A DNA stretch of 64,000 nucleotides. It comes from Chiridota heheva. Lineage: Eukaryota > Echinodermata > Holothuroidea > Apodida > Chiridotidae. The stretch is taken from positions 425,001 through 489,000 of the forward strand of contig JAIGNY010004484.1 of assembly GCA_020152595.1 (NCBI GenBank), in the 5' to 3' direction. A program made the position numbers and the translations under genes. Below are positions 1 to 64,000 of this stretch, piece after piece. The stretch's first letter is position 1; each line of letters opens with the position of its first letter. The notes beneath the pieces are model-generated. The model searched no databases and had not been told where the DNA came from. It saw only the letters and a program-made list of their open reading frames with translations.

Positions 1-553
1 TGATATCAGTTTACCAGTAATCAAGCTCAAATTTACATGGATTTTTACATACTTACACGTTCCAATACGTTAAGACTATTTTGTGGATCATATCATTTTA
101 TCTGTAAGCAACTCCAAATTTACATGGTTATTTACATAGTTACATGGTTCAAGATGTTAAAACAATCTTGTTGATTATAATCAAGTTAGAATTGACTTAG
201 ATTTTTCGTGAGCATTTACTATCGTTTATCTAAATAAGCCACCTTTAATGCTGACCAAAAGGTTTGTTCATTTGGTCCACTTTGATGTCGTGTGGACCTT
301 TTCAGGAAGTTTCAAGTAACTCTTTCTGTGAGAGTGTTTTCTTTATTATTTTGTTATCATTTTTATATTTACTTTTTTTTAACTTTCAAAACTCCGTATA
401 TTCTACTTGGTTTTTTAGATATATGTCTTTACCAATTTCAATGTTTATCTCCTCCATAATTATTGCCCCATCCAATTATTTACTAGCAATGGCTTGTTTA
501 CTCATCATGCGGATATTGTATATGCTCCACACTATTTTATTGATTAATTTGAA
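1..553. other. No gene recognised; upstream flank of LINE
   Basis: AT-rich sequence before the first recognisable LINE endonuclease start. A twofold, imperfect repetition of a phrase containing 'aatttacatgg' occurs in the first 130 bases. Reading frames here show no family I know. It may be the decayed 5' part (ORF1 or leader) of the LINE that follows, but nothing in the sequence proves it. Confidence 0.4.
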
Positions 554-3500
554 ATGACTACTATAAAAATTGCCTCTTTCAATACACGGGGCATCAGAGA
601 CTGTAAGAAAAGGAGAAAATATTTTGCCTTTTTTCACAATCATTTTTTTGATATTATTTTTTGACAAGAGACTAATTCTACCCACAGTGATATTAAATAC
701 TGGAGCAATGAATGGGGTGGCAAGGTTCTGTTTGCACACGGCTCCAGTGATAGCCGTGGTGTTATGATTTTACTTAAACCCTAGCTAAATATTTGCATTG
801 ATGATATTACGTGTGATGTTAATGGTAGATACGTTGTAACTGATTGTCGTATAGAGAACACTCCTTATCTTTTAATTAATAATTACGCTCCAAATATTGA
901 TCAACCTAATTTTCTCAATGATATTGGCAATATTATTGGTAAATATAGCAATATCAATATAATTTGGTGCGGTGATTTCAACCTTGTTTTCGATTTTGAT
1001 TTAGATGAAAAAAGGGGAAATAGAGTAAGTAATTTCAATGCGAGAAATTCTGTGTTGGAACTCATTAGCAGGTTTGACCTTTTAGACATCTGGAGAGAAC
1101 GGCATCCTTGTTATTCTTACTATGCTTGGCATTCTACCATTGACAAAAGTATACATTGCAGGCTTGACTTTTTCCGTATCTCCAGATGTCTAATTCATCT
1201 TGTTGACGATACTTCTTCTTATCCTTTGTTTAATTCTGACCATGATATTCTTACCATCAAATTGCTTTCTTCATTAGAACGCGGTCCAGGTAGTTGGAAA
1301 TTTAATGCCTCCTTGCTCAAAGATAATGATTACGTAAGTCTTATTAATGATATCACCACTTCCATTACTGTTGATTATTCTCATTTGAATGCTTCTTTGT
1401 TCTAGGAATTTCTTAAAATGAAATTCAGTTCTGTTACTATTGCTTACTTTAAACGTAAGGCACGTGAAAGATTAGCTCATGAGCGCAAGGTACTTCAATT
1501 TATTTCGTATTATGATCAACTATGTATAACATCTCCCACTGATTCAAACTTATCTGCTTTAAAAGGTTTCAAGAATGAGCTCGATTTGATATACGATTAT
1601 AAACTTAAAGGTATTACTATTCGTTCCAGGGCAAGGTGGGATGAGGGTGGGGAGAAAAACACCAGGTATGTCCTTAGTTTAAAACCTAGAAATAAAGCCT
1701 CCAACTGTATTACTAAATTGATAAATGGTACTGGTTCGCATGTTACAAATAAGCATGTACTTCTTGATGAAATTGAATTTTTTTACCGTTCTCTTTATTC
1801 CAAACGCCCTGTTAGTAACCCCTCTACGCTTTTCAATTCCATCAACAGTAATAAATGTATTTCGAATGAGGATTCGGTTTCTCTAGAAGGCCCATCAACT
1901 TTTAGCGAATGTAAAGATTCCCTATTTTTTACGCCGTCCAATAAATCACCAGGTACCGATGGCTTAACTTCTGACTTTTATAAATATTTTTGGGTTAAAA
2001 TTGGGAAATTCGTTGTTAACGCGCTAAATTTTTCTTATAATAATATGTGTTTATCCAAACAACAATCACAGGCAGTGATCTCTTTAATTCTTAAGCCTGG
2101 CAATAACCCATCATTCTTAAAAAACTGGAGACCTATGGCTCTACTTAATACCGATTACAAAATAGCAGCTAAATCCCGGCCAACCGTTTAAAATGTATTT
2201 TAATTGATCTTATCAGTCCAGAGCAGACTGGTTTCCTTAAGGGTAGGTATATCAGGGAAAATATTTGTTTAGTGTTAGATACTATTAGCTATTGTAATCA
2301 TAATAATTTACCAGCTTCTTTAATCTTTCTCGATTTTGAGAAAGCGTTCGACTCCTTGGACCACTCATTTATTAACAAGGTACTTTCTTATTTTAATTTT
2401 GGACGGGTTTCATACAATGGGTTTCTACCCTTTATGCACTGATGCAAAGGCTACTTCATGTGTAATCAACAATGGTCATTGTACTAATCATTTTCAGGTA
2501 TCACGTGGCGTACGACAAGGCTCCTCTTAGTCCTTATTTATCTATAATTTGTTCTGAAATTCTTTGTATCTATATCAAGCATAACCAATCTATTAGAGGT
2601 ATACGTGTAAGTGATATCAACTTAAAAATTTGTCAATATGCTGATGACACTGTTCTATTTACGGACGGTTCTAAGTCGTCCACTGATGCCGCTATTTTAA
2701 GTCTAAATGACTTTGGCAAAGTCTCCGGTCCCGTAATTAATTTTGATAAATCATACATTTTCCTCCTTGGTTATTACACCGAAATACCCCCAAATCATCT
2801 CAAAAATTATATTCTTAAGTTTTTAAATGACCCTATCTATTATTATGTACTTCGTTTACAACTCACCATGACGATTTTTTCCATCTGAATTATCAGCCCA
2901 AGTTATCTCGCCTTAAGAACGTTCTTAATCTATGGTCAACTCGTGACCTCACACCCATAGGCAAAATTACTATCATTAAATCTTTTGCTCTTTCCCAACT
3001 AGTTTACTTATTTACTGTCCTTCCAAACCCCCCTCATTCCTATATCATGGAACCTGACACAATTTTGTTTAAGTTCATTTGGAATGGTTAATCACATAAA
3101 GTTAAAAGTTCTTCACTTATTATTGATGACGATAAGGGCGGGCTTCGTATGTTGCATGCTGATTTTTTTATTTCTACTCTAAAGTGTTCTTGGATTCGTC
3201 GTTATTGTTCACCTATTTCAAATAATTGGAATTTTTTGTTTGATTTAGCTTTACGTAATTTTGGAAATATGTCTCTATTTAAATGTAATATGAGTCCACA
3301 TAATGTTTTAAAAATTAGGAACTGTTTTGTAAAACAGGTATGTGAAGCTTGGTTCTCTTTTAACTTTAATATGTCGCTTGATCACTTTGATAATCAAATT
3401 GTTTTAAACAAGTCACTTCTAAAAATTGGGAACAAGACATTTTTTGATAAGAATCTTTTAAACGCCAGGGCATTTCGGGTCCGTGACTTTTCCTGCATGA

Positions 3501-4258
3501 ATGGTTACCCGAAAAGTTATATTGACTTTATAAAAGAGGTCAAGGTTACATCCTTACCTTTCACCCGTTATTTTGGTATTATCTCTTGCATACCTGCCTC
3601 TTGGAAAGATAATTTACCTCCCCATGTTGCCAACTCTGTTAATGTTACCCGTAATGAATCAAATTTATCACTTTATTGTTCCAATTGCATTTCCAACAGA
3701 TCAATCTATTATTCTATCGTAAAACAGTACAAGAAGTTACCATCCTGTTTAGATAAGTGAAACGACGATTTTCCTTATGCTACTGATTGGAGCAAAATCT
3801 TTCTGTTCTCCTTTAAAGCTGTTAAGAATTCTAAACTTCATTATTTCCAATTCCGTTTCATGCACAGGATACTAGGTACCAATTATTTTTTGAATAAGAT
3901 AGGTTTATTAGATTCACCCTTGTGTACATTTTGAAATGCCTCAGATGAGACTTCATCTCATCTCTTTTGGGATTGCTCATTTGTTACTTGTTTCTGGAGA
4001 GATGCTGTGAAGCTTATTATTTTAAACCCCGTTGTTCTTAATAAAGTCATTGTATTCTTTGAACAACTAGATAATCTGAAAGCCCCTTTAGATTATTTCC
4101 TAATTCATGCTAAAAATTATATTTATAATTGCAAGTGTAAGTCTGTTTTACCCCAAGCTAATCATTTTCATCGCATTTTGTTATTTAATCTTCAAGTTGA
4201 CGGGTATATCAATCGTCATGGTAACTCAAATAGCACCCATCATAATTTCTTTAAGTAA
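554..4258 (+). mobile_element. Decayed Tx1/L1-like LINE, ORF2 (endonuclease and reverse transcriptase)
   Basis: A non-LTR retrotransposon ORF2 broken by many frameshifts and stops. Seen in order: an apurinic-endonuclease start with a SFNTRGIRD motif (about 575-605), the catalytic GDFNLVFD motif (about 970), an RLDFFRIS motif (about 1160-1185), a pre-RT segment with SPGTDGLTSDFYKYFW (about 1945-1990), an RT finger segment with LKNWRPMALLNTDYK (about 2120-2160) and the RT active site QYADDTVLF (about 2635-2660). A long C-terminal connection domain ends at 4258. This arrangement and the 'fY..LY' pre-RT block are typical of the L1/Tx1 clade. The YADD core survives but at least six frame changes make it a pseudogene. 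Family assignment is from motif recognition; a CR1-type element is unlikely. Confidence 0.88.
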
Positions 4259-4311
4259 CACTAGTATGTAGACTAAACTACTGCATTCTTTGCACTTATA
4301 CTAGAAGAATA

Positions 4312-4522
4312 AGGCTTATCGCGTGGTTGTTGCGGACCGGATGGTCCCTCACTTCAGTGTTCCCGGGCGTACCGACTACCCCTCTGGTGCCTTGGTCCGC
4401 CTGGTCAGCGGTCAAAATGCCACCGCTGACCAGGCGGACCAAGGCACTCGAGGGGTAGTCGGTACGCCCGGGAACACTGAAGTGAGGGATCATCCGGTCC
4501 GCAACAACCACGCGATAAGCCT
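4312..4522. repeat. Giant near-perfect palindrome, 101-nt arms with 9-nt loop
   Basis: The left arm (4312-4412) and right arm (4422-4522) are reverse complements with about three mismatches, separated by the loop CAAAATGCC. The arms are clearly GC-richer than the surrounding AT-rich sequence and include a CCCGGGCGTACC block. As a single strand this would fold into one 101-bp hairpin. Because of the symmetry, both strands carry almost the same open reading frame (about 4296-4598), which is a by-product of the palindrome and not evidence of a gene. It lies between the end of a LINE and the promoter region of a Polinton-type polymerase. It could be a fold-back element, a hairpin end of a linear parvovirus-like or transposon genome, or an inverted duplication formed during repair. 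Confidence 0.9.
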
Positions 4523-4675
4523 GAAGGGGTGTTGCCACCCCTATCTTCTTTTTATTTCTTCCAACAGAATAGACAGAAAAGTTGTTACAATGTTATAAGC
4601 GTTTATTCAACTTGACTGCCAAATTAACCTACAATACAACCAAACTATCCTACACATTTTTACGGTTATATCCGC

Positions 4676-4896
4676 TCTGTTATCTTGTCATCTTAAAGAA
4701 TTGAAACTGACATTGCGCAACTTTAAGATTACTTTCAATTTGTTCTAGGATTTTTCCGTTATTCAGATCACGTCAGGTCAGGCTCGCCCTGTTATCTTGT
4801 CATCTTAAAGAATTGAAACTGACATTTCCTAACTTTAGGATTACTTTCAATTTGAAGTGGGATTTTCCGTTATTCCGATCACGTCAGGTCAGGCTT
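4676..4896 (+). repeat. Two tandem 113-bp repeats upstream of the first PolB gene
   Basis: Unit 1 (about 4676-4788) and unit 2 (about 4789-4896) share a block beginning TGTTATCTTGTCATCTTAAA and ending in CACGTCAGGTCAGGCT. Each carries an ACGTCA (CRE-like) core directly followed by GGTCAGG. Their position 160-380 bp before the polymerase start, with a TATA box in between, suggests an upstream promoter or enhancer duplication; that role is inferred. Confidence 0.8.
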
Positions 4897-5003
4897 AGTG
4901 CCTGAATGTTTTTGGCAGGAGTCAAAGGGTACGACAGATTTGACGGATAATTTGAAAATTTAAGATGCAAATGAAGGGGTGTTTTTTTTTTTAATGATTT
5001 TAG

Positions 5004-5012
5004 GTATAAAAA
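5004..5012 (+). promoter_or_regulatory. TATA box of first PolB gene
   Basis: TATAAA at 5005-5010 lies 48 bp before the ATG at 5058, the spacing expected for a short leader. It follows the duplicated 113-bp unit. Assignment rests on sequence and position only. Confidence 0.5.
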
Positions 5013-5057
5013 AACGGAGACGGGTAGCCGAAAAGTCCATTCTGACCATCGAGAACC

Positions 5058-8000
5058 ATGTCATCTGTGGTAGTAACTGACCTACATAGAGACGGCTGGA
5101 GATTTGTCTATGAAGCCTGGAGGAAAGCAGGCCATAAGCCAGCTAAACTTTATACTTCGTTGGTAAAGATGAGCGATTTGGGGAGTAACCGTTTCACAAT
5201 CATACACAAGGATGAGGTTAAAAAAAATGCGAGAAGGGAACGATTCTGATTCAGACTCTGATTTGTTTATTTCTACCTTGCGCTATTTTGGTGACAATGA
5301 TGATTTAGATTCGGACTTTGTTAATTTGAAGAAAAAAAGGAAGAAGAAGGGTATCAAAGGGAAGCCATGGAAGAAGAAGAAATCGAAGAACTTACCTCGA
5401 ATGCAGATTTCCAACGTAGAACAGAGAGATGGCCGTCCTCCTTCAAATCAACAAGTACCAGTTCAACGACAGTTGCCGTCACAACACATCCCTCCTTGGG
5501 AGCAGGTTAGTGAAGGGTTGGATCCGGCTGTGTTCAGTCAAGAGATCAGTCACATTAGTTTTCATTTACAATCCTTTCCGATACAAATGACAATGCTTCA
5601 ATTAATAATGAGGATGTTAGCGATAATGGTATTGCTATAAACAGTGATTATAACTCTAACACTACTAACAGCAGTAACAGTTCTTTCGATGGACTTTTAC
5701 AAGTTCGGGAAATGCACCATGCCCATTATAACCGCTTTAAGGCGAATCGGAGGGTGTATGAACTAGATTTCAACGATCAAGAATTACTTGAAATTGCGAA
5801 GAGGCATAACCGTTTTGAAGCATTTCTGATATTATTTGATGTTATTATTAAAGCCATTACTCGTCAATACAAGGGCAATGACAAAATTGGCCTCTTAATC
5901 ATTGGTGACTCTCTCGAATATCCGATATATATTCCATTCGGGAGAGTCGACCAATTAACGGTGGAAAGGATCATGCTTATAGTACAGAATGTGACGCAGA
6001 GCAAGAAGAGTTTTTCAATCATTGACAACCTTTATGTGGAGGTGGTGCACATTGAGATACCCGATGGCCACGGGAAAAGCTTCAAAGTTACTTTCAGACC
6101 AGATGCTGTTACGGAGATCCCTACGGCCCCGGAAGGGAATTGTCTTCGCCTTGCCATTGCGGCCGGGTTAAAGAAAAACCTTACCCGAGGGAAGTGGCGC
6201 CACTACAGTGATCTTTCAGAAGCAAAGAAGGTAGAAAGTCTCGAGAAGGAGTTGGCTGTGATTGCACCCCTATTTTCAGCATTCTGCGGGCGTCGGCAAG
6301 AGGAGCTTACAGACGGTAGTCTGGAAGAAGTCCAGCAGTGGGGTGATTTCCTGCACCAGGAGAAGGACACCCAACTTATCGTTCTGCAAAAAGACCTGAC
6401 TGACTTCGTTGTATATTTGGGTGAGGTTAGTAGGCATACAGTTTGTTTATTGCTTGAACGTAATCATTACAATTTAATTGACAGTAAAAAAATCAATTCT
6501 TTTCTTACAAATGGTAAATGGGTTTTTTGCAAGGCTTGTGGGAAAAATGACCGTAATGCGAACGCCCATATTTGTACGAAGAGATATAGTTATTGTCGGA
6601 AAGCGGGACCCAATTGTATATCCCAAACGTGGAAAATTTGTGATGACTGCCATCGAAGGTTTCCAAAAGAGGAATGCTTTAATCAGCATTTAGTACAACA
6701 AATAATTTCAGCATCGGGAAGAAACCAGAACATAGTCTGTAAAGCCCTTAAGGGATGCGAAAATTGTCATGCAACGAAAGGCCGAGATAAACATTTATGT
6801 GATGGTGCTTACTGCAAGAATTGCAAAGCTAACATGTCAAGGGATCATAAATGTCATATGAAGCCTGTTAAATTGCAGAAGTCTGGCACCAAATCTCACC
6901 TTGATTATTTTTTCTTTTTTGATTTTGAATCTTACATTCTACCGCAAGACAATCAGGGTAATGAAAAACATATGCCTTGTTTGGTTTCAGGTTGCCTCGT
7001 GTGCAACCACTGCATGTACGAGAATATTGACCCTGAGGTTATGTGGTGCCCCCAGGGTGAGCATCCCCAAATTTTTTCTTTTTCTGGGCGTAACTGTCTT
7101 AAGTGTTTTGGCGAATTCATTGTAAACGAACAGTTTAAACCATGTACATTTGTAGCGCATAGGTTGCGCAGTCACGATGGGGCCTTTATTTTAGCAGAAT
7201 TGTCCAGAATAGGGGTATCCATAGATGTAATATTAAATGGCTTAAAAGTGATGGCTATCACATCAAAGAAAACAATTAAACATCATCAATTTTTTAGATT
7301 CATAGATAGTCTCAATTTTATTCCCACCGCACTTACAAACTTTCCGAAAACTTTCGGACTGATTGAAAGGAAGAAAGGGTTTTTCCCCTACCTCTTTAAC
7401 AGTAGCAGAAATGATAATTATGTAGGCCCTTGGCCAGATAAACGCTTCTATGACCCAGACCAAATGATGGACAAAAACGAAAAGCGTTTGATACTTGGTA
7501 TAACAGCCAAAAAAAAAAAAAAAAACTTTTAATTTTCAACGTAAAATGTACGAGTATTGTAAGTCCGACGTTCTCATTTTGGCAGAAGGCTGTCTTGAAT
7601 TTCTGCAACTTTTTGAGCAAGAGTTTGAGGATAACCCTTTCCTCAATTCTATAACAATTTCTTCCGCTTGTATGCGGGTTTTCAGATGTCGTTTTATGAG
7701 TAAGGACTGCATTGCTGTTCTACCCTCAAAAGGGCGAAAGGGAAGGGGTACACAGTCCATTGTAGCACGTGAATGGCTCTCTTGGGAGAGTAGCCAAAGG
7801 CAAATGTACATACAAACAGCAGACGCTTCAGAGGTTGAGGCTTGGGTGGGGGGTTATTTTGTTGATAGGTGGTCTGAGATCGAACAGACTGTATTTAAAT
7901 TTCATGGGTGTGCCTTTCATGGCTGTCCGAATTGTTACCCGGGGGACATAAAACAGCCCCATTCAGATGTTTCCATGGCTGATGCTTATGGCCAAACCCA

Positions 8001-8866
8001 AGTTAAGATTTCAGAAGTCAGAGATACACCCAATGTCATAAATGTCGTCGAAATGTGGGAGTGCCAGTGGAATGAGTACAGAAGGGCAAACCCTGAAGTC
8101 ATGCATTGGCTAGAAGAGAATCCGGTTGTGACACCTCTGAAGCCAAGAGAAGCCTTTTTTTGGGGTAGAACAAATGCATGTGCCTTAAAATATGATTGTA
8201 GTGATTACGAAAAGATAAGATACGTTGACTTTTGTTCTTTGTACCCCTGGGGAAATAAATTTGGTATTTCCCAGTGGGGCATCCTATTGTGTACCGTAAT
8301 ATAAGTGTTAGAGAATGTATGGAAGGTAATTATTTTGGTTTGATAAAGTGTAAAGTGCTCCCACCTTCAGACCTTTTCTTTCCGGTATTACTGCAAAAAA
8401 TAAACGACAAACTAATGTTTTTCCTTTGTAGAACCTGTGCTAAATCACAGAGCACAGCTTGTGATCATACCGAAAAGGAAAGGTCTTTGGTGGGCACCTG
8501 GGCCCACCTAGAGCTAAACAAGGCTGTAGAGAAAGGGAACCAAATCTTACATGTGTATGAATTTTTTTATTTTGCAACTCATTCAGACAAATTATTTGTG
8601 CCGTATGTGAAAGCCATGCAAAAAATGAAAGTTGATGGCCTTCACATGTTAAGTCTGTGAAAGATAGACTGAATTTCATTAATGAATATGCAACTAGAGA
8701 AGGGGTTGATTTAGATGCTGAAAGTATCATGCCTAATCCTGGTAAGAGGTCCCTTGCGAAACTAATGTTGAATAGTTTCTGGGGGAAATTTGGGCAGCGG
8801 GATAATTTGCCCCACACCGACTTTGTTACAAAGACAGCCAATTTGTTTAATTTAATGTGTGATTAA
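5058..8866 (+). pseudogene. Polinton/Maverick-type protein-primed DNA polymerase B, truncated and frameshifted
   Basis: A family-B, protein-primed DNA polymerase that would replicate a linear Polinton/Maverick genome. In order: a start at 5058; a frameshift at an A-run near 5220; an acidic then Lys-rich segment (5240-5400); a low-complexity Asn/Ser linker; a 5712-7532 block with an OTU-like pair (PEGNCL near 6135, NHYNLI near 6463); a Cys/His-rich region (6530-6860) with several CxxC pairs; ExoI FFDFESYI (about 6915); ExoII RSHDGAFIL (about 7170); a KGFFPYLFN motif (about 7375); an ExoIII-like YEYCKSDVLIL (7549); palm motif A DFCSLYPWGNK (about 8228); and motif B KRSLAKLMLNSFWGKFGQ (about 8744). 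Frames change at about 5220, 5560, 7530, 8275 and 8655. Coding similarity stops at 8866 before motif C, so roughly the last 200 residues are missing. It is clearly divergent from the PolB fragment at 48.5 kb. Confidence 0.9.
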
Positions 8867-9320
8867 ACAAAAAATATTTTTTGTATTGTTCACATTCTCT
8901 GACGGTTGATATTCATTGCGTCTCATTGCGTCATATTGTGTTACTTATTCCTTTACCCTCCGCTATTTTTTTTTTTATATTTTTTTTTGTGAATGGAAGG
9001 AGGCAAGGTACGTCTGTGTATTTTGCGCATTCCTTTCATTGGTAATCTTCTTAATTGATTGTTTTGACTATATTAGCTAGCTTTTGCTAATTTTTCGCTT
9101 AGTTGTATTTTTATCGATTTATTTTTCTTTCATTCAATTATCACTCTATGAAGTCGCAGAATACACAGATGTGCTTTTCTCATTATTTTCAATTGATTGT
9201 ATTGTTCATTATATCATTATCTGCTCTTACTTATGTTAAAAAGTAATAAAATATTAGTTATTATTCATTATGTGAGGTTTCTTTTACAAATGTATGAATT
9301 TTTATTGTTGTTGTTGAAGA
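8867..9320. other. Noncoding AT-rich stretch after truncated PolB
   Basis: T-rich sequence with no recognisable reading frame. The missing polymerase motif C is not found in any frame here, so PolB ends at an insertion, deletion or recombination point near 8866. Confidence 0.5.
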
Positions 9321-9329
9321 TGTCAATAA

Positions 9330-9650
9330 ACGGAGTAAAAATTTTTTTATCATTATCATTATTATGATTATAATTATTATTGTTATTGTTATCAATATTA
9401 TTATTATTATTATTATTTTGATTAAAACTAATAGTATTATTATTATGAATTTTATTATTATCATTATTATTATTATTATTATTATTATTTTGATGAATAT
9501 TTTCATAATTATTATTATTATTATTTTTAATTTTTTATTATTATTATTATTATTACTATTATTATTATTTTTTCCTTTCAAATATTTTCTTTTAAAATTA
9601 TTTTAAATTATTATTATTATTATCATTACTATTAATATTACTATTATTAT
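9330..9650. repeat. ATT/ATC trinucleotide microsatellite, imperfect
   Basis: About 300 bp of (ATT)n with ATC, GTT and ATG interruptions. The long Ile/Leu/Met-rich reading frames on both strands are products of the repeat and not genes. Confidence 0.95.
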
Positions 9651-10389
9651 GAATTTTACCACACCCATTAGTAGTAGTAGTAGCGGTAAAGTTTTTAATA
9701 ATTACCCAAAAATGTGTTAGACTGCTTTGGGAGTTATGAAACTTGGTCAGTATATTTGTTATTTTCAATTCTATCATATAAAATAAGGATTATGTCAGAC
9801 TTTATGTCTCCTTTAGGACCACAACGCCTCCAGTCAAGTTCTCCGGCTGCCAACGAATCGGTGTACATGAACTTTGACTTGACTGGGCCAGGACGGGAAG
9901 GCAAATGAACACCGCGTTTTCACGCTTCTCTTATCGAACAGCGTTTCAGAGAACCAGGCAGGGGTTGACTGTCCTGCCATCGGGACCGACAGCTTAACGT
10001 CCCCTCTGAAGGACGGTGGGCGCTATTCAACCATTGTCACTTCTCTCAACGGCTGCCAGAATGAGGAGTAGGAGCTGCAGACAAAATGCTTCCGCTTCAA
10101 TGTTCTACTAAATGGTCACTTGAGGTAGCACAAAACTAATCATTTGCCCCATTGAAGCTTATGATAAAAGAGTCAAGTTCAGGATCCTTTTTGTACAAGG
10201 ATGTTATAGATTTGGCATCTTTTGTGATGTTTTCCAAAAAGTACATTTAATATCTCTCAGATGAGGGTACTTTCAATAGGGGGTCACCAAAGGTTTTGCC
10301 CTTTTTTAGGCTGAAGTTAAGAGGTGTTATACACACTCACCAAATCACTCAAGTTTGAGTATGGGTCCATGGTAAAATAGTTCCCCATA
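9651..10389. other. No gene recognised
   Basis: Mixed-composition intergenic DNA, including a somewhat GC-richer patch at 9800-10080. No family motif was found in any frame. Confidence 0.4.
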
Positions 10390-10855
10390 AACTTTTACTG
10401 AAACAATGATGGTAAAGATCTAGGCGTATTGGTTGACTTTTAGTTCTCCTTTAATGGTCACATCAATTCCAAAGTCAAGATAGCCAACAGCATTCTTAGC
10501 CTAATCCGACGCACACTCACTTATACTGGTGAAGATAATCCCATCATTCTTTTCAAATTACTTGTGAGACCTCACCTTGAGTTTGCTAATACTATATGGC
10601 ATCATTTAAAAAAGAAGCACTTAGCTGCAATAGAGAATGTTCATGACGTGCAACTAAGTTAATCTCCACACTTCTGTGACTGCTACACGCGGCCATCAAC
10701 TCATCTCTTTCTGCCTAGAGCCAACACAGAATTGCGACGTAACTTCTTTAGCCATTGGGTAGTTAGCCATTGGAACTCCTTAAGCAACACTGTCGTTACA
10801 GCACCAAGCATCAATACCTTAAAAAACCGTCTGGACATTTTTTAGAGCTCAGAGC
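10390..10855 (+). mobile_element. CR1-superfamily LINE fragment, reverse transcriptase C-terminus
   Basis: The + strand decodes, with stops, to the hallmark end of a CR1/Rex1-like reverse transcriptase: KDLGVLVD near 10410, then KIANSILSLIRRT (about 10470-10510), LVRPHLEFANTIWHHLKKKH (about 10560-10620) and, after a frame change, NFFSHWVV and LKNRLDIF near the end. Upstream endonuclease and palm motifs are absent, consistent with 5' truncation on insertion. Confidence 0.8.
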
Positions 10856-13800
10856 CTTTATTAAGGTTTGACCATAGAGATAATATTTCCCAAATAGTAT
10901 CTCCATGGTTTGGCCATGAATCTTCCCTATAATAATTAGTTCAAGACCAACACAGAGCTGGAACTTGATGTTTTGCAACCTGAATATGAATACGTTAAAT
11001 CGGCAAAAATTCTTCTAGAGGACATGAACGCCACCCGAGTGTAGTAAAAGTATGAACATTTTTTTTTTAACAAGCTTAGCAAGCTTAGCTTTAAAACAGT
11101 TTAGACTTGGTGCATGTAATCTAGAAGGAATATGACAGTAAGATCTGAAAATAAGGACACTTTCTGACTTTGCAAGAAAGTATTGGAGTATTTGGGGTAT
11201 GTAATGTATTAGAACTGCAATGCAGACACGGATATGGAAGATCCCAAAAAGTTTTATGTTGTTTTACAAAGGTTCTGGTTCCTGTCACGCGATTTTGGAA
11301 GAAACATTTGGGCCAGCGTGTTTACCACGATCTCTTCACCCGTTGACGAATTTAGTGGCGTACAATACTGTTCCACCAGTGACAATTGCAGCGGGTCAAT
11401 AATGCGTCCGTTTTTACAACTGGAAAAACATAAGTCGAAAATGACACCCCAAAACGGTTGATGATTTATGACCTTCTGCTCGATAAGCGATGAAGGGCGC
11501 ATGTTCAAAGATATCATATTTCATCAACATTTTGACGCAAACTTCGAAACTAGCACATAAAAAGACAGACGGGATTTAAAACAGGAGGGGGCAGAACACC
11601 TAGCATTTTATTGAGCGTGTTGATAGAAAAATGATCACAACCAAACTAATCACGGACAGTGTGGAAATAGTCATGGGGCTCATTGATCCCGGGAGGAGAA
11701 GAGGGGAGGGAGGAAGGACGGGAGACCATCGACCAAATTCTGTTATCAATCCCCGAACCCGTTTACAAATTTAGCGGCGTTTGAGGCGAGGACGATACAT
11801 TGGCCATTTCCGTTATTATTATTTTTTATTAGGAGGGGGAGGGGGGGGGGGGAAGTATTTACGGCCCTCAATAATGAAGTTCTGCATGGTGAATTGATTT
11901 TGAAGGAATTTAAATTCCTTTCATATTTATTTTTTGCAAAGTGTACATGAATAAGTCAGCTCAAAGACAAATTTGGAACGGTCTGGATGTAGCATAAGCA
12001 CTGGTTAGCAATGTAGTTCTCGCCGGATCGACTTTCAAGTGCATCCATTTCTCGTATATTGACGTATACGGGCCTGGCTTTGTCCAAAGAAATTCTATCA
12101 TGATTTTCTAAGTTTCGTGATTGCAAATTTAATATTAAAAGAAAAGGGCCATCAGCAATTTTCAGGCCGATTGAAGTTAAATCAATTTTTGTTGCGATAG
12201 GGAGGGGAAATTGCGCTTTCAGCTATACCCAAGGGAGGTGGAAGGAATTCAGGCCATTGAGGGTAGACAAATTTAGTACGGGCACTTTCTTTATTTCATC
12301 ATTTTAATGAGGATCTGAAACAGGAAAAAGGAGCCTTAGTTCCATTCAAGTGTTATAAATACCTGTAATTCGCAAGTTGTAATTTTGTTCTGGACTAATT
12401 TTGTCCTCTGCTCAATCGTTCACGCAGGCCTTCGAGCGCAAGGGGTGTTAAACAAATTTATCCGACAAAAAATAAGTCGTGACAATTCAGAATAGCTTTT
12501 CTGTCTATATCTATCTATACAGAGAGCTGTTACAGCTCCCTGATCTATATAAGTATAAGGCCTCAATTTGAATTGAAAAAAAAAAAACGATCAAGAGATT
12601 AAAGCCTTCCTTATGAGACGTAGACGGGCAATGCAACCAAGAACACGTCACCCACGGGGCAACAAAGGCAACCCCTACCCTTCTCACGAGGACAACGGAG
12701 GCAAGAATTGGGCCCTCCATTTCACGAAAGCAGCGGGGCAAGAAGTATTTTAGGTATTATTTTCACCCTTGCTATAAAGTAAAGGTTGTGATACTTAAAC
12801 TCTTATTTTGCTTTCAAATGGCTGTTTTCGACATCAAAACTTATTTTTCTTCATTTGTGCTTCTTCACTTGCAGATGCATACATACCCGAAGTTTTATCA
12901 CCATGTTGCCCTTTTCTTGACTCGCTCCTTGCCTATTTTGGGTGCAGTCGTACGAGAATGAAAACCATGATTGGGAACAACATTGAACTATATGGGAAAC
13001 TCCTTGATTGTGCATCTTTAATTAGTTTTCATTACAATCTTAATTGATAATGTGTGATAGACTGGCCTAAACTTGAGGTAAATTTGTTGGCCTCAGTTAG
13101 ATTTTTGACGCTTCTGGTTGCCACACAGTTGCATAAAAGTATCCTCTCCATACATTATTTTGATTAATACGTCCAATTTCTTAGGACGCATTTGGCAAAA
13201 AACAAACAAATGATTGTATACTTGTCATTTATTTCCTTAATCAGATGTCTTGAATATTTCCTATATGCCATGATTACTCATGCTATCTTCAATTAGTTCA
13301 GTCAATGGATGTGTGCACAGTGCACTTGTTTTAGACGCACGATTTGTTTTTTACGCTCGCGTTCAACATTTACGCTACACTGGCATGGTGCGCTAAAGTT
13401 CGATAGAATTTGAAATAATTAGGTCATTTACTTCGGCGCAAACGACTGTGAGAAGGTCGCAATCGAGGTAGGTGAAAGTTTCTTCTTTTTGTGGGTTTTA
13501 ATTCATAGTTTTTGAATTTATTTTTATATGCCAAAGTTTTTAAGATGAGGAGTTATATACTAGAAGCTTTTTTATTTATGTAGCTTAACTTTCTCCGGTT
13601 AAAATGAATGAGGTAAAAAAGTACAAATTTCCTCGAAAATGTTCGCAAAACAGGAGTGCGTCGTAAATATTTTGCGACGCGACTTTTTAATGATGAATCA
13701 CGAGGCTATTTGGTGGTTTCCACCGTGCATAGGATGATGTCTGACCGAGTATTCGCAGTCATTCTAATGCCATGGCTTAGATAGCGTATTACTACGGTCA

Positions 13801-14335
13801 GATGTTTATCTGACTAGCCTTAGTCATACTGTTACTACAAAGTTTACCGTTGTTCATAAGGTCTGAAACACCCACGGAATTACTTTAAAATCTTTTTAGG
13901 TAGAACCAAAATGCCTAGGGGTTTCAGTTAGGGAGTTTTTAGGTTTGTTACACTTACAGTTTTTTTCTAGCTTTGATGTTTTTACGGATGAATTTCCTTA
14001 AGCTGTTAATACAGTATAATATGTACTCCAGTCATTGATTTGTTGAGGTTTTTTAGCTTTCTTAAACAAACATGTTTTTTCTTGCAGAGACGGCATTAGG
14101 TATGGGTGAACCAAGGTAGATTTAGTTTAATTGAGGTGAATTTGTGAGGTGTGCATTTTTCATTGGCATAATGGATGAGCTATTGAATTTAGAATAATAT
14201 TGCAGTTTAAGTTTAGACAGGTCTTCTTTTATGCATTCTGTGTTAGCTTTTTCCTTAAATAGATTTACGTTTAGGTAACTTTTTACGAGGAGGGGAGATG
14301 TTTAGGGTCAGTTCAACAATGTCATGATTACTTAT
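10856..14335. other. Long noncoding stretch
   Basis: About 3.5 kb with only short random reading frames. It contains a G-run near 11835 and a purine-rich patch at 11690-11730. No gene, tRNA or transposon motif was recognised. Confidence 0.4.
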
Positions 14336-14344
14336 ACCGGGTAT

Positions 14345-15285
14345 GACATTAGCAGAGTTTACAGCTGGTGAGTTGTTAGTAAATACAAGATGAGAATGTT
14401 GTTATCTCTGGTAGATGACTGCACCATTTGAGTGAGGTTGAATGAATCGGCCACTTCAAGAAGGATTTTGGCTGCTTCGGAGGAAGCATTAGTGCCTGAA
14501 ATAATGTTTTGGCTCCAGTCAATCTTAGCTTTGTTGAAATCACCAGCAAGATTAATATTGTTTTTGTCAGCATTTTTGCCTAACTTTTGGAGTGATTTTC
14601 TCAACTCAAGAAGGCTAGTACTGTAAAGTCATTGTGACTGGGCCTGTAAAAAGTTCCTACATACATGCTCTTTCCCCTAGGGAATTGGATTTTATTCCAG
14701 GTGGTCTCACAGTCTAGAGTCTAGTTTGGTGAGCTCAGTAAAAATCAGGTAATTTTTTATTGCTTGTAATATATACCACCATAACCATTCGTACTTCTAT
14801 CTTTACGAATGACTGTATAGTTTTTAGGAAAAATGTCAGAGTTGTTGAATCCGGAATTTAGCCAGGTTTCAGTGACAGTAATGACATCTGGGTCTTTTTC
14901 TTTTATAAGACTTTCAGTAGAAGCTTTCTTGTTTCGAACACTTTAAAAGTTGATAACAAGAAATTTTAGAACCTTCCTTTTTACTTTTTTTTGGATTGTT
15001 TTTAATTTGACATCAGGATGGTGGTTGGACCCCAAGTCAAGGCCAAAAGAATAAATTTGAAGTGCCTCATATGAGCTAGTACAGTTGATGGAGTTGTTGA
15101 GAAGAAAGCATCGGAGAAGTTCATGAAGTCACAAGTATCACACATACAGGTACAGCTAGAATGCATGAGGTAGCTGTATTTTGAGTCATCAATGTTGAAG
15201 CACTTAGTGTGGATCCATTGATCACAATTGTCATACTGTACTGCTTTCTGGCTATTGAATAATCTTGGCATATGAAAGTGAAGGT
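14345..15285 (-). mobile_element. LINE fragment with PHD-like zinc finger followed by AP endonuclease
   Basis: Read leftward. Residues from about 15270 to 15090 form a PHD-like zinc finger: QKAVQYDNCDQWIHTKCFN, then SSCTCMCDTCDF with spaced Cys/His ligands. After frame breaks comes an endonuclease: INFQSV-like start, a degenerate ETWL motif (about 14870), an R-K-D-R segment and the catalytic GDFNKAKIDW motif with LTQMVQSSTRDNNIL (about 14400-14570). PHD fingers fused upstream of a LINE endonuclease are known in invertebrate CR1-like elements. One PHD ligand appears changed (CDNCD preceded by Tyr rather than Cys), fitting decay. The RT is absent. Confidence 0.75.
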
Positions 15286-15584
15286 CTCAGCATTCCTTCG
15301 CCATAGGTTTTACATGGAATACAGTTCACCGTGGTGGAGGCCGTTAGTTTCTGCCTTGGATTTTCCGCCCCAGAAAACAAGTATTTTTTGCTCCCAGATA
15401 TTTTGGGGTGGAAAAACAATGTTTAAGAACTTATCCTTTTTCAGTTATTTTGGTAACTAAAATTTTCAGTCACCTAATAAATTGTTGGATTATGTCTCTT
15501 GCATTGAAAAAGATTAAAAATTGAATGAATTGTTGGATTATGTTTCTAGTATTAAAAAAGATTAAAAGCTGCAAGAATTGTTGC

Positions 15585-15720
15585 AGACCTCCGTGGTGTA
15601 GTGGTTAGGGCGTTGTCCTCTCACCCACATGTCCGTGGTTCGTATCCCGGTGGGTCTGCAACCAATGTCCAGCACTGGATGCTTTTGGAACGTTAAACCT
15701 TGCTATGCTATGCTATTAGA
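15585..15720 (+). repeat. tRNA-derived SINE head (decayed)
   Basis: A box-like GTGGTGTAGTGGTTAGGGCG (about 15592-15611) and B box GGTTCGTATCC (about 15638) are spaced as in a tRNA. The ends GCAGACC and GGTCTGC can pair as an acceptor stem, and a CTCTCAC loop resembles a Glu-type anticodon loop. The anticodon stem pairs badly, so I call this a tRNA-derived SINE or pseudogene rather than a working tRNA. A non-tRNA tail (AGCACTGGATGC...ACGTTAAACC) follows. Confidence 0.65.
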
Positions 15721-18485
15721 TCTGTTAAACAGTTTTAAGGTAATTTTTCATGAAAGGATGATAATCAGATAAACGTTTGAGATAAAAGGCGGTATAACAA
15801 TCTGGTTAATATAATGTGTTAATAACATTGCATGGGTTTATCTAATTAGTTTCATTTTATTTCAGATTTATTGGAGAAATTACAATTTAATTTAAAGTTT
15901 AAAAGGATTTTGAAGCTGGGGATTATCTGATTGTCTTTTGTCATGATTTTCAACCCTCAAACCATTTCCAAAAATTAAAAATTGTTCCACTCAGAATTGA
16001 TACCATTTAAATAAGTATCATCTAGCCTTAAGGAAATTCTGAATATGTCAATAAATGAACAAGTTTGATCAATCATAGCTCAAAGAACCAAATATTTCCA
16101 AAGAATCTTACTTTTCTACTCGGAATTTTACATTATCTGCTTATAACTCCCTCAATTTGTAAGCCACTTTGTTTAAATCTAATAGTTAGAAAAACATTTT
16201 TTACTGCCCCTAAAAGTGGTATTTTCCGCCCCTGAGAACTAGGGGGCTGAAAACAACAATTTTCAGGAGGGAGGGGGTGGTGGGGAAAACTAATGTGATT
16301 CCATCCTGGTAGGCTACATAGGAAAACCTCAACAAAAATATGTTGAATTTTGATTCATATTTAAAAACTCATATCTCTGGTTATGAAGCTTAAACAAATT
16401 CCTTAACAATCCATTCCCTGCAAAAAATGTGTTTAAAAAAACTCTCCTAAGGTGCAAACTTGGGGAACATTTGATGTTATTTTGAAAGCCTTGTTAGACT
16501 TAAAACAGCCATTTGTTTGCAGCATCTTATCAAATTCACTGAGATAACTAATGACTAAATAAAAGTCACAATATTTTTAGAAGAGTATATTCACCCCAAA
16601 TTTATATTTTGTTCACACTTGTAAACACTTTGATTTTACTTGAATTTGCTAATGAAAAATTGACAGGAATATCATTTTTAGGGCACATGTATGCGAGTCC
16701 TAAGAAACTGTCTCAAAATTTTCCACAAAACACTTTTTGACATACTAACCAGTGGCATGTGGCCAACTAATAAGTGACATTAAAGGAAAACAATCACAAA
16801 ACGTCACTGCTTTGCACAAATGGCGGCCATTTTCCAGAGAGTTGAAATGGAATTTTTTTTCAAACCTGGTGGCACACTTTTGAAATTTGTATGGCACGGT
16901 CAGTGTGGTTGAAAACAATTAAAATGCTTGTAAAACATGGCAAATTTACTTTGCTGATATTTTATTTCTGCATCTGTTTAAATAGTGTTTGAACCATGGA
17001 AGGAAGCCGCACAGGAAATTGAAGTCTTAATACAGGTCCCTATTCACGTTTTGTGACATTCCTTACTTGTTTTTGGTGGTTATTGTAGGGCTAGAACCAG
17101 TTCCTACAAAATTATGGAATTTTTGGCTTGTGATTGTGTACACGATAAATGATAAAAAAAAATCTGAAAGGAAATCGAGGCTGGCCAGAGATCATCACAT
17201 CGGGCTCATTGGCCAGCCACTGTAGGGCTGCAGAAGCCAGCCCAATGGTTGTTGGTAGCCAGAAGGCCTACAACTGAGCCTACAGTAGATGCTCAGGGCA
17301 TATATCTCTTAAGGCAAATTTATCGACCCAGAATGCAGTTTTAATTCAGAGCTAAATAGGGCTTTATTATCTTGTCAAATAATACCAAGCAGTCGCATTT
17401 TGGAATATTCCATGATAACAGGGTTAGATGTTAAGTAGAAAGTAGGAGTTTTAAAAGGCAATTTAGAAGTATGGCAACTGTACCAGTGATGAAATATTTA
17501 TACATGATGTATAAATTTATATGAATATATACACTGTATTATGTTAATTATAATTACCGAATATTCTATAAGGTGAACTTAAATACTGTAGGGCTCTTCA
17601 TGATAAATGTCCAGTCTGATTAGGCTTTGGGGTGAATATTTTCTCTCTGCAGACACACAGTTTTTTTGAATTGTCACCATTTCCACCCCCATTTCCCTTC
17701 ACCTTTCACCTTTATGGTTGTGACGCCACACCTGCACGTTTCATCCTAGTTTATAGCTCATGTGGAGCTCATCAGGATTACTTCATCAAGTATACATGTA
17801 CGTTCAACCAAGCTCCTGCGCACATTTAACATCAAATTTTCGTGTAAATCTTGATTGAATAGTGGTGTGGCATTCTTTTGTATGGTGCATTATTAAATTA
17901 CAACAAGATGAGATGCCTTCTAAACCATTGTATGTATGTTACTATGTAAGCTATGAGTTTACATGAAAAATGGTTTCATGATTTATCACAACATGAGTTT
18001 TTGATTTTAATGTGTTGTCAAATACCCAGAGCCAATACTACAAGGTCAGGGTGTGCTGGGTGTCACATCCCCAATCCAAATTTTGTAGGGAACTTTAAAT
18101 ATCTGTCAGGAAATTTGGAGGGGGGGGGAGGGATCTTCTATATACAGGAATAATTTTCTTGGCAACTTGCTTGTAAAACTTTGTGTGTAAATTAATTAGG
18201 GTTGTGATTCTGAGACAAGTGATACAATATCATGAACTAGATTATAACACACAAAGTATTATAATCAAAACATTTTTTCATCTGAAAGAACTATTTTTAA
18301 ACTATAATCGTGGCCAATTTATGTTAGGACAAAATTCCTCAAATTTTGTTAACGTCATTTTGCCACACCTTCCCCCATTCAATGTTGTGCGCCTTGCAAA
18401 AAAACAAATGTAAAATGCGACTTTCAAGATCAATCGAGGGCAGTGGGGATTTGTTCCATTTACTCGTGGGCACAATTGTAATTCT
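15721..18485. other. Noncoding stretch
   Basis: AT-rich intergenic DNA without recognisable coding. A GC-richer patch at 17175-17290 contains repeated GGCCAG and GCCAGCC words. No gene is supported. Confidence 0.4.
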
Positions 18486-18489
18486 GTAA

Positions 18490-18860
18490 TTACCTCCGCC
18501 AGTGAAGTTGGAGGGAGGTTAGGTTTTTGCCTCCGTTTGTTTGTTTGTCATCAAATATCTAAATTATCAAGAACTGATGACTGGATTTGCATCGAATTTG
18601 GTGTGTGGTTTTGTTACTGCTTAAGGAAGAAGTGACACATTGAAACGGAGGAAGGGTGAAAATGGTGGGGTGGGGACATTTTAAGGTGAGTTTGTCTGTC
18701 ATTAGAATATCTCAAGAACTGATGATTGGGTTTGGGTTAAATTTGATGTGTGGTTTTATTATTGCTTAAGAAACAAGTGGTCTAAATTTGGGACATATTG
18801 ATACAAGGGAGGGGCAGAAATTGAGGAGTGGGGATATTTAGGATCAGGTCTGTCAAGTGT
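18490..18860 (+). repeat. Dispersed repeat beginning CCTCCGCCAGTGAAG, two diverged units
   Basis: Two diverged copies of a unit containing CTCAAGAACTGATG or AAGAACTGATGACTGG followed by GAATTTGGTGTGTGGTTTT occur at about 18565-18630 and 18710-18775. Related 'ctcaagaatggtaaactgg' words recur at 22.8-24.8 kb. No coding potential. Confidence 0.6.
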
Positions 18861-18898
18861 CAAGACACAGTTGAAACTTCCCAATGGAATGATGAACA

Positions 18899-19054
18899 AG
18901 ATAATCTTCAACTGTTCAGAAGATAATCTTTAAGTGTTTAGAAGATAATCTTCAAGAGTTCAAAAGATAATCTTCAAGTGTTCAGAAGATAATTTTCAAG
19001 TGTTCAGAAGATAATCTTCAAGTGTTCAAAAGATAATCTTCAAGTGTTCAGAAT
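18899..19054 (+). repeat. 22-bp minisatellite, about 7 copies
   Basis: Tandem units close to AGATAATCTTCAAGTGTTCA with substitutions between copies. Noncoding. Confidence 0.9.
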
Positions 19055-19120
19055 GCAAATGATCATTACGATTACAACTTGGGGATGAATCTTGGTGGGC
19101 ATAGAATTTCTGAGGTAGGT

Positions 19121-19340
19121 TATATTGAGCATGGGAATCAAATTAATGAAATCTACAATTATTCTAGGCTTGTTGGAATTGCAGGTATGCGCTCTACAGA
19201 GTGTTAATATTCTAGTTAACAGATGTACATTATATTGAGCATGGGAATCAAATTAATGAAATCTACAATTATTCTAGGCATGTTGGAATTGCAGGTATGC
19301 GCTCTACAGAGTGCTAATATTCTAGTTAACAGATGTACAT
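19121..19340 (+). repeat. Two tandem 110-bp repeats
   Basis: Both units start TATATTGAGCATGGGAATCA and end in AGTTAACAGATGTACAT. They differ at only a few positions, so this is a recent local duplication. Confidence 0.92.
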
Positions 19341-19344
19341 TATG

Positions 19345-20880
19345 CCGATGCACAGAAAATATTTAATTCGGGGTTGTAGGTCTTAAGTGACATCTTCAAG
19401 CTCTTTAGTCAGAATTTTTGGATGTTTTGCTTTACTATTCTCTGTTTTACAATTTAAACCTATTGTTATTTCAATAAGCTTGTTGATTGGTTCGTTCACT
19501 TCAGCAGGTTTATCATGCCGATAGGTTTAGTATTAAAAAGTGATGTCAACAGAGTGACGTAAAAACAAAAGAACAACAGCATAGACCTAACTTGGTCCCT
19601 CACAATTATCTGTATAAGTTTTTCAGGATTTAAAACAGTTTGTCTAATCATATTAAGGGGGTTGCAGGGATTGCAGCTTCATCAACTTAATTTTTTTTTT
19701 CTTCGAAAGCCTTACAGTTATCTCATAATGCATGCAGTGGTGGTGTTAGGATTTGTTGATTTGTCCGCGGAGGGATAAGCTTCCCGACATGGGGATAAAT
19801 TTGAACAATTTGCTACTAAACATACACATTTTTTCTATCAATATCCGACAATCCTGACAAATTGAAGAAGAAGAAATCCCTGATGAGGTACAGGGGTTTT
19901 GAGAGAATGGGGCATTATTTTTTATCAAATATAGTAATCTGAAGAGAATTTTCCCTGTTCCAATAAATTACATCACATGCGGTTAAACTTTATTTACCCC
20001 TTATATGAAAGATAGCTCTTTCTAAAAGGATTTTCAAGAATTAACATTTTATTCTAATTTTGATAGAAATTTGCTCTTCCAAATACCTAAAATCCCAGAG
20101 CTTGACCTGCTGGCATCAATTCACATAAATGCAATTTTTTAGGAATTCCTATCCTATCCCCTTCCCTCCCCTCCCCTGCCTCATCACCTCCCCTCCCCAT
20201 CCCCTCCCTTCCCCTCTCCCCTTGCATAAGGTTAACTAGTACGGCCATAAAGTTTGGTTAACCATGGTGTAAATAAATATGTGGGCTGGTGTTCACTTCA
20301 AAATTAGAGGATGGACCTGCACCTGGATTGGTGGAATAATTTTGGCCAGTCCACCCCAGCTTGGGACAGCAGCAATGTTCAAAATTCTTTGCAAACACGT
20401 GTAGTTGTGAGGATTTTCTATCAAGTGGAAAGGATAACAGCTTAATGTTGTTTTATTATCCACTTCATAATCAAGTTGATAATTGTTAAATGTTAAAACC
20501 ATGATCAGCTGTGTCTCTCTGATTTGACATTGATTCTATTTTATCTTCCTGCAGATCTGTTAACTATCACCTAAATTCTTTCAAGACAGAAGATAATATC
20601 TACTCTGTAATACTCCAAACCAAGAGAAGCTCAAACATAAAGGCAAGTGATGATGTTTAGAGGCATATAATCAAGCAGTGAAGTGAACTTGCTGAACATT
20701 GATGTTGATGCCAGTTGCACCGAAAGCCTGAATCGGACAAATTATTTCAAACGTAGATATGTTCAAATGCAGAGCAGAAAATGTAACAACTATTTCATTG
20801 TGTGTCAATGAACAAGACTGGCGAATAATATTCATCAGCATCAAATGACAATGAAAGCAAAGATGCTCCTTGACCTGGTC
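19345..20880. other. Noncoding stretch
   Basis: Intergenic DNA with a pyrimidine-rich CCCCTCCC tract at about 20150-20225. No gene or transposon motif was recognised. Confidence 0.4.
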
Positions 20881-20884
20881 TTTT

Positions 20885-22265
20885 GATCTGGCGAGCACCA
20901 TGGAAATGGTTCTACTGGAAATTGATGAGGAATTGGATGTGGTATGTATGTGTAATAGTATGTTCCATTTGTATGAGTGACTGACACCTACTGTAGAGGA
21001 AACGTTGAGAATCTAGGAAGGGTAATTCTAATTTACCACTTGAAACAAATTTGAGGGAAAATAATTCATTTATTAAAAAAGTTAAAGCAATTTTCTTTAA
21101 AATACATTAAAAATTGTTAAGATTGTAAGGATCAGGGCACCAAATTTTCATAATAGACTTACTGCACCAGCCATTTCTACAAAGATAGGACAGAACTTTA
21201 CATTTATATATATCCTTAATGGAATATGATACAGAAGTAATCTTTTCACCATTTTGTTTCATTTAATTTCTCTTTCATGTAAGGTAAACTTCCTTGAACT
21301 AATCCTTTAAGAATTGGCCATTTCATAACTTTCTGACTTGTCAAGCAGGCTTGTGTATTTAAGATTGTATGCTAAAATAATAACTCTATCCCATGATATT
21401 TTTCATGTTTTATATTGAAGGTGATTTTGTGGTAAATCTAGGCAAGGTTGGCACTTTCTAGCATGCCCGATACAAATGAGAGCTTTTTGTTGAAAACTTT
21501 ATAAAAGTTATACTATAGCTTGGTAATTCCCTGTAGAAAATTTCCACTGGAGTTCCTTGTATTGAAATATGTTTCACTGAAAAAGACTCTTGAATGCCAC
21601 TGGATTTAGGGCATATTGCGTAAGTAGTATAGCATGGATATCTAAAAGCATGGAAGTGCTGAAAGCAAGCAGTGGAAGTGGCTTACAGAATTTACTATCT
21701 AATGAATCACCTTAGTAAGTATCTTTATTGATCTGAGATTTGCAGAGAAGTAGAAGTTTAATTCTCCTCAAACTCACTAGTGAAAGCCTGAAGACCTATT
21801 GAAGATATAATGAAGGAGAGGAAGATGTAATTGTTCGTCAAAGAGAGGATGATCAGTGCATGGAGGTCAATAGAGCCTTCTCAACCAGTTCCGCACGGGT
21901 ACTGACCACGCCGCAGCAGCCGTTCTGTAAGTGGGGGACATGCTGCATTACCACTCTGCAATTGTGGTGAACCCCAGACGATGCACCACGTGGTCAACAA
22001 CTGCCCACTCTTGTCTTAATGGTGGCATCGCAGTCCTTTGCCAGGCTATCAACTGGCTTGCAGACTTTATTCATTTTAATCCAAATATGATGAGTGATGC
22101 AAGTGATATTTTATGACAACCATAAATCTTGAAAAGTAATTCCAGATAATGGAATACAGTATGTAGTTCTGGTCTGAATAGAATTTGGTGCAAAATGTCA
22201 TAAAAACTAACAAATCTTAATTCTTCAAATGATAAGTGCCAGAGTTCATAAGATTTGATATTGCA
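20885..22265 (+). repeat. Segmental repeat copy A with exon-like core
   Basis: Starts with an exon-like block (GGTTCTACTGGAAATTGATG) ending at a consensus GTATGT donor near 20940. It continues with about 260 bp (21300-21560) that realigns to copy B at 23.95-24.22 kb and a 3' piece near 22180-22260 that realigns to about 24240-24330. Insertions separate the pieces. No long reading frame. Confidence 0.7.
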
Positions 22266-22819
22266 TATATACAAGTCTAAGGCCGAATTTGGAATAAACA
22301 AATAACCAGTGTACCAGCCAGAAAATGGGAGGAAATGGTCCGGCGCTCCTAAAACATGATCCTGATCCCACACGTTACTCCCCTTCAAGGATACAAATAG
22401 AATTAAGATACATTACACTTACAGCGAGCCATAATGCCGCATGTCTCCGATAGCCTCCGCCTGTCAAGCTGTATCCAAACACACTAAAACAATACTAAAA
22501 CAATACTAAACCATGGCTAACCAGCCAAATAAATAACCTCTATATCAGAGCCTAGGGAGCAAGTGTTTAGTGTTCCCAAACAGAACTTCGAGTTAACTAA
22601 GTTTACAATGAAAAGGAATCTGTGGCATGGCTATCAGGTGGGGCACCTGGACCTGCACAAAAGAAAAGCAGAAGAAAACATGTTAATGAGTATACGAGAC
22701 TTAGATACCTGAACTTATAAACTTCTTATGTTCCTGCATCGAAAGTCACATGGCCCGTACATAACGGGGGTTCGTTAATAATCAAAGTTATCATAAGCTA
22801 AGTGACAACCTGAGGCATC

Positions 22820-23870
22820 ACAATATTTCAAAAACAGTAAACTGGATTGATGTTATATGTGGTACACAGATAGCCCATGGTCCGTAGATGTGCCCCATTG
22901 TTTTTGGTAGTGATATCATGCATATTAATGAGTAGTCGGGGCCTAATGTAAAAATCTTGAAATATTCATATTTTAACAACTGCATGTCTGTTTTGTTTCA
23001 TATTCAGTGTAATTATGATGTTAGCTGGTGTGTACATGTTCATGATGTAAAAACTTTGAATTTCAGTAATATGCAATGTGGACAGGGCTTAATATAATTT
23101 TGCTGAAAGGAGCTTGTAAACATGTTATCTCAAGAATGGTAAACTGGATTCATGTCATATTTGGTACACAGATAGCCCATGAACTGTAGATGTGCCCTAA
23201 TGTTTTTGGTGGTGATATCATGCATATTATATTGGGAGGGGCCCAAAGTGAAATTTTGAAAAAGTGATAAATTAGCAACTGTATGTCTGTTTTGCATCAT
23301 ATTGGGCATGATAATTTTATTGGTTATTGTGTACATGCTTATGTTATCAGCAGATGTCATTAGTATGCATGGTGGGCATGGCTTAATGTGAAAGTGCGAA
23401 ATGATGTAAACACCATACCGTACCCCATGAACGATACATGTACATCAGAAATGCTATATCAAGTACACAGATGGGTCATGGTCTGTACATATGTTCCAAT
23501 GTTGTAGTAGTGAATATAAATGAGTAGGCGGGGCTTACTGACAAATTCTTGCAATAGCATAAATGAGCAATCTTTTTGCATCATACGTGTAAGAACACAA
23601 CATACTTGCTATGATAATGTTGTTATTTATTGTGCAAATTGCTAATGTTGTCAACAGTTTTATTGATCTGCATGGTGGGTGTGGTTTATTAATAAATATC
23701 CTGGAACAAATATTTCATGATATGCAATGATGACAGTAAGTGCAAATTCTGCAAATCAATCAGCTCATGAGAAAGAAGCATGGGAACCACAAAACCTAAT
23801 GGTTCTGGTTGATTTAATAATGACATGTGGAACTAATTTTGTACACATTCATTATCATTTACAGGTTTGA
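22820..23870 (+). repeat. Array of diverged repeats
   Basis: Several diverged units share words such as GTAAACTGGATT, GGTACACAGATAGCCCATG and GATATCATGCATATTA, for example at about 22835-22930 and 23125-23230. Each unit is about 290 bp. Noncoding and old. Confidence 0.7.
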
Positions 23871-23871
23871 T

Positions 23872-24335
23872 GAAAACCTTCATTCCGTGAAAATTGTTCT
23901 ACTGGAAATTGATGAGCAAGCTAATGTTGTAAGTATCTGTAATAAAATGTTTGACTGACACTGGGTTAAGAATTGGCCATTTTACAGCTTTCTGAATTGG
24001 CAGGCAGGCCTCTGTTTTCAAGATAATATGTATATAACTCTGTCCATAATATTTTTCATGTTTTATATTTAGGTGATTTTATGGTAAATTTGGGCATGGG
24101 TGGCACTTTCTATCATGCCTGATATATTTGTGGGGTTAAAATAGAGCTTTTTATTAACACTTTTATCAAAGTTTGACCATAGCTACAGTAGGTAATTCTC
24201 TTAACAAAATATCCACTGGATTTTAATATATGGTAGAATTTTGGTGCAAAATATCATAACTACAGTACTTACAAATCTTATCGTTCAATTGCCAAGAACT
24301 GTACAGTACCACAGTTCATAAGATTTGATAATACC
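23872..24335 (+). repeat. Segmental repeat copy B with exon-like core
   Basis: An acceptor-like pyrimidine/ACAG end at about 23863 is followed by GTTTGATGAAAACC and the conserved block GTTCTACTGGAAATTGATGA, then a GTAAGT donor near 23930. Downstream sequence matches copy A. The paired splice-like sites around a conserved block suggest a duplicated small exon or a repeat that carries one. Confidence 0.65.
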
Positions 24336-24409
24336 TTTTGGTTCTGATGCTATAGCATAAGGAACCTATGTAGTCATGCTGGTGTGTAGGTGTGTGTGTA
24401 TGTATGTAT

Positions 24410-24850
24410 GTTTGTCTGTGACAGAAGCTTGTAAACACAATATCTCAAGAACCGTGTGGTGGATTTATGTCATACTTGGTATATAGATGTGTTGTGGTCT
24501 GTAGATGACCCCTTGTGTTTTTGGTGCCAATGTCATGAATATATTTCATGAAGAGTGAGGTGGATTTGTGTCATACTTGGTATATAGATCTGAATCTGAT
24601 TTGTTGTGGTCTGTAGATGATCCCTATTGTTTTTGGTGCTGATGTGATGAATACTAATTAGTAGGTGGGGCTAAATGTAAAATTCTGTTAACAAGCTTGT
24701 AAACATGATATATCTCAAAATCATTTAGGTATGCCATACTTGGTAGGGTGTGTTGTGGTCTGCAGATGATCCCTATTGTGGTTGGTGCGGATGTCATAAA
24801 TATTAATGAGAAGGCGGGACTAACTGAAATTCTGTTTATGCTCATATTTC
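24410..24850 (+). repeat. Diverged repeat units
   Basis: Three units share GTCATACTTGGTATATAGAT or close variants and a GTTGTGGTCTGTAGATGA word, at about 24460-24540, 24565-24650 and 24720-24800. Related to the 22.8-23.4 kb array. Confidence 0.65.
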
Positions 24851-25239
24851 CACAAACCCATGTCAGATTTAAATCAAACTTAGTATGATGCTGTTGATAA
24901 AAGCAAGGACAATACAGTATCCCATAGAATGTGGAGTTGTTGACTTCATCATTATTCATGTCAGGCAGAGCAAAATACAATTTTTCATTTGTTGTTGTGA
25001 TTGTGGCTAATAGCTTAAGGCAAAAACCAAGTAACACTTAAACAAGCAACAGAATATACACAAATTTCATGTTCCAGTATGATAGATAAACTAAACATGT
25101 AAGAACACAGCATTGAAAGATATACGATAAAAAAATCCCATTTGCTTCTAATCCAAAGTTAGCATCGGATTCATGTGGGATTTCTCCCTCTGGTTGCTAA
25201 ATGGCATATAGAGGTAATTTTTCATATTCATTATCATTT

Positions 25240-25300
25240 ACAGGTTTGGTGAAAATTTCCACCCAGATAATGATTTGTGTACATGCAGATCACAGTGGCA
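25240..25300 (+). repeat. Third copy of the exon-like acceptor block
   Basis: ATTATCATTTACAGGTTTGG followed by GAAAATTTCCACC matches the acceptor side of copy B at 23.87 kb. The conserved ACTGGAAATTGATG block is missing here. Confidence 0.5.
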
Positions 25301-25498
25301 TTAGAAGAAAGCTGATCTTCAGTTGACATCTCCTGCATGGATTGGAAGAGTTGGCATTAAAGAGGACTGGATTGCATCAGTTTTATGAAGAGAGAAGATG
25401 AAGCCATTAAATGTAAGCTGCCCCAAGGAATCTGATCCACAATGCTGTTGACTGAGTTGTATTTATTGGATTTGAAGAATGCTTGCACTTCTATACAC

Positions 25499-25912
25499 TT
25501 GTAAGCAATCGAACTACAGTAATGTTGAATATTAACAGGTATTTATGTATATGCAGTGCTAAATCTACTCCTTGGTAATACAAAATTCACAAATATTTCA
25601 CCTTGTAAGGACTTGAACAGACTTTTACTTAAATTTTGAAAACAAAATAAGGTAGTCAGCATGAGAGTGGCAAAATGCATTGTGAAGTCCATGAGCATTT
25701 GTACACTTTTCCCTATAGGGGAGCAGCCTCTCCTCTGTCTATTGCTAGCAATAGTTTCGCCACCTTTGCTTTTTTCATGATGCTGCTTGGCATGCGAAAG
25801 AATGTTTTAAGGACATCAAGGCTGTGGCCCAGAAAATCTGCTACTCTTGTCATCTTGAGTCACATACCTGTTTATTTTTGCATAACATGGTCAGCCTTAT
25901 AAGTGACAGCTA
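25499..25912 (-). pseudogene. Tyrosine-recombinase-like exon fragment, copy 1
   Basis: The - strand from about 25860 reads ADFLGHSLDVLKTFFRMPSS followed by KKAKVAKLLLAIDRGEAAP. The LGH...FFR spacing resembles the C-terminal box of tyrosine recombinases (GH then Tyr/Phe about ten residues later), as in recombinase-like genes common in invertebrate genomes. The Arg and first His boxes are not visible. The same ~400-bp segment, including flanking noncoding sequence, is duplicated at 26973-27395. Function is inferred from a short motif only. Confidence 0.5.
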
Positions 25913-26110
25913 ATTTTTATGGTTTTGGAAAATTTCTTATATTTTGGGGAAATTTCCTTTTGTAGGATATTTTTCTCAATTTTCCCTTTAATTTAACCAA
26001 ATTTTACACCTTTCCACTCATGTACCATAGATAATGACAAAACTGCCTATCAAACATCATCTTTGGTTTGGTTTGGCTTGGCTTCACCTGAAATTTTAAC
26101 CTGGCTCCGC

Positions 26111-26167
26111 CCCTGTATGGAAATTAAGAAACATTCCCCCCCTGTATGGAAATTAAGAAACATTCCC
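26111..26167 (+). repeat. Tandem ~28-bp duplication
   Basis: CCCTGTATGGAAATTAAGAA followed by ACATTCCC occurs twice in a row. Confidence 0.85.
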
Positions 26168-26972
26168 AAATTCTGTGTCCTTGGCCACGTCCAACAAAGA
26201 TACATTTTTAGCCATTGGGAATGATTTGTATGCATCACAACATTGCAAAAGTTACATTATCAGGAATTTCTTATTGTGTCCAATGTAGCTTATAGTTAAA
26301 AGTGTTCTCCAGAAAGGTTTTCAAAACAAGGCACAGCTACCAATGTCACCATCCTCACCTTTCAGCAGTTTAGATCAAATTTCAAATATTTCTGTGCTAA
26401 CAGTTATGCCGCATGGATCTGTTGCTAGTTTTTTGTCAGTCTCACAGAAGTAGGTCTACTTTTTAGTATAATCGGACTTCGTACAATCTTTGCCTTTGAA
26501 ATGGTTGCGAGATGGTCCACGGTTGAAACTTTTATAGCCTGTTTGTAGCTTTTATAGCTATAGACTTTGACCTGTTGATGGTGGTCCTTAAACAAGATGA
26601 AAGAAATTTAGCTTGAATTCTTGGCCTGATGGAATTAATAATGATGATGTCACTGAACACAAAAAGGCCACATTAGTTATTATACTTGATTGGAGATTCC
26701 CAGGGCAGCAACTTATCCGTTACAAACTTGGAGACATTTTCTTTGAATAATATCGACATGTCGAACTCCACTTTAGATGCTCTGCGATGTAGAGCACTCC
26801 CAAGTTTCTTGAAGCTGTTTCGCAATAAAGATAAGAGTGTTGCAAATCCTAAAAATACTTTGACGAAAGAAATATATCCAGGGCCCAATTTTGTCAGCAG
26901 AAGGTTAAAAAAAGTGATTTGTTTTTACATTTTTGTTTGTTTGTTTCTATACTTTTTTTCATTTCTACACAC

Positions 26973-27395
26973 TTGTAAGCAATCAAAGTACAGTAATGTT
27001 GAATATTAACAGGTATTTATGTAGTGCTAAACCTACACAGTGGTAACTGAAGATTCACAAATACTGTCAGAAGTTTCACTTATTTCAAAAATCAAAATAG
27101 GATAGTCAGCATCAGAGTTGCAAAATGTATATTAGGATGTGAAACCCAGTTTACTCAATAAGAGAAACATAAGTGTTGGTACACTCTTCCCAGCTAGAAA
27201 AGCTGCCTATCCTCTGTCTATTGTTAGCAATAGTTTCGCTACCTTTGCTTTCCCATGATGCTGCTTGGCATACGGTAAAATCTCTTATGGACCTCGAGGC
27301 TGTGGCCCAGGTATTCTGCCACTCTCTCTTCTTGGGCAGGCTCCAGTTTACACACCTGTGTAAGTGAGGCTGCATATTTACGTAACATGGAATGA
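26973..27395 (-). pseudogene. Tyrosine-recombinase-like exon fragment, copy 2
   Basis: Direct duplicate of 25499-25912. The - strand reads RKYAASLTQVCKLEP then VAEYLGHSLEVHKRFYRMPS, which keeps more of the recombinase-like box (LGH, H, FYR) than copy 1. A one-base difference after SSIMGK shifts the frame. The reading frame runs without a stop into LINE endonuclease sequence beyond about 27400, making an accidental chimeric frame across the junction. Confidence 0.55.
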
Positions 27396-27399
27396 ATAC

Positions 27400-29270
27400 C
27401 GAGGGGAATATTACTATTACTAGCAAGACAAATAAGATTACGGGAAATTAAGAAGAAATCTAGTCTACAGTTTATATTACGATCTATACTAGAATGCCAC
27501 GTGAAATCTTTTCCATGAGGATTTCTGTCCCGCCAGACATCAACAAGATCGAAAGACGCCATTAAGTTAATACATGAGTCCCTGGAGTGAAAATTGGTTC
27601 GGCGGTTTCCCCCTATTTTATCAATATCTAAATTAAACACAAAATTAAAATCGCCTCCTAAAATAAGGTTAACATTATCAAAGAGTGGAAGTTGAGAATT
27701 AACAAGATTAACAAGATTATATTGGGACCATAAATACAGACTACAGTAAAGTACTGATTTGAAATACATATATCAACAATAATCAAACGCCCATTATTAC
27801 AAGAGTATAAATTGTTTACGTTAAATGACAATTTCGGATTAAATAAAATACCCCACTCGTCTTTCCAAATAAATATTCTCATCGGCCTTTGTACTGTGGG
27901 ACTCTTGTATTAGATAAATATCTTTATTGCGTGCGTGTAAAAAAGAGAAAACCTGTCTATGTTTCTTAGCTTGCCGGAGTCCTCTTACATTGAAAGAAGA
28001 AAAGGACAAATCAGCCATTATCAAACTGGATAAAAGTAATCAAAGGCGGTGTTGATAAAACATTAATGGAATTTACTGCATTGATAGAGATACAATAAGG
28101 ATGCAAACTGTGAAGCTTGTATGATAAGTAGTTTCTAGTACTTTTATAATAATAGACCATTATTGTACTTGTGAAAATAAACAAAACATGCTCCTTGATG
28201 CACGATATATACAATAAAATTGAGTTGGTTGCAAAAAAGAAAATAAAAAAAAATGAATACAAAAACATGGTTACGGAAGGTAACCTAAATGGTGAAAAAA
28301 CACCAAATGAACGGTAAAGTAATGGTATTTAGGCTGGTGAATGGGCTGCAGAGCACTACAAAGTTGAGATGTAAACAAAACCTGACCTGTGCCCAGTTAT
28401 TTGAGGGCTAAGCTAAATGAAAATGAGCATAACTTACATGGTGGAATACGAAAAAGCATACAGAATTCCGTCACATAAATAAAACATTAATAGATCGGCG
28501 AAAAAAAATAACTTTAACACACAAGTCCACAAGTTAAATTGCATTTGAATATAAAACACGCCAAACAAATAAAGTTAGGTTGAACTTGCAGGGAAAGTGT
28601 ATGGTTTTCCACTGGAAGACCGCCAACGGCCCGCTGCGAATTTAAGTTTTGTCCCAGCCTGGAACAGCTCTTTCACCTTCTGGGCATAACAACGCTTTTC
28701 GGCCAAATCCGCTTTAGTAAGGTCATCAACCAAAAAAAACTTTTCTTTTCCAAAAACTTCTTTTGCCTTCTTCATAAGGGATATTTTGTCGTGAAAGTTG
28801 GCCACTTTAAAGAGAATGTGATGGTTCCGTCCTTACACTAAGTGCCCATCTCGATGGGCCCTCTCAATTTCGTGCGTCGGGCAAATCCGCTTTCACTAGG
28901 AGGTCTTTAACTATTTTCAAACAGACTTCACCTTCGGCAGTTTCGTAGCCGACCAAACGAACGTTATAATGTCTGGATTGACATTCCTGATTGTTTAACT
29001 GGGCACTGTGATTTTCTTGCTTTTCTTGCAACAATTCAATTCTGGTTTCCATATCAGTGCATTTTTCTATCAGAGTTTTGTTTTGTGCTTGAAGTAATTT
29101 GATATGTTTGCTTTGTTCGGCTAGCCTTCTCTCAAAATCATTACGTATCTTTTTTAGTTCCGCATAAATTAGCTCAATTGGGGAGTTGAGATTCTCCACA
29201 TAGTTTTCTGAAATGCCTTCACTGGCTTCATTGTCTTCAACGTCTTCCCCATCATCGTACACAGATGTAA
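27400..29270 (-). mobile_element. L1/Tx1-like LINE: ORF1 plus start of ORF2 endonuclease
   Basis: Read leftward. ORF1 (29262-28575) has an acidic start, a long coiled coil (about 29170-29000), an RHYNVRLVGYE RRM-like strand and an L1 ORF1 C-terminal block (FHDKISLMKKAKEVFG). A frame break lies near 28830. After about 550 bp of spacer, ORF2 begins at 28016 with the endonuclease start LSFSSFNVRGLRQAKKH, an IQESHS motif (about 27910), a GGDFNFVFN motif (about 27650) and RLDFFLISR (about 27450). The element stops abruptly at about 27400, where recombinase-like sequence begins, so the whole RT is missing. Loss of the 3' part is opposite to usual LINE truncation and implies deletion or recombination. 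Confidence 0.85.
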
Positions 29271-29639
29271 CGTTAGGCCGGCTTAACGATAGGGGAAAAA
29301 ATGGAAACCAGTACTACCTCTGTTTCTACCGGCTTTACTGCCTCTCGGTCGTCCTCGTGGCTTCTTAATAAGTAAAGTAAGGATATTTCCTTTCTCTGCA
29401 AATGTGGAAATGTCCAAAAGAAGGCATATAGGTCACGAAATTATTGTATAAATTCAAAGTGTACTGCAGCCTAAAGAGGAAACGTCTTACTCCTCCGCCA
29501 TACCAAGCTCCTTTCGTCCTCAAATGAGCCATATTCGTTTGGAGTCTGAGTGCTATACTGTAAGGGATGCTCTTTTTAGTGCTAAATGGATGGGCACTTC
29601 CTGTGCGTAAATATGCATGACTATTATTAGTGGGTTTAG

Positions 29640-30800
29640 AATAAACATCAGTGGATATATTGCCTTAAGCTAAAATAATCATGACATCCAAAAATTCAAG
29701 CTTCTGGTTAGAGTATCGTACAACAAATTTTATTGTAGGGTAAATTGAATTGATAAACTCAGTAAAGCATGTCAAGGCTTTAGCTCCACGAGTCCATAAC
29801 TCAAAAATATTATCACGGATATGTTACCAAGTATTAGGCTTGTATGTACCTTGGGTGGTGGCGATATTGTCAATGTTTGCCATTGCTAAGTCAGCATAGC
29901 TGCATGCATTCTTGGGACCCATAGCGGTCCCATGTATTTGGACATAATTTTGGTTGCGGAATGCTGAATTGTTATACTCGAGACATATTTTTACGGCTTC
30001 AAGAATACAGGCGTTACTTGAGTGTTTGTCTTTTCTTTTTTCAAGGGCTGCTTTGACTGCTTTAATGCCAAGATTGTTGTCGATGTTTGGGAAATTGCTG
30101 TTATGTCCCATGAAACCAGAAGTATTGAACCCGGAATGTCAATAGAATGACAATAACTTTCCAGCTTATTAAGGGAATCAGTGGTGTCCTTTATGTAGGA
30201 CTTGGCTTGCTGGGAAAGTGGCCTAAAGAACACATCAGTAAATGCTGAAAAGTTTTCAATAGCCGTACCACACCCTGAAGTGATTGGTCTAATGGGATTG
30301 CATGCTTGTAGGTTTTTATTGTACCGAATGCTTTGCCTGGTTTCACATTAGAATTAGTTACCCAATTAGTAATTTTCTCGTCAATTTCCCCCTCTTTACA
30401 CCTTTAATTGGCAGCCCATTTGGCAACTAATTCAGTGTGCTTCTGGGTGGGATCCAACTCTAATTTACGATAATGCAGTTCTAACTCTATATTTCTTTAT
30501 GGTTCCGATGTCGTTAGATAGTTTTCTTTGGAAGGGTGTGCTTGCGTTTTTGAATCAAATGTTTTGTACTAGGCTGAGCATTCCATCTTCAAATTCTTTT
30601 AGTTCTGATATCTGGGAAGGAGATTTGGTAAAATGGAATCCGAATGTTTCTTCCTCTTCTGGGGAGATATCAGGGTTAAGAAAAAAGAATGTTCTCCGTC
30701 TAATTGACCTCGTGAATTTAACGGCTTTACTTATTAGGCATTGTAAGTAGTCTCTCCTATCAGGAATTGGGATTTTATGTATATATATATATATATACAT
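29640..30800 (-). mobile_element. Penelope-like element reverse transcriptase fragment, inactivated
   Basis: Read leftward. ETFGFHFTKSPSQISELKEF (about 30640-30590) begins a Penelope-like RT. After frame breaks come PGKAFGTIKTYK (about 30330), SGCGTAIENF (about 30270), FFRPLSQQAKSYIKDTTDSL, LLVSWDITA (about 30110), NFPNIDNNLGIKAVKAALEK, YVQIHGTAMGPKNACSYADL (about 29920), a degraded catalytic region (HIRDNIFELW, where active copies have a DD pair) and LEFLDVMI near 29690. The order matches Penelope-like RTs. The catalytic pair and frame are lost. No GIY-YIG endonuclease was seen. A short (AT)n run sits at 30779-30797. Confidence 0.85.
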
Positions 30801-31015
30801 ATTCTTGGCTTGGTTCGTGTGTTGGAGGCTTAATATAAAAATGATGAGATATACGACCTCTCTTAGGTTTAATGATACTTTCATTATCCAACTGTGCTAT
30901 AGAATATAACGCAAAATATTTCGGTCTGCCTGTAGACCTTCTTCAGTTGCAATTGATGTGTGTGTATGAAAGAAAGTGCAAGTATTAGGTATAAGTGGGG
31001 GCTTTTCTGAACCAT

Positions 31016-32165
31016 ATATTATTATTGTTATTATTATACATTTATAGTGCGCTTGATCTTAAAAAGCTCTAAGCGCATTACATAATAAACACCATATACA
31101 TGGACATAAAGAAATCTTAAAGTAAGATAAATAGGTAAGAATATGGAAAAATGTTATAATAAGAGTAATACTAAAATTGTTCTAAAATAGATAGTAAGAA
31201 CACTATGGGTAAAAGGAAACAAATTTAAAACTAAAACACCACTGTTCATTAAAAGAAATAAAAATAAAATATTGAGAGATGATTAATCAAAACATTAAAA
31301 GTAAAGATCACTGTAAACATGATAGATATGAAGATAAAGGGCTATTTACTTAAGAAAGCAGTATAAAATGGCAAAAGAACACAGGAATTAAAAGACATCA
31401 TAAGACATAGCTTTCCCTTAAAAGGTAAGTTTTGAATGAACGTTTGAAAGAGTAAAAGGAGCATGTGGTACGTAAATGAATTGGCAAGTTGTTCCAGAGA
31501 CGAGGTGCGGTAAATTAAAAACTCCTATCACCAAATTTGTTATTTGACTTTGGTGCAATAAGCATTTTTGTAGAACTTGAAGGGAGGGTACGGCTTGGAT
31601 TGTAAGGTGAAAGGAGCTGAGATAGATAATCAGGAGCTCTGTTGTGTAAACAATTAAAAACAATGATTAAAAGCTTAAAAATGATTCGTTGATTAATTGG
31701 AAGGAAGCCAATGTAACTGGTAGAGAAAAGGGTTGGCATGACTGGAGTGAGTTTGATTCAATATAAGCCTAGCCGCATTGTTTTGTAAAACCTGTAATCT
31801 TCTAATCAAATTAGAGTTTACTCCAAACAATACACTATTGGCATAGTCAATACGTGAAATAATGAAAGCATGAACTAATATTTTTGTGGCTGTCGCCTTT
31901 AAATAGTGACGTATGCGTGAAATATTGCGAAGATAATAAGAACAGGCTTTTACTTTATCCTTTACGAAACGTTCCATAGAGAGTTTAGAGTCAAGATAAA
32001 TACCTAGATTTTTAACATGATCAGTTGAAGTTATTACGTTACTATCAATTTCAAAAGATAAACTGTTCAATTTAGATAGATTATGAGATGAACCAAACAG
32101 ATAATTCCGTCTTGCTGGGATTGAGTTTGAAGAAGTTGCTGGACAGCCAACTACGAAAGTCAAGA
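31016..32165 (-). mobile_element. CR1/L2-like LINE fragment with 3' tail
   Basis: Read leftward. SWLSSNFFKLNPSKTEL (about 32150-32100), VKNLGIYLDSKLSMERFV (about 32010), YLRNISRIRHYL, VHAFIISRIDYANSVLFGV, LQVLQNNAARLI, HWLPSN and, in the next frame, LPINQRIIFKLLIIVFNCLH (about 31690). These are the classic RT C-terminal motifs of the CR1/L2 group. A 3' UTR with a TAGTGCGCTTGAT-like word ends in an ATT-rich tail at 31016-31040. The 5' end is truncated at about 32165, directly inside a host-like coding piece. Confidence 0.85.
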
Positions 32166-33480
32166 AAGCATGTTTGAAGTAGCATACAGTATAAGATCAA
32201 AAATTCAAGTTCCTTTTCTAATGCAGTTAGGGACTCCACGATCTGCTCGATAATATCTTGAGAATGAATCAGTCCATCTTCAGTTGATATCGATTGGATC
32301 ACTCCACTTCTGTCTGCCTTCTCATATTGTAAATGGTCAACTCTGTGAGTGTAATCTGCTGCAGTCACCTTTAGACCGTAGCCTGGAAACTACGGGCTAC
32401 TTCTTTGTCATTGTCTCCTTCTTTATTATTGCTGTTGAGGGCATTACAAATTTCTCTCTTCAGAAATGAAGGGAACTTTCCTATGTATTTTGTCAACAGC
32501 ACTTTCTTTGCCTTGCAGTACTTCCATTGCTCAAAAGCATGCTCTGCTGGTTTTTTTAAATATTTTTACCAGGCACTTGTAGTCCAATTCAAACATCCCA
32601 TTGGTCTACTTCTTTTTCTGTTGGCATTGAGTTTTGCTGGCCTTGGCGCACTTGATGCGAGCCAAACTCTCCACTTCTCCTGTAATTTTGACAGATCTTG
32701 ATGGCTTCTTGATTTCCTCTTCCAATTAATGCTTTTCATAATCACTACTATCACCCAACATTTGGGTAGCGTCTACTACCATCTTGATTGCTTTGGACAC
32801 AAATGTTCACATTTCTATCTCCCACATGTTCATTTTTGATAAAGCAATAAATAAGTTTACTGTGCGTTGCCAGTCCTGTATCATTGCTCTTTTCACACGA
32901 AAATTTAGTGTCACCCCAAACAGCATAATTAATATATTTATAATATAATATTATATTTTTATCTTTAAATCTGATCTTTTTCAGGGCATCCTCCCCACCC
33001 ATAACTTCGCCATGATAATGAAGAAGGAAGTCACCATGGGTAAACTCCCTACATGTAAAGACACCTTTTCCTATAATGTTGTTGATATGTTATTTCTTTC
33101 TGTTATAGAGTTTTTTTCTGAACCTGATTAACATGTTGTTTGATAATGGTGATTTGGTTCTGATCCTCACATAAAGCAAGCTCTTGCCATGAAGCAGATC
33201 CAAGTTGTTTACATACTCTTCCTTCCAACTGTTCTTAAGCATTCTAGTTTAGAGGCTAAACAACCTACCCTCCATTGTCTGATGTCCACTAGAGACACCT
33301 TACAGTCTGCACATATTTCTTGCAATGCAAATTTGCAACATATCTTCTTTCCTGCTGTATAATGCAAAAGGGCCTCACTTAATAGGTCTAACCTATGAGA
33401 TGGTCTCATTCTTTTTGTGATGTGAGAAAACTTGTCTTAAGTATGACTGCAGTCTGTCCATACATACTCCATCTTTGAGT
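32166..33480 (-). pseudogene. Broken protein-coding gene fragments, family uncertain
   Basis: Several short - strand frames look like pieces of one conserved protein. They include MRPSHRLDLLSEALLHYTAG (about 33405-33345), LIYCFIKNEHVGDRNVNI (about 32850), KLQEKWRVWLAS...LGCLNWTTSAW (about 32690-32570), KYCKAKKVLLTKYIGKFPSF (about 32510-32450) and ADYTHRVDHLQYEKADRSG (about 32360-32300). Frames change between them, and the CR1/L2-like LINE interrupts the 3' side. The first segment recalls KDZ-type transposases, but I cannot confirm this. Part of the segment (33360-33540) is repeated at 35465-35645. Confidence 0.45.
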
Positions 33481-35460
33481 CTAGAATTTTTTTTCCATCT
33501 TGTGCTATACAATATCTGACATGAGAGTTTACAGTATGTTTGTATGCATGAAACACAGGAAGAGCAATATTGATTTCTCTTAATATTTCTTTTTGTTCAA
33601 CTAGCATTGGGCTTTTTTGTTGGCCACCACAATTAGTTCAAAATCAGTATCGGAAGTGCCTGCAGTTTCCTTATTTTGCTTTTCGAGTTCATTCTCTCTA
33701 GTAGCCTCCATTTGTTATCAAAAAATTAAATTTAAAATAATCCAATGTCCATTCCACACTACCGAAAGTATTGCCAAAATTCAAACTTAATAATATCCCA
33801 ACCGAATGTATCAAAATTCACTTAAAATGGTACAAGAGATGAAAACAGGGATGATTAAAAAAAAGAGTTTAACACAAAGTAAATCTTGTCAAAAATTGAA
33901 CTTAAAACACATTGGTAGCAAATAAAGATGTCCTCAAGCATTGAATATTGTATATCAACTGTAAAGGGGCCACCTAAATTCCCAAGGAAAACTTTCGTCT
34001 TAATGTACTCTTTTTTGGCATCTGGTTAACCACTATTGATTCTTTCCATGTAATAGATATTTACAAACAATTATCTCCCCATTTTAAGTTATAACTAACA
34101 TCACTGTTCACTGAAGATGGAAATCATTGACCACATGTTTGTATCCTTTTCTACTTGACAGTAGTTTTCAATTGTTTAGATTCAGTTACCATAACATCGA
34201 TCTTTGGCCTTTATGAGTAATATAATAATTTATGTTCCATTCCCACCAACCTTACCCCTACCCCCCCCCCCCCTCCCCCTCTCCCCATCTTGCTTACTTA
34301 ATGCTGCTACTCAAGAAAAGATATACTTTATACACATACAATATTGATTTTTTTTTTGGAATCTGTATTAATTTTTAATTTTTTCATGTGATTTAAGTAT
34401 TAACATCTATTTTGATAATTTGCGTCTTCAATGTTATTGTTATTAATATCATTCTGAACATTGAAAGGCTTCTTGTCATCTTGGCACAAAAACTCCTGGA
34501 TTGTACAATACAAGCTTGTGTTTCACCGAATATGGTAAAGAGGTGTGACCAAATCATAACATGTGTAACTGAACATGATGAATAACCAATCGGAGTGTAT
34601 CTCATGCAACTTTCGCAGAAACCTGCAAAATAAAGAAAAACAAAACAAGGGATCCTTCTGGAAAAAAAGGTGAAAGTTTACTATGGAATGTAACTTCTGT
34701 ATGAATAGTCAATAATTTGATTATGAGTGTGTGAGATTGTTAGCAGCTTTGGGAGTAACTACGGAGGGTTTTTATCGGTGGTGTTTAGATAAATGGATTA
34801 AATACAAGCCTCTTGCGAAGTAAGTGATTTACATGATTTAGGTATTGAATAAGCATTATTTGGTTTGATAGTATTTATATTTTAGAGTTACCACCGGTAC
34901 TCTTCGGCAGTACCAGTAGTAGTAACAAACGTTTTGATTTCCGGTATTCACGAGTACTGGTACTTCGGTACCGGGTACTTACATAAGTAATGGTATACCG
35001 CTCAACACTATGTTTAACTTGGTGATATCCCATTTTAGACCCTCATGAATGAATCCAGGAAAGGATGTATCAGCATACCTAGGCTTTACATCAAAAGCAC
35101 CATTTTCCTCTAGATTATCTGCCAGGATTTCTTCTAGATTGTTTGCCAGCTACTGTAGGGCAATGACATGTTCTTCACAGTTGTCATTGCTGGCTTGGGA
35201 TGAAATTATTTGAATAATCAACATTAAATCCTGAAAGTTCTGACAAGTTGCTATTTATGTGTTCATCAAACATGCAAGCAAGGTCATAAATGATCATTTT
35301 TGGGTGTCCTTGCTTTTAGCAATGTGTTATCCGTGTGGAAATCTTGAATAACATTAGGCTGGAATCATTCTGCAATTAGATCCAATGTTTGTAGGCAAAC
35401 GACTTGTTACATAGTTACTTTTCAAAACAAAAATATGAATCCTCAAGAAGAAAAAAACAT
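33481..35460. other. Noncoding stretch
   Basis: AT-rich DNA with a C-run at 34260-34275. The reading frames are short and unrecognised. Confidence 0.4.
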
Positions 35461-35464
35461 GGAT

Positions 35465-35645
35465 ATTTTTCTTAATGTATAATGCAGAAGGGCATCACTT
35501 AATAGGTATAGGTCTATGAGATGATCTCATTTCTTTGAGAAAACTTGTCTCAAGTATCATGACCGCAGTCTTTCCAAACATGTACTCCATCTGTGAGTCC
35601 ATAGTTTCAATCCCATCTTTTGCTATACAACATCTGAGAGTTACT
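35465..35645 (-). repeat. Duplicate of the 33.36-33.54 kb segment
   Basis: Shares GGCATCACTTAATAGGT-like and GAGATGATCTCATT-like words and a TGTACTCCATCTGTGAGTC block with 33360-33540, in the same orientation. It shows the host-like locus was locally duplicated. Confidence 0.75.
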
Positions 35646-35839
35646 CATGATATTGTGTAAGAAGTGCAAAAACACCTTTTCTTTACCAGTGGCAAGTCTT
35701 CGGGTAAATTAAACGTTTTGATGAAGTCCTCTATTGCAAAGCACACTGCTGCTATGTACTTACATGTACAATTTTGGCCAGCACCAGCAAGGCACTCACA
35801 GTTTGTGTGGAGAATCATTCCATTATGGTTGAGGATCAT
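35645..35839 (-). CDS. SWIM zinc-finger exon, copy 1
   Basis: The - strand frame contains GMILHTNCECLAGAGQNCTC followed by KYIAAVCFAIEDFIKTFNLP. The CxCx9CxC(K)x spacing is a SWIM-type zinc finger (normally CxCxnCxH); here the last ligand is Tyr, so zinc binding may be impaired. SWIM domains bind DNA or protein and occur in MULE transposases and in recombinase-linked invertebrate genes. The frame is 64 codons, too short for a whole protein, so it is an exon or gene fragment. Two further copies at 36.7 and 52.1 kb show tandem duplication. Confidence 0.6.
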   Translation of the reverse strand: MILNHNGMILHTNCECLAGAGQNCTCKYIAAVCFAIEDFIKTFNLPEDLPLVKKRCFCTSYTIS

Positions 35840-35997
35840 TTTGATGTTGTTTGTGTACTTCTTTCTTTGTGCCTTGCAGTGACCTTTGATGATAATTGTC
35901 TTGCTAATTCATCATACCTTGAGTAATACACACCACCTGTGTAAACAGAAAAGTGTAGGAAATTGATGGGAGCTGAATCACAACATCGCCCCCCTCA

Positions 35998-36560
35998 TCA
36001 ATCGCCTTGTCCCTTAATTTCTTTGCTGCCTCTGTTTTGATGGCTCATTTTGTGGGTCCCTCCAGGAAATAGCTCCTGAGTGGTCTCATCTGATAAATGG
36101 ACTGGATCAGGTTTGGGCTCACATTTACTTGCAAATACAAGATAGCTGCACTCATATCCTTTGTGGGATATAATTACGTTCATTGCATACCTGCAATTTG
36201 AGATGTCTTCACATGCTAAATTTTGCTTGTAAGTTTCACTAACACATTTTCAAAAATGTAGTGGGGCTTTTAAACAGTTTACATGCTTTTTACAAGGTTT
36301 TTCTTATGCACAGAATCAACACAAACATCATACACAATATCATCCCATTACAAGATGGCTGCACTCATATCCTTTGTGGAATATAAATACCTTTACTGCA
36401 TCCCTGCAATTTTACTTGTCTTCACATGCTGAAAGTTGCCTGTTAGTTCCACTAACACTTTCTTGAACTTGTAGTAGTGCATTAAAACCTTTTATGTTGT
36501 TTCTTACAAGGTATAGCCCCTTCACAGAATCAACACAATATATATCTTGCCATGCACTAA
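35998..36560 (-). repeat. Two diverged ~215-bp direct repeats, exon-like
   Basis: 36130-36345 and 36345-36560 share TACAAGAT(A/G)GCTGCACTCA, CCTTTGTGGGATAT and CACATGCT blocks. The first overlaps a - strand frame (35998-36183) reading ISHKGYECSYLVFASKCEP. No protein family was recognised. Confidence 0.6.
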
Positions 36561-36664
36561 TTTTGAATGATGCCTTATATTATAATTATTCATTACATAT
36601 TCATACTTTCTTTGTGATGTGAGAAAACGTTCTTGAATGTTACCAGTCTTTCATGTATTTCACC

Positions 36665-36790
36665 CAGCCCTTGGGTAAAACAAGCATTTTAACAAAATCT
36701 TTTGCAAAACACACTGCTGCTGTGTGCTTACACGTACAATTTGGGCCATCACCAGCATGGCACTCACAGTTTGTGTGGAGAATCATTCCT
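36665..36790 (-). pseudogene. SWIM zinc-finger exon, copy 2
   Basis: The - strand reads ILHTNCECHAGDGPNCTCKH then TAAVCFAKDFVKML. Here the full SWIM ligand set (C, C, C, H within CTCKH) is present, unlike copy 1. The flanking sequence 36567-36830 is a direct repeat of 51912-52150, so the virus-like element now sits between copies 2 and 3. Confidence 0.6.
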
Positions 36791-37032
36791 TCATGGTTGA
36801 GAATCATTCTGACATTATTTTAAATCAAGAAAAAGACCTTGCAAGAAATTTTTAAGTACTGACAGATTAAAATGAAATATAAATATTTTATTTAAGCTAA
36901 GTTTGTGGTGTATAACTATAACGTATTTCTTGAATGAAAGCACTTCAGGGCTTCTTCAATTATTATATACGACATTCAAGGGATAACACTCAAGTTATAT
37001 TGTGCCACTTAACACACAATAATAAACCAGGG

Positions 37033-37247
37033 GGAATACTGGCTCCTGATTGGTCACTACCTGTATAGGTTCCCCGTGATTTTACCACACGACCGAAGGG
37101 CGTCACATCTTTTGGAGGGAAAACAATAAACACAAACACATTGTCATAATTCAATTTTCTCTTTCTTATATTTGTGGTGGCTCTTATAAGAGCCTTTGGG
37201 TTCTTTTATCGATCGGCCGATCGATCTGCTACTGTCCTCCTTCCGGT
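37033..37247 (+). repeat. Left terminal inverted repeat
   Basis: Reverse complement of 51592-51808 with scattered differences. From outside in: GGAATACTGGCTCCTGATTG, a CACGACC block, CTCCAAAAG-complement, the histone-type 3' element, the 14-bp palindrome CGATCGGCCGATCG, and the last codons of the 119-aa gene. Beyond 37033 the two ends differ. Confidence 0.9.
37159..37194 (-). terminator. Histone-type mRNA 3' end signal (left repeat)
   Basis: On the - strand: AAAGGCTCTTATAAGAGCC followed by ACCAC, a 6-bp stem with loop TATA at 37194-37179. AAGAAAGAG follows 11 nt downstream at 37167-37159. Replication-dependent histone mRNAs end with such a stem-loop, cleaved about 5 nt after it and guided by U7 snRNA pairing to a purine-rich element. 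The loop keeps U at positions 1 and 3. The stop codon of the 119-aa gene lies about 12 nt before the stem. Confidence 0.85.
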
Positions 37248-37565
37248 GGTGCCCTGTTGTCCTTCCCCGACGGCTCCCCTGGTAGCTTTCTTTGATTCTG
37301 CAGAAGTTTCGTGTTCTTTTGCTATGTTGAAAGCAGCAACATGGAAGGCCCATATGCCGCCCCAGCAGTGTGACACGTCTTGGTAAGCATGGACGATGGC
37401 TGCCGTAATTACATCGCCTTCTGCAGGATGAAACCCGTCTTTGAATGGTGTTAAACAGTTGCATCTGTTTTCGAGGTGTTCTATAACTTTATCGTAGTCG
37501 ATAGGTCCAGGGCTCCATTTCCTCAAGAGTTCAAACATTACTTTGGCTAAGACTTCCCACTCCAT
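37206..37565 (-). CDS. 119-aa protein of unknown function, outermost left-arm gene
   Basis: ATG at 37565, TAA at 37206. I do not recognise the family. The N-terminal half is ordinary globular sequence with Trp, His and Cys residues (SHCWGGIWAFHVAAFNIAKE). The C-terminal third is polar and Arg/Gly/Thr-rich and overlaps the terminal inverted repeat. The leader just upstream (TTTCTTTTCATTCTGAGTTT) closely matches the leader of the 156-aa gene on the other arm, and both end in the same histone-type 3' signal, so the two genes likely shared regulation. Its own promoter now lies 4.5 kb away at 42.1-42.2 kb because a LINE inserted in the leader. Confidence 0.7.
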   Translation of the reverse strand: MEWEVLAKVMFELLRKWSPGPIDYDKVIEHLENRCNCLTPFKDGFHPAEGDVITAAIVHAYQDVSHCWGGIWAFHVAAFNIAKEHETSAESKKATRGAVGEGQQGTTGRRTVADRSADR

Positions 37566-38060
37566 GATGATGATGTGTTCGCTCTGAAACTCAGAATGAA
37601 AAGAAATTGTGTAATTTGATATCTCGAAAAAGATGTCATTCTTGGGAATGGCGATGTGGCTAACAGCCTTATATCGCCTGCTTGTCCTTGAGTTGTTGCT
37701 AAAGAAAGCGATGAGTGGAAAACTAGACTGAGATGAAAAGTAAACTGGAAAAGTAGATGGCTGTAGAGTGAATGTCGGTGCTATTGCTCAGAGTAAAATG
37801 AAGGGTTAGGTTACGATGTGTGGAGGCTTAATTGAGACTATGTTCGTGGATGGCTCTTTTCAGTTGAATAGTTAGTTAAGCTGGTTTCTTGCAATTTGTC
37901 CTAGTGGGGTGTTGATTCGGTTGTTTGGTATCAGTAGGTCGTCTTCAGTAAAAAGTGATTTTAGATGGTTGATATTTGTGGCTTTGTCCATGTACTTGTT
38001 GTGTAATGTATTCATTCTATCGTGTATAGTATCTAGATTCGTTTGTTGGTGTAGTAGTTT

Positions 38061-40605
38061 TTATGAAATGTATCGTGGAAGTCCAGTTGAGATTCTAATT
38101 GCTTGGTTCTGTATTCTTTGTAGTTTTAGTAGATTTGTCCTTCCAGTGTTGATAAATGCTATGGAGCCGTATTCGAGAATTGGACGTATGAAAGTTTGGT
38201 AGGTACATAAGGCTGTGTGATTCGAGATGCCCCAATCCTTTCCTTTGATGATGCTAATTAGGTGAAGTCTTTGTTTCGCTTTGCTAATGATATTGTTGAT
38301 GTGAGGGGTCCATGAAAGTCTTTTGTCAATTGTAAGTCCCAGGAATGGGGCTGTCGTTGGCTGGTTTGTCGGCACGTTGTCAATTGTCAGTCGGAAGGGT
38401 TTGATGATGGAACCAGTTCTTCTTGAAATATTTAACGTGTTACTTTTACTAGGGTTGAGTTTGATTTTCCATTGGTGACACCAATTGCTGATTTGGTCGA
38501 GAGCTTCTTGTGAATATTTTGCTGCTAAGTGAGTGCGAAGGCTTGAAGACCAGAGTGCTATGTCATCAGCGAATTGTGTAGTAGTGCATTTTGGGTGTTG
38601 AGGGAGATCCGCGACATATAATATGAAAATAATCGGTGAAATGGTCGATCCCGGTAAACCTGCAGTTGGTGAAAATGGTTGAGAACTGGAATTATTAATT
38701 TTGATGGTGTTGGTTCTGTTTTGGAGGAAGTTGAAAAGCCATCTGATGTAAGTAGCTGGAATGTTGAGTTGCAAAAGTTTGTAGATGATACCCTGGTGCC
38801 ATACACTGTCAAATGCCTTTTCAATGTCTAAGAAAGTGATGATGGTTTGTTGTTTGAAGTTGATTGCTTTGCTAATAGATTGTGAAAGTAATAGTAAATG
38901 GTCGTTGGTGGATCTAATTTTACGAAAACCTGCTTGTAAGTCTGGGATAAGTTGGTTGGTTTCGTGAAAGTAGAAATGCGAGTGGAGATTAAGCGTCGAG
39001 AAGTTTCCCTATGGTATTTAATAAGCTGATTGACGGAAATTTTTGGATTTGAGTGATCTTTTCCTGGTTTCGGGATCATGGTAATAGAAGCTGTTTTCCA
39101 GTGAATAGGCAGAAATCCAAGTTGAAGGGACGAGTTGAACAGAATAACTAAGAGACGAATTGCTTTGGGGGTTGCTTTTTTGAGAGAGATATTCGGTCCA
39201 CACCTGGAGAATTATTCTTTAGTTTCTTGATTGCTTGAATGATTTCGTCGTTAGTAATGGGGTCTTGCGAAAGTTCGTTCGATAAGGGATGGTGGTGGTG
39301 AAGATAGGTCTGTTCAGCAATAAAGTCGTGTACGGTGGTGTTAAAGGTCTGGTTTTCGTGCGGTTTATCAGTTTGTGTCTCTTGTAGAGTGTCCTTAAGG
39401 ATGTTACATTTATCGCTGGTCGTTCGGTATTTAGTGTTGTTAACTGTAATCGTAGGGATGGTGGAGCGTTTCTTTTGACCAGTAATCGTTTTGAAGTTTT
39501 TCCAGAAGGTTTTGATGTCTTTTTGTTGCTCTAGAGAATTACAAAGTGTTTCCCATCGGTATTGTTTTAAGGACTTGATTGAATCTTTGATTTTGAGTTT
39601 CAGGTGTTGTGCTTGGGTCTTGAATCGATGCTGGTGAGTCCGTTGAAAAAGCTTGATGAGAATCCTTTTTTATTTATCATTTTCGATATGTTGTCTGGAA
39701 GGGTAAAGTTGTCCTTGTTGATTTGAAGGTTCTAGTGGGGTTGAAAATAAGATTGCTGTTTGAATGCTTTGATGATTATGCTATTAAGCTTGGTGATTTC
39801 TTGTGTATTTTTGGGTGCAAGGATTTGGTTCGGTATCTGTTCGTCGAGAGTTTTTGTGAAAATGTGCCAGTCAGTTTTAGCGAAATTAAATGTAATCGAC
39901 GGTGAAATTGGGGAGTTAACGTGGTGATTACTTGTTGAAAGATCTAGGTGAAGGGTAAGTGATCACTGCCAATGTCTTCACCGATGAAGTAATGGTCGAT
40001 GAGTTCAATAATAGTCGGGTTGTAAAGATTTTGTCGGGAGATGTTGATGTAGTAGAGATTCTGGTAGGCTGTCCGTCAGATATGAGGGTAAGATTATACT
40101 TAATGGCTAATTTGTTGAGGGCTATGCCTGCTGTGTTGGAAGTTTTGTCTCCTAGATTTTTGTGGTGAGCATTAAAGTCTCCGAGGATGATGGTAGGTTT
40201 CTTGTAGTTGAGAAGTTGTTCGAGTTGGCTAATATCTAGTTTTAATTTAGGGGGGCTATAGACAGTAATAATGATGATGTCAGTGTTTTTGATGGTGACA
40301 GTAATTGCGAGGAGTTCCGTTGCAGAGTTTGAAGTAGTAGGAATCAGGACTGGAAGAAGATGGTCCTTTGTTAAAATAACGACGCCTCCGGCTGCTTTAG
40401 AAATTTGATGTTGACGGTCTTTGCGAAAGGTGGTGAAGTTGTTTAATTGAAAGTGTTTTTCAGCGGTAAGATGGGTTTCCGTAATTGCTATGAGATCTAT
40501 GTCATTATTGTTTGAGTAGTTGAGTAGTTCCTCTTTATTGTTGATAAGTCCATTTACATTGATGTGCATTAGTTTAGTCTGAGAAGATTGAGGGATCTGG
40601 TTCAC
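38061..40605 (-). pseudogene. Jockey-like ORF2: AP endonuclease and reverse transcriptase, frameshifted
   Basis: Begins at 40605, overlapping the end of ORF1 by 32 nt. Endonuclease: MHINVNGL, ITETHL (about 40490), GGVVILTKDHL, TVYSPPKL and the catalytic GDFNAHHKN (about 40180). Frame breaks follow between 39.93 and 39.2 kb. The RT is read in overlapping frames to 38061, with fingers and palm pieces, GLPGSTISPIIFILYVADLP, the active-site FADDIALWSS (about 38560), LNPSKSNTLNIS, PFLGLTIDKRLSWTPHI and LKLQRIQNQAIRISTGLP. The FADD box and the LGLTID/RIQNQA blocks are Jockey-clade features. Several frameshifts mean it is no longer active. Confidence 0.88.
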
Positions 40606-42019
40606 TTTCTGCTTTTGTTAGATCAACTGAGATTTTCCTTTTTGTGAAGTGGTCGATGAATTTGTTTCTTGTTTTGTTGTTGCGCATGATGTTTAGAATT
40701 TCTTTAATTTGATCCTTCTTTGATGTGATTCGTGATTCTTCGCTTAGGAGGATGGAAGAAGTAATTTGGTAAGCATTATCGTAGATATCAGAGCCAATCA
40801 GATGTAGTTTCTTTAAGTCTTTTAAAGAGTTAGCTTCCAGTGGGAGAGGATCTGTTTGAGTGCTGATCTCTCTGGTTTCAGTGGTGGTAGACTTCGTGGA
40901 AAATTGCTTTGGTTGATTGCTTTGTTGTATTTGATTTGTCGACACTTGATAATTAGGCAGATTGTTTAATCTAGCCTTTACTGTTGCTGCGTATGACTGT
41001 CTAGTCGGGCAAGCAGTCGAAAAAGACGGATGGGATCCATTACAATTGGCGCAAGTCGGAGTTTCTCTTGAAGTGCTGCAATCTTTAACAAGATGGTTTC
41101 CTCCACAACGGAGGCAGGTGACTTCTGATTTGCAGGATTTTGCTAGATGGCCATATTTTTGGCATTTGAAGCATTGGATGATGTTTGGTTGTTGATGCGA
41201 TTCTTCGACCTGATAGTGGAAGTAAGTAAACATTGTGATACCTCTAGTCAGTAAGTGATCTGCTTGTGTTTCGTTTTTTAGGCTAACTCTGATTAGTCTC
41301 GTTGGCTTGTTGAATTGCTTAGATTGGATGCGATTGATTTTGTTGACTTCGATGTTTTGGTTAGTTAGTTCTGTTTCAATATCTTTGATAGGTATTGCTA
41401 CACTGACGCCTTTGATTACGATGGTTTTAGACTGAGGTTGTTTCGTTGCCGTTTTGTAAACCATTGGAAGGTGAACATTAAAGCTACCTTCAAATGATGT
41501 TTCGTCCCAATCTTGCATCATGTAGTTAAAATCCCGTATGGATTTTGTTTGGATTGCTAGGCCCCCTCTTTGAAGTAGTTTCATCCTGAAATCCTTAATG
41601 TTAGGCTTAACTCTTTGAATTTCTTTCATGGCTGATAGCTCGTTTTGAAATTTAGTACCGATTCCATCTATGATTATTGCAATCGGATCTTTAGGTGCTG
41701 CTTTGGTTGCTGTAAGAATATTCCTTTGTGGCGGAGTTTCGTAGTCCATGTTAGTTGCTGTTGTAGTACTTCCTCTTTCACTGATACTTGAAAGCTTTGG
41801 TGTTTTCGGTAAAGCTGCTGGTGAAGGTTGATCAGAGTTATCGGCAATTGGTGAGAGATGACGGTGAGTTTTAGGTGCTGGCTTGTCTGAAGTTGTAGAT
41901 TGAGTTTTTTTTTTCCTTCTGTTGGTGACTTCGCTGAAATCGTTCTCTCTTTCAACAATATTTGTGATGCCTGCCATGTCAAGGGCATCCAAAAAGGAGA
42001 GATTTAAACTGTCCTCCAT
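40574..42019 (-). CDS. Jockey-like ORF1, gag-like protein with zinc knuckles
   Basis: An intact 481-codon frame starting at 42019. It is Ser/Thr/Pro-rich for the first 130 residues. An RRM-like middle follows (TIVIKGVSVAIPIKDIETEL; LIRVSLKNE). Then come gag-type zinc knuckles: CFKCQKYGHLAKSC, CLRCGGNHLVKDC and a third CANCNGSHPSFSTAC at about residues 290-345. The C-terminus is Lys-rich. It would package the LINE RNA. Three CCHC-type knuckles are typical of Jockey and I clade ORF1 proteins. That this frame is whole while ORF2 is broken suggests a moderately young insertion. Confidence 0.9.
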   Translation of the reverse strand: MEDSLNLSFLDALDMAGITNIVERENDFSEVTNRRKKKTQSTTSDKPAPKTHRHLSPIADNSDQPSPAALPKTPKLSSISERGSTTTATNMDYETPPQRNILTATKAAPKDPIAIIIDGIGTKFQNELSAMKEIQRVKPNIKDFRMKLLQRGGLAIQTKSIRDFNYMMQDWDETSFEGSFNVHLPMVYKTATKQPQSKTIVIKGVSVAIPIKDIETELTNQNIEVNKINRIQSKQFNKPTRLIRVSLKNETQADHLLTRGITMFTYFHYQVEESHQQPNIIQCFKCQKYGHLAKSCKSEVTCLRCGGNHLVKDCSTSRETPTCANCNGSHPSFSTACPTRQSYAATVKARLNNLPNYQVSTNQIQQSNQPKQFSTKSTTTETREISTQTDPLPLEANSLKDLKKLHLIGSDIYDNAYQITSSILLSEESRITSKKDQIKEILNIMRNNKTRNKFIDHFTKRKISVDLTKAESEPDPSIFSD

Positions 42020-42122
42020 CCGAAGATGGCGTGGCTGAAAGATGTAGCCAAATTAAGTTTGTTGTCCTTGTATAGCGTAGATAATCTGCAAACTGGTTAG
42101 GAAAAGAAAGGATTAAGTTTGC

Positions 42123-42203
42123 TCTATTTATGCTTTTTGGTTCCATCTCTTCGACCAATCAGAAGCCAGAAAGTTATGACGCCATTTGAGTTGGTGGCGC
42201 TCT
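42123..42203 (-). promoter_or_regulatory. Viral promoter for the 119-aa gene, now isolated by the LINE
   Basis: On the - strand: AGAGCGCCACCA (42203-42192), ATTGGTCGAAGAGAT with an inverted CCAAT box (about 42160-42150) and GCATAAATAGAGCAAACTT with TATA (about 42132-42120). The same three boxes with the same spacing and nearly the same sequence occur before the 156-aa gene at 51018-51099. The TATA lies about 20 bp before the LINE insertion point. Confidence 0.8.
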
Positions 42204-42340
42204 TTTGAAAACAAAGCCAGAAAAGCATAATGCCATTTTTTTGGTGGAGCTCTTTTGAAAAAATAAATAATTAAAAAAATTAAAACAAAGCCAAAAAGCA
42301 TAATGCCATTTTTTTCTTTGGTGGAGTTCTTTTGAAGAAA
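42165..42340 (-). repeat. Three diverged ~60-bp tandem units upstream of the promoter
   Basis: Each has a (A/G)CCA(G)AAA...CATAATGCCATTTTT or GACGCCATTTGAG core and ends in GGTGGAGCTCTTTTGAA or GGTGGCGCTCTTTTGAA. They look like duplications of the upstream AGAGCGCCACCA box region. The two outer copies are decayed (GAGCTCC). Confidence 0.75.
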
Positions 42341-42723
42341 AAAATACTATTAAGATAAATAAATAATATATTTAAAAAAAGTAATTAAATAAAAAAAGAA
42401 TGATAAAAAAAATTACTTAAGATTATCACCTTAGATTGTGAAAGTCACCTTGACAGTCACTCTTATACGTTGGAATCATGCCAAGTCACCTTTAAACAGT
42501 ATGTGTGGATATAGCGTCACCTTCTGTGAAAGTCACCTTGAAAGTCAAATAATAAAAATAAATTAATTTGAAAAAATCAAACGATAAAACATAGGCGTTA
42601 TAAACGATAAATATTACAAACGATAAGCGTTACAAACAATTATGGCCAATACAAACGATAAATATTACACACGATAAACAATTACGGACAGTACAAACGA
42701 TACAAACGTTACAAAGAATGTCT
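42341..42723. other. AT-rich spacer of the left arm
   Basis: Poly-A/T-rich sequence, then short repeated words: AAAGTCACCTTGA-like (about 42445-42545) and ACGATAAATATTACA or ACAAACGATAA-like (about 42590-42710). No coding. Confidence 0.5.
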
Positions 42724-43221
42724 TTAATCCTTTTTCTCTTTCTTATACTTGTGGTGGCTCTGAAAAGAGCCTTTTTGGTTTTGTTTTGACGTAGGACAGT
42801 TGACTTTACTTCGACGTAGGGCAGAAGGGGCACAGGGGCACAGCTCACAGTTTTCTGTCTGTGTTGTCACAGATCTGGCCTCCTCCACAACCTCTTCTGC
42901 CTTTGTTTTCTTGTCCTCCTCCTCCAGTGCAGGCGGCCACTCGTCGGCCACGAGGAAGTCCTCATCGGCGACAGCCAGCACCCTTGCCCATTCTCCGTTG
43001 GTGAGGACTAGTTCCTCGTCCTCGTCCTCCATGTCTCTTTCGATTGTTGATACGCTAAAAGGAGGCTCGTCATCCTCGTCCCAATCGCTACCGGTTGCGG
43101 AGCTCGGAGAGCTGGGCGTATAGAGCGTCTCGTCGGAGTCCAATGGCTCCTCGCGGCGTAGCCACATCTCTTTGTCTTTCATATAGACTTCCACCGGTAA
43201 GTAAGCGTATAAATTAGCCAT
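42724..43221 (-). CDS. Acidic 165-codon protein, unknown function; frame runs through a histone-type 3' signal
   Basis: ATG at 43221 (MANLYAYLPVEVYMKDKEMW). The middle is very acidic (SDWDEDDEPP; DMEDEDEELVL), with a WPPALEEEDKK segment and a Cys-rich NCELCPCAP near the end. Family unknown. A promoter with TATA and CCAAT boxes precedes it. The reading frame stays open through the stem-loop and its downstream element, ending at 42724, after the expected mRNA cleavage point. An in-frame stop before the stem exists only in another frame (near 42795). Either a frameshift has occurred or the ending was unusual. Confidence 0.6.
   Translation of the reverse strand: MANLYAYLPVEVYMKDKEMWLRREEPLDSDETLYTPSSPSSATGSDWDEDDEPPFSVSTIERDMEDEDEELVLTNGEWARVLAVADEDFLVADEWPPALEEEDKKTKAEEVVEEARSVTTQTENCELCPCAPSALRRSKVNCPTSKQNQKGSFQSHHKYKKEKKD
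42736..42771 (-). terminator. Histone-type mRNA 3' end signal (acidic gene), canonical
   Basis: On the - strand: AAAAAGGCTCTTTTCAGAGC then C and ACCAC, the exact consensus histone stem-loop with loop TTTC (42771-42756). AAGAAAGAG follows 11 nt downstream at 42744-42736. This copy lies outside the terminal repeats and differs from them in loop and flank sequence, so it is not simply a copy of the repeat end. It strongly supports real use of the signal by this element family. Confidence 0.9.
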
Positions 43222-43275
43222 GATGCTGCTGATTGTAAATTTAACAGATCGAATGATTGAAAATGCCGCCAACGG

Positions 43276-43470
43276 CTCTTTTATTCTGTCTCTTGATAAT
43301 ACTTACCATGCCAGCGATTGGCTGACTGGGTACGTGGCTGTATACTTACCCCCAATTGGTTCATATCACGCCTGCCCGTAGAAACTTGTCTGGCTCACGC
43401 CTACGTCATCACGTCTGACTAACCACGATCCCGATTGGTTCGTATCGCGATTGCTGTGGCCGTTTACTTG
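43276..43470 (-). promoter_or_regulatory. Promoter of the acidic gene with three CCAAT boxes
   Basis: On the - strand: AATAAAAGAG TATA-like box (43286-43277), 55 bp before the ATG. Upstream are AGCCAATCGC (about 43323-43314), GAACCAATTGGG (about 43370) and GAACCAATCGGG (about 43445). The two distal boxes lie in diverged ~85-bp repeats sharing CGTGAGCCAGACAAGT. CCAAT-box arrays plus TATA also typify replication-dependent histone promoters; that link is inference. Confidence 0.6.
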
Positions 43471-43515
43471 TCTGGCTCACGTCCAAGTTATCATGCCTGG
43501 CGTACTGCGGTCATC

Positions 43516-43682
43516 GAACTTCTACGGTAGCCTCTACGGTAGCCTCTACGGAACTCTTTTTGAACGTCATTAAATTCATTTCCCTCTTTTTTGAATATTT
43601 ATATGCGAGGGTAAAGTACCTGCCCCAACCAACACAGTGGTACCGTAGGAGTCATGCCACGATTATGTACTCCTTCCGCTCA
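43516..43682 (-). repeat. Inner inverted repeat, left copy
   Basis: Inverted match to 50823-50983. Shared blocks are GCGGAAGGAGTACA, CGTGGCATGACTCCTACGGT, TTGGTTGGGGCAGGTACTTT, ACCCTCG and repeated CTACCGTAGA words. It lies just after the 3' end of the left-arm gene block, as its partner does on the right arm. Confidence 0.85.
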
Positions 43683-43690
43683 AACTTTAT

Positions 43691-43698
43691 TTTCTCTC
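43691..43698 (-). terminator. Poly(A) signal AATAAA for the left gene block
   Basis: AATAAA on the - strand in GAGAAAATAAAGTTTG, about 55 bp after the stop of the WW/PC4 gene at 43753. This contrasts with the histone-type signals of the outer genes. Confidence 0.5.
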
Positions 43699-43752
43699 GA
43701 TGCCAGAAAATAAGACGCAGCTTATATGGCATAATAACAATAACAAACATGT

Positions 43753-44649
43753 TCATGCAGAGGATTCTTCTTCTTTGGGTTCCTCGATGATGATGGGTGG
43801 TATGTCCAGTTTTAAATCTACCTTGCGTCTTTTCGACAAGGTGGGAGGTGGCGACGACGACGGTGAACGGGGTCTTTTCTTTGCTTTTGAATGTTGTGCT
43901 ATGGTATCCTCGAACATCTGTTCGCACAATTCGTCCATGTCGTTGGCATTTTTCGCCATGAAGGGCACTTTGACCAATGCTTTCAAATGTTCTATTGCAA
44001 ATAGCCCTTCTGTGCTCGCCAGTTTGCACCATTGGTCCAGGTTGAGAGAAATCCCTTTTTCTCCGGGTACGACAGTCCATTGACGGGTGGTGTGTCCGTG
44101 AGGGTCGCTGATGGTTTGCATTGCGTAGTCGTAATGGCGTATGTCCATGAGAATGCTTTCGCCTTCTGCGGTCAGACAGATGTAAATCTGTTTTCCCAGA
44201 AGCAAACGTAACTTTTCGGGGTGTGACGGCCCGCTCATGTGATTGGCTCCGTTGACGTTAGACGTATGGTAGTGCAAGGCCATTTCGGATACCATGTTTT
44301 TGTTCTTGCAGAGTTCATCCCAAACGCCTTCTTCCATGGCGATGCCTTGAGCCGTGACTCTCGGTATTGTACAGGGGTTGGTTTTGGCATACTTGCCGAG
44401 ATGTACATATTTGATGCTTTCAAACTGCGATGTAGACACGTACACGTTCTCTCCTACGGGATAAGCTCGGGTCACCAATCCTCGACTGTCTCTTACTTTG
44501 TCGAAACTCTGCATTTTCAAAGCTCTCTTCAACGGTATGTTGTCGGGACCCGAAGGCGGTGGTGAAAAGCGCATTTCTCCCGTGTGTTTGTTGTGGTAAT
44601 ATACGTTACCGTTCCTCTCGTTTACTTTATTCCAACCGGTTTGAGCCAT
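43753..44649 (-). CDS. WW-like plus two PC4-like domains, viral nucleic-acid-binding protein
   Basis: ATG at 44649 (MAQTGWNK); an apparent longer frame begins with a non-ATG codon inside the TATA region and is not preferred. Residues 5-32 resemble a WW domain (GWNKVNERNGNVYYHNKHTG) with the second Trp replaced by Phe before PP. Two PC4-like ssDNA-binding domains follow: VYVSTSQFESIKYVHLGKYA...GIAMEEGVWDELC and QIYICLT...LMDIRHYDYA...KGISLNLDQWCKL. The tail has a bipartite-NLS-like KAKKRPRSPSSS and KRRKV, then an acidic end. PC4 proteins bind ssDNA and act in transcription or replication. I infer a viral ssDNA-binding or late-transcription factor. A TATA (GTTATAAAAG) precedes it. Confidence 0.7.
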   Translation of the reverse strand: MAQTGWNKVNERNGNVYYHNKHTGEMRFSPPPSGPDNIPLKRALKMQSFDKVRDSRGLVTRAYPVGENVYVSTSQFESIKYVHLGKYAKTNPCTIPRVTAQGIAMEEGVWDELCKNKNMVSEMALHYHTSNVNGANHMSGPSHPEKLRLLLGKQIYICLTAEGESILMDIRHYDYAMQTISDPHGHTTRQWTVVPGEKGISLNLDQWCKLASTEGLFAIEHLKALVKVPFMAKNANDMDELCEQMFEDTIAQHSKAKKRPRSPSSSPPPTLSKRRKVDLKLDIPPIIIEEPKEEESSA

Positions 44650-44705
44650 GATGATTTGTCTTTCTCGAAGAGTTGTGAAAGAATGGTGGGTGTTTTTGAA
44701 TTCGA

Positions 44706-44738
44706 ACACTTTTATAACGTTTTTCAGAAGAGGGCGCT
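44706..44738 (-). promoter_or_regulatory. TATA and GCGCCCTC box of the WW/PC4 gene
   Basis: On the - strand, AGCGCCCTCT (44738-44729) is followed by CGTTATAAAAG (44719-44709), about 60 bp before the ATG at 44649. It overlaps the 3' end of the upstream PC4 gene. Confidence 0.55.
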
Positions 44739-45354
44739 AGTCAATTATCGTCGGATGACATCCTGCTTCATTCCAAGATATGTTTTTTGAGGTGTTACAC
44801 ATATCCTCAGAGGTCACGTGTTTCATCGCTTTTCTGGTCTTTACGTCTTCTTCTTCTTCGTCTTTCAAAATACATACTTGACGAAAGCTCTCGGGACGTG
44901 CCAAAATCAGCCATTGTTCGGATGTGAGAGCGATACCTTTCTTGGTAGGTACTTCACCGATAGAAGGAACGTTGCTGTACTTTCTGATATGTACGTAGAG
45001 ATTGTCTTTGAACGATGAGATCGTGACATAGGTATGCTGTCCGAGCACCACTTTTAGCTTTTCTCCAGAATGGATGCGATGGGTACTGTCCTTTAATTTC
45101 TTGAGTGTGTCCGTTACCAGACGAGCTCGACGAGTTATCACGGCCCATTGCTCGAGTGTGAGGGCGATGCCTTTCTTGGTCGCCAAGGGTGTCGTTCCGA
45201 CATCAGGGTGTATAAAATACTGCCGTACGTGAACGTAAAACTTTCCGTTGAAGCAAGAGACGGTGAGGTAGCGTTCGCATCCTAAAGCGACAGCTTTCTT
45301 GTCTTGTGTGCCGGCACGGACGTCGGTTAATCCTTGGGTAGTGATTGCTTCCAT
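44737..45354 (-). CDS. Tandem PC4-like ssDNA-binding protein (205 aa)
   Basis: ATG at 45354. Two clear PC4-type repeats: residues about 25-75 (CERYLTVSCFNGKFYVHVRQ ... KKGIALTLEQWAVI) and about 105-155 (HTYVTISSFKDNLYVHIRKY ... KKGIALTSEQWLIL). Each has the strand-strand-strand then KGIaLt.eQW helix order of the PC4/p15 C-terminal fold. An acidic DEEEEDV and a polar tail follow. It is clearly paralogous to the next gene downstream, so the family duplicated inside this lineage. Likely role: coating ssDNA during protein-primed replication or activating late transcription; inferred. Own TATA at about 45400. Confidence 0.75.
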   Translation of the reverse strand: MEAITTQGLTDVRAGTQDKKAVALGCERYLTVSCFNGKFYVHVRQYFIHPDVGTTPLATKKGIALTLEQWAVITRRARLVTDTLKKLKDSTHRIHSGEKLKVVLGQHTYVTISSFKDNLYVHIRKYSNVPSIGEVPTKKGIALTSEQWLILARPESFRQVCILKDEEEEDVKTRKAMKHVTSEDMCNTSKNISWNEAGCHPTIID

Positions 45355-45395
45355 GTCTGAGTTTTGACTGATTGTTGTGCACCGGCGTCGTCGCC

Positions 45396-45440
45396 TTTTT
45401 ATAACATTTTTAAAAACAATATAATAACATGCGCCCTCTA
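45396..45440 (-). promoter_or_regulatory. TATA and GAGGGCGC box of the tandem PC4 gene
   Basis: On the - strand, TAGAGGGCGC (45440-45431) and GTTATAAAAAGG (about 45405-45394) lie 40-85 bp before the ATG at 45354. The TATA word is nearly the same as that of the next gene. Confidence 0.55.
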
Positions 45441-45595
45441 GTAAAAAAACAAAAACGATTCACTACTTTGGTCAAAGTCTGTCGTTTCGACGAGGAGACG
45501 GTGTTCCGTTCCGGCTTTGGTCATTTCGGATGACTTGTCGATGTTTTTGAGGGCGTTAATAAAAGAACATTTTACGAATCAATAAAACGAACGTC

Positions 45596-46042
45596 TTAAC
45601 CGTAATGTTGAAGTACAAATGTAAACACATCCTCATCGTTGCGTTCCTTGTCTTTCCCAAAACGAGCCGTGATGCCGTCCATGTCTGCGCCTCGTGCCCT
45701 ATGAACCAGATAATAAATACAATAATGACCGCACACGCTAGAGGTAGGACTCTGAAGCGGTTTGTGGTTGTAAACAAATGGTTTATTTTTCAAGAAACGT
45801 CGAATGAAAGAAACGTCGGGGGGTTCGCCGTAGGAGTCAAAATATTCCCAAGGACCGACCTCGGGTATGTAAATAGCGACCCAATGCCGGCCCGGTTTCC
45901 AACTCGGATCCGTGTTGATCACCATGACACTCGGACGTTCCGATGGTAAATGTAACTGATCTGCAGCATGAACGCCGTCGCACACGAGCCATCGCGTGTA
46001 AGCGTCTTTGTCCAACACTCGAACAATATCGGACGTCTCCAT
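45596..46042 (-). CDS. Adenain-type cysteine protease (Polinton PRO), 148 aa
   Basis: ATG at 46042, TAA at 45596; intact frame of usual length for a short Polinton protease. The catalytic set is visible: His53 in GRHWVAIYIP, Asp69 in EYFDSYG, Gln97 in KPLQSPTSS and Cys104 in VCGHYCIYYL. This His-Asp-Gln-Cys arrangement is that of the adenovirus maturation protease family (Ulp1/C5-like), which cleaves capsid precursors during particle maturation. It begins 4 bp after the capsid gene stop, so the two may have shared a transcript. It is the best-preserved gene of the element. Confidence 0.9.
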   Translation of the reverse strand: METSDIVRVLDKDAYTRWLVCDGVHAADQLHLPSERPSVMVINTDPSWKPGRHWVAIYIPEVGPWEYFDSYGEPPDVSFIRRFLKNKPFVYNHKPLQSPTSSVCGHYCIYYLVHRARGADMDGITARFGKDKERNDEDVFTFVLQHYG

Positions 46043-46046
46043 GATT

Positions 46047-46967
46047 TCAATTGGTAAAGTCGTAGATGATGCTGCGGTTTTTATCTATTTCGATGATGTT
46101 GTCGAATTCGGCGTAGATGAGAAGGTTGGTGGTGGAAGTCAATGCCTCTGCAAATTTGAAATCCACACGAAGATTTCCTCGTTTGTTGACCGTGTAGTGT
46201 TGTCCGTGGGATCCGCCAGATGTCAGATCAAAAACAAACAGCGTGTAACCGTCCAGAAAATCCGTCGGAGTGATGTCCATGCCCCCATCGCCGTATAAAC
46301 GACCCGTGGCAGAATACATTTGAAGGTAACTGCGGAGAGCTAGACTTGATTCAAAGTTGGGAATGAGCGCCGTGGAAGGATACTGTTTCTCATCGACATG
46401 AAGCGCGAGATAATTCAGTTTGAAAGATTGGAAACGAAACGGATTCTTCTTGTAAGCGCCGTTGAAAGAGGCCGTGTCCACAAAGCAAACCACGATCCTC
46501 TTTGGTAACTCGCCCAGAAATACATTGTCTCGTTGAAAATCTTGGGTTCCGGTCGGTATTGTGATATTTCGGATGATGGTGCGTCGGATCTTGTACTTGG
46601 CCGGTTCTCTGTTGAGGGTGACGAGGTCGCTGAGCACATGGGTGTCGCTACACGCCAGTTTACGCACGTAGAGAATGGCGCCCAAGATAATCACACGAAA
46701 GTCGGCATCTGCAACTTTCGACGTCAAACAAAAAGAGTCCTTACTGCCGTTGCAGTTTGAGTCGTACTTCCACACCGGTAGAAGCACGTTGTTTTGAGCA
46801 AATATGTCGGAGTGTAGGGGTCCCATCATCTCGAACACTTTGCTGCTTTTTGTTTTAATGAAACGTTCTTTAAGTCCCCAGTTGCTCATGCCAGCAATGG
46901 TAGTCAAATCACTGAAGTCCATATGGCCTGCCGTATCTTTGAAATAGAACTGAGACTGTAGATGTGT
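46047..46967 (-). pseudogene. Polinton major capsid protein (double jelly-roll), N-terminally truncated
   Basis: The frame is open from about 46967 to the stop at 46047 (about 306 codons). It matches the C-terminal half to two thirds of the Polinton/adintovirus hexon-like capsid protein, often labelled F54H12.2-like in databases. Recognisable blocks: FYFKDTAGHMD (about 46950), GLKERFIKTKSS, GPLHSDIFAQNNVLLP, FRVIILGAILYVRKL, TASFNGAYKKNPFRFQSFKL, YSATGRLYGDGGMDI, GYTLFVFDLT and LLIYAEFDNIIEID. About 150 N-terminal residues are gone: upstream of about 46970 the sequence is a dispersed repeat. The ATG at 46922 is internal, not the true start. Confidence 0.88.
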
Positions 46968-48540
46968 TAGCTCAAGAATGGCTGAAATAGCCTGAATTAT
47001 CTGTGATGGGGGTATCTTAAAGGATTAGTGCAGGGGTCAAATAAGTTCATCCATGGAGCTATTAACCGAAAGTCCATCTTACACGAAAGAGGACTTTAAA
47101 AGAAATTTATGAAATCTTTTAGTTATATTTTGTTATAATGAATGCCACTTGAAAGTGTATTTGTGGGATGCTTTTATTTATTAATTCAGATTAATCAATT
47201 GCTATAATTAATCATTTTCTCATAATGGCTAATATATTAGCAATATGAGGAAAATATCAGTGGCGCCGGCAAGGGGGCATGGGGGGCTTTTGCCCCAAAT
47301 CCCCAAAATGTCAAAAATTCAAATGATTTTGGTGTATATTTGATATGATTTTTAAGCAATTTTCTGCCTCCTCAACAACAACAACAATTTAGAGCTTCCC
47401 CCACCAGGGCCTTTAAGAGGCCCCTGGACCCTACGCCGTTCTGGCACAAGCCTCGAGTGTGCAACATTTTGATTTAGGCCACTAATAAATTTGTTCCGGC
47501 GGCGCCACTGGAAAATATGCCATAGTTGAAATCATGTCTTGTTGCAAGGGCGTAAAATCCATCTTGATTTTATACAACAGTATTTTGCTGTTGTCTGTTT
47601 ATGATTTCAATTTCCCTCAAAAGCAAACATTATCATTATCATTTTAATAAAATTTGCATCATATTGCTGTTGAGGCTTGTGTTTTTAAGGCCTACTTGGA
47701 AAACAGTTTTCACATATTCAAACGATATTAAAGCTCCAATACGCAGTGGGGCAACTAGAGTCCTGGGGGCCGTGGGGATTTGGGCCTCTGCAGCAATGTC
47801 GGAACCACGGTGGCAAGGGTGAGGGGGGGGGGACTGCACTTGGCCATAGAGTAGCCTAAGGGGAAACAAGGTGCCCTTTTGAAATTGTGCGGACGGGAAC
47901 AGTAGGTACCTTTTTTTAAATTAAGGGCGGACTGTGCAGTAGGCGCTCTTTTGGGACTTTTATGAAAAATATTCGTATAGGTCATTTTTGAAGCTAGAAA
48001 ACAAATAGAAATCCACTCACTCACAAATACTACATGGTTGTTACATAGACTTAATATTTATTTGACGCAAATAAAGCATGTCATTTTACCAGGGGCACCA
48101 ACACCGAGGGACGTGGTGGGAGGGGGCATGCTCCAATAATATTCTAAGGAGTAATTTTTAAATGAAGCCTTTTACCTATTCGGCCGATGGGTAATTGTTA
48201 ACAGTGGTCCTGGCTCCCCAATCTCAAATCCATAAGCGGAATTTGCCTACCGAAAGTGGGGGAAAGTCAAAAGTGTGTGTGCGTGTGTGTGCGTGTGTGT
48301 GCGTGTGTGTGGGGGGAATCACAAAACCACACTAATATACATCCCATCACCATACAAAAGTACCCATTTGGACAAAACGTGAGGGTGGGGAAGTGCCTTC
48401 TTGCTCCCCCCCAAAATCCCGCCTATGTCAAACCATATGTGTAGGAACCATGGGGTAGGGGGCACGTTTCCTCCATAATTTCGAAAACTGACAAGAGTTC
48501 CCCTTTTATAAATGAAAAGTGCTTCTCAATTACATGCGAA
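46968..48540. other. Non-viral filler between capsid and polymerase fragments
   Basis: Starts with a dispersed repeat (about 46975-47130, inverted relative to copies at 21236-21330 and 63880-63990). It contains a hAT MITE and a (GTGTGTGC)n microsatellite at 48273-48312. No viral coding can be seen, so it replaces the missing capsid and PolB N-termini and whatever lay between them. Confidence 0.7.
47258..47510. mobile_element. hAT-type MITE, 253 bp
   Basis: Ends are CAGTGGCGCCG and its reverse complement CGGCGCCACTG. The flanks are a perfect 8-bp target duplication GAAAATAT (47250-47257 and 47511-47518). Eight-base duplications and CAG(T)GGCG-type ends are typical of hAT transposons. It has no coding capacity. 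Confidence 0.9.
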
Positions 48541-49403
48541 ACCGAAGAACAGCGTCGTCGGTACATCGACGAGTATGAGGCCCGAGAAGGGATCAGACTG
48601 GACTACCTCAGCATCGCCAAGAACGAGGGAAAGCGATCCTTGGCTAAACTGATGCTCAACTGCTTTTGGGGAAAGTTTGGACAGCGAAGTGCACTCACCA
48701 AGACGGAATTTATCAACACTCTTGAAAAATTCTACAAGCTATTGACGGACAAATCGAAACAAGTGAAATACGTGCAGTTTCACGACAAGTTCACCGCCCG
48801 CATCCAATGGGTCGACATGAACGAATCACGCCAAGTATCGCCTAACACGAACATTTTCAACGCGGCTTACACCACGGCTCACGCCCGTCTCAAACTCTAC
48901 AGTTACATCGAGTGACTGGATGAGCGCGTCCTCTACCGACACGGATTCCGTGATTTACGCCAGCCGACCGGGAACCTACGATCCACCCCTCGCAACTTTC
49001 TTGGCGACATGACAGACGAGCTGGAGAAGCCTTACGGTGCCGGAGCTACATCACCGAGTTTGTTTCTGGAGGCCCAAAGAACTACGCTTACAAAGCACGT
49101 TCGACCAGAGCAGACGCCGCCGCCGTGGGGGAGTGCAAAGTCAGAGGCATCACTTTGGACCACAACACCATTCTATCGGTCAACTTCAAGGCGATGATCA
49201 ACATGGTAAATCACGTAGATCCTGGAACAGGCCGAGCCTGGGAAGACGATGAAGAACTCATCGTTCCTGTCCATTATCCTCACAGCATCAGGAGAGACGG
49301 TCCCGGAAGAGTTCTCACCAGATCCATTACCAAGGATTACAGACTGATCTACGACAAACGCGTCATCCAAGCAGATCTTTCAACCCTCCCGTACGGTTAT
49401 TGA
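48541..49403 (+). pseudogene. Protein-primed DNA polymerase B, C-terminal part, frameshifted
   Basis: Starts inside the palm: YIDEYEAREGIRLDYL, motif B KRSLAKLMLNCFWGKFGQRS (about 48630-48690), then NTNIFNAAYTTAHARLKLYS (about 48845-48905). A TGA at 48914 interrupts just before motif C. Motif C (DTDSVIY) is present near 48940 but in a different frame, and further shifts occur near 49000 and 49090. The last segment, from about 49125, continues as CKVRGITLDHNTI to the TGA at 49401. Everything before motif B (exonuclease, motif A and N-terminal domain) is missing. It replicated the linear element in working relatives. Sequence differs strongly from PolB at 5-8.9 kb. Confidence 0.88.
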
Positions 49404-49404
49404 A

Positions 49405-49450
49405 AGAGCGCCACCATTTGCCACTCATTGGTCAGAAAGAACATAAAAGA
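49405..49450 (+). promoter_or_regulatory. Promoter of the 49483 gene
   Basis: AGAGCGCCACCA (49405-49416), ATTGGTCAGAAA (inverted CCAAT, 49427-49438) and ACATAAAAGA (TATA, 49441-49450) lie directly after the PolB stop and before the ATG at 49483. Same box order as at 49855 and 51018. Confidence 0.75.
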
Positions 49451-49482
49451 GGTGGATGTGAGTTGAGTCGATTCATTTAATC

Positions 49483-49846
49483 ATGGGTATTCTAAACGAG
49501 GAAGAGACATTTGTGTGGGAACGCTTGTGGTGGCCTATGCTTGCAAAAAGTCTACGTAAAAATATCACAGAGTACGGAAATGTCACTATCCGCGTGCTGA
49601 AACTGAATATAGAGAAAAGTACATGGATCCCTTGTATTTCGTCTCGATGAAGGGTCGTATGAATTGCGACAGTTTTTACAAAACTTCAGTTGTAGATTGT
49701 ACAGAGACGATGAAGTACACGACTTCATGCCACACCCTTTTCATATCTGGCTGGAAAGAAACAACGTAACAATCCGTATTGAATATACGGTCGTCGAAAA
49801 CAGATCTTCAAGCCGTATACGATCACACACCAAACTTTTCGTGTAG
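49483..49846 (+). pseudogene. Small viral gene, frameshifted, unknown function
   Basis: ATG at 49483 starts MGILNEEETFVWERLWWPML, which stops at a TGA near 49651. An overlapping frame continues to 49846 (LQNFSCRLYRDDEVHDFMPH; HIWLERNNVTIRIEYTVVEN). The two parts together would be about 120 codons. No family recognised. It has its own promoter and is followed after 9 bp by the next promoter, so the right arm is a series of compact single-gene units. Confidence 0.55.
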
Positions 49847-49854
49847 ATACAGAA

Positions 49855-49912
49855 AGAGCGCCACCATTAACAATGCTGCTTTGCTCTCATTGGTCAGAAA
49901 CAACATGAAAAG
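49855..49912 (+). promoter_or_regulatory. Promoter of the 49958 gene
   Basis: AGAGCGCCACCA (49855-49866), ATTGGTCAGAAA (49889-49900) and a weak TATA-like ACATGAAAAGG (about 49902-49912). Third occurrence of the shared module. Confidence 0.7.
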
Positions 49913-49957
49913 GCAAGCCTCGCTGAAGCTCGATTCATTATTCTATTAGACACCAAC

Positions 49958-50705
49958 ATGGACACCACACATAACAGTACGAGTTCAGGGCAGAAACGTA
50001 AAGCAGCGTCGAAACACACACAGGCATCAAAGAAACCACGCGCGTCGAAACACACACAGGCATCAAAGAAACCACGCAACGAGACCTTCAACGTAGTAAA
50101 AAGGACTCCTTCGCAAATCATCAAGGCAGAGATCAGGCGTGTGGTGTGCGACGACTCTTGCGATCCTGACATATACGGAGAACATACCGGCGAAGGAGAC
50201 TTCACATTACCATTCTACAATACATTGGGTTGTCTCACCGCGTTTATGGCCCCACTAGGATATGGCATGGAGGAAGAAGAAGAAGTACTTGAACATTTGT
50301 TGAAAGAGGCAAAGAAACACATGGGTATGGAGGAGGATCATACAAACATTCTGCAGACCGAAACGGCATCAGCCGTCAAGCAGACAGAAGAAGACTCTCT
50401 TGTTTAAAGAGAAAAAGAACTGGCCAAAATTCCTGAAAGCGATGACGGAGATAGCACACGACTTGCTGAAAACCCAATCGACACAAGCTGCATCGGTCAA
50501 CGACCTGATCGAGAAGGTCGAAGAAAAGAAAGGCAAAGTAAAAGAGATTCAGCGCCCGCTGGTTACAGATCCACTCACGAAAGACATTTTCAAAGAGCTG
50601 GAAAAGGAAATGAAGGAAGAGGTTAGCAAAGACTTCGGAGAAGAGAAGCTACTCTGTTTGTTGAGAGACGTCATCCATGCAACGCTGGGAGGCTACGCTG
50701 ATTGA
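49958..50705 (+). pseudogene. Lys/Arg-rich then acidic, coiled-coil viral protein; one frameshift
   Basis: ATG at 49958. Residues 12-45 contain a tandem 12-residue repeat (ASKHTQASKKPR twice, encoded by a 36-bp duplication), which looks like a nuclear-localisation or DNA-binding tail. The middle has VVCDDSCDPDIYGEHTGEGD. The first frame stops at 50407, while an overlapping frame beginning at a non-ATG codon at 50400 continues to TGA at 50705 (FKEKKNWPKFLKAMTEIAHD ... LTKDIFKELEKEMKEEV). I read this as one gene of about 248 codons broken by a one-base change near 50400. Function unknown; strong helical content. Confidence 0.6.
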
Positions 50706-51017
50706 TTGAGCAATCTCGGTCTCAAATGCAAAGTGATGGACTGTCTGTGGGACTTGATTATTGAGGAAGAATGTTAAAACATTGTATTTGTTTGAAGAAA
50801 AAAAAGAAAAAGAAAAAAATGAGGGCGGAAGGAGTACAAAATCGTGGCATGACTCCTACGGTATCACTGCGTTGGTTGGGGCAGGTACTTTACCCTCGTA
50901 TGTAAATATTTAAAAAAGAGAAAAATGAATTTAAAGACGTTCGAAAAGAGTTCGAGGCTACCGTAGAGACTACCGTAGAAGTTTTGACCTAACTCATCAT
51001 ACCTTTCTTTTTTCAAA
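50706..51017 (+). other. Right-arm spacer with inner inverted repeat
   Basis: An A/G-rich tract (50795-50820) is followed by the inner inverted repeat at 50823-50983. No coding. Confidence 0.6.
50823..50983 (+). repeat. Inner inverted repeat, right copy
   Basis: Inverted partner of 43516-43682. It lies just upstream of the 156-aa gene's promoter, while the left copy lies upstream of the acidic gene's promoter. Confidence 0.85.
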
Positions 51018-51099
51018 AGAGCGCCACCAACTCGAATGGTATCATACCTTTCTGGCTTCTGATTGGTCGAAGAGATCTAAACAAAAAAGCATAAATAGA
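51018..51099 (+). promoter_or_regulatory. Promoter of the 156-aa gene
   Basis: AGAGCGCCACCA (51018-51029), GATTGGTCGAAGAGAT (inverted CCAAT, 51061-51076) and GCATAAATAGAGCAAACTTG (TATA, from 51089). Nearly identical to the isolated left-arm promoter at 42.12-42.20 kb. The ATG follows at 51143. Confidence 0.82.
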
Positions 51100-51142
51100 G
51101 CAAACTTGATCAATTCTTTTCATTCTGAGTTTTAGACACATC

Positions 51143-51613
51143 ATGCCTCGATACTTGCCATTATTGCCAATATCCACGGTTGTTTTCCCTAACGGGTTTA
51201 CAAGGAGAATGTTAACACAGGAGGGAGATCCCATCAGAGCTTACTACCGGTTCGGTTTGGCACACAAATTCGACAACAGAGTACACAAAACATCGGCCGT
51301 CAGAACACCGCCGAGATACCTACATCAAAGACCAGATCACCCTCAGAACTTTGCAATGAGAGAGAGTAAGTGGGGGAAAGCATGCTTCTCCAAGGCTCGT
51401 CTGTGTTATTACGCTTGCAGAACTCCAGCATATTATAGATTTCTCAACCACTACAAGGTTAAAGCCCAGAAAAGGAAAAGATACATGTCTAAGCCACCTT
51501 GGGTAAGAGGAATGTTCGTAGCCAACGTGATGAGGCATCGTGAAACGCATAGAGAAATGCTGAGGAGCAAAACAACCGATGGGCATCAGTGGACTACGGG
51601 AGGAGGACAGTAA
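51143..51613 (+). CDS. Basic 156-aa protein, outermost right-arm gene
   Basis: ATG at 51143, TAA at 51613. Strongly basic, with many Arg, Tyr and His residues: YRFGLAHKFDNRVHKTSAVR, SKARLCYYACRTPAYYRFLN, KVKAQKRKRYMSKPPW and RHRETHREMLRSKTTDG. Family unknown. A small Arg/Lys/Tyr-rich protein in a virus-like element could condense DNA in the particle, or be a terminal or minor capsid protein; these are guesses. Its end reaches into the terminal inverted repeat and the histone-type stem-loop starts 34 nt after the stop. The leader and promoter match those of the 119-aa gene, although the proteins are not alike outside the shared repeat. Confidence 0.7.
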   Translation: MPRYLPLLPISTVVFPNGFTRRMLTQEGDPIRAYYRFGLAHKFDNRVHKTSAVRTPPRYLHQRPDHPQNFAMRESKWGKACFSKARLCYYACRTPAYYRFLNHYKVKAQKRKRYMSKPPWVRGMFVANVMRHRETHREMLRSKTTDGHQWTTGGGQ

Positions 51614-51808
51614 CAGGTCGATCGGCCGATCGATAAAGAACCCAAAGGCTCTTATAAGAGCCACCACAAATATAAGAAAGAGAAAATTGAATCATGACAA
51701 TGTGTTTGTGTTTATTGTTTTCCCTCCAAAAGATTTGACGACCTTTGGTCGTGTGATAAAATCACGAGGAGCCTATCCAGGTAGTGAACAATCAGGAGCC
51801 AGTATTCC
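51592..51808 (-). repeat. Right terminal inverted repeat
   Basis: Inverted partner of 37033-37247. Contains the end of the 156-aa gene, the CGATCGGCCGATCG palindrome, the histone-type stem-loop and its downstream element, a CGACC/CACGA block and CAATCAGGAGCCAGTATTCC at the tip. Confidence 0.9.
51647..51682 (+). terminator. Histone-type mRNA 3' end signal (right repeat)
   Basis: AAAGGCTCTTATAAGAGCC with the stem at 51647-51662, then ACCAC, and AAGAAAGAG at 51674-51682. Mirror copy of the left-repeat signal. Confidence 0.85.
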
Positions 51809-51890
51809 ACCTCATTTGCATATTCTATGAATATTCATGAGAAATTAGGAATACTGGCTCCTGATTGGTCACTACCTGGATAGGCTCCTC
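51766..51890. repeat. 43-bp hairpin at the right tip of the element
   Basis: 51766-51808 (the end of the right repeat) and 51848-51890 are reverse complements with one mismatch, around a 39-nt AT-rich loop containing ATGAATATTCATGAG. The outer arm has the orientation of a left repeat tip. It may be the remnant of an adjacent copy or a fold-back end. The left end shows no such hairpin. Confidence 0.8.
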
Positions 51891-52004
51891 TTACTACTGA
51901 GCCTCCCTAAATGATGCCTTATATTACAAGTATTCATTAAATTTCCATGTGAAAAAGCATTCTTGAATATTACCAGTCCTTCCCTGCATTTCACCAAGCT
52001 AACA

Positions 52005-52115
52005 AACATTTTAACAAAATCTTTTTAGTTGCAAAACACACTGCTGCTGTTTGCTTACACTTACAATTTGAGTCAGCACCAGCATTGCACTCACAATTTA
52101 TGTGGAGAATCATTC
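52005..52115 (-). pseudogene. SWIM zinc-finger exon, copy 3
   Basis: The - strand reads ILHINCECNAGADSNCKCKQ then TAAVCFAT, matching copies 1 and 2. The last ligand is Gln and a shift follows. The flank 51912-52150 directly repeats 36567-36830. Confidence 0.55.
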
Positions 52116-52150
52116 CTTCATGGTTGAGGATCATTTTGATATTTTTTTTT

Positions 52151-53169
52151 AATTATTAAAAAGCACTTTTCAAGTAATGACAGATCAAAGTTTGATATAT
52201 AAATGTTTAATTTAAGCTAAATTTGTGATGTATGACCATGAAGGTAAGGTGTACCTTTAATAAAAGCTTCACACCTCATATTAACGAAGCACTTCAGCAC
52301 TGTTTCAAAGAAATATGTACGCATTCAAGAGATAAAACTTGAGTACTATTGTGCCACTTTATTCTGATATCAGCATTACCAGTTAATTTAACAGCAAACT
52401 GTCTTTCCTGAATGTCAATATTATGCACTACTTCAATATTCTTTGTATGAAGAGTTTCCCTAACAATTTACTCAATTGCTTTGAAGATATCTAAAACTTC
52501 ATTGTTGACCATAAAAAGTCCACCTGTATTGTGGGCATTAATCCACTGACTGGTAAGGTCATAAATGTTTTCATCTGTCAAGTAATGTCATCCTTCATCA
52601 AGAGTGGTAACTTTCTGCATCTTCTACGCATCTTGACTACTAAACATATACTTGATACAGTGTGCGAGTGCTGTTCCTCATGACTATCAAGTCTGCAACA
52701 ATGACCGTCTTTTGTGGTGCATCTTTCTTCATCATAACCTTTAAAACTTCTATGTAGACGTTCTCTACAATGTGCTGTATGCAAAAACAATTTTGCAACT
52801 TTTGTACTCTTAATCCTTCCCATTCCATTAAAAGGAAACAAAACCAAAACTTCATAATTAAAACTCTTAAACTACCATTCTTTAATACAGAATATGGTTA
52901 TTAAATCTTGGAAGAAAATGAATCACTTCTAGAATGTTGATTACCAAGTGCCTCAGTACTGTACACTAGCTTGTCAGAATCATTTTCAATTTAACATTTC
53001 TTAGGGGGCAAAAATACAAATTTTAATAAGTATTTTCAACAGTCACAACATAATTTACAAAACAACAAATGTCCAGATTACACAAGAAAACAGCATCCTC
53101 AATTTCATCGTTGAAAAATAGGCACCCATTTGTGAACAGTCCCACAAAGATTGTAGCAATGATGGTGGT
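52151..53169. other. Mostly noncoding; possible gene remnants
   Basis: A - strand frame at 52578-52847 contains CTTKDGHCCRLDSHEEQHSH and could be an old transposase or zinc-finger scrap, but I cannot place it. The remainder is AT-rich and unassigned. Confidence 0.35.
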
Positions 53170-53334
53170 CTAATGAATGACTCTGTTACCTACATTCATG
53201 CAAATTTCCTCTGTATTTAGAGTCTCACGCTCTGCTGAAGTAAGCGTCTCCACTTGCCAGCCTCCCTTCTTTGCAATTATCTATGACGGTTTTCCCTGAA
53301 CTGTGGACATGCCAGTCTCATTGGCATTGTAAAT
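53170..53334 (-). pseudogene. Pogo/Tigger-like DDE transposase fragment
   Basis: The - strand reads IYNANETGMSTVQGKPS, a stop, then IIAKKGGWQVETLTSAERET. This is the first catalytic block of CENP-B/pogo-like DDE transposases (usually YN.DETG..tVq...kii..kG.kqVg..tSaERG). The first catalytic Asp is Asn here, and stops are present, so it is dead. Confidence 0.7.
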
Positions 53335-55298
53335 GTTATGTGGTTCAAAGGGATGAGACACGATGATGGATGATCGGTCCATATGTAGTTAAGTGCTTGT
53401 TCTATTTCCTTGTAAGTTGTTGTTCGTAGGTGATACAACTAGACGCTTTGAAGCTTCTGAAAGTCATAGCTTTGCCTGGGTACAAAGCGATGGCCACAGT
53501 GTTATCCCTTATGGTCAGTTGTTTCTTAGCTGGATACTGAATGCTTGTAGTAATGTCTAGTATTAAGCTGAAATGAAATGAAAAAATAAATAAATTTGAT
53601 TGTCACCATGAGTGTAGGGAAGTGTTTGCTATTGTGAATGAAGGTGGTGGGGCTGGTGAACAGTGCTGTGGTTGGGGGAAGATCAGAACTCTTCCCCGAT
53701 TTTTCTGACTGTTCATTCTTACTGGTTTTTTACTTTTTTTAAATTTGGAAAATTTAGGCAATTTCCCGACTTTTATCATATTTTTTTCATGATTTTCTTA
53801 TTTAGGCAAAAGGTGAAATATGCCCCCTGTGATGCGGGGAGGGCTGCACTCCCCCTTATAATTCCTTTGGGAAAACTGTACAAATATTATATTGTTTTGT
53901 AGATTGTTTGAAAACATTTTTGCAAAATATATCTTCCAAAAAGCTTTAGCAGAATAACTTTTCCTAAAGGTTTTAGCATAATTTGACCATTTTTCCAGAA
54001 TAATAGGCAGTTGGGTTTTAACCTATAGTTGAAAATATAATAGAAATCGTCAAGAAGTAACTGATAGGCTATTTTTTAGCAATTATTTGAAGACTTGTTA
54101 ATTTTCTGAAAAGTTTGACCAGTTTCCCCCTAATTTGAAAATTGAAAACCAGTAAAAAGTCTGCTCAGCCTTTCTTTGTTATTTTTTTTAGTAAGTCGCT
54201 TCTTTTGTTGTTTTGATAAACATACAGTATGTTTCATATCTAACAAAACAGCTGTTTCAATTTTAAGTGAGGTGCAGAAATCTTTCAAGTTCCATAACTT
54301 CTTAATTTAAGTAGTTGATTTTCCAATATGTTTCTTATATCATCCTCATTCAAGTATATTATATGAAATTTCATAGGAGTATTTATTTAAGAGAGTACTT
54401 ACATCATAAGTATTATTCCCTGTTGATGTTCCATTTAGATATGGAGCGATTTTGAAAATTGTCAAAGTATACTACTTGTGTGCATATTCATGAATGTGTG
54501 ATGGGTTTGTAGAACTTTTGTTATGCATGAAACGTTGCAATACTGACTTGATAAAATCCACTGTCCTGCAATATACCGGGAGCATCAATTTCCAAGTAAA
54601 AATAAGAGAACTTGAAAAGTATATTAATTTGTCATTGGTTTTTTTCCAAAACATTTGTTTGAGTGGAGTTGGCCATTGTGAAAGTGCATAAACATCTACA
54701 TCAAATGATCTAAATAAAACAGATTGCATGGAAGTGATGGCATGATTATCCATAAAATGAATTATATTTCCAAAATGGTGTCAAGTTCCAATAATTTCAT
54801 CCAAGTTAAAAAATGATATGGCTGCCGTGATATGAATATGTTGCTACTAGGAGATCATGAAGCACAAGTGGTTGCAACTTACGAATTGCAAATAAAGTAA
54901 ACGTTTATATGTGAAAGTTTAATCTTCTTGTGGTGGTAGTTTTAACAATGAACTATGCTTGTTGTGACTTTGACAATAAATATGTTTGCCGGGAAAAGGG
55001 TCTAAAATGGTAGCCATATAAAGATTAAACAGAAGAGTGTAAACAGCAGATTACTTCAGTGCATCAATTGAGCAGACTTGTTGATCGATCCTTCCATTCA
55101 GTAATTAAACCCTACACGTTGAACAATTCAAGGAGACCTTAAAAGACTTTCAGTTTGTTAAATTGTAGTTATGGTACTGTAATTTCTGTATATATTTCGC
55201 TTGTTTCTCCATCTAAATTTGATCATATTTTCTTCATTTTTTCAAACTTTTTAAACATATTTGGTGATAGAATAGATATAAACTGCTCTTGCTTGCTT
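53335..55298. other. Noncoding stretch
   Basis: AT-rich intergenic DNA with short frames only. No gene recognised. Confidence 0.4.
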
Positions 55299-55407
55299 AT
55301 TGTTGGTAATAACCAGCTCACCCAAATAATTTGAACTATAATGGGCTCAGCTTCGCCTTGCCCATTATTCTTCAAATTATTTGTGCTTTCCGGTTATTAC
55401 TCAACAG
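55299..55407. repeat. Fold-back repeat with ~47-bp arms
   Basis: Left arm 55299-55346 pairs imperfectly with 55360-55407 around a 13-nt loop. The arms share CAAATAATTTGAA, AATAACC and ATAATGGGC. Likely a small dispersed fold-back element. Confidence 0.7.
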
Positions 55408-55829
55408 TGGGTTTGCAATTGCAGTTTATTTCTTAATTAACGGGTGCCTCAGTAGCTTCAATCAAATATGTCTATATTGTTGAATTGAAAAAGGACACAT
55501 CATGAAGATATACAATATTAGGGGTATATACAGGATTAGAAGTATACTTTTTACATATGTCAGTATTATGTAATGATCGTATCATTATTATGCAATGATC
55601 GTGTCATTATTATGTAATGGATCATTTTCTTGTTTTTATATATTATTACCCACATACATATATGTGGGGGATGAGATATTGTTGTCACTTTGCTGTATAG
55701 GCAAATAGCTGGCTATACCTCCTGTGCTACATGGCTACCCACCTTGATATTACGGGGCTAGTAAGGCCCACCAGGGGGTCTCATATGATGGCCTCATGTT
55801 AGGGGTAAGGGGTCATAAGCTTTTAAAAA

Positions 55830-57065
55830 CGGACAAAATTTGGCGATTTGTGCATCTGTCCGTGTGCGTGTGTGTGCGACAATTAATTTTGTGTTGCTTA
55901 TAACTCAAAAACTATTAAATACACACATGAACCAAAATTGGTGGATGGGGGCCCTGGCCTGGGATACAAAGGTCACAGGTCAAATGAAACCTGTTTTTGA
56001 TGATAGCTGTATCTTTTGAAGGAATTACTTGGTATCTTTACAAATTGTATAGGTGGGTAGGGTTAAACATTCTAACCAAATTTTTAAATAATTGCAGGTC
56101 AAAAGGTCATGGGTCAAAGGTCAAATAAGTGCTTTTTGTGCACAATTTTGCCCCATTTTAAACTCCATAAGTACAAGACATACCAACCAAATGTTGTACC
56201 ATGATACCTTCGTACATGAATTTGTGTCCTGTAGACTTCGTGGTCAAAAGGTCAAAGTTCACAGAGCTATTGACCACTTTTCACCATTTCCCCTTATAGT
56301 TATGGAATGGTAATTTGATGTGAGAACGAATGGTGTCATACAGTAGGTACGATAAGTGTGAAAAATTTCAGAAGTTGTTTCAGTGATGAGGGTCAAGAGT
56401 CAGAGGTCAAATACGTGATTTTAGGGGATAATTCTATACTAATTAGTACATTTTTGTGCCACTTTAAACTCCGAAAGTGCAAGACCTACGCCAATCCTAT
56501 GTTTGTATCATTATACTGTGGTACATAGAACTTGTGTCCCGTGAACTCTGGGGTAGAAAGTTTAAAGGTCACAGAAGTTGTGACCCCTTTTAACCATTTC
56601 ATCCCATAGTTTTGAAATGTAAAGAGTGATCTGAGCGTGGGTGGTGTCATATTGTAGGGTAAGATGAAGGTCAAAATATTTTAGATGTTGTTTTGGTGGT
56701 TAGGGTCAAAGGTCAAATGTGTGATTTTAGGTGGTAATTGTGTAGTAATTTGTACAATTTAGTACCTCTTTAAACTCTAAGAGGGCAAGATTGGACCATG
56801 ATACCTTGGAACATGAACTTGTGTCCTCTAAATCTGGGGTCAAGTGGTTAAATGCCACAGAACTAGTGACCGCTTTAAGTTATTTCCCCCTATTTTTAAA
56901 TGGTAATTAATGGAATTTTTAAACTCCAAAAGTGGCAAGACCAATACCAACCTTGTGTTGTACCATGATACCTTGGCGCATGAACTTAATTGTGTCCCGT
57001 AGACTGGGGTCGTAAGGTCAAAAGTCACAGAGCTATAGTGACCCTGTTAGCTATTTCCCCCACAA
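55830..57065 (+). repeat. Degenerate ~150-350-bp repeats rich in AGGTCA words
   Basis: At least four diverged units share AACTCCAAAAGTGCAAGACC-like, GTACCATGATACCTTGG-like, ATGAACTTGTGTCCCGTAGA-like and GGTCAAAGGTCACAGAG-like blocks (about 56145, 56450, 56750, 56925). GGTCAAAGGTCA or close forms occur near 56110 and 56705. Noncoding. Confidence 0.75.
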
Positions 57066-58085
57066 TGCTGTATGCTTAAGGTGATGAAATCAGCAACTCC
57101 ATAGATTTTAATGGGTGCTGTAATTGAATATGCCTCTATTGTTTAATTTAGAAACGACATATCATGAAGATACCAAATTAGGGTTGTATGTGGGATTAGA
57201 AGTGCACTTTTATGCATTTGCCATTATTATTTTATTATTATCATGATTTTTTATTTTTATAATATATTAACAGGTGCCTTATTAGTAGCTTTAATCAGAT
57301 ATGCCTACATTGTTTAAGTAAAAACGACACATGTAGATATACAATATTAGGGGTGTATGTGGGATTAGAAGTGTATTTATAAACATTTGCCATTATTATG
57401 TTATTATCATTTAATTTTGTTTATATATTATAATTTTATAATATTTTCATTTATGTAATGTTTTTAGACATTGTATAGTATATATAATTGTTTTTATATA
57501 TTAGTTTTTAGGAAAAATATAGTACATTTTCTTTTCATTATTTTCTTTTTTTGATGTTATATTTGACGAAAAAGTATAGTACATCTTATTTTCATTATGA
57601 TTGTTTTTTTGATATATTATATGTACAGAAACAATAAAACATTTAGGCAAGTCTTTTTCTATTTCATCAAACACCCATTGGCCTTCAACTTTATTTTTTT
57701 TGTGGTATTTCTGTTTGCTAATCTTGCTCTCTGCTATTTGTACTCATTTTCCCCCCCCTACTATCGATGCACTTCTGTCCATTAAAGTAGCTTCACAAAT
57801 TTCCCTACAGATTATATCCCAATCCACGACTGTATGGCACAAATGTCACATTGTCTTGATTTAGCAATTAAGTTGTTTTCCATGCACCCATTAATTGTAG
57901 CATCCTTACTCCAAAATACTTGTGCGCATAAATTGTCATAGCTCGAAATATTACTAAAATGATTATCTGATCTTTGATAACTTTTGCAATCCCCTTACAA
58001 TTTGGGTAGAATTTTCCTACAGAAGTGAGCCATTTCCCGCTTGTGTAGTTCAAGGGCACTGGAACGGGTGGGGCATTTGCCATAT
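57066..58085. other. AT-rich noncoding stretch with a diverged repeat
   Basis: A block with 'gtatgtgggattagaagtg' occurs at about 57185 and 57353 and, more diverged, near 55520. No gene recognised. Confidence 0.5.
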
Positions 58086-58089
58086 GAAT

Positions 58090-58327
58090 TGTCATTCTAT
58101 GGCAATTGTCATTCTATGGCAATTGTCATTCTATGGCAATTGTCATTCTATGGCAATTGTCATTCTATGGCAATTGTCATTCTATGGCAATTGTCATTCT
58201 ATGGCAATTGTCATTCTATGGCAATTGTCATTCTATGGCAATTGTCATTCTATGGCAATTGTCATTCTATGGCAATTGTCATTCTATAGCAATTGTCATT
58301 CTATGGCAATTATCATTCTATGGCAAT
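58090..58327 (+). repeat. 17-bp minisatellite, 14 copies
   Basis: Tandem GTCATTCTATGGCAATT with only two variant units near the 3' end. Because 17 is not a multiple of 3, all three + strand frames are open and read the same 17-residue cycle (CHSMAIVILWQLSFYGN). This is a repeat artefact. Confidence 0.97.
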
Positions 58328-58329
58328 AT

Positions 58330-61212
58330 GTTATATGAAGCAATAATCACTTTCCTTCAAAAAATTGCCCAATATTAATCAAGGATTTTTAAGTGCCAAA
58401 AGCCGGGAGATTGCATTTCCTGTCACCAATTTTCACAATATTTTCTTCTTGCCCCACCAGTCTGAAACTCCTTCCAGTGCCCCTGTAGTTGCATTACATT
58501 TGTATTTTGAAAAAAGACATTATTTACTGTAATGATTGAAAAGTTCCTAATGATGGCACACATTTTTAACACATCAAACTTCCAACTCTTGTCATAACAA
58601 CTGTGAGGATACACTATTCTTTTCAAAGTCCATTTTGATTGGTTTATAGTTTTAACTGATTAATAACTTCTCTAAAAAGTGTTCTGCCATTCTGCCATCA
58701 TGGAGTTGTGCAATACACCATTATTGGGCTCCCTAATGCAATGTGTCATCTCTTGCAATCTTTATCGAAAATCTTTAATGATTATTGTTTATGGGTTAAG
58801 ATTTTTTAATACAAGTTTATTTCTTTATAAAAATATATTCAATTGGTTAGAAATTTGGTTAAAATGTATTATATTTCTTATTAAAAGTTTTGGGGAAAAA
58901 ATGATGCAATAATAGTGTTTGTTTCTATTGATTATTGTTTACTTGTTAAGTTTTTTTAATGCAATATTATTTAGTATTAAAAAGTGTAATTTATAAGTAT
59001 TTTTTTAAATTTTTGAATATTAATCTGCTTATGATTTTCTTATTACTTGTATTTTGGAAAAGAAATCGTATTGCTTGCTGCAATATTATTTTTTTCAGTT
59101 CAATATATGGACATCTTTTGGAATGAATATTGAATGAAACATACATACCTCGGGTAGATATGTTCTTCTGACTTTCACAAGTTTACATAGTAAATTGTGG
59201 CATCCAAAGTTGTTCCTTTGATTTCTGTTGATATGTTTATAATTTCTCTTCCCATCAACAATGACTCTGCTACTGTACTTCTGTGTGACCGTGCTCGATA
59301 CATGTCAATGAATAAAGACACAAACAATTACCTTTTATTAGTCACCAAGCTTCATGGGCAAGCTAAAACAACCCCTGGTTGTAAAGATGAATACATTCTG
59401 TAATTTCCGCTGATTATAATGCTGTCTTGATTGTAACTTTTGAGAGTGATAATGATCGAAGACAAAGGACAAATAGAGGGCAGTATTTACAAACAAAAAT
59501 AGAAGAGAAAGGCTAACTAGGTGCTACAATACAGATGGACAAATCTGTAAAAACATGTAAAGGCAGCAGCAACTCAATGACTAAATCTGTTTTGGGGGAT
59601 TTCGGTGATGGAAGTCCTTGGGAGATCAGCAGCTTCTTTTAATACAGAAATAAATTTGTTTTTTAGCAGTAAGATCATGAATTTTATTATATATAATATT
59701 TAGGCAATCAAAACTGAGTCATAGTCGACGAAGTACCTTTCTTTTGCCTCACTTGTTTGCTTTGGGGTAGATCTAACACAAAGGGGAATGCAAATCAGAA
59801 AACATCCACGAAGTCAGTGTCCTTGATCAAGTAGGGAGATCATTTTTGCCAGCAGAAAATCTTAAATGCAGCCTAATATAGCAACGTGATCTTGTCCATA
59901 ATTGTTCCATAAATGATGTTATTGATGTCCAGATCAATGGCAGTAGCTCGTCACTGCAGTGAAGTCTGTGTCTCAAGCGGCTGTTTGCCAATTTTGACGA
60001 AAAGTGACATGATTGAGTCCTTGAAAATTATCCGCTGATAAAAGTATTTTACAGAAATTATAATATATTTGTCTGTAAATTTTAAAAATTAATGCACTTC
60101 TGCATTAAAAATGTTATAGAAATCCATTTTATCTGCTAAAATAAGAAAGTATTGTTTATAGTAACTCGGATAGTAACAAGTGTATAACTAAAAAGTTAAG
60201 GGTAACTATAATGCTTAATGTTAAGAAAACACTTGAAAGTGGGCCTTTGTTTGCCAACATGTTGCGGTTAATCATGGGAGAAAAATCGTGTGAAGACCGA
60301 CTGAACAAGAGCTTGTTTCATTTCTATAAAGCTAAATAAAAGCAATAAACCCTTTATTCACTAAGAAGGAAGTTCTGGTTAATTGTAGAGGATAAATGAG
60401 TGTGGAGAGGACGGTGTGATATACTTGTAAATATTTCTTTGATAATAGAAATGAGTTTGAAATAACATTTACAATTGTAGTAATAAAAGGTCGTTGACCC
60501 ATCCACTGTGATTGAACCTCCGACGTCCGAGGGGGTGTTTAAAAAAAGCGTTCGATTCTGCAATTGAACAATGAAGCCCATTGTTAAATAAGTTGAGATG
60601 TTAGTTTTGAATCCTGTAACTAATGATAAAGGTAAAGTAAAGGCACAAAATTATCTCCATTGCGAACTTACCATGCTGCTCATATCTTGCAATGCATGTT
60701 GGATAGGAGTATCATGATAGCTCCAGTATTGTCTTTGTTTTGCTCTTGGCCAACTTAGGACCCCATGCCAAAACAAACAGTTTGCCAAGTTGTGATCTTT
60801 ACCGGTACCTCTTTCTGTCCCTTGTGAAGAGACATTGGGCAAAGTTGATTGTAGTATATAGTACTAATGTGCATTAGCCATTATCAAAATAATCTTTTGA
60901 ATGTGTTGTATTATCGTTATCAAATTTTGTTTACTTAATTAATCAAAATCATTACCTATTGTGAAATTTGATTTTGAGATCACATTGTTTACATAAATAG
61001 CCACAGAATATCAGCTCAGTATTATATAGTGTAATTAATTTATTATGTTATAAAAGCAAAGAAAAGAAATATAGAAAAAGAAACCAGAAATAATGTTTGC
61101 ATTGTTCCATGATTATATTGGTTCAGAGAGGTATTCCAAAGGCACCATTTCCTTGAGGTTGTTGTTCTTATGCTTTAAAGGCAATGTTGGTTTAGTTTCT
61201 TTTAAATCTATC
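58330..61212. other. Noncoding stretch
   Basis: AT-rich intergenic DNA. No reading frame, RNA gene or transposon motif was recognised. Confidence 0.4.
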
Positions 61213-61392
61213 AACTACAATCCGCGTCAAAACACTTGACACTTTTTCCCCTCCCCCCTGTTTCAATGTTGTTCGTTTCTCGGCATGCCAAAAATGAGAT
61301 ACAAAGGAGAGCTGAAATTTAATTTCAACATTAAAAAGGGGTAGAAGGGGAATGTAAAAAGGTGTCAAGTACTTTTGTCGCGGATTGTAGTT
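61213..61392. mobile_element. 180-bp MITE-like element
   Basis: Terminal inverted repeats begin AACTACAATCCGCG and continue imperfectly through CAAAA, ACTTGACAC and TTTTT for over 35 bp. No coding. The family is uncertain (Tc1/mariner-like by appearance); no clear target duplication was seen. Confidence 0.7.
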
Positions 61393-62394
61393 AACATGTC
61401 AATGAAAAAATAAATATGTTCAAATAAAAGCATTCAGTTTCAATTTATCTATTTCCAGTATAAATTATGTACAATTTATAAATAGGAAAATACAATAATA
61501 TAAAATACAAAAAATAATAACAATAATAATTATAAAGCTTTTGAACTGTCTAATGCCCAGACCTTATCAGTATGAACAGGTAGACTGCTTGATATTCAGG
61601 GCTGCTGAGAGGATTGGGGCCTGGGGGAAAACCAGAAATTTGTATCCGATGTCTGAAAATTCTGAACCGCAAAGAAAAAAAGGTCATGACCTATTAAATT
61701 TTCTGTTCAATTTTACACTTGTTTTCCCACTGCTATTGCTAAGCAAGGTTTTCACCAATTTTTTGGGCTCACTGTTTGAACACATTCCTTTTCTTCATTT
61801 TTATGGGCCCCGAGTTAAAAAATTAGCAGTTTTTCAGTTAACATGACATAATATTTACCATTGTGGAAACAATTATTTCACCTCTGATCTTTAAGTGACA
61901 TTCAATTGACACAAAATTTACCATTTTTAATCAATGTCCAATCTTGTGTGAGCAGGGGCGCAGATCTATGTCTGCATTTGGGAGGCGAAAACTTGGGCAG
62001 TGGCAAAGCTAGATTTTTTTCGGGAGGGCAAAGGAAGTGCAAATTTCATAAATGTGGGAGTTTTGCCCAGCTTTCGGCAATGACCCTTTTTTCACATCTT
62101 TGCCAGTTGGTCAGGTTTGTAAAGAAAAACGTTTGAATTGGAGGTGGTCTTGATTTTTTTTTATTTTGCAACGTTTGAATTGGAGGTGGTCTTGATTTTT
62201 TTTAATTTTGCCCGAATAAGTGGAATAGCCCCCTTCCCCCCCTCCCAAAAAAAAAAAAAAATAAATAATAGATTAAGTATGCAAACCTAAAAAAAGCAAA
62301 GACATCAATTATTTTCTCCATACCATTTTCATTTGTAGCTATGCAACATTTTCTCTCAATATTCATCGAAGCTTCCCAAAAATAAAGGGAAGTT
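61393..62394. other. Noncoding stretch
   Basis: Contains a direct duplication of AACGTTTGAATTGGAGGTGG at about 62128 and 62170 and an A-run near 62248. No gene recognised. Confidence 0.45.
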
Positions 62395-62735
62395 ATACAA
62401 AATTTGGAGCAAATTTTACAAAATGTAGCAAATTCATGAACATGAAGGATATTTTACACAATTGAAAGAAATTTCCAGATGATTAATAGAAATTTCTCGA
62501 AAATTGAAGATAATTTCTTGCAAATGAAGGAAATTGCTCGAAAATTGAAGCAATTTTCCCGAAAATGAAGGAAAATGCGTGAAAATTGAAGCAAATGTTA
62601 CACAAATTTCAGACAACTTCTCGAAAATTGAAGAAATTGTGCCAAAAATGCGGAAGAAGATGAAGCAAATTTCACAGAAATGGAAGAAATTTTACAACAA
62701 TTGAAGGAGATTTCCTGAAAATTGAAGATTTCCGA
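62395..62735 (+). repeat. Degenerate ~28-31-bp minisatellite
   Basis: About eleven imperfect units of the type GAAAATTGAAGCAAATTTC with alternating (T/C)CGAAAA and ATGAAGGAAAT words. Confidence 0.75.
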
Positions 62736-64000
62736 TAAAAAGAATCTTCAAAATCAATTTGTTAGACTTATTAATTCCTTTCAAGTGCCTATTTTTGCTC
62801 AAATTTATCATAATTGTTTTCCCCGAATAGGTATGCTTTGCTCTCCTGCCCCCACCTTGTACGCCTATGCACTCTCCCCATTCCCAGCGGCAGACTGGCC
62901 GAGCAAGCCTGGATCAGTGAGCCAATGGCCCTCAAAGGGAGGTTGAGGCCGGTCGTAGGCCATTAGAACTGGCCCAGCAGTCCCCGAAGGAAGTTTGAAG
63001 TCTGCTGTAGGCCATAAAACATAATCAAAATAAGTAACACAAATAACAATTATTGAGGGGAAATTGCAACGAACCCCTTTCACCCTTGATGCCCCGCCAC
63101 TGGATGTATCTATGCAGCTCAAATGATAGAACATTTAATCATGAGAAAAATATTTCACATTCTTTATACTTTCAGATTTTGGGGTCCAGGGGCTTAGTCC
63201 GGGAAACTACACAATTTTAACTCTTTCTGTGTGAATACAAAACCCGCTGATTTTGGTTTGAAAATGGTTGCTTTCAACTTCATTTTCATCAATTCAAATA
63301 TAAGGAGTCTATTCATATATATTTTTTTGGGGGGAGGGGTGGTAAAACGATACTCCTTGCCTCCCCCTCCCCCTCCCCCATGATCTGCACTTATGTGTGT
63401 GGTACACAACTGTACATCACCCTCAGTCACCCCACAAAGTACCAACCCAATAGCACTAGTAGCTGTTCCAGGACATGCTACACAAAATTGAAGTTTTTAA
63501 ATGATCAAATCCATCTTCATAAGTAACATAATGGTTAAGAAAGTGCTCAAAAATCTTATTCCGTTAAGGAGATATTCAAGTTTAAAGCTCTGTCTTATCT
63601 GTGTAGAAATGACTAGTGTAGTAAGTCTACTATGTATTTTAAAGTAAATTTATTTAAATGTTTTAATCATTTTTCCTCAAACTTTTTTCAGGTGGTATAT
63701 TATAAATACCTTTAGCCTATTCAGTTTTTCTACTTTTTGACATATCTCATGGTTTTTAAGCCACAAAATCTCAGATTAAAATATATACATAAATACTGAG
63801 GTATGTGAGGCTATGACATCACAACTAGTCTTGATTCCAGTGGTTTTTCACAAATGATACCAAATTTTAAACTTAAATATTACCTCAACGGATAACATCT
63901 TTTCAATGCTTTTTTCACCATTTTGTTTCTTTTGAAGTCCTCTTTCATGTAAGATAGACTTGCTTGACCCCTGAACTTATCCTTTAAATCAATTATTTGA
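62736..64000. other. Noncoding stretch ending in a dispersed repeat
   Basis: C/G-richer patch at 62840-63010. The final 120 bp (about 63880-63990) match repeats at 21236-21330 and, inverted, 47010-47130 (shared GTCCTCTTTC(A/G)TGTAAG and GACCCCTG blocks). No gene recognised. Confidence 0.5.

Follow-up and report, generated by a model that had tools for sequence, protein, structure and literature searches.

Three histone-type 3′-end signals in a decayed Polinton-type element

In animals, a hairpin signal at the 3′ end is known for making histone messages that carry no poly(A) tail. The U7 snRNP cleaves the message 4-5 nt 3′ of the hairpin (PMC7026596), the hairpin of Hydractinia histone genes lies 6-17 nt past the stop codon (PMC5011920), and histone genes of C. 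elegans carry the hairpin together with a conserved AATAAA (PMC1924863). Among the viral elements of animals, Polintons carry a double-jelly-roll capsid protein, a protease, pPolB, an integrase and an ATPase (PMC4028283), and adintoviruses are defined by a PolB with an N-terminal OTU-like domain and by an integrase with a chromodomain (PMC11071296). Histone genes have also been described in viruses, bracovirus H4 and others (PMC9145170, PMC12819152). No report of histone-type 3′ ends in Polintons, adintoviruses or other viruses was present among the open-licence PMC matches listed. Four papers that combine "histone stem-loop" with virus terms were set aside after a check by term: two list an SLBP paper among their references, one had the hairpin on a reporter and one had it in an engineered mRNA. 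The terms stem-loop, SLBP and polyadenyl do not occur in a review of viral histones (PMC9145170), and "stem-loop" and "polyadenylation" are absent from the main text of a survey that covers adintoviruses (PMC11071296).

The locus described here lies in a 64-kb stretch of DNA, referred to at its full length as the window. In its hairpin, loop pattern, ACC flank and purine-rich downstream element it is like the 3′ end of replication-dependent histone mRNAs (RF00032 plus the U7 HDE), and the three genes that carry the hairpin are, like replication-dependent histone genes, short and apparently intronless, with a short distance between stop codon and hairpin in two of the three. Unlike those histone genes, they belong to a virus-like element and show no histone domain, and two of the signals are placed in terminal inverted repeats. 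The element itself shares with animal Polintons (Mavericks) and adintoviruses the terminal inverted repeats, the double-jelly-roll capsid protein, the adjoining adenain-type protease and a polymerase B remnant. It differs from them in having two PC4-domain genes and in that no match to an RVE integrase or an FtsK-type packaging ATPase was found among the 19 proteins scanned (18 from the window and one homologue, covering the reading frames in part); neither the OTU-like PolB domain nor the chromodomain integrase was found in this decayed copy. As with the viral histone genes (PMC9145170, PMC12819152), an animal-associated virus is linked to the histone system, but in those cases the viruses reportedly took the histone protein, whereas the element described here has the RNA 3′-end signal alone. 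Both the RNA signal and the kind of element are known; their combination has apparently not been described.

The element is best explained as an animal virus of Polinton type that became integrated and has since decayed, and the virus-like, Polinton-type setting proposed in the original prediction is borne out by the terminal inverted repeats, capsid, protease and polymerase B remnant (Table 1). The left and right repeats agree at 203 of 217 positions (94%, one gap; blastn), and between them we found genes for the capsid protein, the protease and two PC4-domain proteins, a decayed piece of DNA polymerase B and several small ORFs, other parts of the element having been lost or overwritten by other repeats. 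A search with the capsid ORF, which lacks the start present in its 440-aa homologues, gave 68 homologues at E≤1e-5. The top one is 77% identical along the whole ORF, and the close homologues P0001-P0012 show 55-81% identity over the covered part; those with names are oyster, nemertean and wasp proteins called "F54H12.2-like". A model of the top homologue, for which 26 of the 68 were used (pLDDT 84.5), matched the major capsid proteins of iridovirus, PBCV-1, Sputnik and mavirus in the PDB with TM values of about 0.5-0.6 (best match E 1.1e-15, TM 0.59). In a viral library, its top match was an uncharacterised protein of Cotesia sesamiae Mombasa bracovirus (35% identity, E 4.8e-34, TM 0.39), a hint that a record of a wasp bracovirus contains a related capsid gene; proteins of adomavirus, MELD-virus and virophage came next, and an adintovirus protein annotated as "penton" was also listed. 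The protease matches cysteine protease S273R (E 2.3e-4), and a protease follows the capsid gene in three of five distant relatives as well (L001, L003 and L004; ~40-42% identity). From the setting we infer that the polymerase B was of the protein-primed kind. The two adjacent PC4 genes (43753-45354, minus strand) are 26% identical to each other, one of them with a weak WW match; the term PC4 is absent from two Polinton/adintovirus papers in which it was searched (PMC11071296, PMC4028283).

Table 1. Positions in the window of the element, its genes and its histone-type signals (ORF, open reading frame as it reads at present).
Feature	Position	Strand	Basis or remark
Left terminal inverted repeat, 217 nt	37029..37245	.	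blastn of ends; holds one histone signal
Histone 3′-end signal, left terminal repeat	37199-37153	-	Rfam RF00032, 37.5 bits
Purine-rich element AAGAAAGAG, putative U7-pairing HDE	37159..37167	-	11 nt past stem
Histone-type hairpin GGCTCTTATAAGAGCC	37179..37194	-	11 nt past stop codon of 119-aa gene
119-aa ORF, faces left end	37206..37565	-	No family assigned; upstream region split by LINE
Acidic 165-aa ORF (40 D+E, 20 K+R)	42724..43221	-	Reads through hairpin in present form
Histone 3′-end signal, the reported one	42776-42731	-	Rfam RF00032, 37.9 bits
Purine-rich element AAGAAAGAG, putative HDE	42736..42744	-	11 nt past stem
Histone-type hairpin GGCTCTTTTCAGAGCC, the reported one	42756..42771	-	Rfam RF00032
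TATA-like AATAAAAG (43285) and TCATTC (43256)	43251..43285	-	Upstream of acidic gene
PC4-domain gene (PC4/WW)	43753..44649	-	PF02229 E 1.6e-8; AATAAA 62 nt past stop; no histone hairpin
Double-PC4 gene	44737..45354	-	PF02229 E 3.8e-24, two stretches
Adenain-type cysteine protease	45596..46042	-	PF00770 E 0.006, below cutoff; directly 3′ of capsid gene
Double-jelly-roll major capsid protein (F54H12.2-like), C-terminal two-thirds	46047..46922	-	Homologues and homologue model
Viral-type DNA polymerase B piece, decayed	48445..48915	+	PF03175 E 2.5e-7
159-nt element	50825..50983	+	Upstream of right-end gene
TATA-like ATAAATA (51091) and TCATTC (51120)	51091..51125	+	Upstream of right-end gene
Basic 156-aa ORF (31 K+R, 8 D+E), faces right end	51143..51613	+	ORF listing
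Right terminal inverted repeat	51597..51812	.	blastn of ends; holds one histone signal
Histone 3′-end signal, right terminal repeat	51642-51688	+	Rfam RF00032, 37.5 bits
Histone-type hairpin GGCTCTTATAAGAGCC	51647..51662	+	33 nt past stop codon of 156-aa ORF
Purine-rich element AAGAAAGAG, putative HDE	51674..51682	+	11 nt past stem

Several other repeats were observed in and around the element. Insertion of a non-LTR retrotransposon at ~37800-42130, with a zinc-knuckle ORF and endonuclease- and reverse transcriptase-like frames, has separated the TCATTC of the left-end gene from its TATA-like region. A second, separate Polinton-type polymerase B remnant lies at 5212-8878 on the plus strand (PF03175 in two ORFs); the polymerase piece at 48445 matches its segment 8624-8878 at 46%, and the Rfam scan found no histone hairpin near this remnant. 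At 51848-51889, 35 nt beyond the right repeat, a 42-nt inverted copy of the tip of that repeat makes a long hairpin, which could represent joined ends of elements or a piece of some other copy; the permissive Rfam scan also gave a weak miRNA-like match at 51771-51885. Far to the left, positions 4312-4522 form a near-perfect fold-back with 101-nt arms (97% complementary) and a 9-nt loop, perhaps a MITE.

Covariance search of the window against all 4227 Rfam families gave three matches to RF00032 (Histone3) above its gathering score of 34. They were the sole gathering-level matches to any family in the 64 kb, and a permissive scan added no further histone match. The signal originally reported has an E value of 1.7e-7 in this search, and its letters and coordinates proved correct: GGCTCTTTTCAGAGCC at 42771-42756 on the minus strand, with AAAAA on its 5′ side, ACCACAAGTAT (11 nt) on its 3′ side, and then AAGAAAGAG at 42744-42736. 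The other two, which add to the one noted before, both lie in the terminal inverted repeats. The flanked hairpin pattern occurs three times in the window and not once in 300 dinucleotide shuffles, and the pattern of hairpin plus AAGAAAG, which bears the HDE, likewise three times against none in 300; the bare hairpin pattern was counted five times because both terminal 16-mers are palindromic and match on either strand. All three RNAs are predicted to fold into the same hairpin, with a 6-bp stem and a 4-nt loop (z -3.55 to -4.09; -3.55 for the reported RNA, 42776-42731, minus strand). The reported signal is not a product of chance in the window, and the claim that it is canonical is supported.

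Each of the three signals reads GGCTCT, 4 nt, AGAGCC, followed by ACCACAA(A/G)TAT (11 nt) and then by AAGAAAGAG, which lies exactly 11 nt past the stem in every case. The stem, U1 and U3 of the loop, the ACC flank and the 11-nt spacing of the HDE are identical in all three. What matters to SLBP includes the stem and a U in the first and third positions of the loop, and these are kept here. The likeness between internal and terminal copies is confined to the functional length of the signal: in ungapped comparison they agree at 14 of 16 positions of the hairpin and at 24 of 27 of the next stretch, and in larger flanking windows at 8/45 to 19/47, with gapped alignment giving the same picture and more scattered matches. 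Within the first 40 nt, the copies differ at loop positions 2 and 4 and at a single base of the spacer. As the terminal repeats are 94% alike, the two terminal signals were counted as one event. The idea that the internal signal is the remnant of an old terminal repeat was rejected, given how little similarity there is beyond the signal. The terminal hairpin 16-mers are perfect DNA palindromes, and the internal copy is not palindromic. A second palindrome was observed in the terminal repeats (37208-37225, 18 nt; 51618-51633, 16 nt), 13 nt upstream of the histone hairpin; the window has a single copy of the 18-mer, which is absent at the internal signal.

All three signals are on the coding strand, at or past the end of a gene. 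The distance from stop codon to hairpin is 11 nt for the left-end gene, inside the Hydractinia range of 6-17 nt (PMC5011920), and 33 nt for the right-end gene, outside it. The original prediction had placed its signal directly at the end of the acidic gene; this is right as to the coding strand, but the 165-aa ORF of today overlaps the hairpin. The stop of this ORF begins 45 nt past the first base of the hairpin, and no in-frame stop was found in it ahead of the expected cleavage site. Since the stop lies beyond the place of U7 cleavage, processing of the present copy would yield an mRNA without a stop codon. The simplest view of the overlap is decay, in the course of which the frame of the once active element would have changed. 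That the frame stays open across the signal might also point to a coding role. Neither the acidic 165-aa protein nor the basic 156-aa protein has a homologue at E≤0.001, and a single-sequence structure model of the latter was unusable (pLDDT 44.8). The 119-aa ORF has no Pfam or PHROG match at E≤0.1, and none of the proteins of the three hairpin genes gave a Pfam match at E≤0.1, to a histone fold or to any other family. The prediction had also allowed for a captured fragment of a host histone gene; Pfam found no histone domain in the ten proteins scanned, and ungapped similarity drops where the signal ends.

Pairs of hairpin genes have upstream DNA in common. The 159-nt element ahead of the right-end gene has a 163-nt copy (91%) at ~43517-43679 on the minus strand, upstream of the acidic gene, and the TATA region of the right-end gene (51010-51101) is 91% identical over 92 nt to 42211-42121 on the minus strand, upstream of the left-end gene. 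A TATA box with YCATTC was rejected as a hallmark of the hairpin genes, as the PC4/WW gene also has this arrangement. YCATTCR is the cap motif of sea urchin histone genes; a search of papers for it in that role found nothing. A 14-mer, AAAGAGCGCCACCA, recurs upstream of three small genes (42121-42720, 49470-49957 and 50700-51142), with degenerate extra copies ahead of the left-end gene, and is possibly a shared regulatory site. As for poly(A) signals, no AATAAA occurs within 300 nt downstream of the stops of the three hairpin genes, and neither AATAAA nor ATTAAA within 300 nt past the stops of the left-end and right-end genes; at the acidic gene, an ATTAAA begins 43 nt past the first base of the hairpin and overlaps the stop. 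Among six ends of non-hairpin genes, one has an AATAAA in its own 3′ flank (the PC4/WW gene, 62 nt past the stop), the double-PC4 and capsid genes have it only within the following gene, and the protease gene and the ORFs ending at 50407 and 50705 have none, so that the contrast between hairpin and non-hairpin genes is weak, most of the latter likewise being without an AATAAA of their own.

These observations make it likely, in our view, that the three short viral genes used SLBP/U7 processing and gave rise to non-polyadenylated, S-phase-linked mRNAs; we infer the use of SLBP and U7, the absence of poly(A) and the coupling to S phase from the signal alone. In this proposal, the acidic gene and the two terminus-facing genes would have ended in the 3′ processing signal of replication-dependent histone genes. 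Host SLBP would bind the hairpin, AAGAAAGAG would base-pair with the U7 snRNP of the host, and the RNA would be cut 4-5 nt past the hairpin, leaving capped viral mRNAs without poly(A) tails. The stability and translation of these mRNAs would follow SLBP, and hence S phase, and tail-less mRNAs would be on hand during viral DNA replication. For the two terminal genes, the signal would in addition stop the transcript no more than 150 nt from where the terminal repeat ends, in a stretch without AATAAA. Whether there is an animal Polinton lineage with a dedicated class of tail-less, SLBP-dependent, S-phase-timed genes, situated next to a PC4 gene and at the ends of the genome, is in our judgment an evenly balanced question.

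The signals could instead be passengers, a host histone 3′ end that was picked up by transduction or recombination, spread to a second place in the element and was unused for processing. Their closeness to the metazoan consensus would fit such an origin, as would the decayed state of the copy, in which the acidic ORF now overlaps its signal. However, the ten proteins scanned contain no histone domain, and the internal and terminal flanks are so dissimilar that a longer captured histone piece is not seen. Furthermore, over the first 40 nt the copies differ in loop and spacer and keep the stem and AAGAAAGAG, and the signals sit at gene ends on the coding strand, all of which makes a mere relic unlikely. 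A different possibility is that the hairpin was used and the mRNAs were also, or finally, polyadenylated farther on, for which the ATTAAA 43 nt past the first base of the acidic-gene hairpin might serve; the histone genes of C. elegans, with both signals, offer a comparison (PMC1924863). The purine-rich HDE in all three signals argues against this arrangement, and so does the lack of AATAAA or ATTAAA within 300 nt past the stops of the other two genes, a lack shared by some non-hairpin genes; we regard such a mixed 3′ end as quite improbable.

The motif might also act as DNA, as a palindrome of the terminal repeats, or as coding sequence for the C-terminal tail of the acidic protein. The internal copy is no palindrome, although the terminal 16-mers are perfect ones with a second palindrome 13 nt upstream. 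The acidic ORF does encode the signal as its tail, and translation of either terminal copy can give a near-identical peptide (12 of 14 residues; left ORF 37144-37464, minus strand); however, two of the three differences in the first 40 nt alter the peptide and leave the RNA consensus intact, and the signal lies past the stop in the two terminal genes. Neither role accounts for the ACC flank and the HDE, and we consider both together very improbable.

We also searched for the signal in relatives of the element. In IMG/VR, the strict hairpin with its flanks had no match. Three matches to the hairpin plus AAGAAAG lie directly past phage tmRNA and were read as terminators (one was inspected base by base), and the one match to the relaxed hairpin is antisense within a phage-type gene, so that the three motif patterns gave no convincing instance in this database. 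Relatives were not found in IMG/VR either, by the capsid protein, a capsid profile of 26 rows drawn from the 68 homologues, the double-PC4 protein or a full Polinton polymerase. Five distant capsid-bearing loci were found in bacterial MAG assemblies, where they are presumably animal DNA contamination. They gave no Histone3 match up to E 2, and hairpin genes and PC4 genes were absent from them by tblastn; because these loci are without the genes in question, the missing signal neither supports nor refutes the proposed processing.

Together, the results suggest that a decayed virus-like element finished some of its messages in the way its host finishes histone messages. The signal is short and specific enough for all animal genomes to be scanned for it. 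If the proposal is true, some viral transcripts would be missed by poly(A)-selected RNA-seq, and the rule that replication-dependent histone mRNAs are the sole tail-less mRNAs of animals would have an exception. The signal would then be built into viral terminal repeats, and the expression of Polintons would be tied to the S phase of the host.
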